NCBI GenBank assembly: GCA_017590115.1
Contig: JAGGNK010013559.1
Location: 504,933-568,932, forward strand
Source of the DNA: Montifringilla adamsi
Lineage: Eukaryota; Chordata; Aves; Passeriformes; Passeridae
Length of the DNA: 64,000 nt
Reading direction: 5' to 3'
Shown piece by piece: positions 1 through 64,000 of the stretch. The position numbers and the translations under genes are program-made. Position 1 is the first letter of the stretch. Each line of letters starts with the position of its first letter. Under the pieces are notes generated by a model. That model did not search any database. It was not told the DNA's origin and saw nothing but the letters and a program-made list of their open reading frames with translations.

Positions 1-270
1 ACACTGCAGGAACACATCAATGACTACAGACTGGAAGCACATCAGTGCTGTGAGGTACAAATGTCTCAGAAGATAATAAAGACAAAAATCTACTTTTCTG
101 CTTTTCTGCAAAATTGGGCACAGAAGTACATCTGAGTTTTTCCTTTTTCTCAGTAACGCAATGCTCAGAGGCACCACAACTTCCTGTTCTTTCCTCCTTC
201 AGCTGTAACAATTTTTCTTGGAGCACAGAAGTGGCTGTTTCCTTCCCATAGCTCTCGGTTTCCCCTGCAG
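1..270 (+). other. IGFN1 intron end
   Basis: Intron sequence ending in the polypyrimidine tract and cag acceptor at 270. I see no exon here. Confidence 0.7.
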
Positions 271-543
271 CCATCCCAGCGCGGTTCCGGCAGCCGCTCT
301 CCGACATGCGCTGTGCCGAGGCCGGGGACGCCGAGTTCCAGTGTGTGCTGTGCACGCCCTGCCACCAGCCCCTGTGGCTGCACAAAAGCCACCCCCTCCA
401 GGCCAGTGACAAGCACCAGATCTCTGTGACACCTGATGGCCTGACCCACAAGCTGATTGTCAGGAACGTGAGGCCCTCGGACAGCGGCCTGTACACGCTC
501 GACGCGGGACAGGGCTCCTCCAGCGCCTGGCTCCTTGTGGAGT
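271..543 (+). CDS. IGFN1: IGFN1 exon: Ig I-set domain before the repeat exon
   Basis: The acceptor is tttcccctgcag and the donor is gtgagt at 544. The exon is 273 nt, phase 1 at both ends, so it can be skipped or duplicated without frame loss. The translation begins IPARFRQPLSDM and ends SAWLLVE. Ig landmarks are a B-strand Cys in AEFQC, a C-strand Trp in PLWLHKS and the F-strand signature DSGLYTLDAG, where the usual Cys is replaced by Leu. The lost disulfide fits a cytosolic sarcomeric Ig. This is the first exon visible in the window and earlier exons must exist upstream. An alternative donor GT at 542 is weaker and breaks the phase. Confidence 0.85.
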
Positions 544-3500
544 GTGAGTGCTTGGCAGCGGGTTGTTCCCATGGTGTGTTGGCACAAAACATGCTTCTCA
601 CTGCCTGGTGGCTCAGGGAGATGTTGCTCTGCTGGGAAATTAATTGCTGAGCCTCTAAGTCCAAAATTATGGCTGAGAAAACTGGAGGTGTTCAGTGTGG
701 AGAAGATGAGAGTCCAGGGAGACCTTGGAGCCCCTTCCAGGGCCTAAAGGGGATCCAGGAGAACTGCAGAGGGACTTTGGAAAAGGGATGGAGGGACAGG
801 GAAAGGGGGAATGGCTTCCCACTGCCAGAGGGCAGAGTGAGATGGGATATTGAGAAGGAATTATTGGCTGTGAGGGTGGTGAGGCCCTGGCCTCACCAGA
901 GAGACTGTGGCTGCTCCATCCCTGGAAGTGTCTGAGGCCAGGCTGGATAGGGCTTGGAGCACCCTGAGATATGGAAGGTGTCCCTGCCCATGTCAGGGGG
1001 CAGAATGAGATGAGTCTTAAGGTCCCTTCCCATCCAAACTGTTTTGTGATTCCATTATTTTAAATCCTGTTTGGAAAAATGAATGTCTGGTTAGACCCTC
1101 TTTCCTCTTCAAATGAGACCAACTTTTCCCCTTTTAATTAGTCCTGACAAATCCTCTTGGCTTGTTTGCTCTACAGCTATGGTGAAGTAGCACATTCTCC
1201 ATCACTTATTGGAAAAACGCTCCCTATCTCCCCACATGTTTTTGAGAAAGCTGTCCCAGTGATCACAGTGCAGCAGGCAGGGGCTCAGGGAGCTTTTAAT
1301 ACTCTCAGTTCTACACTATCAATGCCATTCTTCTTGCTAGATAACATTTTTCATTCCAAATTAGAGTTAAACATGCTGGAAAGAGCTCAGAGGAAGCTGG
1401 AAAGATGGGAACACAGTGCAGGAACATTCACAGTCACTTGGCTTACATTTGTTTACTTATGAGAGGTGGTTCCTTTGGTTCCCTTTGACTGTGGTTTCCT
1501 TTGGGATCCTCTTGCAGCAGCAGGAGGGGTCTCTCTCACAAAGGCCCCTCCAAACCCCCTCCAGAAAGTAGGTTTCTGAAACAAATAAATTTCCCTTGGA
1601 TTTCAGTGAGCTGTGAGCTCTGATAAATTATATCTGACCTGGAAACCAAAGCAGTGAGTGACCTGCTCTCAGAACAACCTGAATTTCAGATTAATCCAAA
1701 GCTATTCACAGATCTGAAAGCTTTAGTCCTTAGGTTGGGCATCCCTAAACCAGCCATTATCCAGATGTGCAAGCTGCCTCCAGAGCAGTGAAATCCCAAT
1801 TCCAGGGTGGGAACTGATGGCTCCTCTGTGCCTGGAATATTCTGTAACTCCTCCATAGCTGGAGGGTGAAGGCAGACAGAATTAATGAATCCCACATACA
1901 GTCTCAGCCCCTCTAAATCCAACCTGCCATGCTGGAAGTTTCTTTTTCTGTTATTTTTGGTTTGTTTGTTTGTTATAATGAGCATGTTTCCATTAAAAAA
2001 ACAATGCATTTTAACTAAAAATAATTGTCTTCAACTAACATTTCATTGTCTGAATGTGGCATTGAAAAATTCAGGATTTGAAATTATTTTAAATTTATTT
2101 AAATGTATTGTGTGTGTGTGTGTCCTAAAATGAAATTCAAAAAGTGTTAACACATTTTCTTTGGTTGTTGATGCAGTGCATGTCCTATTGATTTTCTGTT
2201 ATTTTGTTCCCCTCTTTTTCTGTAAATTGTAAATCTGCTGTCATGAAACAATGCAACTTCAGATGCCAAAGGAAAGAGGACACAGGATGAAGGAGAAAAG
2301 ATTGAAAGGGAGACATCTGAGTGGCTGAAAGAAACAATGGCAGACAACGAAAGGGCGAGGAAGCTTCGGCGCCAAGAACAAGCTGCTGCTGAAGGTCGTC
2401 CTTCCTTTTCCACATCTTCTGGTGTGGAGAAAAGTGGCTGGTCCAGAACAGGCCAAGGCAGCAGTCAAGGCAGGGGCCAAGGACACTCTGTTGATTCTGA
2501 TGATGGAAGCCAAAGATTTTTGGGAAAAGAAGGGCTACGCAAAACCCACATGAATGGAGAGATGGGGTCTGGGCAGTTTTCTGGAGCAGGTCTAGATGGA
2601 GACTCAGCAGCCAATGACAGCAGCATCTTTGGGCTAAAAGGCTTAGGGGGCAGAAGTGGGTTAAGGGCTGTCCATGGCATGGACTCTGTGTCAGGCAGAG
2701 CAGGTCCAGGTGGTGCAGTAGGAGGGGCAGGTGAATGGAATTCTGTGGATGGCAGAGGTGAAGGTTTGCTGGGTGCTGTTAACGTTGACATGGATGATGG
2801 AGAAGGTTTGGGCTCTCAGCATGACAAGGATGGGAATTTAGGTGATGCCAGTTACAGAGCTGGTTTTGGGGGTGCTGGGAGGTTGGGTGGTGAAAGTTCT
2901 GTGCCAGATGGCCTTGATCCTGATTCAGCTGGAGTGGGAGCCAGTGTGGGTGATTTGTTCAGCAGGACTGGTCCAGGAGCTGGAGGTGGGGGGAATGCTG
3001 CAGGTGCTGGAATGGCAGGAGGAATGAGGTCCCACCATGGCAAGGATGGGCATGCCACTGTGGGTGATATGAATGGAGCAGGTGTAAACAGAGAGGGACA
3101 AACAGGGACTCCCTATGGCAAGGATGGCCTGACACCTCATGCCAGTGGTCAGTTAGGGCAGACAGGAAGATCTGGCTCATTATATGGGCCAGGACGCCTT
3201 CCAGGTGGAGATGGGGCTACACCTGGTACAGGTGGCAATTCTGCAGGAGAAATGGAGGCTTTGTATGGTCCAGATGGTCAGGCACTGGCAGCAGGTGCTG
3301 GTGGAGCTGGTGCAGGAGGATTTGGGTCTCCCTATGGAAAGGATGGTCTCCCAGCTGGGGCTGGTTTTGGTGGTGTTGGTGCAGAGGGACTTGGAGCTCC
3401 CTATGGGAAAGATGGTCTCCCAGCTGGAACAGGTGCTGGTGGTGCAGGAGGATTTGGGTCTCCCTATGGAAAGGATGGTCTCCCAGCTGGGGCTGGTGTT

Positions 3501-6500
3501 GGTGGTGTTGGTGCAGAGGGACTTGGAGCTCCCTATGGGAAAGATGGTCTCCCAGCTGGGGCTGGTGTTGGTGGTGTTGGTGCAGAGGGACTTGGAGCTC
3601 CCTATGGGAAAGATGGTCTCCCAGCTGGGGCTGGTGTTGGTGGTGTTGGTGCAGAGGGACTTGGAGCTCCCTATGGGAAAGATGGTCTCCCAGCTGGAAC
3701 AGGTGCTGGTGGTGCAGGAGGATTTGGGGAGGCTTTGTATGATGGTCGGCCACTTGGAGCGGGTGTTGGTGCTGGTGCTGGTGGTGGTGCTGGTGCAGGG
3801 GGATTTGGAATTCCCTATGGGAAGGATGGTCTCCCAGCTGGAACAGGTGCTGGTGGTGCAGGAGGATTTGGGGAGGCTTTGTATGATGGTCGGCCACTTG
3901 GAGCGGGTGTCGGTGCTGGTGCTGGTGGTGGTGCTGGTGCAGGGGGATTTGGAATTCCCTATGGGAAGGATGGTCTCCCAGCTGGAACAGGTGCTGGTGG
4001 TGCAGGAGGATTTGGGGAGGCTTTGTATGATGGTCGGCCACTTGGAGCGGGTGTCGGTGCTGGTGCTGGTGGTGGTGCTGGTGCAGGGGGATTTGGAATT
4101 CCCTATGGGAAGGATGGTCTCCCAGCTGGAACAGGTGCTGGTGGTGCAGGAGGATTTGGGGAGGCTTTGTATGATGGTCGGCCACTTGGAGCGGGTGTCG
4201 GTGCTGGTGCTGGTGGTGGTGCTGGTGCAGGGGGATTTGGAATTCCCTATGGGAAGGATGGTCTCCCAGCTGGAACAGGTGCTGGTGGTGCAGGAGGATT
4301 TGGGGAGGCTTTGTATGATGGTCGGCCACTTGGAGCGGGTGTCGGTGCTGGTGCTGGTGGTGGTGCTGGTGCAGGGGGATTTGGAATTCCCTATGGGAAG
4401 GATGGTCTCCCAGCTGGAACAGGTGCTGGTGGTGCAGGAGGATTTGGGGAGGCTTTGTATGATGGTCGGCCACTTGGAGCGGGTGTCGGTGCTGGTGCTG
4501 GTGGTGGTGCTGGTGCAGGGGGATTTGGAATTCCCTATGGGAAGGATGGTCTCCCAGCTGGAACAGGTGCTGGTGGTGCAGGAGGATTTGGGGAGGCTTT
4601 GTATGATGGTCGGCCACTTGGAGCGGGTGTCGGTGCTGGTGCTGGTGGTGGTGCTGGTGCAGGGGGATTTGGAATTCCCTATGGGAAGGATGGTCTCCCA
4701 GCTGGAACAGGTGCTGGTGGTGCAGGAGGATTTGGGGAGGCTTTGTATGATGGTCGGCCACTTGGAGCGGGTGTCGGTGCTGGTGCTGGTGGTGGTGCTG
4801 GTGCAGGGGGATTTGGAATTCCCTATGGGAAGGATGGTCTCCCAGCTGGAACAGGTGCTGGTGGTGCAGGAGGATTTGGGGAGGCTTTGTATGATGGTCG
4901 GCCACTTGGAGCGGGTGTCGGTGCTGGTGCTGGTGGTGGTGCTGGTGCAGGGGGATTTGGAATTCCCTATGGGAAGGATGGTCTCCCAGCTGGAACAGGT
5001 GCTGGTGGTGCAGGAGGATTTGGGGAGGCTTTGTATGATGGTCGGCCACTTGGAGCGGGTGTCGGTGCTGGTGCTGGTGGTGGTGCTGGTGCAGGGGGAT
5101 TTGGAATTCCCTATGGGAAGGATGGTCTCCCAGCTGGAACAGGTGCTGGTGGTGCAGGAGGATTTGGGGAGGCTTTGTATGATGGTCGGCCACTTGGAGC
5201 GGGTGTCGGTGCTGGTGCTGGTGGTGGTGCTGGTGCAGGGGGATTTGGAATTCCCTATGGGAAGGATGGTCTCCCAGCTGGAACAGGTGCTGGTGGTGCA
5301 GGAGGATTTGGGGAGGCTTTGTATGATGGTCGGCCACTTGGAGCGGGTGTCGGTGCTGGTGCTGGTGGTGGTGCTGGTGCAGGGGGATTTGGAATTCCCT
5401 ATGGGAAGGATGGTCTCCCAGCTGGAACAGGTGCTGGTGGTGCAGGAGGATTTGGGGAGGCTTTGTATGATGGTCGGCCACTTGGAGCGGGTGTCGGTGC
5501 TGGTGCTGGTGGTGGTGCTGGTGCAGGGGGATTTGGAATTCCCTATGGGAAGGATGGTCTCCCAGCTGGAACAGGTGCTGGTGGTGCAGGAGGATTTGGG
5601 GAGGCTTTGTATGATGGTCGGCCACTTGGAGCGGGTGTCGGTGCTGGTGCTGGTGGTGGTGCTGGTGCAGGGGGATTTGGAATTCCCTATGGGAAGGATG
5701 GTCTCCCAGCTGGAACAGGTGCTGGTGGGGCTGGTGGTGCAGGGGGACTTGGATCTCTCTATGGAAAGGATGGTCACCCAGCTAGGGCAGGTGATGCTGG
5801 TGTAGGAGGATTTGGAGAGGCTTTGTATGGTCCAGATGGTCGGCCACTTGGAGCAGGTGTTGGTGGTGGTGCTGGTGCAGGGAGATTTGGAACTCCCTAT
5901 GGAAAGGATGGTCTCCCAGTTGGAGCAGGTGTTGGTGGGGTTGGTGTAGCTGGTGTAGGGGGATTTGGATCTCCCTATGGGAAGGATGGTCTCCCAGCTG
6001 GGGCTGGTGGAGCTGGTGCAGGAGAGGCTTTATATGGGCCAGATGGTCGGCCACTTGGAGCAGGTGTTGGTGGTGGTGCTGGTGCAGGGAGATTGGGAAT
6101 TCCCTATGGAAAGGATGCCCTACCCGATGGCGCTCGTGGAGCTGGTGCAGGAGAGGCTTTATATGGGCCAGATGGTCGGCCACTTGGAGCAGGTGTTGGT
6201 GGTGGTGCTGGTGCAGGGAGATTGGGAATTCCCTATGGAAAGGATGCCCTACCCGATGGCGCTCGTGGAGCTGGTGCAGGAGAGGCTTTATATGGGCCAG
6301 ATGGTCGGCCACTTGGAGCAGGTGTTGGTGGTGGTGCTGGTGCAGGGCGATTTGGAATTCCCTATGGGAAGGATGGTCTCCCAGTTGGAGCTGGTGTTGG
6401 TGGGTCTGGTGATACAGGGGGACTTGGATCTCCCTATGGAAAGGATGGTCTCCCAGCTAGGGCTGGTGGAGCTGGTGCAGGAGAGACTTTATATGGTCCA

Positions 6501-9500
6501 GATGGTCGGCCACTTGGAGCAGGTGTTGCTGGTGCTGGTTTTGCAAGTGCCAGGGGAACTGGAGCTCCCTATGGAAAGGATGGTCTCCCAGCTGGAGCAG
6601 GTGCTGGCATTAGTGGTGCAGGGGGAGTTGGGGGTCCCTATGGAAAGGATGGTCTCCCAGCTGGAGCAGGTGCTGGTGGGGCTGGTGGTGCAGGGGGTGT
6701 TGGGGGTCCCTATGGTCTGCCAGTTGGAACTGGTTTTGGTGGTGTTAATGCAGGGGGACCTGGAGCTTCCTATGGGAAGGATGGTCTCCCATCTGGAGCA
6801 GGTGCTGGTGTTAGTCGTGCAGGGGGAGTTGGAGGTTCCTATGGAAAGGATGGTCTCATAGCTGGGGCTGGTGAAGGTGGTGTAGGACTTGGAGAAGCTT
6901 TGTATAGTCCAGATGGTCGGCCACTTGGAGCAGGTGTTGGTGGAGCAGGTTCTGCAAGTGCCAGGGGAATTGGAGCTCCCTATGGAAAGGATGGTCTCCC
7001 AGTTGGAGCAGGTGCTGGTGGGACTGGTGCAGCGGGTGTTGGGGGTCCCTATGGAAAGGATGGTCTCCCAGCTGGAGCAGGTGCTGGCATTAGTGGTGCA
7101 GGGGGTGTTGGGGGTCCTTACGGAAAGGATGGTCTGCCACTTGGAGCAGGTGATGGCATTAGTGGCTCAGGGGGTGTTGGGGGTCCCTATGGAAAGGATG
7201 GTCTGCCACTTGGAGCAGGTGTTAGTAGTGCAGGAGGTTTTGGGGGTGCTGATGGAAAGGATGGTCTGCCACTTGGAGCAGGTGATGGCATTAGTGGCTC
7301 AGGGGGTGTTGGGGGTCCCTATGGAAAGGATGGTCTGCCAGTTGGAGCTGGTGTTGGTGGGATTGGTGGTGAAAGAGAAGTTGGAGCTCCCTATGGAAAG
7401 GATGGTCTGCCAGTTGGGAGTGGTGGTGGTGGTGGTTCAGGGGGAGCTGAGAGTCCCTATGGAAAGGATGGTCTCCCAGCTGGAGCTGGTGTTAGTGGTG
7501 CAGGGGGTATTAGGGGTCCCTATGGAAAGGATGGTCTGCCAGTTGGAACTGGTTTTGGTGGTATTAATGCAGGGGGACCTGGAGCTCCCTATGGGAAGGA
7601 TGGTCTCCCAACTGGAGCAGGTGCTGGTGTTAGTGGTGCAGGGGGAGTTGGGGGTCCCTATGGAAAGGATGGTCTCCTAGCTGGGGCTGTGGCAGGAGCT
7701 GCTCATTTTCCTCTTGGAGGTGAGAAAGCGATGGGATCTGGCTGTGGCACAGATGCCACACTGAGCAGAACTCCGGGATATGCAGGTGGAGCAGGAGGAG
7801 AGGGTTTTTCCAGGGAAGGCTCTGCACTGTGGGGTGCAGGGTCTCCCTGTGGCGAGAACAGAGGGTCAGCTGTAGCCACGGCTGGTGCAGGTGGAGTTGG
7901 GAGGTTGGGAGGGGATGAATGGGATTCAGTCCATGGTAAAGGAGGTGTGGAAGCTGCTGGTGGACCAGGTGGTGAATATGGGCTGGATGCACATCTTGGC
8001 AGATCTTTGAGAGGTGAAACTGGAAAGGGCACTGCCAGTGATGTCGGAGGGCCAGGGAACAAAAGTTCAGCTGGTGACAGAGGGTCCCTGTCAGGTCCAG
8101 GAGGAGCCAGGGGAAAGGGCAGAGATTTCAGACAGTTGGGCTCCCTTTATGACACAAATTCTGCCTTTGGAGAGGCAGGGAGTAAATCCCATGACAGATC
8201 TGTTGACGGGACTAGTTCAGGTGGGTTTGGTCAAGGTCCACTGAGTTATGGCCAGATGTCAGGTCCTTTTGGTGGACCTCCTTCAGCAAACCAGAGAAAC
8301 CAGGAACCTGACCTGGATCTTAAAGCAAGTGATTCCCTGAACAACACGGAAAACACAGCACAAAAGAGACGGAGTGTCCTGGATGATATCAAAGGTACGT
8401 GGTTAACTGCTGACTCCTGGTCTTTGCATTTTGATACTCACATTCCTAATCCTGCAAAGAAATTGATGTTATGGTTTAGATAAACACAATTCTATAGAAA
8501 TTTGGTTGTCCCGTGATCTGTTCCTAATTCTCCCACTGGTTGGCTGTTTGATCTTACACAGTGTGCTCTGATCAAACTGCCTTAAAGGTCTAAATTATTT
8601 TCTTTGTCTAAATTATCTAAACCAGGTCTCATCTCTTCATTTGTGTTTCACATATCATGGAACAGACCAGTTCACAAACATACCACTTCCCATAAAGTTT
8701 CAAGGAGTATCATCATATTTCTTTGATACTGTTCCAATTCAAAACTGATGGTTTCACTTCATTTTTCAAAAACCTACTGTAAAGAACTGTGTTTTCCAAG
8801 TTCTGGAAGCAATTCTGTGCCTGCTTATATGGGATTATATAATGTATAGAGTTATTTTCTCTTGTAACATCAGGAATAATAAGGTGTTGCATAGAGTAAG
8901 AGGGGAGTAATGTGTTTGCAGTCATTTGAGTAAGACCTGTGGCTCCACCAACAAGATGATGATGTGAAAATTGTAGGAATTAGAAATTTCAGGTGTATAA
9001 TCAGAGGGGAATATTGGCCTAATGGGATGGTTCACAAGTTAGGAATTATCATTGCTAAGCCATAAATATAAACAAGGAAATAAAATCATCAAAATTTGGG
9101 TTCAGGAGGAAGATGTGGGGTATATATTAGAGACAAGATTATGATGGTAATGGAGAAGAACTTGGGAAGAGAAAGAGGAATACATGGGTGGAGAGCAGTA
9201 TGCCTGGGGCTGTTTAAGGGATATGTTGGGCAGCCCTATGTGTAGTCAGTGCAGAGGAAGAGGAGGATGAAGCACTATATCCACAACCTGGAGCAGCCTG
9301 GTTTTTTCCACTGGCTGTAGAGGGAGGCAAGACAATTGGCACAGACATAAACTAGCAAATCCACAGCTGGATAATGTGATTTGTGGTGAATCCATTGCCC
9401 ACGAGGTGGATATCGGGATAGTTGATAGCTGATGTTGGCCCTCAAGGCACTGAGTGTACCTAGCTGGCCCACACTGAGGTGGCACAAAAGCCTTTCCTGA

Positions 9501-12500
9501 CCAGAGGATGTTTTTTTTAAAAGCTCTTTTTACCTCACGTGCCCATGCATTTTCAGCTCTAGGTGTCTCTCTGTAGCACAGACTTAGCTTCTTTCCCTTC
9601 CTTTGTGCCTGTTCAGTCCCGCGCTGTTACCTCAACAAGCAGCTGGCAACCGTGCGAGTGCTGAAGGGGGACCCAGCTGAGCTGTCCTGCACTGTCAGCA
9701 AGGACAACGTGACAGGAACCTGGTTTAAGGATGGCCTCAAGGTGGGTGCCTTGAGCTTGCTGTTGCCTTTGGGTAGCAAAGCTCTGCTTTCTGGCTCTAC
9801 TTCCTAAGGGTGGTGTCAAGGTGTCCTTCCCGCTGACAGTCACCTGCAGCTTGAGTGGGGCCCTGGAAGGGTCCCCAGAATCCCAGAGTGGTTTGGGTTG
9901 GAAGGGACCTTACGGATCATCCAGTCCCACCCCCTGCCCTGGGCAGAGGTACCTTCCACTAGACCCAGGCCTCGTCCAACCTGGCCTCGGACACTTCAGG
10001 GATGGGGCAGCCACAGCTTCTCTGGGCAACAGAATATCAGAATATTGTCGTTAAATATGGATGACATTCATAAGTCTTTTCAACTGCATTTCAAATTGTA
10101 GTCTCTCCAGTTTTAGTTTTGGATTGCATTTTTTCCTTTTTTTTTTTAAAAGGATAGGTCTCTGTCCTTTATTTTGCAGTTAACAAGTATGGATGGAGTT
10201 GTGTTTGAAAAGAAAGGTCTTGTCCACAAACTGATCATCAACAAGGCTGAAGATATTCATGCTGGGAAATACAGATTTGAAGGTGGAGATGTAAAAACTG
10301 AAGCTTCAATTTTTGTTGAAGGTGAGTCTAGTCAAACCATCAAGGCAGCATGAGATGGGCTTTAAATGTAATATATTTACTCAGAGACATATTATTGGTT
10401 ATTGAGATAAATTTATTGTAAAGAATTACAAGATAAATGGGAAATGGTTTTTGTACTGGTTGGTTCATTTTGCATTTGCAAATTTAACTAGGGACGATTC
10501 TGCCAGCAACTCGAATATTTTTGGGGTACACAAAACACTTTACCAGGGCAGACTCTTTATTCTTGTGTTTAGTGTGTTGCCTAGGAGAAATTTTCTGTAG
10601 TGAAAGGACAGTGTGATACCACAAAATTTTATGATAATTATCCTGTAGCAAAGTACAACTAAAGGTTCAGATCCAAGTGTTGTGAGCTTCTAAGCATTAC
10701 TGGCAGCACCATGAGGGGATCCCTTCCCTCCAAGGTGAGCCTTATCCTCCTTGAATTGTGGTTTTTAATGACCTTGTATCACCTGCTTAGATCCTCCCCA
10801 GGTGGACAAAGTTCTCCTCAAGAACTTGACCAGTGTCCCCACAGTGGCCAAGGCCGGGGAGGGAGTGAAGCTGCGGATCCCGTTTGAGGGCCGGGGGCCC
10901 ATCAGGGCAGCGTGGCTGAAGGACAGGATGGAGCTGGGGGATGACACCAGGATCCGTGTGGACAAGACAGACACCTGCACCACACTGTCCATCTCCAGCT
11001 GTGACAGGAGGGACTGTGGGGATTACAAAGTCAGGCTCAAGAACGACAGTGGTGTCCTGGAGATCAACCTAAAGCTCGTGGTGATAGGTAAGATCCTATA
11101 ACATTCACTGTGGCTTTCACTGTAAAGCTTAGTCAGGGAATCCATTGACACTGGTGACAACCTTATTTGGAGTGACTGGGTATTTTGAGAGGAACAAGAC
11201 TCTGTATATTGCTCCAAAATCAGGGTACAAGGAAAGATTGCTGAACATGCTTCATGCCCTTTAGTACAAGGGAACACAAACCCAGTTTGGTTTTTTTATG
11301 GCCTAAGCAGCTGAGTTTTGAATGTTCAGACACTGTGGGAGATGTGACTGTACACAACATGCAAATCTGAATTAGGACATCAAGGTCCAATTCAGCCCTT
11401 CCATAAATGTCTGGGCTCCTTTGGGAGACCAGAAATGACATTTTGCCTGTATTAGCAAGCTGAACAATGCTTATGAGAACTATTGACCCAGGGAGAGCAA
11501 GGGCCTGGCTTTCCTTCTTCTCCATCAAAAGTCAGAAGAGTGCAAGTTTTGAAGAGGCAATTCACATTCCCAGCCCTCATCCTACAACTGTGCCTGCATT
11601 TCATCAGGAACAATCTCCCAGCTGGTGAGCAAGGGACAGTGTCTGCTCCAAACCCAGGAGCAGGTCTGGGTCTGGAGCCAGCTGTGTCTCTGTTCATCTT
11701 TCCAGACAAGCCACAGCCTCCAGCAGGACCCATCAAAATTGTAGAAAGCTCTGCCAACAACATCACGATCCAGTGGAAGCCCCCAAAGGACGATGGGGGC
11801 AAACCAGTGCAAAGGTACCTCGTGGAGAGGCAGCAGGTGGGCAGGAACGACTGGGAGACTTTGGGAGAAACCCCCAGGAGCTGCACCAGCTTCACCACGA
11901 GCAAAGTGGAGGAAGAGATGAGCTACTACTTCAGGGTGAGGGCCGTGAATGCCGAGGGAGCGAGCGATGCGCTGGAGTCAGGGGAAGTGAAGGCTGCTGG
12001 TAAAGGTGAGGAAAACTTCTCATAATTCATAATTCAATTTGGGAAATTCATTATCAAAGCTGACATCAGAGGAAACTCACTGCATTGTGTATGTTGCTAC
12101 AGATCTCAACTTCAGTCTTCACACAAAGTTGTGGAGGTTGCCCAGCAAGAGCAGCAGTTCATTGTAGGCTCTGCTGATGCTGAGTGAGATGTAATTATTC
12201 CTTGGTCATGCTCTATTTTGGATTGGAAAGGAAGTTTCATGGGGGAAATGTAAAACGCATCAAGATCAAAGGAAATTTTTCTCAGTGTGGCTGCAAAGGG
12301 AATATGTGAGACCTTTTCTTAACTCCACAGGCAAAAGAACTTATATGCAGCCCTTCTCAGCATGACCACTCCATTCCCCTGATCTCCAAACAACTGAATA
12401 TTGGTTTTGTCCTTCAAGGAGTTTAAATACTAGAACAGGTTTGCCATGAGCACAAATGCAGTACTAGAGAGAGCAATGTTCAGTTCTAATTATCTTCTTT

Positions 12501-15500
12501 CTCCATTCTCATTCCCATGATTCTGTATCTTGAACACTTTAGCAGAGGGCAAAGAAAATCCATTTTGTTACCAGTTCCTGTTGTTGAAAGCAAGAATGCT
12601 GCTGATTGTTCATATGTAGGAATGACACACCCCACTGGCAGAGGAGCTGTCAGTCCTGATGACAGCAGGTCTTTTGTGAAATCCAAACTCAGGAACAGAG
12701 TCCATGCTGGATCCAGTTTGTGTGGGGAACAGAATCCACAGCTTCAGGTCTCAGCCAGGTTTTCAAAGCACATCCATAGGAGTACCTGGGAGAATCTGGA
12801 AGAAGAAATTACACACAGCACCATTTTATCTTTTCATAAAAACATACCTGCTAATAATGAAGCCCTCATCTCTTTGTAGCTTCCCCTGGTGCCCCAGGTC
12901 CCCCCGAGATCATCAGTGCCAGCAGGGACACCATCACCATATCCTGGAAAGCTCCTTGTAAAACCGGCACTTCCCAAATTATGGGATACATTGTTCAGAA
13001 ACGCAAGAAGGGCACTGTGACCTGGCTGCCAGTCAACAACGTGCCTGTCAGAGGTGGGTATTCTGACTCCTGGAACAGCCTGGTGGATTTGAAAAGGCAA
13101 AAATGTCAGCTGGGTTTAGGAGCTGCTTAGGATCTTACACCTTTCACATCAAGGTGGTGATGGGTGACTTTGGAGGTCTTTACCAACTAAATTATTCTGG
13201 GATTCTGTGATTCAAGGGCTGTTTGATTTTGAAAGGAATACAATGAACACATCCCAGAAGATCACATGCACTTGGCTAGGGAATGGCAGGAGAATCAGTG
13301 ACAGCTTTTATGGCTCCTGAGAGTTTTTCAGTCCATAATTCTGCCTGAAGTAAGGCACGGCTTTGTTGTGTCACCTTTCCTGATGGGGAACAGCTCCCCT
13401 GAGGCAACACCCCTCTCCTCTCCTCTCCTCTCCTCTCCTCTCCTCTCCTCTCCTCCCCTTGCCCCGCCGGGCCCGGCTCGTTCCCCTTCCCTCTCCCCTC
13501 TCCCCTCTCCCCTCTCCTCTCCCTCCTTCCCTCTCCCCTCTCCTCTCTCCTCTCCGCAGACAAGAAACTGAAGGTGAGCAGCCTCAAGAAGGGTGTGCAG
13601 TATGAGTTCCGCGTGGCAGCTGTCAATGCTGCTGGCACAGGACAGCCCAGTGACCCCTCAGAGCCTGCCTTTGCCCGGGACCCCACCGGTAAGTGCCCTG
13701 CGCTGTGCTCTGCTTTCAGGGTATTCGTGGAGAGATGTTCTTAAATCCTCTGTAAAAGTGTGTGGAGACAAAGATCAGTAATTGGGGAATGTTTCATGGC
13801 TGAGAATCAGCTGGAGGAAGGAATGGAAGGATTTCCTGTAGGATGTCCAAGTCAAGATTTGGCAGATCCCAGTGCGGGGTGATGTGCAGTGTGGAGGAAC
13901 ACTCAGGAGGGGCCACAGAGTGTTTTGGAATGTTGTGGATTTACTGCAGGGCTGGTAGGAACAAGGACCCAGATCCAGCTCTGAAGAACTGGGATGAGGT
14001 GGGGCAAGACAGCACGGTGGAAATCCAGTGCACTGCAAGAATGTTGGGGAATCTGAGGCAGTGACTGAAGAGGGAAGAGAAATCCTAAAAAAATAGTTTA
14101 AATAAAATTTCTCCATCCAGAATCTCCAGGCCAAGTGCGGGGCCTTAAAGTGAGCAGCAGTGACAGCACCAGTGTCACCTTGACATGGAACAAACCTGAA
14201 GTACAAGATGGGAATGATGTGAAAGGCTACGAGGTGGAGATGAGGCCCTGTAACAGCCTCAGCTGGACCAAGTGCTTCACCCTCCCCGCGGAGAGCACCT
14301 CGTGCAGGGTCCAGGGCCTGCGGGCCGGGGAGAAGCTGTTCCTGCGCGTCAGGGCCCTCGGCGACGGCGGCCCCGGGGAGGCCTCGGAGCTCGAGGCGTG
14401 TGCTGGAGCTGCTGCTGCTGTGGGTGAGTCGGGCCCGGGGCTCTGTCCCCGGAACGGGGCTCTGTCCCCGGGGCTCTGTGCCCGGGAACGGGGCTCTGTC
14501 CCCGCGGCTCTGTCCCCGGGGTTCTGTCCCCGGAACGGGGCTCTGTCCCCGGGGCTCTGTGCCCGGGAACGGGGCACTCTGCCCGGGGCTCTGTCCCCGG
14601 AACGGGGCCCTCTCCGGCAGAGGAGCGGCCGGGCTGTGGCGCTCCGGGAGCTGCTGTCGCCAGGCTCAGCCGAGCACAGGGCAGCGCTGCTCCTGCTCAC
14701 CTCGGGGTTATCTGCTCACCTCAGCAGGGCACTCTCAATATTAACTGATGTTATATATGCAGTGCACAGTGCTCAGCTCATTTTAGAGACTCCTCTGGAC
14801 AAAACAACCCTCAGAACTCCATTTTCTCCTTGGATTTACATTCTGCCCCCTGTGCAGGACCACACCACAGTCACCAGGCAGAACCCTGCTTGCACTCTTC
14901 CAAGGGAAAAATAGTTTCCACTCAATTTTTAGGCAGTTCTGAAATGAAACATTTTATTTCATTCTCTTAAATCACATTTTTAATGCTGGTTTTGGATACT
15001 TTATTTTACTTTTTAATTGTTTAGTTTGAAAGTTTTTACCATTTTCGCTTTTCCATCTTTATTTACAATCTGCAGCTTTGTTTTTTCCCTGCTCTTTGGG
15101 AACAGAGCAGAATTACAGATGTAAGAGATAATTCTGTGATGAGTTCATCTTCCTTAACTTGGATCCTAAGTGAAAATTTCTACTTTGGCATATGCCCGGA
15201 GACCCCATTTATCAATAAAAAACCTAAAATAAAATAAATCTATCTAAAGCAGGTGTTCAGTTCTATACTGGAAACACTAAATATAATTTAGCATTACTGT
15301 ATTTGGTATTCTTAGATAAATAACTGCTGTAGTATATTCATGAAAAGAGAAAATAGTATCTTTTAAATGCTAAAAAACACTATTTTAGATAAACTCTGGC
15401 AGCTTTCCTGTGGGTGTTCTGTGCTCTGTACTGCATATATAAGTGTTCATTGGAATGTCTTTTTTCCAGACCCCATTTAAACACAAAAGATGATCTCTTT

Positions 15501-18500
15501 GATGGGATAAAGTGTGGCAAAGAGCAAATTTCTCTGTGACTGAGACATCGCATGAATAGAGAGATTGTTGTGAATGTATTTTTACATCATTTTCCCTTGT
15601 TTAGTCATGGTGATAAATAATTAGTAATGAAATTTGAGAGGTGTAAAGTCTGCGACTGAACCAGGGAGATTTTTTCCCACTGTGAGTCCCTCACCAGCCT
15701 CATTCAGCTGGGAGAGGCAGCAGGGGGTGGAACACTGTAATTGTCACCAGTGACTGCACCAACATCTGCCTTTTGCGAGTAATCTTTGTCTCTTCCAGTC
15801 TCTCCCAGGTTACTGATAGATGACACAGTGAAAAGCTTCCTGGTTATAAAAGCAGGGAATCCCATCCGGGTGAAGATTCCCTTTGAGGTGGGTATTCAGG
15901 GCTTTGGAGGAATTCCCTGCCTGGTTTTATAGCAGACAGGAAAACGTGAGCCACTGTTTTTATGTCATGGAATTTTGTTTGCAAGTCACTGGGCAAATAA
16001 TTTGGCCTGCCTGTGCTGTGTAGACTTTCAGGGTGAGGAAAACACAAGCCAGAATCGAGTCGTCAGTCTTGGCATTGGTGTTTTATGACATTATGGTCAT
16101 TCCTTAACCTCTGCAGACAAGGCTCAGTGCTGTCCACGTAGCCTTATCAATGTTATCCTCATCTGGTACTGCTCTGTCAGGTTTCCCAAATCAGGGATTT
16201 CCCTGTGAGTCCCTCAGAAGGTCTTGGGGTACCACATTCCCAGCAACACCTTCACTGGGCTTGCTCACCAAACAGCAGCACTTGAGCTCTGTGACTTGAG
16301 AACTTGGCAGGCACTGACAGAAATCTCAGTGCTTTGGAGTAAGCTTGGAACAACACAGGCTTTTCCTCATGGGAAATGTGGTCAGGCTTTGGAAGGGGCT
16401 GCCTAGGGAGGTTTGGAGTCACCATCCTTGGAGATGTCCAAGGAATACCTTTCGTGTAAAAAGTGTAAAAGTGCTTTTAAGGTGGGGATGGGGCATGGGT
16501 TGGACTCGATGCTCTTGTAGGTCTTTTCCAGACATAAATGATTCCATAATCCTGTGAAGTCTGGGATACCATAGGAGGGTGATGAAGGGTGTGTATTTGC
16601 TGGCCTTTCTCCTAAGATGGCACAATGGAAATAAAGACTTAGAGGATGGTTTTTTCTTTCCAAAACCAACAGATCTTTTTTTTAAAAAGCAGAAAATACT
16701 GTCTCCTGAAGTTATCTGTCCTTGATCTGGCATAGCTTGTTTGACACAGTTCTGAACAGTTTACTGCAATTACATCCTTAAAGGACAAAAAGGAAAAAAA
16801 ATTGTAAATAAACTATAGAACAGATCAGGGCTCTCAGATCCATCGTGGATCTGTATTTCTAAACATTACTACATCGTGGAGGTGCATATTTGGGGTAAGA
16901 TAATGAAACTAAGATACAAGACACAGTCTGGAGGTGAAACAAGTGGCTGTGAGTTGTTGCTGTTTGCAGGGATCTCCCGAGCCGGTGGTGACCTGGTTAA
17001 AGGATGGGCTCCCCCTTCCCAGCCGGGCTGCCGTGAGCACCGAGGATGGAAGCAGCCAGCTGCTGCTCAGGGCAGCCGAGCTCAGTGACAGCGGCACCTA
17101 CACTGTGGAGCTTGGGGATGGGCTGGGCAAAAGGGAGACCTTCAGCTTCCAGGTTCAAATTACAGGTAACTCACTGCCATCCATACAAATCTACCAGCAA
17201 CTCCCAGCCAATCCAGGCTGGGGCATGAAGGGACTGAGAGCAGCCCTGAGAGAAGGACTTGGGGGTGCTGGTGGATGAGAGCTGGACATGCCCTGGGCTG
17301 ATCCCCCAGCATGGGCAGCAGGGGAGGAGAGGATTCTGCCCCTCTGCCCCCTCAGGTGGCACCCCACCTGCAGAGCTGCCTCCAGCCCCCCAGCAACAGA
17401 AAGATGTTGAGCTGCTGGAGCAATTCCAGGGAAGGCCACGGAGATACTCAGAGGGCTGGAGCCCCTTTACTCTGGAGCCAGGCTGGGAGAACTGGGGGTG
17501 TTCATCTGGAGAAGAGAAGGCTCTGGAGAAATCTGAGAGCCCCTTCCAGTGCCTAAAGGGGCTCCAAGGGAACTGGAGAGAGACTTGGGACAAGAGCCTG
17601 GAGGGACAGGACAAGAAGGAATGGCTTTTCACTGCCAGAGGGCAGGGTTGGATGAGATATTGGCAAGGAACTCCTCCCTGTGAGGGTGGTACAGGCTGCC
17701 CGGAGAAGCTGTGGCTGCCCCTGGATCCCTGGAAGTGTTCAAGGCCAGGTAGAACAGGGCTTGGAGCAATCCAGGATAGTGGAAGGTGTCCCTGCCCATG
17801 GCAGAAGGTGGGACTGGATGGGCTTTTAGGTCCCTTGCCACCCAAACCAGTCTGGGCTTCCATGATTTACTGTGAGTAGGCAGAAGGCCACAAACTGAGT
17901 TTGGCAGGGTGAGCGCTGATGCAGTTTGTGCAGGCACAGGGAGAACCAGGGTACAGTTTTCTATGAGATTGTCTGGGCACTTTATGATCTCACTTGTTTG
18001 CAGGACAGAGCAATCCACTGACTAAAACTATCCTTCCACAGTGAATGAGGGAGGTCAGCACAGGCTGTAGGACACTGAGCACAGCTCTCCCAGCTGTCAC
18101 CCCAGGAGGAGAAGCAGCTCAGTTGTTCCACCCTCCTCTCACTGCTCAGCCAGTGCAGATATTGTGCAGCAGCAGCTCAGTTCATAGCAAAAGCATTTGT
18201 GTGCCTGGAGCAGGAATGGCATTTTGTCCCTTCCAGTGATCAGGATGATCACTGATCCCCAGACATGCAACAGACTCCAGGATTTTAGGGTTCTGTGCCA
18301 CTGTCCCTACAGCTGTGTCATTGTGTGCCCTCCCCTGGCAGATATCCCTCAGCCCCCTGGAGCCATCCGGCTGGAGGAGAATGTGCCCAACACAGTGACA
18401 GTGACCTGGGACCCCTCAGCATCTGAGCAGTGGGAGAAGAACCTGTATTACACTGTCCTGAAACGGGAATCCCAGAAGGGCCTGTGGCATGTCCTGGGGG

Positions 18501-20182
18501 ACCTGATCTACAACAACAAGTTCACCTTCACCAGGGTGGTCCCAGGCAGGGATTATTACTTCAGGGTTGTGGCAAAAAATGACCTGGGAGTCAGTGATCC
18601 ATCAGATACTGTGCAGCCATGGAGGATCTGGAAGAAAAAGGGTAAAAACATTTTTAAGTATTTCTCTGTGTTGTGTTTTGTTTCTTTCATTGCTTCTAAT
18701 ACCCCACCCTCAAATGGATCTCTCCTCCTTGGAATATTCAGTGGCCCAGAACAGGAATGCACAGAGATGCCCTGAGGAATTCCAGCTGGGCAGGGAAGGT
18801 TTGTTCTTTCTGCAGGGACTTTGTGCTGACAGACCCTTCATTGCCAGCCATAATGACATGCAATTTTCCCCAAAATGAATTCCCAGCAAAATCTAAGGCT
18901 TTAGTATTGTAGAAACCAAAGTTTCTGTCTTTGAAGTTAAATATTGGGTAATTCTGAGGAGCAGCAGAGGTTACAATCTATAGGTGCATGGGATCTCTGA
19001 TAATTTGCAGAGTTCTAGACTGCACAAACAAACCCCTGCAAACTCTACAGTGCTGGGAGAAGTATCTGAGTGTGTGTTTGGTGCTTTGTTTTTCACAGCT
19101 GAATTTCGAGTGAAAGCACAGAAATACAGGGGAGTTAACCAGAACCAGCCCCCGAGGTTCCTGGTGCCCCTTAAGTCTCACGTGGTGGTGACGGGCAGCG
19201 AGTGTCACATGAGCTGTGCTGTTGGAGGCCATCCCCCACCAAAAATCACATGGTACAAGGACAGCAGAGACCTCTCCAGAGATCCCAACTACTTCTGCAC
19301 CAACGACTTCGGGGTGTGCTCCCTGGTGGTGCTGGGGGTCACCAAGCAGGATGAGGGGGAGTACATGGTGGAAGCCAGCAATGAAGTGGGCCGTGCCTTC
19401 AGCAAAGCCTTCCTCGCCATCAAAGGTAACTGTGCAGTGCTGCTTCCCTGGTGGATCCAGGGCTGGCACTGCTGCCCAGAGCCTCAAAAATGGTCCCCAG
19501 CCAGCTCCACCTGCTGAGAAAGCAATGGTACATTTGGGTGGTTTAAATGAATTCCTAATCATGGTACTTGTGATCAAGTACCAAACAGAACCAGAAATAA
19601 AAAGGCAGATGGGAAAGACCGCTTGATTTCTACATGACCCAGAGGTTTTGGCTGAGCTTGAGCAAATTTTTTAGAAGGAACAATCCCATCTTCCATAGGT
19701 AGGATAATATCAAGGTTAGATCTTTCTTGAGTGCAGGAGCTGCAGAATAAAGACCGTGGCAAATGTGCCACGTGAGGGGAGCATTGAGAGAGCAGCTGAT
19801 GTTTGGCCAAAGCCAACACAAAGGGAGAAGAGAGAGGGACATGGTCAGAGGCATTGGGATCCTCATGTGGATGGAAGGGCAGTGGGATTGGCTGGGGATA
19901 GACTTTTGGATATACTTATGGATAAATATTGTTGGTGACTGTACCCAGTGAAATATCCTTTACTTGGAGTCAAATAATTTTCTTTAAATGCAAAATACCT
20001 TGCTGGGATTACAGGAGTGGCAAAATGGGTCAGTTAAACCCTTGTCACCCTCTTGCAGACTTTTAAGCCCTGCAATATTTCAGCTCCCTCTCACAGGGAG
20101 CTTTTCAGACTATTTCTGATCTTCCTCACTACAACCCTGAGCTGCTTCTCTCTTACTCTCACTTTCAGACTCCTCCCTGTAG
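271..20182 (+). CDS. IGFN1: IGFN1, 3' portion of the gene (14 exons, 5' end outside the window)
   Basis: Gene-level entry. Exons: 271-543, 2263-8394, 9617-9741, 10180-10321, 10791-11087, 11706-12005, 12880-13053, 13560-13688, 14121-14423, 15799-15887, 16970-17165, 18342-18641, 19099-19425 and 20169-20182. The sum is 8801 nt: two bases of a split codon, 2932 full residues and a TAG stop. Every junction keeps frame, which strongly supports the model. Domain order is Ig, long Gly-rich repeat region, Ig, Ig, FN3, FN3, FN3, Ig, FN3, Ig. The end resembles the C-terminal half of myosin-binding protein C with one extra FN3. This layout, the giant repetitive exon and PKP1 as next gene identify IGFN1. 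Family knowledge: IGFN1 is a skeletal-muscle Z-disc protein first found as a partner of KY and filamin C. The N-terminal exons lie upstream of base 1. Exon ends are by-eye calls and minor exons could be missed. Confidence 0.9.
671..1056 (+). mobile_element. CR1 LINE 3'-end fragment
   Basis: Plus-strand CR1 text: gccccttccagggcctaaag, tgagggtggtgaggccctgg, ggaaggtgtccctgcc, and a tail close to ttgtgattccat. It lies in the intron between the first Ig exon and the giant exon and is truncated at the 5' end, as most CR1 copies are. Confidence 0.88.
2104..2123. repeat. Short TG microsatellite
   Basis: A run of tg dinucleotides in the intron before the giant IGFN1 exon. Confidence 0.8.
2263..8394 (+). 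CDS. IGFN1: IGFN1 giant exon: charged linker plus Gly-rich tandem-repeat region
   Basis: Single open exon of 6132 nt (2044 codons), phase 1 to phase 1. Acceptor is gcaacttcag and donor gtacgt at 8395. The frame is open across the whole exon, and a standalone start at 2337 is only an internal Met. The first 50 or so residues are highly charged and helix-prone (for example SEWLKETMADNERARKLRR). Then follows Gly/Ala/Val-rich sequence of low complexity. From about 3100 to 7700 it is built of modules such as PYGKDGLP and LYGPDGRPLG spaced by GAGVGG-type runs; 14 units of 144 bp lie at 3721-5736. The last 200 residues are less repetitive and end in a charged stretch (AQKRRSVLDDIK) leading into the next Ig. 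A huge repetitive exon at this place is a known feature of mammalian IGFN1. Repeat type and copy number here are described only from sequence. Likely disordered or elastic spacer (inference). Confidence 0.88.
3721..5736 (+). repeat. 144-bp coding tandem array, 14 copies, in IGFN1
   Basis: Unit starts were read at 3721, 3865, 4009 and then every 144 bases to 5593. Copy 1 differs from the others by one base in its body (T at 3767 versus C). Copies 2-13 are identical by direct line-by-line comparison. Copy 14 matches for 136 bases and diverges from 5729. A partial, slightly diverged copy precedes the array at about 3667-3720. Each unit encodes 48 residues containing GEALYDGRPLGAGV and GFGIPYGKDGLPAGTG. 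It holds one GAATTC site per copy. Confidence 0.97.
6022..6360 (+). repeat. 129-bp coding tandem repeat, about 2.6 copies
   Basis: Within the giant IGFN1 exon, gagaggctttatatgggcc recurs at 6022, 6151 and 6280, a spacing of 129 bp (43 codons). The units encode EALYGPDGRPLGAGVGGG followed by RLGIPYGKDALPDGARG. The first two copies are nearly or fully identical; the third drifts into the GFGIPYGKDGLPVG type. This is a second, independent local expansion outside the 144-bp array. Confidence 0.9.
8395..9616 (+). other. IGFN1 intron after the giant exon
   Basis: AT-rich, 1.2 kb, from gtacgt to gttcag. No repeat family or gene recognised. Confidence 0.7.
9617..9741 (+). CDS. IGFN1: IGFN1 exon: first half of Ig domain after the repeats
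   Basis: Acceptor tgcctgttcag, donor gtgggt at 9742. The 125 nt enter in phase 1 and leave in phase 0. The peptide PRCYLNKQLATVRVLKGD leads to the B strand (AELSCTVS) and the C-strand Trp (GTWFKDGLK). The F strand is on the next exon, so this Ig is split by an intron that also contains a reverse CR1 fragment. Splitting Ig domains near the C strand also occurs in the Ig exon pair 15799-15887/16970-17165 of this gene. Confidence 0.87.
9874..10035 (-). mobile_element. CR1 LINE fragment, reverse orientation
   Basis: Reads as the reverse complement of the CR1 3' end: cagagtggtttgggttgg, cccaccccctgccctgggca, cacagcttctctgggcaac. It sits inside the intron that splits the first post-repeat Ig domain of IGFN1. 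Confidence 0.85.
10180..10321 (+). CDS. IGFN1: IGFN1 exon: second half of Ig domain after the repeats
   Basis: Acceptor ttattttgcag, donor gtgagt at 10322. The exon is 142 nt, phase 0 to phase 1. It completes the Ig begun in the preceding exon: the E strand is LVHKLIINKAED and the F strand is DIHAGKYRFEGGD, again with no Cys after the Tyr. It ends ASIFVE, and the split codon joins to the DPPQVD linker of the next exon. Confidence 0.87.
10791..11087 (+). CDS. IGFN1: IGFN1 exon: complete Ig domain (second after the repeats)
   Basis: 297 nt, phase 1 to phase 1. I chose the acceptor cctgcttag at 10790 rather than ctccccag at 10801. Only the former keeps the incoming phase, and it supplies the linker DPPQVD that is typical between sarcomeric Ig/FN3 modules. 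Landmarks are VKLRIPFEGRGP, the Trp in AAWLKDR, and the F strand DCGDYKVRLKND without the usual Cys. The B-strand Cys is also absent (Leu-Arg-Ile), so no Ig disulfide is possible. Donor is gtaaga at 11088. Confidence 0.87.
11088..11705 (+). other. IGFN1 intron between Ig and FN3 domains
   Basis: No feature recognised apart from the boundaries. Confidence 0.65.
11706..12005 (+). CDS. IGFN1: IGFN1 exon: FN3 domain 1
   Basis: One exon of exactly 300 nt, phase 1 to phase 1, encodes a whole fibronectin type III domain. It begins DKPQPPAGPIKIVESSA. Landmarks are the B-strand Trp (ITIQWKPPKDDGG), the C strand PVQRYLVERQQ, and the Y-x-F-R-V-x-A-V-N signature (YYFRVRAVNAEG). Acceptor ctttccag, donor gtgagg at 12006. 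The Trp and the Tyr-Phe-Arg-Val-Arg core are intact, so the fold is probably normal. Confidence 0.9.
12006..12879 (+). other. IGFN1 intron between FN3 domains 1 and 2
   Basis: Unremarkable intron sequence. The short open frames in it show no domain signature. Confidence 0.65.
12880..13053 (+). CDS. IGFN1: IGFN1 exon: FN3 domain 2, first half
   Basis: 174 nt, phase 1 to phase 1. Acceptor tctctttgtag, donor gtgggt at 13054. It begins ASPGAPGPPEIISAS and carries the B-strand Trp (ITISWKAP) and the C strand IMGYIVQKRKKG. The second half of the domain is on 13560-13688. Confidence 0.87.
13150..13214 (+). mobile_element. Possible CR1 3' tail remnant
   Basis: Degraded text ending attctgggattctgtgattc, the octamer-like CR1 end. 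The body is too diverged for a firm call. Confidence 0.4.
13412..13559 (+). repeat. CT-rich simple repeat (TCTCC-type) ending in a splice acceptor
   Basis: About 45 bases of regular ctctc/tctcc pentamers at 13412-13456, a short GC-rich break, then irregular ctcccct sequence up to the cag acceptor of the IGFN1 exon at 13560. The repeat itself serves as the polypyrimidine tract. Confidence 0.92.
13560..13688 (+). CDS. IGFN1: IGFN1 exon: FN3 domain 2, second half
   Basis: 129 nt, phase 1 to phase 1. The acceptor ctctccgcag sits directly at the end of a long CT-rich simple repeat. Donor is gtaagt at 13689. The peptide carries the E-F region KVSSLKKGVQYEFRVAAVNA, with the FN3 L-x-x-G-x-x-Y-x-F-R-V signature, and the exit AGTGQPSDPSEPAFARD. 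It completes the FN3 begun at 12880. Confidence 0.88.
14121..14423 (+). CDS. IGFN1: IGFN1 exon: FN3 domain 3
   Basis: 303 nt, phase 1 to phase 1. Acceptor tctccatccag, donor gtgagt at 14424. It begins ESPGQVRGLKVSSSDS. Landmarks are the B-strand Trp (VTLTWNKPEV), the C strand VKGYEVEMRP and the F strand LFLRVRALGDGG. The second half is markedly more GC-rich than the first and ends in an Ala run (CAGAAAAV). The intron beyond opens with a GC-rich minisatellite. Confidence 0.88.
14431..14609. repeat. GC-rich minisatellite just inside an IGFN1 intron
   Basis: Imperfect repeats of a roughly 16-21-base motif (ggggctctgtccccgg with a variable aac or gtg insert) start 7 bases after the donor at 14424. 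Each motif is partly self-complementary (gggg...cccc), so hairpins are possible in the transcript. Confidence 0.88.
14610..15798 (+). other. IGFN1 intron, AT-rich part after the minisatellite
   Basis: Strongly AT-rich from about 14940 on, in sharp contrast to the GC minisatellite before it. No gene or repeat family recognised. Confidence 0.65.
15799..15887 (+). CDS. IGFN1: IGFN1 exon: Ig domain, first part
   Basis: 89 nt, phase 1 to phase 0. Acceptor gtctcttccag, donor gtgggt at 15888. The peptide is SPRLLIDDTVKSFLVIKAG followed by NPIRVKIPFE, i.e. the A to B strands of an Ig I-set. There is no B-strand Cys. The remainder of the domain is on 16970-17165. Confidence 0.85.
16355..16556 (+). 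mobile_element. CR1-like LINE fragment
   Basis: Shows ggctgcctagggaggtttgg, ggttggactcgatgctctt and a closing ttccataatcctgtg. This is the CR1 subfamily with the gggctgcccaggg and gactcgatg signatures. It is in the intron splitting the third post-repeat Ig domain. Confidence 0.75.
16970..17165 (+). CDS. IGFN1: IGFN1 exon: Ig domain, second part
   Basis: 196 nt, phase 0 to phase 1. Acceptor ttgctgtttgcag, donor gtaact at 17166. It starts with the C strand GSPEPVVTWLKDGLPLP and continues with the E-F region LLLRAAELSDSGTYTVELGD. The F-strand Cys position is Val. It completes the Ig begun at 15799. A CR1 copy starts about 60 bases past the donor. Confidence 0.87.
17228..17872 (+). mobile_element. 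CR1 LINE fragment, longer copy
   Basis: About 645 bases. The 5' part matches late CR1 ORF2/3' region text (cttgggggtgctggtggatg), followed by gctggagcccctttactctg, gggtggtacaggctgccc and ggaaggtgtccctgcccatg near the end. It lies in the intron before FN3 domain 4. Confidence 0.88.
18342..18641 (+). CDS. IGFN1: IGFN1 exon: FN3 domain 4
   Basis: 300 nt, phase 1 to phase 1, a complete FN3. It begins DIPQPPGAIRLEENVPN. Landmarks are the B-strand Trp (VTVTWDPSAS), the C strand LYYTVLKRES and the F strand DYYFRVVAKNDLG. It ends with the basic linker RIWKKK. Acceptor cccctggcag; donor gtaaaa at 18642 is non-ideal but phase-consistent. Its place between two Ig domains parallels C8-C9-C10 of myosin-binding protein C. 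Confidence 0.88.
18642..19098 (+). other. IGFN1 intron before the last Ig exon
   Basis: No feature recognised apart from the splice sites. Confidence 0.65.
19099..19425 (+). CDS. IGFN1: IGFN1 exon: last Ig domain
   Basis: 327 nt, phase 1 to phase 1. Acceptor gtttttcacag, donor gtaact at 19426. A linker (EFRVKAQKYRGVNQNQPPRF) precedes a full Ig I-set. The B strand is CHMSCAVGGHPPPKITWYKD and the F strand is DEGEYMVEASNEVG, with Val where Cys is usual. It ends SKAFLAIK. As the final Ig it corresponds in position to C10 of myosin-binding protein C. Confidence 0.9.
19426..20168 (+). other. IGFN1 last intron
   Basis: 743 bases between the last Ig exon and the 14-base coding tail. No repeat family recognised. 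It ends in an excellent polypyrimidine tract. Confidence 0.6.
20169..20182 (+). CDS. IGFN1: IGFN1 terminal coding exon (Asp-Ser-Ser-Leu-stop)
   Basis: A strong acceptor (ctctcttactctcactttcag) is followed in the expected phase by 14 coding bases giving DSSL and a TAG at 20180-20182. The preceding exon needs a phase-1 acceptor and I see no better one before this. The exon would continue as 3' UTR. No AATAAA was seen in the next kilobase; an ATTAAA at about 21238 is a weak candidate poly(A) signal. If the previous exon were instead read through, translation would run on into intron sequence, which is less likely. Confidence 0.65.
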
Positions 20183-21559
20183 CGTGGCCCTGCTGAGAAC
20201 ATCCCTGCCTGGCTCTGAGGATGAGAAGGTTCTGGTGAGGACTTGTCCATATGAAGGCTGTGCATTTATTGTCAGATGTTCTTCACAGTCTGAGGGTGTT
20301 ATTTTTCAGATCCAGTAATTGCATGTTGAACATGATGCTGCATTGCCATCAATACTGGGGGAAAAAGCTTTAAGAGCACTGTATTTTTTTTTCCAATAAT
20401 CAGGCTTTCTATGAGACCTTTAAAATACAGCTTAGAAGTTTCAGGAACACAGAAGATGAGAGGAAAAATAATTGGCCAAAATGAAACTTTCTGTGGAGAA
20501 CACAGGTGGGTGGGAGAGATCATCCTGCCACACCACTCACCCACAATAAGGACCTTTCTGGACATCAGGGATCTCTGGTCCTTTCACATCTGCTTTTTCA
20601 AACCAGAACAATCATTTTGGATTCCTTGTGATTCTTTGCAGGCTTCCCAAATATGGCAAAAGCAGTTCTGCATATGTTGTACTATCAGTAGCTGCTAAGT
20701 AGATTATCTTCCCTAACCCCTAAGTTTAAAAGATCTGCCTGCTCATTTTGTCTGGGCAGGAGATGAAATCTCAGACCAGCCTGGCATGGGATAGGTGAAG
20801 CTCCCAGTGCAAATGCACTGGTAGGAAGGACGGCAGTCTACAACACATGTGTGGGCAGAGCAACTCCCAAAACCCACAAAGTGTGCTGTACAAACGCTGT
20901 GCCAGTCCTGAATCACCCCCAGCATCACCTGTGCATCCCAACTCACTGGTCATGGCACTGCTGGGAGCCTTTGCCTTGAGCAGAAACAGGTAAAAATCCT
21001 TTCTGTCTGACCAGAAATACGAGGGACTCCCAGGGACCTCCTGCCACAGCCAGGGGTTCCCATCACTGGGCATGGACAGCAAAATGTTCTGGTGGCTGTG
21101 GGAGGGTGTCACAGCCAGAGCACCAAGGGTACTTTGTGACAGGAGAGGGCAGAGCCAAACACAGCTGTGGGGCTGGAATGTTCTTGGGATTACATTTTGT
21201 ACAACGTTGTACAGATGTAGCAGCAGTAGATAATGAAATTAAACCACAATTCAGTGAAATCTACCCCGAGTCTGTGATTATTCTGGAGAAGGAATCCCAG
21301 TCAGTTCCTGCGTCTGTTTGCTGCAGTTTCACACCTGAGGGCTGCACTTGGTCATCCCTCATGGAATTGCTCCCGCAGCTCCTCCTGCTGCGAGGCTGGA
21401 GGCAGGGGGACATCACCTGCAGGGCACATCCGCTTCTCGACTGAGAAAACACAAGAGCCAAGATTGATGGAAACTGGAATTGGAGCTGAGGGACCTCGGG
21501 AAGCCCCGGCACAGCAGGAGCAGGAGATTCCTGCAAGTCCTGCTGAGATGTCCGCACCA
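20183..21559. other. IGFN1 3' UTR and downstream flank
   Basis: Probably begins with the IGFN1 3' UTR. No AATAAA seen; ATTAAA at about 21238 is the only near-consensus signal I noticed. No coding sequence recognised. Confidence 0.5.
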
Positions 21560-22072
21560 ATTCCAGCAACTCCTCTGCTGCCGCTTTACCCCGCGAGCTC
21601 CAGCCCCAGCCCAAGGCGGATCCCCTGCCGGGAATCACCTCCAGGGGGCAAGGGCCGATGTTCGTGCTCCCCTTTGCCGGGCTGGAGGGGCTGGGAGCAC
21701 CCTGGCGTACGGACGGTGCCACCGCCCATGGCAGGGCCGCACCGGGCCGGGACTCTTGCGTTGGCCCCAGGCCGGGCCCGGCCCGGATCGGCCCCGCGCC
21801 CCCGCGTGCAGCGCAATGGTCTCTCCCGAGCCCCGCCCAGCGCCCCCGACACTGCCCATAGATGGTCTCTCCCGCCCTGCTAGTAGGTCCCGCCCCCTCG
21901 CGTCCATCACGCCACTGCCGTCGGTGATTGGTCGATCCTCGGGGCCCTCCCCGACTCAGCCAATGGCGGCCCTCCCTGCCCTGAGCCATGATGGCGGCGC
22001 CCAGGAGCAGACCGGATGGTCGCCTTGGCTCCTCTGTCTCTCAGGCACCCGGGGAGCGGCGGGCCCCGAGCG

Positions 22073-22136
22073 CTGGGTCTGTGCCTCCGGAGCGTCCCGC
22101 GGCTCTGGGTCTGTGCCTCCGGAGCGTCCCGCGGCT
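22073..22136. repeat. 32-bp tandem duplication in the CpG block
   Basis: The unit beginning ctgggtctgtgcctccgg at 22073 recurs at 22105, two copies of 32 bp. Because 32 is not a multiple of three, any protein read through it shows the same DNA in two frames, which speaks against coding. Confidence 0.9.
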
Positions 22137-22391
22137 CTGCCCGAGGCTGCTCGGACGGCGAGCGCTGCTCTGTCCTCGAGAAAGGCGCGGGCACCGAGCG
22201 GTCTCTGAGGGAGCGGCAGCAGCGCGGGACGAGACGGGCCCGGGAGAGCCGAGCACCGCCGGGGAGGGGTGAGAGGGCGGGAAAATAACAGTAAAGAGAA
22301 GGAGAAACAGACAGAGGTGGGGCGGCAGCGAGAGGAGCTCTGTGGCCGCGGGGGAGCGGGGCGGGATCACCGGGTACCGGAGCGTCCCGGG

Positions 22392-22449
22392 CCGGGAATG
22401 CCCAGCACGGCCGGGAATGCCCAGCACGGCCGGGAATGCCCAGCACGGC
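22392..22449. repeat. 19-bp tandem repeat, 3 copies, in the CpG block
   Basis: The unit ccgggaatgcccagcacgg starts at 22392, 22411 and 22430 with no visible differences. It is a short GC-rich minisatellite. Confidence 0.9.
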
Positions 22450-23761
22450 CGGGGCCGGGCACGGGGCACCGGGGATGCCCTGGGCGCGGGTACCGCCCTC
22501 GCCATTCCCCCGCCGGCCCCGAGTGCCCGCGGGGCTGGTGCCGCTCCTCGGGGCGTTCTCAGGGGCTGCTGCCGCCTCTCCCGGCTCCGGGAGCGGTCCG
22601 AGCTCCGCCAGAGCGGCAGGAGCACCCTCGGGATCTCCTGGAATTCATCGTGGAGCGGGGATTCATTCCGGGGAGAACAGCGAGGGCTGTTCCGCGGGCG
22701 CTACACTGAGACGGGGCGGGCGGCGGCATCCCCCGGGCCGGGACACCAGCGCAGCTCTTGGCTTCGGTTCAGCACAGTTGTTCAGGACCTGCTGCACACC
22801 CAGTTTGTGGATAAATCTTGGGGATGCTTCCGGTCCTGGACACTGGGTCCAGTCTGGGGGGCAGCGGAGACTCCCCCTTTGCTGGGTTAAAAGGATGAAG
22901 TTTCTGGTCGTGCTGAGGGGAGCAGAGGTGGGATTTTCCCTACCCGCGGGTGGGTTCATTCCTCACCCAGAGAGGTCCGGCCTTTCCCAGGATCCCGCTG
23001 TCCTCCTCCAACACCGGCAGCTTTGTTTTCCAGCCTGGAGTTTGTAAATCAGTCAGGTGAGGGGAGAAGGCAGGGAAGTCACCGCAGGGCAGCTCCCACA
23101 TCCCAGGGTGATGGGGTGAGGGCATGGGAGCATCCACGTGGATCCCACAGGGGCAGGGGCGTGTGTCCCATCAGAGAGGATCCAGTTCCAGCGCTGCCTC
23201 AGGCAGGCAGGGACAGTCTGTGTGTCCCCTGCACACAGTGGGGATCCCCTCTTTGAGCAGCACTTAGACGTGGCTGAGATCAGCTCCTCTTCAGCAGCAC
23301 ATCCTGGGCAGGGGTGCCCGGCCTCATGGCAAGGGTGGGATAATGGGTTTGGGGTGGGCATGGGAACGCCCTGCCCTGGCAGCTGCTGAGGGGCTTCATC
23401 TGCCACACTTGGCTGCAGAAGGTGGCACTGTCCTGCCATCCTGCTCTCCCAGAGAAGGGACTGGGAGGTGTAGGCACAGCTCAGAGCACACCCAGCATGG
23501 CCTGGGCACTGCGATGGTGGGACAGGGTGGACAGGACCCCTTTCCCACTGGCTGCCAAGTTCTGGTGTCTCTCCCTGAGTGCCAGCATCTCCTTAGCAGC
23601 TCTTTGTCCACCTGTTTTATTTGCTGTCAAAAAAACTGGAAAACCTTCCCAGTGTGTTGGGTTCAATCCAGCAGCTCCAGCTCTTAATTCAGTTTAGCAG
23701 TTATTAATAATAACACATAAATAAATTTTTTTTTGGTAACTTGAATGTTTCTTTCATCCTT

Positions 23762-23872
23762 TTCCACCTGGTCTAATGGAAAGTATTTCTTCATGGCAGG
23801 GGAGTGGAACTGGTTGGTCTTTAAGATCATTTCCAGTCCAAATCTTTTTAAGATTCTGTGACTCTGGGGTCT
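23762..23872 (+). mobile_element. CR1 3' end fragment
   Basis: About 110 bases ending aagattctgtgactct, with tcatggcaggggagtgga and gatcatttccagtcc, as in CR1 3' ends. Intergenic. Confidence 0.7.
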
Positions 23873-26830
23873 GCTTCTCCTTCCAGGAACTATTTGTAAT
23901 GGCCAAAGGATGTTCTAGAGGGACCCTGACCTGTGGCTCCCTGTAACCAGGGTCCCAGTGGTGCTGCTGGGGGGTGGCATTGCTGCAGCCTCTGCTGGCA
24001 CTTGGGAGTCCTTGGGAGCCACTCCCCAAAATTTCCATCCCACGAGAGAGCAGCAGTGCCTCATTAGTGGAGTTTGTGATCACCAAGAAGAGAAATGCTC
24101 CCGAGCTGGGAGGGAGGGATGAGCTGAGCTTGGGGCTCCCTGCTGTGCAGGGCTGTGCTCTGATGGGCTGAGCTGTCCCTCTGCCAGCACTGGGATTTCC
24201 CCCGTGTTCCTGGGCTGGGTTTGGTGTCACTGCTGAGGGCAGTGGCTGTGCCAGCCTGGCGTGGACAAGCAGGGGAACAGGTTCCAGCAGCGTTACAGCA
24301 AAATCCCCTCTCAGCCCCTGAGTAGGGAGGGTGGATCCTGCTGGGGCAGGAAGTAGCTCCTCACACAGGAGCCTCCTGGGTTGCTTGGGGTATTTGGCTG
24401 ATTTGCACCAATCCTCCTCCACCATCCTCTCCCCCCACACCCCTGAATTCTTTTGTTTGGACTCCATCTCACCTTTGGTGACTTGGAGAGCAAGAACAAG
24501 TCTGCCCATGAATCAGCAGGCAGCTTTTCCAGGCTGTTTTCTGTGTGCTAAAATCTCACTCAGGAATGCACTGGATCTTTCCTTGTCGATTTTCCCTTCA
24601 TAGGCCCTGCTTAGGAAATGTTTTTCTCCATCCAGCACAGTGACCAAGGCTGTGCCTCCTCACCCGCTGCAGGTTCCTGGTCTCCGTGTGCTGGGAATGT
24701 CCATGTCCCTCCGGTTGCCCTGTCCAGTTGTGTGTCCCAGTGCCTTCCCTTCAGGACAGAGCTGCTCAGGGCTGTGGGACTCAGCTCTTGGTGGAGCCCC
24801 TCAGGAAGGAGCTGCTGCTGCCTCCACAAGGAGTTTGGATGCTGCTCTGGTTCTGCTGGGAGCAGGAGTGGAGGCAGGAGTTGTGCTCCTGTCTTCGGGG
24901 AGCCTTTTTGTCCCAGAGAGCTTCGGTGCATCCCGAAGTGTGGAGTCCTCCCCTGGCAGGGCCTGGCTATGTTGGTGTCAGTCCCCAAGCAGCCCCTGAG
25001 GGTGAATTTGGGTCCTTTTCCCTTTGGGAAGGGTAACTCCTCTGTGGCTCAGCTGCCCAAACTCCTGGCAGAGCGAGATGGGTCTGGATTGCCGTTGGGC
25101 AGCGTTTGGAGCAAAGGCAGCCGTGTTTTGCTCCCATCTCCTGGATGCAGGTGCTGCAGGAGGGGATCCGGGTGCCTCTGGATCTCGCAGGGCTCAGCAG
25201 GGAGCGCAGCCTTTGGAGCAGCTCCGCCCTGGCTGCACAGCCCGTCCTGTCCCTCCTTCTCCAGGGAGTGGTGCTGGAGGACTGTGGAGCTCCCTGGGTC
25301 TTCCTGAGAGGGTTTTTCCGTGCGGGAGGCTCTGCAATTCAGCTCCTTCAGAGCCTGGAGACACTTGAGCCCCCGTGAGCCTTGTTTAAGAGCTGCCATT
25401 GGCATCTACTGTTACCAGATTCCACATCCCCCGTGTGGGGATCCTCACAGAACACAGCCTGGGGGCCACAGTGTGGGATTAAACCAAACCCTGCCGTGCC
25501 TGGTGGGGCTCCTAGTGCCCAAGGATGCAGCAGGGCAGCACCAGTTCAGTGAAAGGTGATGGATGCTGTGTGTGCTGCTCTGACAGCAGCCTTGGGAGGC
25601 ATCTTGATCCATGGAGAAGATCCTGTTACACCACAAGGAGCTGTTTGATAAGGAAACCATCTCCACATCTGGGCAACCTGGGGCTCTTCTTTCCTGGCTG
25701 AGGAGATTTGGGCAGGAAAAGCTGTAAACTTGAGGGTGCCCTGGCAGCTGCAAACCTGCTGAGGGATCCTTCCTGTGGCATTGGTGAAGACATTAAATAC
25801 CACTGATCCCAGCAGGGCCTCTGAGCAGTCCTGGGGCAGCTGCTTAGGCCACATGAGAGGGATGAATTCGGCACTGATTGTACAGCACTGTCTATTCCTT
25901 AGGGGGTGATCCCAGCCCCAGTGCCCTGTAACACCCACACTGGAAATGTCTAGCCAGGGAGGAGGCTGATTTGGGATGTGGCCATCCTGGGGAGGAAGAA
26001 TAGGAGCCCAGTGGGGTCTTGCGTTGCTCCATGGCTTGGGGGCAGGGTTTGGAGCACCCCCTCTGCAGGGTCAGGCCTGCTCTGTTTATTCATGGGAAGT
26101 GACAGGAAATGGGTTTCCTTCTCCAGCACATCTGGACAAGATGGGGACACAGTGGAGCCTCTTTCTGACCCTTGGCCCTGGATCTGCACTGGCTGCCATT
26201 CCCTGGAGCCCTCCATGTGCAGGGATGAAGCTCCCAAGGGGGGAAGCTCTACTGTTACCAGATTCCACGTCCTTGTTCTCTGTTCCTGTGGCTTTGGATG
26301 CCATGGGGGCATGGGTGCCTTCCCTGTGCCCCCTTGGCTGGGGGTCCTGGTGAGAACCCTCAGAGCTGGGCTCTCTTTCCTGCAGAGGAAAGGGGTTCTG
26401 TGGAGGCTGGAGCGGGACACTGACAGCTCACATTACCTGGCCGAGTCACCCCAAAGGCTCCAGCTGGAAGTGCTGCCATTGACACTGCAGGCAACAAGAC
26501 CTGGACAAGTGTGGGGTGTTCCCAAACCCTCTGCAGTGTCCCTGCAGTGGCTCAACTGTGGTGGGAGCACAGCAGGGCCCAGCTCAGCTGAACCTCTCAA
26601 GATCTGGGCAGTGGGTGCAGAGCTGCAGCTCACAGGGCACTTCCCCCCCAGGCACTTTTCCTGCAGGGAGCGTGTCTGGATACAGGAGCTTGTCCAGCCC
26701 TGAAGTGGATCTGTCAGCCACGAGCAGAGCTGCATGGAGGTGTCCACTAGACCAGGATTTCCTGCCCAATCTTAATTCTGGGGCTGATGACATGGAAGGG
26801 AAACCAAGGCCATGCAGTAGGATGGTGTCA

Positions 26831-26857
26831 GCCCTGCCCTGCCCTGCCCTGCCCTTC
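26831..26857. repeat. GCCCT pentamer microsatellite
   Basis: Five tandem gccct units followed by tctga. Non-coding spacer. Confidence 0.85.
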
Positions 26858-29427
26858 TGAGGGCATGTCTGGGGAATGCAGTGGGGGCTGGCAACCTAAA
26901 CCTGCCCTGACACAGCTCCAGCCCATCACTGGGGTCCTGTCCCAGCTCACAGAGAGCAGAGATCAGAGCTGCAGTCCCTGCTGAGCTTTGACCTCAGCTC
27001 TTTTTCTCCCGCTGAACAAACCAAGTGCCCTCGGTCACTTCTCACGTGATTTCCCCTCCAGACCCTTCACCATCTTCTCCTCCCTCTTTGCCTGGTGCTG
27101 GTGCTGCTCCTGCTGCTGTCACTGCTCAGGGAACCCCAGGTTTCTCTGCTGCTGTTGTCCCCCAGAGCTCAGCCCCTTCGCTGGCTGCAGCAGCCACTTC
27201 CCCCCGTTTGCTGCAGGGCTGCCAGGGGTGAGGGGTTCTTCTCCCCCAGCCTGGTCCGGCCTCTCCCCTGCCCACGCCCTGCTCCTCTGCCCTGGCGTGG
27301 CCTCTGCCCCCGCCCTCTGCTCGGGGAGCAGATGAAAGCCGAGCGTGGTGCCTAATTTATAACCAGCTTGGAACTCAGTTTTGGCAGGGCAGAGCACGCC
27401 AGGAGGATGTGGCAATGCCCAGGGAGCTGCGCTCACACTGCTTATCAAAGGAGGCTTGAAAGGCTCAGCAATGCAAGGGGAGGGTTGAGTTGCTTCATTC
27501 CAGCAGGGGATAAACTCCTCTATTACAGGGACACGTGTTTGGGAGAAGGAGCTGAGAGCTGGATTTTAGAACTTGTCCAGCCAGGAACTCACAGCTCCTG
27601 GAGCCTTGTCCAAAGGGAGCCAGGCTGAGGAGAGCGCACCTGGCTCAGCAGGGCTGCACCACCTCCCTGTGCCACCTTCTGGAAAAGTGCCCAGAGAACA
27701 GCTCATTGCCTTTAGCACAATCCCAAACATGAGCCAGTCCCACACCGATGGTCCCGGGCACTGACCTGCTGCTGCCAGGGCAGCCTGGCAACCTGACCAT
27801 TCCTCCCTGCCCTGAGAGCTGAGCCCTGGGCACATGTGAGGAGCCAGCAGGCACCACAGGCATGGCTGCTCACAGCCAAACTGGTCACAGGACAGTGTCC
27901 AGAGCTTCCCTGGCAGCCCTGTCTCTGCTGTGAGGCACTGCTGTCCTGGCTGCCAGAGGGAATCTCATGATGCTTGAGGAAGGGCAGGATTTGAATGGTC
28001 CAGGGTGGGAGGGAAGCACAAAAAGTCTCTGGGTCCTTTCCCTGCTCCAGTGCAGAATAGTGTGATCCCTCCTGAAAGGCTCCAGAGCAGCAGCTCCATG
28101 GGGTAAAAGGCACTTACCTCAAATCATCAACAGCTCCTTTTTTCCCCCTCAGACCTTGCTTTTCAGGGATAGGAAGAGTCCAGGAACTGTTCTCCCCATG
28201 AAGCCTCCCCAGCATCCAGGACAGGGAGAGTTCAGATTCAGCCTCCTGCCCAGAGAGTAACATTGGCTGTGAAGCTCTGGGAGCACATGGAGCCTTTGGG
28301 ACACTCCTGTTCCCTGTGGGAATAGCCAGGCACTCAGGGAAGGTGCTGTGGTGCTGCCCAGGCTGTTTCAGCAGCTCTCTTGGGCTTTTGGGTTTCTGTG
28401 GGCTTTGGAGAAAACTGTCCCCAACTGGATCCTCTGTGGGTGCCTCAACTGTGTGACGTCCCTGTCCTGGTGTCCCTGTGCTGCAGGGAGGGTTCAGGGA
28501 GCAGCTCCAGCCCAGCCCAGGCTCCTCCACCACCAGCTCCCTCTCCAGCTTTTTCTGAGCTGTTCCACCTAGCTCTCTCCAGGACAAAGCCTGGGGCTTG
28601 AGCTATAAAAAAACCCACCTCACCTTCCCTCCAGCTATTTCTGACACAGGAAAAACCCCACTGAGAACAATAATTGTGTTACAGGCCACCACAAGGGTCT
28701 GAGAGCAGGATCTGTGGACACAACCTGCTCTGAGGAGGGATGTCCCAAAGCAGGATAGCTGGGAGCCCATCCATGGCTGGATGATGGATGACCCAAAGAC
28801 CCCAGATCAGTCTCTGTGACTCTTGTGATGATTTTCCAATGTTGCTGAGCAGGGCAGAACCTCAGGACAACCATGGGTGGGTGGGGGTCCCCTTGGCCAG
28901 TGTTTCCACTGGGACAGGAATTCTCATCCTGGCCAATGTTGAAAAAGTGTCCCAGTTGCACATTTGTCCTCTTTGCTTTCCCACAGCCAGGGCAAATGCT
29001 TTGGATGCCATGTGCTGTGCCAAGGACAAGAAGTTTCTCTTCCCAAGGAGGTTCCCTCCTCCCAAAGCTGCTGCTGGGCTGCAGCAAGGGGCTCTTTCCT
29101 CTCTTGTTCAGGTCCCAAGGGCAGGAAATTCCCAGGACATGAGGCCTCAAGTGGAATATGAAGTAGAAATGTCTGGAAAACTTATGTTAAATCCCATTTC
29201 TGCCCAGAAGGCTCTACATTTTATTGTATTTTGTCAAATCAAGTTAAATCAGAGATTAAAACCCATTCAGGACAGCTGCTACTCAATCACTCCTAAAACT
29301 ATCTCCCTGGCTCTCCAGAGCAGTCACTGGACAAATGTCAGCCTGGTGTGATTACAGGAGGAGTACGAGGCACTTTGATCTACAGAAGCAATGTAAGATT
29401 TCCTTTTCAGCCACCCCTAAGCAGCAA

Positions 29428-29735
29428 CCTGTGCCAGGGCCTCCCCACCCTCACAGGGAGCAATTCTTTCCCACTATCCCCTCTAACCCTGTCCTCTGGC
29501 ATTGGGAAGCTCTTCCCCTTGGGAATGGTCCTGTTCCTCCAGGCCCCTGTCCCACATCCCTCTCCATCTCTCTTGGAGACCCTTTAGGCACTGGGGAAGG
29601 AGCTCTAAGGTGGAGTCTCCTCTTCTCCAGGTCTACATCACCATCTCTCCCAACCTGGCTCCAGAGCAGAGGGGCTCCAGCCCTTGGGGTTTCTCCATGG
29701 CCTCTCCATGGTCCCTCTGTCAACTCCTGTTAATT
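29428..29735 (-). mobile_element. CR1 LINE fragment, reverse orientation
   Basis: Reverse CR1 body: gggcctccccaccctcacag, ctctcttggagaccctttag, ctggctccagagcagagggg. It lacks the 3' tail. Intergenic. Confidence 0.85.
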
Positions 29736-30173
29736 GGCTGTGGAGAACTGAAAGATCTCTCCAAATTTTCCCTTTTCCAATCAGAGTAAACCCAGCCTTT
29801 CCTTTGTCTGCTATTCTCCAGTCCTGACCACCTTGGGTCTGAAGGGCAGGCCACGACCTTGTCTTTGTCACTGGACCTCCATGGGCTGACGTTCCTGACT
29901 CCCTGCCTTTGCTGCCGCTGTTGGTGGCAAATGGCACAAGGGGGACAGGGGGACACCAGGCAGGACAGGGTGGCTCTGGGTTGGAGAGCACCATTAGAGT
30001 TCAGTGCAGGGGCCTGACAGCAGCTCCAGACTCAGCACCATCACGGCTGAGGACACAGATTGTCCCCTCTGGACATCCTTGGACATCCCCTAACAAACAG
30101 GTCCCACCTCTGATGAGCAACAGCATCGCAACTCTGAACTGCTCAGAGCTCCAAGGGCTGTGCAGGCCTGACA

Positions 30174-30245
30174 GCAGGAAAAGGGACTTGGTCAGCAGGG
30201 AAAAAGGGGTGTGGTCAGCAGGGAAAAAGGGACATGGTCAGCAGG
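30174..30245. repeat. 23-bp minisatellite, about 3 copies
   Basis: gcagggaaaaaggg-type units begin at 30195, 30218 and 30241 (spacing 23), preceded by a diverged 21-base copy at 30174. Spacer DNA between IGFN1 and PKP1. Confidence 0.85.
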
Positions 30246-33200
30246 TCACTCTGGAAACAGGCACCAGGACTGGTCATGCAGCTGCCAGGGAAGGGCAGGC
30301 CCCAGGGAGGTGCCCTGGGAGGGGAGGATGGTGATGGAGCAGGAAGGATCTCTGCTTCCCCTCCAGGACAAGGCCAACCCACCCAGTTTTCATTTCCTTG
30401 TGTCCCCATCTCACTTGGGAAGCCTGTCCAGAACAGGCCAAGGAGCTGCTGCTCTCTCCCATCTCTTCCCAGTCCTCTCTACCCGGGCTGTGTCCTGGTC
30501 AGGGGGAGCTTCCCCTGCTCTGTCTCCTGTCCCAGTTCTGGGAAGGAGCTGCACTGGGGGGAGATGTTGCACACCCAGACTCACCTGGGGACGCTGCTGG
30601 CAAAGCCCCTCCTTGCTACGGACCCGGCCCAGCAGCCCAAGGGCAAAGCCTGAGGTGGAGCTTGAGTCTGGGAGCCAGACTGAGCCTCAGGACACTGCAG
30701 AGAGAGCCCAGCTCAGGATCCCTGGAGCTGGCCCTGTCCCAGGGACTTCCTTGGTGCTGGTGACACCTCTGTGGCAGGGTGTGACATCCTCAGAGAGGAC
30801 ATGTGGGAGGACATGGTGCAAGGAGGAACTCCTCGTGCTCGTGGCACAGTCAGGGGGTGCAGTCTGTTCTTGGGGCCCAGTTACGCGGGGTGGCTGCAAG
30901 AGCCTTCCCTTGAAAGTGGGCCCTGCTGGGAGGTCAGTGTGGGAGGCTGCTCTGAGTATCTGGGTCAGACAAGTGCCCTGTGCTGGTCCCCCCTCAGTCC
31001 TGGGGTCTTGTGGCTGCCCATGGGGACGTGCCAGCCCCTCAGCAGGGCTGTGTCCCCATGACAGGCTGCCAAGTGGCACTGCCTTGTTTATCCTGTCACA
31101 GGGAGAGCAGAGCATCGGGATCACAGCTTTGCTGTGATGCCATCTCCAGGCCTGGCCTCCTGCCCTCTTGAATTCCAGGAAGATTTTTCTGCCACTGCCA
31201 GCACAGGTCAGTCCTTGCCAGATGAAGACATTGGGCTGACCCCATGCCTGCAGTGCCCTGGCCCCAGCACTGCCTGGCACTGCTGCCCACCAGGACGTGC
31301 CATGGCAGACGAGTAGCACTGAGTCCATGACCGTGATCGTCCCCTCCTCTGGAAAAGCAGCTTCTCCAGGTTCTCCACCCTCCTTGCTGTCTGCACTGGC
31401 AAGGTTCCGATTCCTGTGCAGCACCTGATTCCTCCCTGGGGTGGGATGCAGCAGGCTATGCTGATGGGAACCATCCTCCCCCTACGTGCATCCTGTGGCA
31501 TCCCACTGCAATCCCTGAGGAGCCTCTGCTGCTATGAAGAGCCCTGGGAAAATGATGAGAAGAGATGGTTGAGAAGAGAGCACAGACATTCCCAAGTTAC
31601 TCCCAGGGCCAACTGAGCAGCACCAGACTTCCAGCAAAGAAGGCTGTGGATGCCAAGGGCTGTGACAGCACCACTCTGGGGTCACTCACAAGGTGGGACA
31701 CAGAGCAGGGCTGACCCATGAGTTTCATCCTCCATCCCACCCACTCCTGAGGCCCAGGGGTCCTTTGGTGCTGGGGGCAAACCCAAGGAGGAGGGGATGA
31801 AGACAGCACTGGATGCCAAGTGTGGGGCAGAGCTGCTTCTCCCAGGTTTTATTTACTCCCTTGGCACCCGCTGAGGGCTGCAGGGAAGGACTTTGGTGAT
31901 GACAATTCCAGCAGGAAAGGATGAACAGGATAACCTGGAAGCACATTCTGTTTTTTAAATTACCATTGAAATCCTATTAAATAAAAACTACTCTGAACCG
32001 CTCCATAGTTTATGCAAATCATGTTACTGACATGATCACTGAATCTATCTTTTATTTTAACACTGAAACCAAGCACCAGAGATTAGAGATCACATTTGAG
32101 GCCAACCAGCATGGCCTGCAGAGGTTCTCTGTTTCATTCCTGCTTTCCAGGAACAGTCCATCCTGGATTGGCTTTGCAAGGTGGACAAATATCCACATGT
32201 TCACCTTCAGACTTCAGGAAAACACAGATTTTTCCAAGAGAATTTATGACCTGGCACCAAAACATCATCAGGGAACAGTGCTAGAGACAAGCAAGGAGCT
32301 TCCCTTACATCCAAGGGGGTGTCCAAGCCTCCAAGTCATTCCTGCACAATTGGTGCTGATTTTGCAAGTCCCTTTTGCCAGGTCTGTCCTTGCAAAATTC
32401 CCTCTGGATTGGAAATGTGCTTAAGTACCAGGCTGAACTTCTGCAGTTTCTGTGTGTGAGGGGAGTTTGGGCTGCTCTGGGAAGTTGAGCACTGCCAGTG
32501 CAGCCCTTCTCCCTGTGGCTCCACATTCCAGGGAGTGAGCACAGATACCCCAGGCTGGGACAGCCTGCCCGGGCTCCGACCCCTGGCCGGAGGAGTGTGG
32601 GGCAGGGCAGGTGTGACCTCCCCTGAGCCTTTCTTTAGGGATTTATTCCACCTCCCAGGCACTTGGCTGAGCTCCTGCTGCACATCCCAGCAGTCCCAGG
32701 CACCGCAGAGGGAGCTGGTGACACTCTCTGGCAAATCCAAAGGGGAGCCAGAAGCAGAGAAGGCATTTGATCCTCAGGCAGGGTCTGGTGTTTGACCATG
32801 GCACAAAAGCCAAGGAGAAGAGGAGGAGGCTGATGCTCCAGAGTGCATCCCTGACCTCCTGCCACACATCTCTGGTTGGAATGGAGGAGACTGATCAAGT
32901 CATCTGTGCAGAAATGTCCCACACAGCCTTGTCCTGGGGCAGGGAAAGCAGGTGGTGCTTGGGCCACGCTCAGCTCCAGGCTGCCAAAGCCAAGGAAGAA
33001 TTGTCACTGTTAGGGAACATCTCCCTCTCTTGTGTCTCCTGCAGGACACAACAAGTTCCACGTATAGGAACTGCCCTTCAGGTCAGGGAAACCAGGAGAG
33101 TTTGGAAGGACTCCGGGAGGACCTGAGCCCCAGGTCACGTTCAAAGCAGGACTCAGTGCAACGCCAGCTCAAGTGACTCCAGTCCTTGCCCCAGTGAATT

Positions 33201-33875
33201 CTCCGAGAAGATCCCATCCCAAAGCTGCACAGCTCTCATGGGAAAAGCTTTTTCCTTATGGACAGTTGGAATTGTCCTTGTTGCAGCTGCTGCACGGTGT
33301 CACTCGTCCTTTTCCAGAGCATCCTGTGGGGCTCTGGGCCTTCTCCAGAGGGACAAGGAAACCTCTGAGGAATCTCTGAGGCACTTTTGAGGAACCTCTG
33401 CTTCTCCAGGCTGGAGTCACCTCCTCACTCAGCCCTGGGTTTGGGTTCCTCTGGCACCAAAGGTCTTCCCTGAGAAGGGAAAAAGGGGGGGTTAAGCAAA
33501 TTAACCAATAACTCCATAGACTTAGAGCTTCCATGCACAGACCAGGAGTGAACATTATGCAACCAAAACTGGCCAAGCAGAACCATTTTAAATTCCAAAC
33601 TCACAACATCCAGGGGACTGCAAACCCCAATTTGAAAGGGGGGATTTAGGGGTCTGACAGCAAAACATGGCTGATTTGGGGACTTACTGTGTTTTTTTGC
33701 TATTTCTACAAACTCAAGGCTCCTGCTGGGCAGTGGAAGCTGCCAAGGCTGCAGAGGAGGCTCACCCCTTCTGTGGCATCAAGGAGCTTTACAGGCACTG
33801 CAGCTGCTGATGTTGGAATACACAGGTAATTCCATCAAAATCAATAGGGACTGCTCTGCTTCCCCATCCCTGGCT

Positions 33876-34006
33876 AAGGCCAGGTGGGATGGGGCCCCAT
33901 CCAACCTGAGATAGTGGAAGGTGTCCCTGCCTGTGGCAGGAGGTGGAACAGGATGAGCTTTGAGGTCAGTTCCAAGTCAATCAATCTATTCTGGGATTCT
34001 GTGAAG
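33876..34006 (+). mobile_element. CR1 3' end fragment
   Basis: tagtggaaggtgtccctgcc, aggtggaacaggatgagct and attctgggattctgtgaa are CR1 3' end signatures. Intergenic. Confidence 0.82.
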
Positions 34007-34949
34007 GTGGAGTTACACCTTCTGAGGTGCATGGGGAGAGGAGAGGCAATGGGAACAAGCTGTGACATGGGAAATTCCTTTTAGATACCTGAAAAAAAAT
34101 TCACCATGAGGACAGTCAAATACTGGGAGAGAGGCCTGAGAGGCTGTGGAATCTCCATCAAACCTCCACTGGATAACATCTGGAGCAACTGGGTCCTGCC
34201 TTGGTTCAGCCCTGCTTTGGGCAGGGGGCAGCCCCTACCTAACTCATGCATTCCACTGTGTTTCTGTCAGGGAACACCTCAGTGATGTTCCCAGGTCTTT
34301 TATCTCCCTTATGCAGCCCAGGCTTTCAGCTGGCCGGATGCAGCTGCTCTACCTGATGCATCCTTTTGTTTTGGGGAGAAATCAGGGATTTCCTTTCTTT
34401 CCGAGCTTCCATGCACACTGGGAGATCTCTGGGGCTGGAGAAGTGTCCCTGCTTTGCCAAGGGCCAGCCCATGACCTGCCGGGCACTGTTGCCTTCTTGT
34501 CCTCCCAGAGCACCACCCCAAAATCCTCTCAGTGCCACATGTGTGCAAAGGAGTGGAGGGGAGGTTTTGCTCAAGAACAGCCTTGCCACAAGTCTTAGCA
34601 GGCTTCTGCCTGGCTTTCCTCACCGTGGCAGCTGCATGCTCCCTTCCAGCTGTATCCTGTTACTCTGTTGGGTCTAAGCTCTCCCTCTGCCCCCTTTCTA
34701 TGGTGCTTTCTGGTCCCACGAAAGAGACACTTTCAAGGCAATCAGAGTGAAACCAAGGTGTGCAAGTCTGAAGAGCAGGTTCCCTCCTGCAGAACCTTGC
34801 CAGGCTCTGGAAAATCTCAGCTGTGCTGGGGCGAGGATGAGTCACTGCTCAGAAAACGGCATTATCCTGGGAAATACAAGAATTCCCAGCATCTGCACCT
34901 CTGCCCCTCCTGGCGACCACCGGTCCGAAGGAAGGGTCAACCCCCGGTG

Positions 34950-36060
34950 CTGAAGTAACCCCCAACAGCTGGACTTCCTGACACCAGGGCTGGGGACAAT
35001 GATTCCCCCCAGCAGAATTCGAGCGCGCCTCAGACACTTCCAGCTCAGGAGCGCCCGACAAGTTTGAACAGGCAACCTGCGCCTCTCTGGGAGCACCAGC
35101 GAGCGCTTTGATTGCGATCAGGCAGCTGGCAGGAATCCCAGGAACTCTCACAAAAATGCTTTGAAGAGCCCAGATGCACAGGGCGTGTCCCGGAGTGGGT
35201 GCGGAGCGTGAGTCACAGCCTCGCCATGCGCTGCTCGCCGCGCTCGGGCAGCGCCGGGACCCCCGAGCCCCCAGAGCACCGCCCGCGTCCTCAATGACAC
35301 CGATTCCATTAGCGCTCCGACCCCTGTCCATCGCACCCCGAATTCCGCACGGGTTTGCGTCTCTTTCAGCCCTGCCCGCTGCGCCCGTGAGCTCCAGACT
35401 CAAAGGCAGACAGGGAATTTGCTCGGGGCGCTGCTGGATGAAAGCTCCGCTGCTGCTGCTGCTGCTGCGCCGGGGCTGCGCTGGGCTGCCTGGGATGATG
35501 CTCCCGTGCTCCGCTCAGGGACACCCCCAGCCCGATACCAGAACGCAGTTTGCACAGAACTACAATAAAAACCTTCGTTTAAGCATATTTTCTCTTCCAG
35601 ATACGGGTTTGGAATCTATTGCAGAATCCCGGGAGATTCCCTCCCTTGGGCTAAACCGTGCGAACTCGCCCCAAGAAACCATTGTTTCCTGAAAACTTCC
35701 CTAAGCTCCCTGTCCGCAGCTCCGCAGCCCAGCTCAGCAATTTGGGCGAGTTATGAAACCGGGAGATGCCAGAGCGCAGTGACGGGATGCGATAAACACG
35801 CGGCTCTCCCGCGGGGACAGGGACAGGGCTGTTCCTCGCCCCGGGCCGAGTGACATTACAGGTTTGCGAGAGCTGGCATTTTGTTGTGCAGGAGCCACCT
35901 GACGCTGACAGCCTGTCATTGATTTGCGAAAACACCGCTTGGCATCGATATCGAGCTTTCAGGAGAAACAAGTGGGGCAGGGGAAAACAACAGCCGGGCA
36001 CTGCTGCGCTGCTCCTGCCTGCGCCGGGACAGCACGGCCTGATCCCCACCTGGGATATGC
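34950..36060. promoter_or_regulatory. CpG-rich block upstream of PKP1, function unknown
   Basis: CpG-dense sequence about 1.7-2.7 kb before the PKP1 start codon, flanked by AT-richer spacer. It includes a TGAGTCA AP-1-type heptamer (35209), a six-unit CTG run (35450-35467) and several short open frames without recognisable similarity. It may be a distal enhancer or an alternative promoter. Evidence is compositional only. Confidence 0.4.
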
Positions 36061-37279
36061 TCAGGTGCAGCAGGAAAGGAGGGCACCCACTCACCCCATT
36101 GACTCCATCCACTCATCCACCCGGCACTGGGCAGCACCCACCCTGCTCCAGGCTGGCCTTGCCTGGGCATGGTCTAAAAGTCCTGCTGGTTGGATGATGG
36201 AGCAGGGTAAAGCCACTGCATCCCTTGGTGAGGAGTCAAGAAAGGTGAGGAGAGGGGACCAAAGGCAAATAAATACCCTCCAGTTGCTCTGCTCCTGTGT
36301 CATATTGACAAAACCTGGCTTTCTACTCCTGGCTTTCATGGGAGGAGCATCCTGGAGCATGGAAAAGGACAATGTGCAAAGCTCATCTTTCCCAGGAGCC
36401 TGCTCTGTGCTTTCTGATGCTGCTCTTGTTCCTACAAAACATGAAAGGCGGACACAAACCACCAGGGAAATACAAAACCTGATGGATGGGAGTGAAAGCA
36501 CCAGGTCAGACCCTGGGCTGATTCTTACTGGAGAGAAACTCCACACATCTTTTCTCCCACAGCTGATTCATCTGGCAGCACAAAGGGCTCTGCTCCTCTG
36601 AGTGTTGGCACAAGCATCCAGGTCCTGGTCCTGGAGGACCCAGAAGCCTCTACCCTGGGCATCCCCTCCTCAGCCTCCCTCCTGATGGGGACTGTTTCTC
36701 TTCTCCTGTATCAGCCTCCTGTGGCTTGGCAGGAGCTTTGTCAGCACTTGCTGTGACCTGAAACTGGTCACACCAGCAGCGAGGTGCTCGGTTCTCTGCA
36801 AACAAGTTGCTGCAGTGTGGCTTGGCAGAGGGAGAACTCTCTTCTCCCATTCATAGCCTGGCGTGTCATTTCTTGCACAGCCATTTTATCTCCTCTTCTT
36901 GCTAAATTTCCTCTTTTCCTCCCTGGTACCCCAAGCTGTGTGCAAAGATTGCCTCAACTGTGCCCCGATTTCTCCACAGGCCTGTCCCAGACAAGTGGGA
37001 CACCCTCTGGGGGGATGTCCCTGACTCTGCAGGGCCCCTCATCAGGACCCTCCCTGACCCCTGGAGCCGGTGTTCTGCAGGAATCCTGCATTCCTGGGCT
37101 TGGAGGGGTGGGTTTGCAACCTGTGCTTGCAGAGCTGGGATCTGAACAGGCGCTGTGGGCAGTGTTGCTCCTGCAGGCTGGGGCATCTCTTGGCACTGAG
37201 ACCTGGGGTTGATGCAGTTTGGATTGAGGGAATTGCTGGAACGCAAGAGGAGCCGTGTGGGAGATGCTCCAGCCCCCTG
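36061..37279. other. Spacer between the CpG-rich block and the PKP1 promoter
   Basis: No gene or repeat family recognised. Confidence 0.55.
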
Positions 37280-37699
37280 GCAGCACCGTTTCCTACCCAG
37301 AGCCACAGAGCCTCGCCCCGACCCCTCGCAGTGCCCATGTCCATGGCCAGCCCTCGAGCCCCCCACCCTGCCCACCGGCACGGCCGAGCCCCGGCCCGCG
37401 GGGCTGGGCAGGGGCTGGGGGCAGGCTCGGGCCGGGCAGGCCCCGCAGCGGCTCGGGGGTGCCGGGGCTGGCGGGGAGGCGTGGGTGTGTGCGGGCAGGG
37501 CTGTATATCCAGTCTGGCAGAGGGTGTGACTGCTCACACGCCGGGGAGCCGAGCTGCGAGCAGCAGCCCTGAGACACCCTGGGCCAGGGGACGTATGGCA
37601 AGGAGGGGTTCGGGGGACTAAGCCCAGCACACGCCGTGTTCGGTGGCCCCGTGTTGTCCGTGCGAGCCAAGTGCAGCCCCGTGCCCGCGGCCTCCAGCC
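37280..37699 (+). promoter_or_regulatory. PKP1 proximal promoter and 5' UTR (predicted)
   Basis: GC- and CpG-rich sequence leads into the PKP1 start codon. A TATA-like element (tatatcc at 37504) lies 196 bases before the ATG. It would place transcription start near 37530-37540 and give a 5' UTR of about 165 nt. The start site itself is inferred, not visible. No upstream splice junction into this exon is obvious. Confidence 0.55.
37595..37621 (+). other. Short upstream ORF in the predicted PKP1 5' UTR
   Basis: An ATG at 37595 opens an 8-codon frame (MARRGSGD) closed by TAA at 37619-37621, 78 bases before the PKP1 start. G at +4 but C at -2 and G at -1 make a moderate context. It matters only if transcription starts upstream near 37535. 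Confidence 0.45.
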
Positions 37700-37901
37700 A
37701 TGCTTCACTCCCCGCTGAAAACGGCGCTGGCCTACGAGTGCTTCCAGGACCAGGCCAGCTCCACGCTGGCCCTGCCCTCGGACCACAAGCTGAAAACCAA
37801 GGGCACGGGCAAGCAGCGCGTCCAGGAGCAGGTGATGATGACGGTCAAGAGGCAGAAGCAAAAGTCGTCGGTGTCGTCAAGCGTGGGCCACTCAAACCGA
37901 G
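37700..37901 (+). CDS. PKP1: PKP1 coding exon 1 (start codon)
   Basis: The ATG at 37700 has G at -3 (ccagccATGC). The exon gives 67 codons plus one base, ending at a gtaagg donor at 37902. Sequence runs [18 protein letters not shown], then LALPSD and [15 protein letters not shown], ending GHSNR. This is the conserved N-terminal desmoplakin/desmosomal-cadherin-binding part of plakophilin 1. An in-frame upstream stop was not needed to choose this start, because residue 1 coincides with the family start. Confidence 0.95.
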
Positions 37902-40900
37902 GTAAGGTCCCGCAGCGAGGGAGCCCTCCGGGGCAGGGCTGGTGCTCGGGGTGCTTTGGTGGGGTTTGTGGAGGGGGCACAGATTGCTTTGCTTCTCTCC
38001 TGGCTCACCTCAGGCAGGTGGTGCCAAGATCTCCTGCACTGGATGGAAGGGTTTAGGACAAGACACAGAGCTGGAAGCATCAACTCCTTCCTGGCTGGAG
38101 CTGATTCCTGGGAGTGCTGCTCTGCTCCACCTCCCTGAGGCACTTGGACATTTCAGTGTGTGCTATAACCAATTTTTCCCTGGCTCTAAAGCTGGAGTAG
38201 CTATCTGGTTTTGCAAATCCTTCCTCTGCAAGTGGCCCTCTGGCTGGAATTCCCCACCACCCCCTCCAGTGGATGGCAAAGCTGACAGTGCTCCTCCTCC
38301 ACCCTGCTGTGGGCTGGGGCTGGGGCTTTGCTGCTCTTGAGCACTGGGCAGGGGCAGAGCAGGAGGCTGTGCCCACACACGGGACACAAACCTCAGCTCA
38401 GGATTCACCTCTGGAACTCCCAACAAATTTCCCGTTTGCAGGCTGAGAAGTGTGGACTCTCTGGGACCCCGATGGGAGTGGTGGGAAGGAGATGAGTTGG
38501 GAGAAGTGTCCCTGGTGTTGGCTGGTGGGGGTGTTTCACAGCCCCCTCCACTTTGCCTGTGTTAGGGTCCAAGCGGCTGCTCCACCTCTGTGCACTGTGT
38601 GCCACAGAAACAATCAGCTGAGCCCTGCAGCCGGGTGTCCCACTGGAACCCCCTCCTCTTTGGATCAAGACTTGGCAAATGGTTCTCTCTGCCATCCTCG
38701 TGTCTGGAGGTAAAGCCCAGCATTCCCCAGCTGGAAGCTGAAAACTGAGAGGGTTGTCACAACCTCTGTGCAAAACCTCCTGGCTCTTGGAGGTGCTTTT
38801 TCCAGCAGCCACAGAGCTCTGGCCTGGCTGAGTCCACGAAGGAGAGGAAATCCTGAGGCTTTGGGGGCCATTGGGGTGCTGGAGTTGGGACTGAGCATTC
38901 AGCTGAGTCAGGAGTGAGCAGCATGGAGGGGGGTCCTGGGTGAGCTGCGCCGAGTTCCGATACCTCCTTTGGGAGCTGTGCCTTGTCCAGCAGCTCTTCC
39001 AAGCTGCATTGTGAGGCTGAATCCTGTGCTGGTGAGCTGCCGTGGTCCAGAGACATGTTTAGGGCTGGATTAGCAAGGGAAGCTGGGTGGCTGTAGGCTG
39101 CTGGGGGGTGTGTGGAGGTGGTGCTTCCTCGGGAGCCATCCCTGCTCTGGGAATTGCAGTTGCTGAAAGAGAGGGAATGGAGCATCTCCAGAGCAAGGGC
39201 AGGTGGGCCCTGCCAGGAACAAATCCCTGCTTCCTCTGTTTTTGTCAACACGGACTCCAACAGGTGAGGGGGGGCCCGGGCAAGGAGAGCTTTTCTCTGC
39301 CACCAAAGTGGAAGACGGGAATCTCCTCCCACCTCCGGAGGGTTTATTGCTTAAGGTGTTACAGTGACAGACCTAACAAAATAAAGTACACAGCAGGATG
39401 AGCTGAGGGGCTCTGGATGGAGAGGGAAGCGGGCAGAGGGATCCATAGGCAGGAAGAAAGGGAGGCAGAGGGGGATTATCCAGCTTGGAATGGAGCCCAG
39501 GTGAAACCTCTGGGAAAGGAAAAAAAAAATAGCACATTCCCAAATTGCCAGTTTCTGCTCAACAAGCTAAACCCCTCCTCCAGACACTTTGGGGAATGTC
39601 TGGGAATGGGAATTGCGTGGAGATGTGCAGCTTTGGTTTCTGTGTCCAAGGGAAGCTGAGTCACATCCCACTCCCAGGAGCTGCCTCCAAGTACAGGGCC
39701 CAGGCCCCCCCTCCCCTCGTTCCCACCAGGGGTGGTTGGCCAGCAAAGATCCTGGGGGCTGATTCATCCCAGTGCATTCCTGGATGGAATCCCAGAAGGG
39801 TGAGAAGTTGCTGTTTGTTCCCAGGGCTGTCTCCTTGTTGATGTCGGAGTGGGTCAGGCTCAGCTTTCAGGTGTTGGGTTTTACTGCTCTTGCCCAAAGA
39901 TCAGGTGGGCAGCCCTGATGAGAAAAATTAGTTTTTTGTACAAAGAGGCTATGTGGATCTGTTAAGCATGGATTCTGCCTGTCCAAACTCTCATCCAACT
40001 TTAGCTCCCTTCATCCCCTGGGATTTCTCAGAGATGCTCCTTAGAGGCAGCACAAGCTGGGGAATTCCCAAGGCCCCCTGACAAGTGCCTGAGCACTTTG
40101 TTCCCTCTGCTCCCAGACAGTCCCAGAGTGGGGCTGGGCAGCTCTTGGGCCAGGTCCAGGTTTATTGCTGTGTTTGGAGCTGTGGTTTGAGCTGGAGCTG
40201 GAGCAGGGCCCAGAGCTTCCCCCACCTACAGGAGCCGTGTCCCGGTGTGCCCAGGATGGGGAACATGGACATGGAGCCCTCATGCACACAGCAGGGTGGG
40301 GGTGTTGTATCCCACCACTGGAGTTCCTTTAGTGGGGAGCACACACTCCCTCACTATCCCAGTGATTGATGGAACCATAAATGAGTTGGTGATTTGGAGT
40401 CCAGCAGGTCAAGGTGTTGTGGCCACTTTGGAGATCTGGTGGCCAATGTGGGACAGTGAGCAGAAAACTGCTGCCAGCAGAATACTCCTGAACCCAGTGG
40501 GGATTGGCTCCACACAGCAGCTACAGCTGCTCCCAAGGGTGGGAACACCTGTAGAGTCTGGGATATGTGGGGTCTGTGGGGGTTTGTCCTCCTTGGGGGT
40601 TGGGTCTGTGGGCTCTGCTCTGAGGCTTATCTGTCCTTCTCCCCATGGCAATACCAAACTAGATGCCTCCCCCTGAATTTGTGAGTAATGCACATTTCCA
40701 GGGAAAATTAATTTCAGTAGCATGGCAAAGGACAGGCCAAGCTGAACCAGCTCCTTGTAGCCATCAGCTCTGCTCTACAAAGTCCTCTGGCTAAAGGAAA
40801 GTTCTGCCAGTGATTTGTCACTGAGGAGATACGTCCAAGGAGTGTCAGATCCAACTGTCCTATGGCTGAGCTGACTTTGAGAAGTTTCTGTGCTGGCTGT

Positions 40901-43900
40901 GGCTAAGAGGAGAGTAATTCCACCAAGGTCTGATGGGACCCCATCTGGCTTTGGTGGGGATGAGGACCCTGATGTGAAAGGAAGATGAGATTTGGAGGAT
41001 AAAAAGTCTTTTGAAGACTTCCGTAACTTCCCCTAGCGTGAGATGATTCAGTGAAAGGTTCCACTCTTCCACAAAGCTTAGATTATTGGAATACAAAAAA
41101 ATCCCCATTAGCTCATAGGCCAGAAGGCAGAACTGGAGTTTTGTCATTCCTGCAGGAATCTCCATGTCTGGGATTGCACTGACACTTCTCTCCTAGAAGG
41201 TACCGAGGCTTTGCTTTGTGCCTCCCACAGGCCTCTGCTCTCCCTGTGTTTTTCCTATGTTTAATCATCCTTATTGTTTAAAGCCGTGCATAGTTTATGA
41301 TTTAACTTGCCTAGCCTGCACTGCCAGTGTGGTTCTTGTCTTGCCTTTCCCTGCCACAGATTAATATTTATTAACAGACATCCTTTTCCACAATCTCCAT
41401 GTTGACTCTGTGTGTCCAGCTGGCTTTGGGAAAAGGGCACTTGGACCACAGCTCTCTCCTGCCAGCAGTGCCAGCTGCAAGAGAGGAGAATTGCCTTTGA
41501 GGAAGGGAAATAACTCATCAAGAGCAGCTACACTGGGTTCGATGGCAGCCTCAGTTTACAGATAACAGGGATGGAGAAGGGGCTGAAAGCAGTGGGAGCA
41601 GGGTAGGGGGGCTCACAGAGATGCACTGCAAGGTCTTGCACTTCTTATCTGCTGTAATTGAATTTTACCCTCATGAATTGTCCCACTGAAGATAAAAGAG
41701 ATTTTAAAGTGTCTAAGTTTTAAAGGAGATGTCATGGGGGAATGATAATTTGGGGAGGGGGAAATCTCAGCAACCTTCAGGGTTGATTTCTACCCACATG
41801 GTCACTAAGAGGCTGCACCTCATCTGTGTGGCTCTGCCACATCTTTCTAGCTCTGTCCCAGCTGTTGAGGGTCCTCTGTCATGAGGAAAAGCTGAGGGAG
41901 CTGGGAAAGGGGCTCAGCCTGGAGAAAAGGAGGCTCAGGGGTGACCTTCTGGCTCTGCCCAACTCCCTGACAGGAGGGGAGAGCTGGACGGGAGTTGGGC
42001 TCTGCTCCCTGGGAACGGACAGGAGGAGAGGGAATGGCCTCAGGCTGTGCCAGGGGAGGTTCAGGTTGGATATTGGGGGAAATTTCTTCATGGAAAGGGT
42101 GGTCAGGCACTGGCACAACTGCCCAGGGCAGTGGTGGGGTCACCATCCCTGGGAGTGTTCAAAAGATGTGTAGATGTGGCACTTGGGGCATGGTTAGTGG
42201 TGAACGTGGCAGTGCTGGGGAAATGGTTGGACTCTGATCTTAGAGGGCTTTTCCAACCTCAGTGACTCTGTGATTCCGTGGTTCTGTGTTACTGGCTCTG
42301 TGTGTTGGCCCAAGTGTACATGGGCCCTTCAGGGACCTAAAGAGCTGCTTGGGTAACAGCAACTGGGACACAGACCTGTGGATATAGCCAGAAAAAAGCA
42401 CAAGGGGGGCATCTTCTACTAAGAGCATTTCCACCCTGGCCCAAATGTCTTTTGTGATTGCCTGGGTTTATCCCAAATTCCAAGGACCTGTGACCAGGTT
42501 GTGTGGCCTTCACTCTTGAGGTGTTTGAAAAGAGGGATCTCCTTCCTGTCCCTCAGGGCTGGGGATACTGACTGTCAAGCTGGCTGTCAAGATGAACCAA
42601 GCAGAGAAGTGTCCAAACCTGCACAAAGATCAGGTTTTCTTCAGCCACCTTCACCAGAAAATCCCCAGGTTCTTCCTGGCCTTAAGACTGAGCTCTCCAA
42701 GAAATAAATCCCAGTTGAGTGGTGGCAGGACAAACATCTCCAACCAGCAGGGTGACTTCAAAATGCTTTGAATGTTTGAAATTCTGTGTAATTCTGTGTT
42801 TATAAGCTCTTATGTACAAGTTGTGAGAGGTGAAGGCAACCCTTCCCTGATGGAGAACATAAACTTGAACCAACTGCTTGATCTCCTGAATTTGGCCACA
42901 TAGCAGTGAATTTTGTGAAGATGGTCACAGATGTGCCTAAACTGACTTATTTTGGGTATCTCCTTGCTCTAAGCCCAAAGTCTGGAATGCATGACAGGAA
43001 CAGATCCTGAAAGGAAAAGTATGGTCCCCAGGCAGGACTGGTCAGAGGGACCTGTAAGTCAGGCGCAGAACCCCTTTTTACAGCTGCTCACTCAGGAAAA
43101 TGCTCCAGGTGCTCACACCTGCAGTTACAGAGTGTTTACAGAGAACAAGAGGCAGATTTAAAGAAGGAATTCCAAGGAAATTATCATGGAATGTTTTTAC
43201 CTTCATGCTCAGAATTAAGATTATCAGATAACTCTGTGTCCTGGGGAATCACCTGGCCCAAACTCACCACTTCCAGCACTGCCTTGCTGCTGCTGAGGCC
43301 CAACACTGATGTCCTGATGTGGAGTTGAAAGGAAATCCCAGGGTGGAGAGGGAGCACAAGGTGAAGGACATGACTGAATCTTCCATTGCATTTCCATGAC
43401 CACTTCCTTGTCTTATCAGCAAGTGCTGTGCAGCTTTATGTGCGTGAGGCACTTGGGGCTGGGGAGATCTGGGTGAGGAGCAATGCCCACCGAGTCTCCA
43501 GACTATGGAAAAGGAGCTCCTGTGGTTTCCTGCACAGGGGCAGGGCTGGGAGCCGACCTGGCTGTTGCCTGTTCTCCATCCAGGGATGTTTTCCAGGTGC
43601 AATCCTGCTGACAATAGAAAGCAAATCTCATTATTTACACCACATCCACAGGAATCATCTTCCTGAGAAAATGCAAGAATTTTTAGCCACAAACCAAATC
43701 ACCATAACAGGTTCTGGGTGCCTCAGGCAGGGCAATAACTAAGGTTTATTCCAAGGATCAGTGGCTGGAGGAGACCTGAGTGGCTCCGGGGCCTTTGTGG
43801 TCGAGCTTATCCAGTTTATCTCAGAGATGAGTCTTATCAAACAATCACAGATTAGGATATTTCTGACATTACCCACCAGTTTAGGTGCATATGTTAGGAC

Positions 43901-46900
43901 AGGTAAGTCCTGATTTTGTACTTTGTTAGACATTCAGAGCTTCCCCTGGAAGTTAATTGGAGTGTAGGGTTTACACTTCCTCATAACGGGACCTGGGATG
44001 CCACAATTATTGAGTACTTCTGAAAATGAAGTACTCAATCACCCTAAACTCTTTTGGACCATTCAGAGGGGCTTAAGGGATTCCATTGTGGAAAGAGAAT
44101 GGTTCACTTCATTTGTCTTGTAGTGATGAACATGGCATTGAGTAAAATACTTTTAGGAGGGATCCAAAGGTTGCAATGCCAGAGACTGCTGGGAGAGCTC
44201 TTGGAAGGGCTGGGGTAGGTAAATCCAAACTCTGGTTAAAGCACTGAGAAATAGGGAAAATGGCTGATGGGTTCCTCCTGATCCAAGATATTTGCATCTT
44301 TAAAAAACATATCTGAGATCCAGTCTCATTTATTCCTCTAGCATCCCAAAAATAATGATGGAGCTCTATACATTGTCAGGAAAAAAAAAGTATCAACACA
44401 CAAAGTGATCTTTTAGAGACAAGACTGGAATTCAAAGAGTGCAGTGAGGTTTTGTAGCGTTTGGCTGTTTTAGATCCCCAGGTGTTAAATAGACTGGATC
44501 AACCTTTGTCCATGGTGTTTGTTAGTGACCACTGATTGATTTTAGCAAGCCTCGCTCAGGCTGCTCATGCTGATGGGGTTGGTAGGATTCAGACATGGAG
44601 TGGACTGGTGAAAGGGTCAGGGGTGGGTTTTGCCTTCAGAGAGAGAATTTGTATTTACTACAAGTCTTCTATGGCCAGACATTCCGGCACATGTTGCATA
44701 AAATATCATCAGGTTCCTCTCATATTACAACTAGGAGGCCATCAGGTTGATCAAAGGAAAGAAACTCCTTGCCTGTGAGGAAAGGCTGAGAGAACTGGGA
44801 TTGTTCAGCCCTAGAGAAGAGAAGCTCTGGGGTGACCTAATTGTGACCTTCCAGTACCTGAAGGAACTGACAGAAGACATGGAGAGAGATTATTTATTCC
44901 CCCTTGTCCTGTCTTGGAGGGACAGGACAAGGGGCAATGGCTTCCCACAGTCAGAGGGCAGAGCTAGATGGGATATTGGAAAATAATTCCCCCCTGTGAG
45001 GGTGGTGAGGCCCTGGCCCAGGGTGCCCAGAGCAGCTGTGGCTGTCCCATCTTTGGAAGTGCCCAAGGCCTTGTTGGATAGAGCTTGCAGCAATCTGGGC
45101 TAGTGGAAGGTGTCTCTGCCATGGCAGGGTGGAACTGGATGAGATTTAAGGTCCAACCCAAACCATTCTGGGATTCTGTGATTCCATGATGTCAGACACT
45201 GTCCCCATTTCTGACCCTTTCTGCTCCTCTGCTTTGGGTTTTATGGCACTTGGTCTTTTGTGTTTTCTGGTGAAGGTCTTTTGTGCTCCCCAGCAAACCT
45301 TGGAGAGGTCTAGGGAGTCTGTGGTGTGAGGGCTAGAGTTCCCAGCAGTGACAAGTGCTGCCCTTGCTGCCTGTATTCCCTATGTTCCTGTTGAGATTTA
45401 TAATTGTCACTTTCCCATAACTAAACTTGCTGTTAAAAAAAAGCTTTGTGCTTTGAAAGGGACCTGCTGGGAATGCTTTCTCCTGGCAATGCTCTCTCCT
45501 AGGAATGCTTTCTCATGCTGACCATGCCTTTTCCATTTGCAGGTTCCATGTATGATGGTTTAGCTGATGGTTATGGCTACGGGACATCCCGGGGCAGCTA
45601 CTACACCAAAACCCAGACAGGGAACAGCAACTGGGGATACCCGGTAAGACACTCCTTGATCTGGCATTGTGGCATGGTCTGAGGTCACCTGCACAGGAAC
45701 ATCTCACAGTCACATAGGGAGGTCACAGTACTTCAGAAACTCGCCTGAGAGGGATCCTGACTGTCCTAGAAAGGGATTCAGTGCAGTGGAGGAGGAGGAG
45801 GATCGAGGGCCTCACAGCTGTTTTATGTGGGGATTTTATAGTGGACAAGATTTAGTTTGGATTTGTAGGTTGATATCCAATGGCACAAGAGTTTGGAAGC
45901 TGCCTGAGGGATCAAGGTTGAGTTCAGACTGTCTCAGCTCAATTAAAATCTGGAGCTCATCCAGGAGTTCCCATCTTTGTTCCTGTGCACCAAAACGGCT
46001 GTGAATGACATGAATACGGCTGGGGAATGTGGTTCAGGGGATTTGCATTAGAACTGTGCTGCTGTTCCCAGTCTCAGTGCAACTGCAGATCCTTCAGATA
46101 TTCTCTGTGCTTGCAAAAAAGTGGGTCCAGTTCTTCCACACTGATTTCCAAAAAAAAAATACTGCATATTTCCAGAAAAAGCACAGGTGAGATGGTACCT
46201 GTCTTTGTGTGAGGTACCAGTGTGAGGCTGGACATCCCACAGAGCTCCTGGTCCTTGGTGACAGAGCTCTGGTACACAGGGAATCGCTCCAAACCACTCC
46301 ACAGTCCACTGGGACACATTTCTGTGTTCTGCTGTTCCCTGCTTTTCATCAGCTCTAAAGTAGAAAGGAGCAATTCACAGATCTGGGATTTGAATATGAG
46401 AAAAGCAAAGGACTCCTTTCAACAACCCTGGGACTGTAAAGCAGCTCCGTGTCAGCCATCAAAGGCTTGAACCAGGAAAGGTTTTGGTGGCTCCAAGCAC
46501 ACAGACAGGACTGCAGCTTTTCCTGGTGGTTGCCAGATCCTCTGCTTGTTCAGAGCACCAGCATTCCTCAGCTTCAGAAGGATTTACCTGGGTCTTTCCT
46601 AATGGCCTTGTTGTAGTATGATGGCTTCAAGGCACTGTTGTCACTTGCTGAGTTTGCATCACTGGGTGTTCAGTAGGAAATCTGGGAGCACTGGAGTGTC
46701 TTTGAAATGTTTATTTCCAGCCTGTCTGTTGGCCCATTTCAGTGTCCTTTCCTGTGCTGGTTAAATTCCAACCAGGGTGGCTCCTGTCCCCAGATGGGAA
46801 AAGTGTTTTCAGAGGAAGCACCAAATTGATTGGGGAGATGGAGAATTCTGCTGTTAGGAAACACTGGGAGGGTTGGGATTGTTCAGCTTGGAGAAGAGAA

Positions 46901-49900
46901 GCTTTGGGGTGACTGTACTGTGGCCTTGAAGTATCTGAAGGAACTACAGGAAAGATGAAGAGCCATTATTTCAAGGGGTGGAGGGACAGGACAAGGGGGA
47001 ATGGCTTTCCACTGACAGAGGGCAGAGTTAGATGGGATTTTCTTCCCTGAGAGGGATAGAAGAAATTCTTCGCTCTGAGGGTGATGAGGCCCTGGCCTAG
47101 GTTGCCCAGAGAAGCTGTGGCTGCCCCTGGATCTCTGGAAGTGTCCAAAGCCAGTCTGGACAGGGCTTGGAGCACCCTGCGCTAGTGGAAGGTGTCCCTG
47201 CCTGTGGCAGGGTGGAATGAGATGGGCTTTGAGGACCCTTCCAACCCAAACCATTCTGGGATTCTGGGATTCTGTAACGGGTCAGAACACATGTCCATCC
47301 ATCCAGGTGCCCAGTCTCTATCCCTAAGTCAGTGGTGGAGCCCTGCAGAGGGTCCAGCCATGGTAACCAGGCAGGGTTTCTGTGGCCACTAGAAAAGCGC
47401 AACTGAGGCAGTTCCCGAGGCAGAGGTGGAGTATCTGAGCTTCACAACTCAAACAATTGGGATGTTTTATTTTCATGATATGTTGCTCGTTGCTTATTGT
47501 GATTCCTGAATGGAGGTTGCCGTGCTTTGTCCAAGCAAAATTGCTCTGTTTCAACCATTCTAAGGGTTTGTAGATGGGGTTTTTTGTTATAGAGGGAGGA
47601 AGTCAAGGCCTGGCTCTGCTCATGCTGGTAAGGTGCTGCTGCAGCTCCTGCTGCTGGTGTGAGGGTTATTGTTTCCTCATGTTAGTTCCTGATCTTGTTC
47701 CAAATCATTATGGCAGCTGGACAAATGCTGGGTAGGTGGGAATGGTGGGAATGCCCCTGGCTGCGGGGGCTTTTAGTCAGCAGTGTTGGTGTTCTGGGGA
47801 ACAGCTGGAAGGTGGCGATGAACGTGATGAAGTTCAGGACCTCCGTTAGACACCAGAGTCCCATGGACGCAACAGTTCAGTCCTTCAGGCTCACGGGGGA
47901 TTTAGGCACCTCTGTCTGTTCCCTGAGACACTGCTCTGCACTTACTGAGGGAAGGTCTTTCTCCAAATTTAAGTGTCATGCAAGTCTTTAATTCTAAATA
48001 TTTTTGATAAAAGTCTTCAGAATATGGGTTACTTTAGCAAAAAGGACTGGGACCTGTGAAGGATTCACAGTAAACTTTGTCTTACCTGAGTCTATCTGAG
48101 AATCAGCCATTTAGTCCTGACAAGTTGTCTGACTCCTCCCCTGGCCAGCAAAGGCAGAGGTAGGGGCAGTGATTCATCTCCTCTACCTGGGAGATCTGTC
48201 GGGTCAGGATGAATCAGCCCCCCTGGATCCCTATCTCCTGCCACTGGAGCTGGATGGAGCAGGGAGATGAGTGCGCAGGGAGATGACTGCACTAAGAGGC
48301 AAGCAGTCCCAGGTGCCACTGGCATTTTGGAACACATAACCTCAAGCCTAAATGTGCTTAAGAAGCTCAACAGACACCAGACTCCCCAGCCACACTGAGC
48401 AGCCTCCTCCATTCTGCTTTTTCCAGACAGCATTAAAGGTTCCACAAATCTGCCACCAGCCTCCAGCTTGGGATAACTTCAGCTTTTGTCTACAGACCTG
48501 TTTGGGGTCTGTGCAGGTTCTGGGCTTCCTAAGAAATGTTTCCTGTTTGTAATTCCTGGGTTGTAAAACATGAAACCAAAGATAAAGCAAAACTATTTTT
48601 GAAGGCAAAATTGCTGGACTTATTTCCAGCTGGAGCTGGTGCTGTGAATATGTCTGAAAAGTGGCAAAGTCCTTTGAGACAGGCACAGGCAAACTCAGAT
48701 ACTCCAGGGAAGTGGCCCAGTGTAATATTGAGGGGAATGACTAGCTCCCAGTCCCCCTGTAGTTAAAAAGGTGCAGTGGGAAATCCATTTCCAGGGTGTT
48801 GCTCCACAGCACCCGCACCTGAGACGCTGCTCTTGGAGTGCCCTAATCTAAGGCACTGCCTCAGATGGTGACACTAAAGGTGTCCTGTCCCACCCACAGC
48901 TCTTAAAAGCTGCTATTCCTGACTTCCTCCTTTTGTCTTGTTTTGTGTCTTCCTGGAAATGTCAAACTTTTCACTTCTGTGTTTTCTTCTGTTGTTCAAT
49001 CTTGTGAGACTGATGTTCAGATATTAGAGTAAGAGAAATGGTGGATCTGGAGGAAGAGCTCTTTCTGGATCAGTCAGTTTGGAACAGGCTGCCCAGGGCA
49101 GTTGTGGAGTCCCCAGCCCTAGCAGTGTTCAGCATCTTTTGGATGTGGCTCTTGAGGATATGGTTTAAGGTGAATGTGGCAGTGTAAGGTTAATGATTGA
49201 ACTCTGATCTTAGAGGGCTTTTTCTAATTTAATTATTCCCAAATTCTTTGTTTCTAAGACTTTGGCTTAACCTCTCAGATTCACCCATTATTACAAATGA
49301 CATTATTTTCTGTTGCCCTTGTGGGCTGCCTCGTTTGCAGCATCGCTGTCCCCAGCGAGCACCTTCTCACTGCCAGTGCAAGGAACACTGAGCCAGTGGG
49401 GCCTCTCCAGGAGGCACTTGGAGGGCAGTGGGTTTGCTCCTGGCTGCAGCATTTCCTTGGCTCATATGTCAGGGGCTGGCGCAGCTCTCAAGGATGTTCA
49501 GCCTTCGGGAATTGCTTTGCTCAGACACCACACTGGGATGCAGTAATGGGAGGATCTGTGACTGCAAACTCCTCTGTGTCAGGGTGATACCTCAGCCCAG
49601 GTGCTGTGGAGCCTTGGAGGTATTTGTCACCCTACTGCCACTGTGAGCTGTGAGCGGCCAGCAGTTCCCAAAGCCCTCCAGCCTCAGGAACTGTGTCCTG
49701 GTGTGAGCAACACCTCAGGTGCCACAGGAGGGCCAGTGGTGACCACGATTTACACAGACAAACCCAGGGGAGGGTTACGGAAGCTGGACTGGGCACCTAG
49801 AGCAGTGCAGCCATGACAGAAGCCTGAGCATGTGCCACACCCTTCTCTGACAGCTCAGGTCACCCCAAAAATGGAATCTCTCCAGCAGTGTTGCAAAGCC

Positions 49901-52900
49901 ACAGCCACAGTCAGGTGGTCCATGGGTTGCAGGGACCTTGGTGCTCACCCCAACTGCAGGCACAGCTTTGGAGAGGCACAACCAAATCCTAAACACACGG
50001 AGGGCAGCACGTGGAGTTCCACCAGCAAAGACCTCTGAGGCTCAGCTCCCACCCAGCTCTTGCCTGGGTCTGCTGGGTTGGCAGGTCCATTGCTGGCAGG
50101 GAGTTGGGGCATTCCCAGGTCCCACAGCATGACCAAGATGAGGCAGGACCAGGACAAGCTACAGAGCCCATCTGGCTCTCCATACTGCTGCTTCCACAAG
50201 AAGGAAATCCCCCACATGACGTGGATGTGTCCAGTGTGTCCCCCCAGCACTGCCTCCAGCGAGGGCAAACCCTGGATGTGCTGGGGAGGGAATCTCAGAT
50301 GTGTCCTGTCTCCAGCAGATCCTTATCCCCACAGAGCTGAGCTGGGGCTTTCACAGAATCACAGGATCACTGAGGCTGGACAAAACCTCTAAGATCATGG
50401 AATCCACCCTTTGACCCATCACCACTGAGTGCAGGGTCCAGTCATTTCTTGAACGTCTCCAGGGACAGTGACCACACCGCTGCCCTGGGCTCACCATTCC
50501 AATGTTTAACAACCATTTCCATGAAAAAATTCCTCCTGATGTCCGATCTGAAACTCCCCTGGCACGACTTGATGCCATTTCCTCTTGTCCTGTCCCTGTT
50601 CCCTGGGATGAGGACCCAACCACCCCAGCTGCCCCCTCCTGTCAGGAGTTGTGCAGACCCAGAAGGTCCCCCCTGAGCCTCCTTTTCTCCAGGCTGAGCC
50701 CCTTTCCCAGCTCCCTCAGCCACTCCTGGTGCTCCAGACCCTTCCACAGCTCTGTTCTCTTACCTGGACAAGCTCCAGCCCCTCAGTGTCTCTCTTCCAG
50801 GGGGGGCCCAGGCGTTACTTTAACAACAGCTCTAGGAGCAGCCATGCTTCCAGACCAAGGAATATATGGCTGGTCTGGTGGTGCTGGATTAAAGCAGTTA
50901 CCTGTAGTAATTACATCCGTTATGGCACTAATGAGAAACACACACCAGTGATCCCTCTGCACCAGAGACTGTAGGAATATTTTTAACCAAAAGTCCTCTG
51001 TGGGACGAAGTGTCAGAGCTTTCTCTCGGAAGAGCATTTCCTGAACAAGAGGTGGTCACTGTTGTCCCTGCCTGCCTTTGCCTCTTTGGACAAAACCTCT
51101 CATTGTCAGTGGGAGCTTTGTTCCATAAGGATTTCAGGTCAAAATTTGTTGTTTGTTGTGACAATGCATCCAAGTTTAAAAGAACCCCAAAAGAGAGTGG
51201 TTTGAATAATCTTGCCAGAGAAAACAAAGGTTTAAAGTCACTGCACATCATTGCTTGGTCAGAACCTGGTGTCCCTGGGAGATTTGCACAGGGCTTTAGG
51301 CTTTGGAACAGCAAGTTGGACAGTGCCTTCCTTGGCCAGAAAAAATGGAACCAGCAAGACCTAAATCTCAGCTGAATGAGAAAAAAAGAGATGAAAAGTC
51401 ATAGGGGAAAGGCAGCTCCTGGGAGAGGTGGAAAGGAGCATTTCAGAAATAGATAAACAATGTATTTGCTGGTTTTGCAATTTTTCTCCCTGCCATGGAG
51501 GGAGCAGCACTCAGAGGGTTTCGCAAGGAGCGTGAGGAGCTCTCCCCACCCAGCACTCAGGGTGGGACCTGCTCAGGTTGCATCTCCTGTGCTTTGCCCT
51601 CCAGCCTGGGAGAAACCTGCTCCTGACGTGTTTATACGGAGCCCTCACTTCTCTGTCTGCTGCTCTAGAAACAAACAAATTGCAAGGGAAAAAAATCCAG
51701 GCAGGTAATGAACTGATGGCGTCCTCAGATGCGGAATCAGAAACACCCAGTTCTCTGGGAGGGCTCTGACGTGGGAAGGCAGAGCTGGATCCGGGCGCCA
51801 TTCCTGGGCTGATGCACCTTGCTCCGTGCTTCTCATTCTCTGGAAACTAGGGGGGGAATAGACACTTTTCCCGCCAAGAAAAAGGGTTTATGGAAGAAAA
51901 AACCAGAAAAGGACTCATGGCTGATGGCTGGGGAAATGCCATTTTGACTTTCTCTCTAGAACCACTTTTATTCCAGCTGACGTAAGAGTTTAAAGATGTT
52001 TATTTACCTGTCTCACATGTTGGATATTCCAGTTGTTGTTCTAACAACATACTGCAGGCTGAGAACTGGAGACGCACAAATGCTCATTAATTTAAAGGCA
52101 GGTCTGTGCTGCTGCCAGGGAGGGAAGCTCTTCCTCCCTGGGCCTGACAGGAGCAGCAGTGCCACCAGTGCTCATCTCCAGTGCCTCTCCTTCCTCCCTG
52201 CCTTCCCTGACTGTGAATGAACAGCTCCCAAGGCCTGGCCTCACAGAGACACACTCATTTCACAGTGGGAAGGAGAAGTTCACACTAAAATTCAGAATGT
52301 CAGGTGGCCTGGCTGCACCTGAGCATCCTCCTGCATCCTAAAGCTGCAGGGGACTGCCAGGGCCTGATGGAATGGCTGGAAGCAGAATCATAGGATCATA
52401 GGGGCACAGAAGGGTTTGGGTTGGAAGGGACCCTAAAGATCATCTCATTCCACCCCCTGTCATAGGCAGAGACACCTTCCACTATCCCAGGTTGCTCCAA
52501 GCACTATCCAACCTGGCCTTGGGCACTTCCAGGGATGGAGCAGCCACAGCTTCTCTGGGCAGCCTGTGCCAGGGCTTCCCCACCTTCACAGGGAAGAATT
52601 TCTCCCCAAAATCCCATCTAAGGCTGCCCTCTGACAGTTTGAAGCCATTCCCCTTGTCTTGTGACTCCAGTTACTGATGAAAGATCCCTCTCTATCTTCC
52701 GTGTAGCCCCTTCAGATCCTGGAAGGTGCTGTGAGGTCTCCACACAACCTTCTTTTCTCTAGGCTGAATATTCCCAACTGTCCCAGACTGTCTCCACTGG
52801 GGAATTGCTCCAGTCCCCTTATCAGCTCGGTGGTTTCCTCTGGACTTGCTCCAACAGTTCCATGTCCTCATGTTTAGAGCACCAGAACTGTGCAGAGGTG

Positions 52901-55900
52901 GGGTGTCACAAGAGCAGAGTAGATGAGAAAATCCTCTCCCTCCCTGCAGCCCACACTGGGGGATGAGCCCAGGACAAGGATGATTTTCTGGGCTGCTCCT
53001 TGGCAATTCAAGGAGTTGTGTGATGGAAGGAGACACCTTCCAAGCTGTCCCTACTTCTCAGTTCCTGTGCAGAGAAGCCTCAGTGATAGCCTGAGCCCTT
53101 CAAAATTCTTCCCAGATCCTGCAGTGCGGAGGGAATCACTGCCTTCTGTCTCCACCCCACTGTGAGGGACTTCCTGGTCTTTCCCAGCATTTCTCCACAC
53201 TCCTGAAGGCCAGAGGTGTGGATGGCACACCATGCACATATCCATGGGCAGTGGGCAGGTGCAATTCACAGCATTAGGAAATCTGAGCACTGATGAGGTC
53301 TGAAGGCCAGAGATTGATTCTTTCCTTTCACTGTTGCTCTTCTGCACAGGGAGAGCTCCCTGCACACAGAGTGGCATCAGCAGAAGTTGGGAGCTGTTGT
53401 CAGGTGGCCCTTTAAACCACAGTCTGTGTGACACCTTCCCCCTCAGAGATGGCATCTTTCCAGACACAGAGTGCTTCACTTCTTCCTTGCTGGGCATCCT
53501 GTCTCACTGATGGCTGCAGAAAATTCCCTTCCCTTGGCCACATTTGCTCGTGCTAGAAGTGACGGGCCCTGACTTAGCTGGGTCAGCGTGTAACACAGGA
53601 ATTTAGGTTTTAGTGTGGGGAAGCTGTGCCAGGAGCAGGAAGGGATCAGATCAGCCCCGGTCATGCAGGGATTCATAGGCTCAAGGTCTGAGATCCATTG
53701 GAGCTGGAAGGAGAATCCTCATCGATCTGGAGCCGTTGGATCAGGCTCCTGCTGCAAAAAGGAATTCTGAGATACCAATTAGGTCCGTGCCACTTGAAAG
53801 AGATTAAAATGGGCTCAGCCAAGCATCTGGTAGAATCAGCAATAAAAGTCCTGGACTGCCTTTGGTAATGAGCTTCACATCACACGGGAACAATTTTCCC
53901 ATGAGTTTGCAAAAGGCTCCCCCGCCCTGCCAGGACCTGCTCGGACTTGCAGCCCAGGGCTCCTCTGTTGCAGAAAGGTGTCTTTGCAAAGCTTCACCCG
54001 TCTCAGGGCTGCCAAGAAGGAGGACAACGCTATGGCCACTCTAAAACCCAGCAGGAAACTGAGAACCCATGATTCTGTTCAGCAAACAGAGACTCCCCCC
54101 CTCCCCTCAGTGAGTGCGCTGCAGAGCAAATCCCGGCTTTAGATAAACAACAAGTTCCTCTTCCAGGCTTCCTGAGTCAGTTTCAGCAGATGCCCAGGGG
54201 CTCCGCAGCTCTGCCAGGCTTCTGACAGCCCTACAGAATAATCCCAGCTTAAACTGACTCACAAAGAAAACCAGCAGGGCTCACATCTGACAAGCTGCTC
54301 TCTGTCCTGCGGCTGCTGCCAGCGGCTCCACTGAGCACAAAGTCCACCCTGCACCTTCCCACTGCAGCCCTGTCCATCCCTCACTGACCCCAGGGTTTCT
54401 GAACACAGGAAAATTAATTGAAATGAAGATTATATCACCTCAGAAGGACATATATGGTAGATCATGACTTCATGGAAGGTTACTTGGCTGTTGCTGTGTG
54501 TGTGCTCCCAAGCAAAACTGGGACGGACAGACCCTGTGTATGTGGCCATCCTGGATTTTATCCTGGGCAGCAGAGGGCTTGTCCCACTGCCAGAGAGCCC
54601 CCAAGACTCATCACATTCTACTGTGATGTGCCTCACCCTGGCTCTTCTTTTCACCTGCAACCTGTCCTTCCAAACCCTGGGAGCTCTGCAGGGAGCTCTG
54701 CAGGAGGTTCTGAACCTGCCCCTGTGCCACTCAGCACCAGGTTTGTTCTGTGTCCTCTGGAGAAGGCACAGAGAGAAGCTGCTTCCCTTTTGTCCCCTTG
54801 CAGCAATTCACCTTTAGATGCATGTCTGAAAGTCTGAAAACTACTCAAATAGCAGTGATCTGGGCATCAGCAGAGCTGGACTAAAGGGTTTAGTCCCACT
54901 CGGGTGGTGCAGGGAGCCCCTTGGGAAGGGTTTCAGCCGTTACCTCTGCAGCTCTCTGGGACACAGCCGAGAGGATTCCCTGCATTCCTGGAGATCAGTT
55001 TGTTAATGGAAATATTGTGCTTAATTAATTAACATAATGACAATTCTGCAGAGTGTTGGAGGCAGGAATGATGCTGAGTGCACTGAGGCTGGGATGGAGT
55101 TAGGGCAGAGCTGAGGGACTCAGGGTGAGCCAGCAGAGGATTCCCATTTCTCCATCATAGAGTGTTTCTAGGCTTGGAAATATGGAAATTTTTTTTCAGT
55201 GACATGAACCATTGCACCAGGCACAGGCTTTTCACAATTCCAAGGAAATGTTGAGGAGCCAGTGCTGACTTTTCTCTCCCAGCCACAGGGACTCTTGGGT
55301 GGCCTTTGCAGAAAGCAGCACCCAAAGTGCCACTGCTTAGAGTTGGATGAGAAAAGACCACTTTGATCCAACAGGAGACCATGGATGAGCTTTCCCAGGA
55401 TAATCAAAGGGAGATGGGGAAGGCAGTTTTATTCCTTAGTTCTTTTTATGCCTGTTTGCTGTATGTCTTGGAGATCTCCTTGCCAGACTGCTGAGGGGAT
55501 GCAGAGCACAAACTCAGCATCATGGGGCAAACAGCCCTAAAACAGTTTAATTTCTTTTCCTTTCTGGAGTACACACCTGAATGAGTTGTCTCGCATTTGG
55601 ACATAACCCTGCAGGCTCCCACAAGCCAGCACTGACATCCCAAAGGTTTAACATTGCAGAAGAAGATTGAATTCAGTCGTGGTGTGGCAAACTTGATGCA
55701 AATTTGGAGGACTTCTGATGAAGTGGTGAAGGCATTTTGAACTGACAGCAGGGCAGCTAAAGCCATCTTTTTGTTTTGCTAATTGTAGATGGTTTATTTT
55801 ATCATCTTTTATCCTTTCTTTTTTACTTCCTGTCTTAGTCATCTCAGTTTTTATTGCATATTCCCCATTGTTCCCAGAGCATCCCATTATCTGAGCAGAT

Positions 55901-58900
55901 ACTACACGCCTTGTAACTCATAAGCAGATATTCACTGTCTCCACTTGTTTCTTGGCACAAGAAACAAGATTCAAGAATCTCTTCTTACTCATTTTTCACT
56001 CCCTTTACTCCCTTTCTAAGGAACTAATAGATGGGAGGGGAAGAAAAGAGCATAAGGAAATTAAAAATAACTGCAGGGACTGCTGGAAGGTCAGAATGGG
56101 GCATCAAGCTCCATGATGGTGGGAGATTTGCAGTGAGATCCTGTAATTACAGGGTGGGTTAGGCCCTGTGTGTTGGGAATAAATCACTTTCTCTATTGCA
56201 AGGGTCACATTTCAGCTTTCAATTCTGCTTTAAAGCTCCTGGATGCCACGTCCTGATCCCCCAGTGTCCCTGATACCCAGGTGGGGTTTGGCTCCTTTGT
56301 AAGGGCTGCAGGTTGGATAACCTCCCATAAATTTTGGGCTCAAAAATGCTTGAGAGGCCCAGGAAAGCAGTAAACGGGCAGCCGGGCGGGCCTGGCAGTG
56401 CCCAGCTCAGCTCAGCCCTAACGCTGTGTTTGGTGTTCGGCAGCTCTACAACGGGACGCTGAAGCGGGACGTGGAGAGCCGGCGCTACAGCTCCTACAGC
56501 CAGATGGAGGGCTGGGCCAGCCGGGCCCACGGCAAGGCGCTGTGCAGCCCCCGGGCCGGCAGCGACTACTGCTTCGTGCAGAACATCAAGAGCAGCCGCA
56601 GCGAGCCCGACCTCTACTGCGAGCCGCCCCGCGGCACCCTGCGCAAGGCCCACGGCGGCGGCCGGGCCGAGCACAAGGCCACCCTCAACCGCCAGAGCAT
56701 CTACAGCAGCTGCAGCACCCAGCAGGGAACCAGCAGGACCAGTAAAAAAGTGCCAGCGCGGGCCCTGTCCTGCCCCTCGAGCAACAAGCCCGACGTGGTC
56801 TATGCCCAGCCTGTGATGAGCTGCAAGCAGGACGGGGTCTATGGACAGGCCCAGTCCAGCTCCAAGTAAGTGCTGTGACCCTGAGGGAGTGTGGACGGTG
56901 CTCGGAGCTCTGTCCCCCGGAGCGAGGCACCTGCGCTGCTGGAGAGCCCTTACCAGCGCGTCCTGCAGCAAAGTGGGTCAGATGAGTCACTCTTAAGGGC
57001 TGTATTTCGTTTCCTGGGCTGTGGAGGGGAGCTGATAGGACTGGCTTAGTGCAGATATCTCTGCTGTAGCTCTGTGACATTGGGCAACACAATCCCTCAG
57101 TCTCTGGTGGCATTTACCCACAATGGTATGAGGATGGGGAGGTGAAGGGCAGAAGGCCTGATGTGCAGTCAGGGTGTCTTTCATGGCTGTCCTTCTGCTT
57201 CAGCCTGGCAGAAAACTTACCCAAAAAACCCCTGTCTTGGAAAAAGTCAGTTCCTGAGGGTCTTACTCAGAGCAGAGCTGAGAGCCTGCTAAGCAGTGGT
57301 GTTTCAATCTCTTCTCTCTACCCAGCCCCTACTTAAGTTGCCCAAAAGGTCTGATTTGGGTTCCAGAAAAAAACTGAATCATAAATTGAAATAAATATCC
57401 TAATTGAAATAATCTGACTACCCAGCAAAGAGGAGCCAGTGGAAGCTGTTCAATTCTTTCCTGTCCAGAGCATCCAGTCCTATTTGGGATAGGAAATATA
57501 TAAGGGTGGGGGATAGTCCATCATGTTTGATCATCAGATCCCTTCTTGTAGATGTTGCCTACAAGCACAGGGCGTGTAAAACACAGCGGTGAGCTCAGAC
57601 CCTCCCAAGCATGTACCTGTGAATGCAGCAGAGTTCCCACTGACAGTCACCTGGTTGGTGGTGATTGAATGCTGCCCCAATGCCCTGTGCTACCTCCAGC
57701 TCTGGAGCACCAACCATGTTCTGTTGCAGTCTTGGGGGAGACTTGGTCTGCACAAGCCATAGTCTTGGAAGCCTTGGAAGACCATGGTTTGCATATTTTG
57801 AACTGCAAAACGTTGCAGTGAAAGCTGGAGAAGGAGGGGCTGCAGCTTCCACAAGAGTTCCCAGGGCTACTGCACTTCCTGTGCTGCATCACCATCACGC
57901 AGGACTGGCTCTGCACCAGCCCAGAAGCTCTCACAACTCCCTGACAGAGGGAGAATTTTATCACACTAACTGTAAAAGCTCCCAAACTCATTCCTGGTGG
58001 TCCCTGGTCCCAAGGAGAAATTTCTCACTGCAGGATGTGTATGAGACTGTTTATCAGGGCTCATAGACTTTGTCAGAACTCCCAGCAAAGGTCTGAAACT
58101 GTTGAGTTGTTGCCCCAAGGAATGATGGAGATACTAAGAAAATCCCCTTCCCTTTCAGCAGCGTAAGCCAAAACATGCCCTTTTCTACATCTGAATGTCC
58201 CAGGTTACTCTGGCTAAGCCTCCCTCCTTTGGGATTGAGTAGGAGGCTATGTCCCAGAGCAAGGATGCCAAGAAACATCACTGCCCCAGAATGTTAGGAC
58301 AGAATGTTATCATAAGCCCTTGGCTGCCCTTGTGCCCAGTTACTCCATGTTTGACACATGCCAGATTAGCCCTGGCCAGCCCAGAGCACTGGCGGCCTTG
58401 GCTTGCTGCTGTCAGCAGCTCTGTAAATCTTCTGGAACAGGATCCAGAGATGTTACACAAACTGGAAGTGATCTGTTTTAGGGAATTTCTCATTGAAGAG
58501 CAAAAAGTGTAGTGGGGGGGGGGGGGGGGGGGGGGGAAAGGGTGGGACCNNNNNNNNNNNNNNNNNNNNNNNNNNNNNNNNNNGGGGGGGGGGGGGGGGG
58601 GGCGGTGGCAGAATGCTGGAACTCAGGGCTGCAGCTGCCTTCTCCTAGGGAGGACACAACTTTGGAGCAATTAGTCCTGGAAGGCGCTGGCCAAAGCCAC
58701 GGTCAGGGACTTGGTCATGGCTTTGGAGAAGTCACTTGGAGAATGATGGCATTTTCTGAGAGGAGAGCTGCTGTTTTGAGAGGGATCCTCTCCAGCTCTG
58801 GTTGCCCTTGGTTAGGGAGTGGCTCCATTTACACACTCCTGGCTTGGGGCACGGCTCATCTGGCAGAACTGGTTCTGCTGTGGAAACCTCGGGCTCCAAG

Positions 58901-61900
58901 CTGGGCTCCAAGTTGGGCTTCGAGTTGTGGGCTCGGCTGGGGCTGTGTCCCCTGGGTGAATCTGATGTGGCTGTGGCACAGCCCCTGCTCTGCTTGAAGC
59001 TCTGCTGAGCTGGGCTGGTGCAGGGGGCACCTGGTACAGGAGTTGTGCTCAGAGGGGAGGAGGTTGAGAGCAGCTGTCCTTAAAGCTTTGGAGACATACA
59101 AAGTTGTCCTTTTTGGAAAAATTACTCTTTTGGATGACTCTTAGCCCTCAAAAGTGTCTTGCAGGGCACTGTTGGCCTTGCTCTCAGTGTGCTCTTTTTG
59201 GGGAGGGGCTTCTGAGATGGGTCAGGAACATGTCTGGGCTCTCCTTGCTATGTAGGGCTTTGTGTCTGGAGGATTCTCCACCCAGAGATTTCAGTCTTCC
59301 CTTGGCTCCCCCAGTGTTGAGTAAGGAGACCTTTGCTTGTAGGTACCCCATTATTAACCTCCACATGCAGGGACAGGGCTCAGCTGGGTCACAGCTGCTG
59401 CCAGTTCCAATTTTGGGGCTCTGTCCTTCCATTCTGGTCATTCGCAAGGTGCAGTTTGTGCCTTTGTGACATGGAGAATTCTGTGTTCAGTTTTTGTGCT
59501 GCAGATCTCCTGTTTTGGGATCTGTTGGATGTCTTGTCTGCAAGTTTGCCAACAGCCTGCAAGAGCTAGGGGAGGGCTGGATGCTTTCCATGCTTTCTGA
59601 GGTGATCCATGGAGTGACTTCCATTGCTGTGAGAGGGATTGCAGTGGGACCTGCGCTCCACTGGGTCTGTCTGTGATACAAAACTCTGTAATGCCCATGG
59701 ACTGGCTCCAGAGTGGTGATTCTGAGTCAGCCTCTGCTGTGGATCTGGTCTCCCTGGATGGTGTGAGAGGAAAAATGGGTCACTGAGTGTTCTGAGGTGG
59801 CAACAGTGGTCTGCAGGTATCAGAATTATGAGTGTTCAAAAACTGTTGAACTATCTGTGCTGATCAGTCCCTCTGCATTTGGTGACAAAGTTATTTCCAC
59901 AACTCTTCTTGATTATGTGATTGCTGCCATTTATTGAACTGGCTTTGGCTGTATGAGACAGGGAAGAGCTGTCTCTGATAACTGATATCCCTCAGAGTCT
60001 TTTCTCTTACAGCAGCAACTCTGATCAAAGCCCTTTCTTCCAACTGCCTGCTGAGCAGTGTAACATTGAACTGTTTGTCAGGAAAAGCCATTCTGTAATT
60101 CCCTTATAAACTAAATCATGACACAGGGGTTTACTCACCCCATGCTGTTGGTCCTGGTCATGAAATCTGAGTTCTGCACTGTTTGCCAGATCAGGAGGTT
60201 GAACACTGTTTAAAACTCCTCATGCAGTTTATTGTCCTCCACCAGTCCTGTTGTCATGATCTTTCCTCAGTGAGCAGAGAGGGACCTTCTCATGTCTGTT
60301 CCATTTCTTCCATTAAAAATTTCTTCACAGAAAGGGTTGTAAAACATTAGAAGGGGCTGCCCAGGGAGGTGGTGTAACCCCCATCACTAGAGGTGCCCAA
60401 GGAGTGCCTGGATGTGGCACTGAGTGCTCTGGTCTGGGTGACAAGGTGAGAATTGGCCACAGGTGGACCCAATGGTCTCAGAGGTCTTTTCCAACCTCAG
60501 TGATTCTGGGATTCCACACATACTTCTCTTCACTCAGAGACTTGAGCCTTGGTAATCATTATGTCATATCTGGATCAACATTTCCAAGCTCAGCATCTCT
60601 TACCTGGGCTCAGACGTTCAGGGTGTTCCAGTGGCTCCTGCCCAAAGGCTGCTCTCAATGAGCAGCACTCACGTTTTGCCAAAATGCTGCTCTCTGGAGT
60701 CTGGTAGAACTGGAGGAATTTTCTTGGTGTCCAGGACTCCCTGTTCTCCACAGAACCCTTCTCCTTCCTGATCTCTTGTGACATCCCCCAGAGCTGCAGT
60801 ATTTCACTCTAGAAGCTGCAGCACCGGTGATTTCAGCAGCTGGTGGAGACCACCCACATCTGCCCACTTTTAACCATTTCCTCTGCTGGGTGGCACTTGC
60901 AGCATGCTCCAGGTGACAGGGTAGTACTCTAAGCAGGCAGCTTTTGGCTAAATTACATGTTGTAATGTTATTGATGTTATTGATACTATTTATGCCCACT
61001 CAGGAAAAAAAACCTGCTTGGTCATCAGGGAGCAATGCTAAGAAGCAGTAACAAACAATGAGATGTTGAATTCTCCTGGGAAACTTGGAGTCTTTATGCC
61101 CCTCCAACTGGTACAAGAAATCTGTGTCCACCAAGGACTGACATTGTATTAGATCTGCTTAGAGCTGTTGTACTCTGTGCTTCAGGGGCCTCATGGCACA
61201 GACAGGGCAAGGTGGTGGCCGTGGTGTCTGTGGCCCTGCAGTGGTCTGAGCTGGTCACACCACTTCAGGAGATGCCTCTCTCTGAGCTGAGCTGCCCAGT
61301 GCCAGTGGGGCTGAATTCGGAGACAGGTCCCTGAGTTACCTCCTAACAAAGCCAACACCTCTTGTTGTTCTCAGGGAACCCCAGATGTCTGAGCTGGAGA
61401 TATGGCTGAGAGCCCAGACTCATCCCACCTCTGGAGAAGAGGGTTTTCTCCTTTGGGAGCATGGAATGGGGAGCTGGGTGTCTGCAGACAGTCCCTGGCT
61501 GAGGGTTTGCTGATCTGGATCAGGAGCCTTTAATGGCCACCTGCAAACCCACACTTACCTTTGGCCCCATTGAGAGATGTGGATGCTCTTCCCTTTGGAG
61601 TTCTCTGAGTGTGGAGAAGGAGACTGAAACACCTCATTAGAGACCATGTGAGTGTCTCTCCAGGCACCTGGGAATCCGTAACATCTCAAAGTTGTTCTGC
61701 CAGAGGTCTTGGGTGCCTCAGCTGGCAGCTGTGCAGGTGGCAGTATGGACTGGGGCAACCCTTTGGGATTTCTTAGTGCCACATTTGGCTCTGGTGACAC
61801 CGACCTGGCCCCAGCTGAGCTGCTGCAGTCTCTGTGCTGGGCCTGAAGCTCAGGGACAGTGTGTCCCCAACAACCATTCCCTCCTGAGCTCAGCTTCTCT

Positions 61901-64000
61901 GGCAGTACTGCAAACAGAGAGAAGGACAGGAGTTGTTGAAATAGTCAGGAAAGTTGCTGAGGGTGTTTTCTGATCTATCTCTTGTCTCTTGGGATAATTA
62001 AAGCTGATCAATGTCAAAACATTAATTCTTCAGGGCTAAGCCATGCAGTGAAAGCAGAACCAAGTACGATGAAAGGCACCTTCATTTTGGTTTGGTTTTA
62101 TTTGGGATAGAATCCTGGGATGTGCTGAACACTGTTTTGAGAATCTCTACTCTGATTTTATTAATGAACAATGGAATTTGTTAATTCCTCCTCTCTTGGG
62201 ACCTGTAGCCCTAACAAGCAGGAGGGAAACTTAGATGGGAATTTACACAAAATCTGCTCATGAAACATGAGAGAAGTTGCCTTTCTCTGATCCTGATCCT
62301 CTTCAGTATTTGTTTGCCTTCCATTCCAGAATCTGATCTTTTTTGTCTCCATTGAATAATTTCCAGCTGATGTCTCTTCCTAGTCTGCTTCTTTCTCCTG
62401 GAAGAACAACATTTGGAGCTCTTCCTACCAGTCACTTTGGGCTAACCACCTTGCCCAGGCTGGAGATGGCTGAGTCCAAGAGTTTGTCTTGAAGTAGGTT
62501 GTTGTTCCCACAGTGTGAATCTGGTTGGGAATATCTCTGATTGGCTGAGGAACAATCTCCCCTTTGCTGGACTTTGCCAGGGTGATTTTATTCTCAGGTA
62601 GGAGAAATCCCTGCTGCTTCCTGGCCAGTGTGACTGAGCCTGACTGCTGACCTGCTGTGAATTTCTGCTGAGGAGACAGCAGGGAAAAGGGAACCTTCTC
62701 CATCTTCTCCCACAGAACTGCACCTGCATCCCCAGTTTTTCCCAGCTGGAGGAGGGTTTGTCCCTCTGTGGAGTGGATGTGAAGAAAATTGCCTTCCTTG
62801 AGCAGCTGGACCAAGTGAACATCCTTCTGTCTCAGAAAAAGTGCCTTTGATTTAATAATTATAAAGCAAAATAGATCACTATGATTACATGGCCACTGAC
62901 CTGGTATTTTTACCAACCTGCCTCTCTTCCCATACCTCCAGTCCAGGTCCCAGTTCCCAAAGGAGAAGCCCCTCCCTGGTGCAGGATCCATCAGTTCTCA
63001 GCTCAATCATCTCAGGAGCATGAAAAAAAAACTGAGAAAAAATCACATCCTGGATCCAACCCAAGGGTTTCTGGAGCTCCATAATTTCTAGTTTACTTAG
63101 TCTTTCTAGTTTTGTGTCTCCTTGTTGCAAGTTTAATAGCAGTTCCTTGGTGCCAGGTTTTGATAGAGGTTCAAACTGCTGAAAAGTCTTATGAGGAAGT
63201 GATGTTTTATTGCAGTGTAGAAATAAAAGTGGAATGAAGTTTACCCAGCCTTAGACACAGAATGCTTAAGGTCCATCCCCAGACTGTTGTCTTTCGTTCC
63301 TGCATACCAAGAGAGGCAGAGGTGTCTCCAGAGGGCAGGGCTTCCTTTCCTAGGAAAAATGTCCAAGACGCAAAGGCAAGGTGGTTTTTGGAAACACTGA
63401 TTTCTTTCCACTGACTCCACAGGTGCTTGAACGAGTGGTGCAAGCTGACTGTAACTTTATGCCAGTGAGGGCAGTGGAGACCAGAGTCCTTCATGCTGCC
63501 TTTTGTGTGAAATTCCCAGTGGAATTGTGTATATTATTCCCTGCTCTGTGCTGTGTGGAGGGGAGCCCTTAGATTCATAAGGATAAATGTTTTATCTCAC
63601 TGTAAGTGCTGTGGGTGGGGACCACATGTCCTTTCCAGACCTGTACATTCTGTACATTTCTTTGGCACAGTCAAAGCAACTCTCTCCATCCCATGCCCGG
63701 AAGTGCTACTGTCTTGTGGTGAAATTTAACATATCAAATGTAATGGGTTCATTTAAAGAAATTACTAAAAATCACTGTTCTGTTGGTCTATGGCATTGTC
63801 TGAAGATGAGCAGCCCCTCTACAGAGTCACTCCTGGTATGACATGTAGCAAAAATGTATATAAATAAATGTGGTTCAATCAGGGGCTGATTTCCTGACCT
63901 CCAGGTAAAACTCCCATCAGTCCCAGGGAGCATCATGAGCCAGGCACAGCCACGACCTCAGTGGCCTGGGAAAGCCCTCACACTTTTGGATTCCATCCAC
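37700..64000 (+). CDS. PKP1: PKP1 (plakophilin 1), 5' portion (3 coding exons; the rest lies beyond the window)
   Basis: Gene-level entry. Coding exons are 37700-37901, 45543-45643 and 56444-56865, joining to 725 nt, i.e. 241 residues plus two bases. The N-terminus ([31 protein letters not shown]), the second exon ([16 protein letters not shown]) and the third ([17 protein letters not shown]) match the plakophilin 1 head domain as I know it. Plakophilin 1 is a desmosomal plaque and nuclear armadillo protein. Its head binds desmoplakin, desmogleins and keratins and drives desmosome clustering. The armadillo repeats are encoded by later exons, and I found no sequence resembling exon 4 between 56866 and 64000, so intron 3 exceeds 7.1 kb. 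Confidence 0.93.
41838..42290 (+). mobile_element. CR1 LINE fragment (second subfamily)
   Basis: Plus-strand copy with aaaaggaggctcaggggtga, aatttcttcatggaaagggt, cactggcacaactgcccagg and ttttccaacctcagtgactc. It differs from the gaaggtgtccctgcc type and so represents another CR1 subfamily. PKP1 intron 1. Confidence 0.87.
44752..45190 (+). mobile_element. CR1 LINE fragment
   Basis: Text from ctgtgaggaaaggctgagag through ggacaggacaaggggcaatg to a tail containing accattctgggattctgtga. PKP1 intron 1, about 350 bases before exon 2. Confidence 0.9.
45543..45643 (+). CDS. PKP1: PKP1 coding exon 2
   Basis: 101 nt between the acceptor ttttccatttgcag and the donor gtaaga at 45644. The split Gly codon joins NR from exon 1 to [18 protein letters not shown], then [16 protein letters not shown]. 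It ends in phase 0. Length and sequence match the plakophilin 1 head at this position. Confidence 0.94.
46868..47278 (+). mobile_element. CR1 LINE fragment
   Basis: Closely similar to the 44752 copy: ttcagcttggagaagagaag, agggacaggacaagggggaa, gtggaaggtgtccctgcctg, tail attctgggattctgta. PKP1 intron 2. Confidence 0.9.
49070..49245 (+). mobile_element. CR1 LINE 3' fragment (second subfamily)
   Basis: ggaacaggctgcccagggca, ttgaactctgatcttagagg and the degraded end tttctaatttaattattcc. PKP1 intron 2. Confidence 0.75.
50353..50812 (-). mobile_element. CR1 LINE fragment, reverse orientation (second subfamily)
   Basis: Opens with the reverse tail cacagaatcacaggatcact and continues with ccctgggctcaccattccaa, catgaaaaaattcctcctga, cccagctccctcagccactc. 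PKP1 intron 2. Confidence 0.9.
52388..53005 (-). mobile_element. CR1 LINE fragment, reverse orientation, longer copy
   Basis: Opens with tcataggatcataggggcac, then gggttggaagggaccctaaa, ggcagagacaccttccacta, through to gatgagcccaggacaaggat, which belongs to the CR1 ORF2 end. About 620 bases. PKP1 intron 2. Confidence 0.9.
56444..56865 (+). CDS. PKP1: PKP1 coding exon 3
   Basis: 422 nt, phase 0 to phase 2, acceptor gttcggcag and donor gtaagt at 56866. It encodes [51 protein letters not shown] and ends SSSK. The middle of the exon is strikingly GC-rich, with C or G at most third codon positions, far above exon 2 and the flanking introns. The gtaagt donor overlaps an in-frame TAA, so unspliced reading would stop immediately. 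Confidence 0.94.
58513..58601. other. Assembly gap (34 N) flanked by poly-G runs
   Basis: A G homopolymer of over 20 bases (58514-58536), a short aaagggtgggacc, then N at 58550-58583, then another G run (58584-58602). The gap is inside PKP1 intron 3 and hides sequence of unknown true length. Both edges look like a collapsed or unreadable G-rich tract. Confidence 0.95.
60312..60516 (+). mobile_element. CR1 LINE 3' fragment (second subfamily)
   Basis: aatttcttcacagaaagggt, ggggctgcccagggaggtgg and ttttccaacctcagtgattc, with the end tctgggattcca. PKP1 intron 3. Confidence 0.85.

What the first reader, a model, noticed from the sequence alone, without database searches (positions are those of the whole stretch)
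3721..5736. Homogeneous 144-bp coding array inside IGFN1: a likely hypervariable protein-length VNTR
Fourteen in-frame units of 48 codons. Copies 2-13 are identical, including synonymous sites, while the repeats on either side are diverged. Identity at silent sites means the array spread very recently or is kept uniform by gene conversion or unequal exchange; it cannot be explained by protein-level selection alone. The unit is a multiple of three, so copy-number change alters protein length without breaking the frame. Individuals or species may carry IGFN1 molecules differing by steps of 48 residues in a sarcomeric spacer.
Basis: partly seen in the sequence, partly recalled or inferred. Interest (0 to 1): 0.78.

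Follow-up and report, generated by a model that had tools for sequence, protein, structure and literature searches.

The report
Freshly amplified repeat in bird muscle gene
In a sparrow-like bird, a 48-amino-acid segment of the muscle protein gene IGFN1 that its close relatives carry once appears about fourteen times in near-identical copies, showing that this stretch of the gene can be rebuilt over short evolutionary times.

Summary
Window 3721-5736 holds 14 in-frame 144-bp units: copies 2-13 are letter-identical, copy 1 differs by one silent base, copy 14 by three bases at its 3' edge. The unit is a dimer of two related monomers (21 + 27 residues) inside a 6,132-bp, phase 1-1 exon of IGFN1. 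Its non-repeat flanks are 96-99% identical to IGFN1 of the snowfinches Pyrgilauda and Onychostruthus.

New here: the amplified dimer (marker LYDGRP) occurs once in 19 of the 20 related proteins that have it, both snowfinches included, and 14 times in the window. It also sits in a new place in the monomer order, with a hybrid monomer at its right edge. A silent GTT/GTC difference traces the spread: 13 of 14 units carry GTC. This fits recent lineage-specific amplification by unequal exchange or slippage. Other birds carry different homogenised arrays in the same segment.

Not shown: variation among individuals, the true copy number, or any effect of length. It is a clear new member of a known kind, a coding minisatellite in a disordered spacer.

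The parts
270..543 (+). IGFN1 exon coding an N-terminal-side Ig (I-set) domain; donor in phase 1
   Evidence: Pfam I-set E 2.1e-08; aligned to P0001 residues 313-403 at 97.8%; junction LLVE-YAKGKR found in P0001, P0003, P0008 and P0024
2263..8394 (+). The repeat exon, 6,132 bp (2,044 codons), phase 1 at both ends
   Evidence: AG before 2263 and GTACGT after 8394; length divisible by three; no Pfam match
3324..3662 (+). A-type monomers before the array: A1, an A5-like one (3393-3455) and three A1-like copies; includes the exact 69-bp array 3474-3697
   Evidence: monomer table; exact runs
3663..5736 (+). The amplified A5-B2 dimer array: A monomer at 3663 (GAP-variant), then 14 B2 monomers (27 residues, EALYDGRPL) alternating with A5 monomers (21 residues); the finding's units are 3721-5736
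   Evidence: 13 A monomers identical in DNA and 13 of 14 B monomers identical
5679..5750 (+). Hybrid monomer at the right edge: first 15 codons identical to the array's A5, end like the A2 monomer of relatives (GAGGAGGAGGL)
5751..7718 (+). Diverged A and B monomers after the array (A3, B1, A4 and others), including the exact 129-bp array 6007-6347
9617..19424 (+). Later IGFN1 exons: eight C-terminal domains Ig-Ig-FN3-FN3-FN3-Ig-FN3-Ig
   Evidence: P0001 aligned segments; seven of the eight have Pfam Ig or fn3 matches, the first Ig (9617-9744 and 10174-10320) is judged from sequence only

Best explanation
The array is a recent, lineage-specific tandem amplification inside the repeat exon of IGFN1. 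The exon of relatives carries a row of Gly-rich monomers, mostly 18-27 residues, of two related types: A (xYGKDGLPxGAG...) and B (GEALYGPDGRPLGAG...). One B variant is two residues shorter (EALYDGRPL) and is kept as one A5-B2 dimer in many passerines. In this lineage misaligned exchange between monomers (unequal crossing-over, or slippage in replication or repair) placed the dimer next to A1-like monomers and multiplied it to about 14 copies; a silent T/C change arose within it and came to be carried by 13 of the 14. Units are multiples of three and the exon can be skipped in frame, so each step adds 48 residues to a disordered spacer without touching the Ig and FN3 domains. Shown: identity, silent identity, single-copy relatives, changed order, hybrid edge. 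Inferred: the exchange mechanism, the direction of the silent change, and that the spacer is a length-tolerant flexible linker.
For: Exact copies. Silent differences per silent site: B monomers 0.006 in the array, 0.145 among 6 outside, 0.255 between; A monomers 0.016 (hybrid at 5679 counted in), 0.323 among 29 outside, 0.28 between; the 13 other array A monomers are one sequence. LYDG[RQ]P once in 19 of 20 related proteins that have it, twice in P0048, 14 times in the window; 126 of the 147 sequences examined have none. At least one GPDG-type B precedes B2 in 19 of those 20, in the window none does. Valine codon of PLGAGV is GTC in 13 of 14 units and GTT in the first unit and in all 7 others in the exon. 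Flanks differ from the two snowfinches at only 9 and 14 of 589 residues while the repeats are rebuilt.
Against: No DNA of the relatives was available, so silent changes cannot be polarised outside the window, and GTC does occur as 4 of 63 valine codons elsewhere in the exon. Relatives are gene models that may omit or mis-splice repeats; P0011 and P0048 of one species disagree, and P0011 has no GPDG-type B at all. Order and count here rest on one assembly. Unequal crossing-over, slippage and gene conversion are not told apart.
Confidence: 0.8

Rival explanations
1. Assembly artefact: the true array is shorter, longer or less uniform, and assembly or gap filling copied or collapsed units. The order change would then be suspect too.
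For: Identical 144-bp units over 2 kb cannot be resolved by short reads (general knowledge). The window has one 34-N gap at 58550-58583, so the assembly is not gapless; its technology is unknown.
Against: Both ends are anchored: copy 1 has its own silent base and the right edge is a hybrid monomer. Short-read assemblies tend to collapse, not expand, such arrays (general knowledge). Long arrays of other units appear in other birds' models.
Confidence: 0.13
2. An old array of about 14 units, shared with relatives, kept uniform by gene conversion without much change in number.
For: Gene conversion would give the same silent identity; the call data inside one genome do not separate it from expansion.
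Against: Both snowfinches, about 98-99% identical in the flank before the array, show one dimer, as do most other passerine models that have it, and the order around it differs.
Confidence: 0.05
3. Selection on the protein alone kept the copies alike.
For: The motif YGxDGxP recurs in the monomers of the bird models examined, so some constraint is likely.
Against: Copies agree at silent sites as well (about 42 per unit), while monomers elsewhere in the exon differ at 15-32% of silent sites.
Confidence: 0.02

Closest known systems
[quoted passage not shown]
   Same: This is that gene: source-named hits at 99% in the flank, Ig and FN3 domains around a large disordered segment, and eight C-terminal domains as published for the largest isoform (PMC5493368).
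   Different: The A5-B2 dimer is amplified here and single in close relatives.
Protein-coding minisatellites / VNTRs (MUC1, MUC2, MUC6 and the like; recalled, with PMC6269512 on MUC2 and MUC6 seen only as a listing)
   Same: In-frame tandem units in a repeat exon, uniform at silent sites, differing between lineages.
   Different: Length variation among individuals is established for mucins and not tested here; the gene is an intracellular muscle protein.
Higher-order repeats of satellite DNA (recalled)
   Same: A multimer of diverged monomers is multiplied as a block and is far more uniform than the monomers around it.
   Different: Coding, about 2 kb, and not a satellite.
Elastomeric Gly-rich repeat proteins such as elastin and silk (recalled)
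   Same: Gly-rich repeat (21 of 48 residues are Gly) with no predicted fold.
   Different: No sequence relationship was sought or found, and no mechanical data exist; a likeness of composition only.

Membership tests
IGFN1 | Close sequence identity to annotated IGFN1 in non-repeat parts | tested here: met
   98.9% and 98.6% over 444 residues before the array to P0001 and P0003; 97.1% and 95.8% over 240 residues after it; names
IGFN1 | Eight C-terminal Ig/FN3 domains after a large disordered segment | tested here: met
   P0001 segments along 9616-19424 and Pfam (the half-domain frame 12861-13130 scores 24.6 against a cut-off of 25, and the first Ig was not scanned)
IGFN1 | Disordered segment can be spliced out in frame | tested here: inconclusive
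   The exon is phase 1-1 and skipping it leaves an open frame; no transcript of this bird was seen
Coding minisatellite | Tandem in-frame units uniform at silent sites | tested here: met
Coding minisatellite | Unit number differs between lineages | tested here: met
   1 against 14 dimers in the gene models compared
VNTR (in the strict sense) | Unit number varies among individuals of one species | not testable with these tools
   No reads or second individual available
Elastomeric repeat protein | Disordered Gly-rich repeats acting as an entropic spring | tested here: inconclusive
   Four units folded alone: mean pLDDT 40.8, no helix or strand element, a weak test; mechanics not testable

The most novel reading that the evidence does not exclude
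The IGFN1 spacer exon is a bird-wide amplification hot spot in which homogeneous arrays are repeatedly born, moved and erased, so that individuals of one species differ in IGFN1 length by whole repeat units and that length tunes Z-disc or sarcomere mechanics.
Probability: 0.12. Interest if true: 0.75.

Novelty: new member of a known kind. Interest (0 to 1): 0.42.

Why it matters
It gives a clean before-and-after view of a coding array: one dimer in close relatives, about fourteen here, with a silent base tracing the spread and a hybrid monomer marking an exchange. Flanks about 98% identical beside rebuilt repeats make IGFN1 a good natural test of how fast coding arrays turn over, and of whether the length of a disordered spacer in a muscle protein is free or selected. 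It also warns that IGFN1 gene models and isoform lists in birds may be unreliable in this exon.

Tried and rejected
Whether the unit occurs elsewhere in this genome is unknown: the search of the window's own assembly did not complete. The species was not settled: two snowfinch genera are about equally close (9 and 14 of 589 flank residues differ; the two differ from each other at 11). A third protein search with a wider length range listed no closer relative among its best 120 of 225.

Selection alone was rejected on silent sites. DNA structure as a cause: no G3+ quadruplex motif in the array and one in the exon, 42 G2-type motifs in the array on the + strand, GC skew 0.32-0.51 in the 500-bp bins from 2501 to 8000; left as a possible aid to instability, unproven.

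Age: if one burst made the array, and with assumed rates of 1-5e-9 per site per year (recalled), no change in 1,961 bp gives an upper bound of 0.3-1.5 My on all sites, 0.9-4.6 My on third positions only. Nested duplication would loosen this, so I do not lean on it.

Literature: IGFN1 + VNTR, 1 paper, which only cites an IGFN1 splicing article. IGFN1 + tandem repeat, 12 papers, two opened for passages, the rest seen as listings. IGFN1 alone, 272 papers, 40 listed; IGFN1 + repeat + glycine, 22 papers, 20 listed. Searches with looser terms drifted: the 15 papers listed hold no mention of IGFN1, so that search says nothing; one search gave one fungal paper. PMC7584501 is not held.

Full report
What is there. 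On the + strand the window carries part of IGFN1. Pfam finds an I-set domain in the frame 252-650 and Ig or fn3 matches in all eight later frames scanned, one of them (12861-13130, half a domain) just under its curated cut-off; the repeat frame matches nothing. The snowfinch protein P0001 aligns exon by exon up to 19424: nine of the later segments I assign to exons are at 92.8-100%, and three, where the alignment runs over exon ends, are at 70.2%, 77.3% and 81.9% (weak hits between paralogous domains left out). Read this way, eight domains follow the repeat exon, Ig-Ig-FN3-FN3-FN3-Ig-FN3-Ig, the number published for the C-terminal side of the largest IGFN1 isoform (PMC5493368: abstract, passages and the Introduction read). 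The first of the eight was judged by eye. The repeat exon is 2263-8394, 6,132 bp, phase 1 at both ends. Joining the exon before it to the exon after it leaves an open frame, in keeping with the published splicing out of the disordered segment in IGFN1_v1.

The array. Fourteen 144-bp units lie at 3721-5736; copies 2-13 are identical, copy 1 has one silent difference, copy 14 three differences in its last bases. The unit is a dimer of a 21-residue A monomer (GIPYGKDGLPAGTGAGGAGGF) and a 27-residue B monomer (GEALYDGRPLGAGVGAGAGGGAGAGGF). Diverged A and B monomers fill roughly 3.3-7.7 kb, with two more short exact arrays, 69 bp x 3.25 and 129 bp x 2.64, and 132 bp x 1.66. Silent differences per silent site are 0.006 among array B monomers, 0.145 among the six outside and 0.255 between the groups; for A monomers 0.016 (the hybrid at 5679 counted as array), 0.323 among 29 outside and 0.28 between. 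Without the hybrid the 13 array A monomers are one DNA sequence, and 13 of 14 B monomers are too.

Before and after. The closest relatives found are IGFN1 models of Pyrgilauda and Onychostruthus: 98.9% and 98.6% identical over 444 residues before the array and 97.1% and 95.8% over 240 residues after it. In both, the dimer with the telltale EALYDGRPL (two residues shorter than EALYGPDGRPL) occurs once. Searches fetched 146 related proteins. Twenty carry LYDG[RQ]P: 19 once and P0048 twice, the second copy running into what looks like a shifted frame; the other 126 have none. The 20 come from 15 named genera, all passerines by recall, and one protein with a cut name (P0050). The window has 14. 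So the dimer is a single-copy passerine feature that was multiplied in this lineage. A silent base traces the spread: the valine codon of PLGAGV is GTC in 13 of 14 units and GTT in the first unit and in all seven such codons outside the array. GTC is not unique to the array (4 of 63 other valine codons in the exon), and no relative's DNA was available to prove the direction.

Moved as well as multiplied. With my own labels, Pyrgilauda and Onychostruthus run A1-A2-A3-B1-A4-A5-B2-A6; Geospiza shows A2 to A6 of the same row; Zonotrichia and Ammospiza lack A4. As a check on all 20 proteins with B2, a GPDG-type B monomer lies before B2 in 19; the exception, P0011, has no GPDG-type B at all. In the window none lies before the array. 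Here the A5-B2 array stands before A3-B1-A4, and the monomer at its right edge begins like A5 (first 15 codons identical) and ends like A2. Misaligned exchange between similar monomers would leave this behind. It rests on gene models of relatives and one assembly, so it is inference.

The segment as a whole turns over. I scored the best tandem array in 74 sequences: the window and 73 of the 146 proteins, chosen as the longest model per species with several species entered two or three times. Thirty-six of 74 have three or more copies and 17 six or more, window included in both. Units differ: 23 residues in Pyrgilauda, 46 in Onychostruthus, 18 in Acridotheres, 26 in four of five parrots, a different 48 in Rhea, 52 in Chrysolophus. 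The window has the longest exactly periodic array of the set (691 residues; next Chrysolophus, 463), though Acridotheres has more copies (15.8) of a shorter, less uniform unit. Against a simple story: 38 of 74 have no array of three copies, many entries are isoform models, two models of Ficedula (P0011, P0048) disagree, and each search saw only proteins within a length range, scored about 8,000 candidates and listed 120 of 178, 212 and 225 hits.

How it most likely works. Unequal exchange or slippage among similar monomers, tolerated because units are multiples of three and the segment is probably disordered: four units folded alone give pLDDT 40.8 and no regular structure, a weak test since no alignment was used. 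The coding strand is G-rich along the repeats (GC skew 0.32-0.51 in the 500-bp bins from 2501 to 8000). Of 41 + strand copies of GCTGGTGG in the window, 38 lie in this exon, 29 in the array; the word equals the E. coli Chi site (recalled) but here follows largely from Gly- and Ala-rich coding, so I conclude nothing from it. What the length does is unknown; a flexible linker is the plain reading.

What is not shown. No second individual, no reads and no DNA of relatives were available. Hypervariability within the species, the exact count and any effect on muscle remain open.

Known or new. Coding minisatellites that become uniform within a lineage are a known kind. In the held library I saw no report of such an array in bird IGFN1 (mostly as listings; passages in 16 and 17); most subscription papers are not held. 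One human study lists IGFN1 beside mucin genes in a table of genes with many loss-of-function calls (PMC12581843, passages), which may point to mapping trouble there too.

Noticed in passing
window 3157-6029: Because of the array, three other frames are also open for 850-950 codons: 3157-5805 (+, 882 aa), 3180-6029 (-, 949 aa) and 3217-5781 (-, 854 aa). Mechanical results of repetition and codon bias; automatic gene finders could mistake them for genes.
   Followed up: no
window 3474-3697 and 6007-6347: Two further exact tandem arrays in the same exon, 69 bp x 3.25 and 129 bp x 2.64, so amplification has happened more than once recently in this exon.
   Followed up: partly
P0012 (Lonchura striata) and P0048 (Ficedula albicollis): P0012's best repeat (LELPMERMVSQLEQVLVLVMQGV) resembles another reading frame of the window's repeat, and P0048's second LYDG copy runs into a frame-shifted-looking tail: likely annotation or assembly frame slips in this exon.
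   Followed up: no
IGFN1 models of Corvus, Anomalospiza, Falco, Phaenicophaeus: Very many predicted isoforms per species (numbers up to X49; one cluster has 50 members). In Onychostruthus X2 and X6 differ by repeat units only partly. RNA reads jumping between repeats may mimic introns, or the exon may really be spliced internally.
   Followed up: no
window 3721-5736: The octamer GCTGGTGG (E. coli Chi sequence, recalled) occurs 29 times in the array and 38 of 41 times in the exon on the + strand; probably a by-product of Ala-Gly-Gly coding.
   Followed up: partly
window 13412-13555 and 14434-14615: Two non-coding tandem arrays between IGFN1 exons: CCTCT/CCCTCTC type and a GGGGCTCTGTCCC type.
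   Followed up: no
window 58550-58583: The only run of N in the window, 34 long, flanked by G-rich sequence; a reminder that the assembly is not gapless.
   Followed up: no
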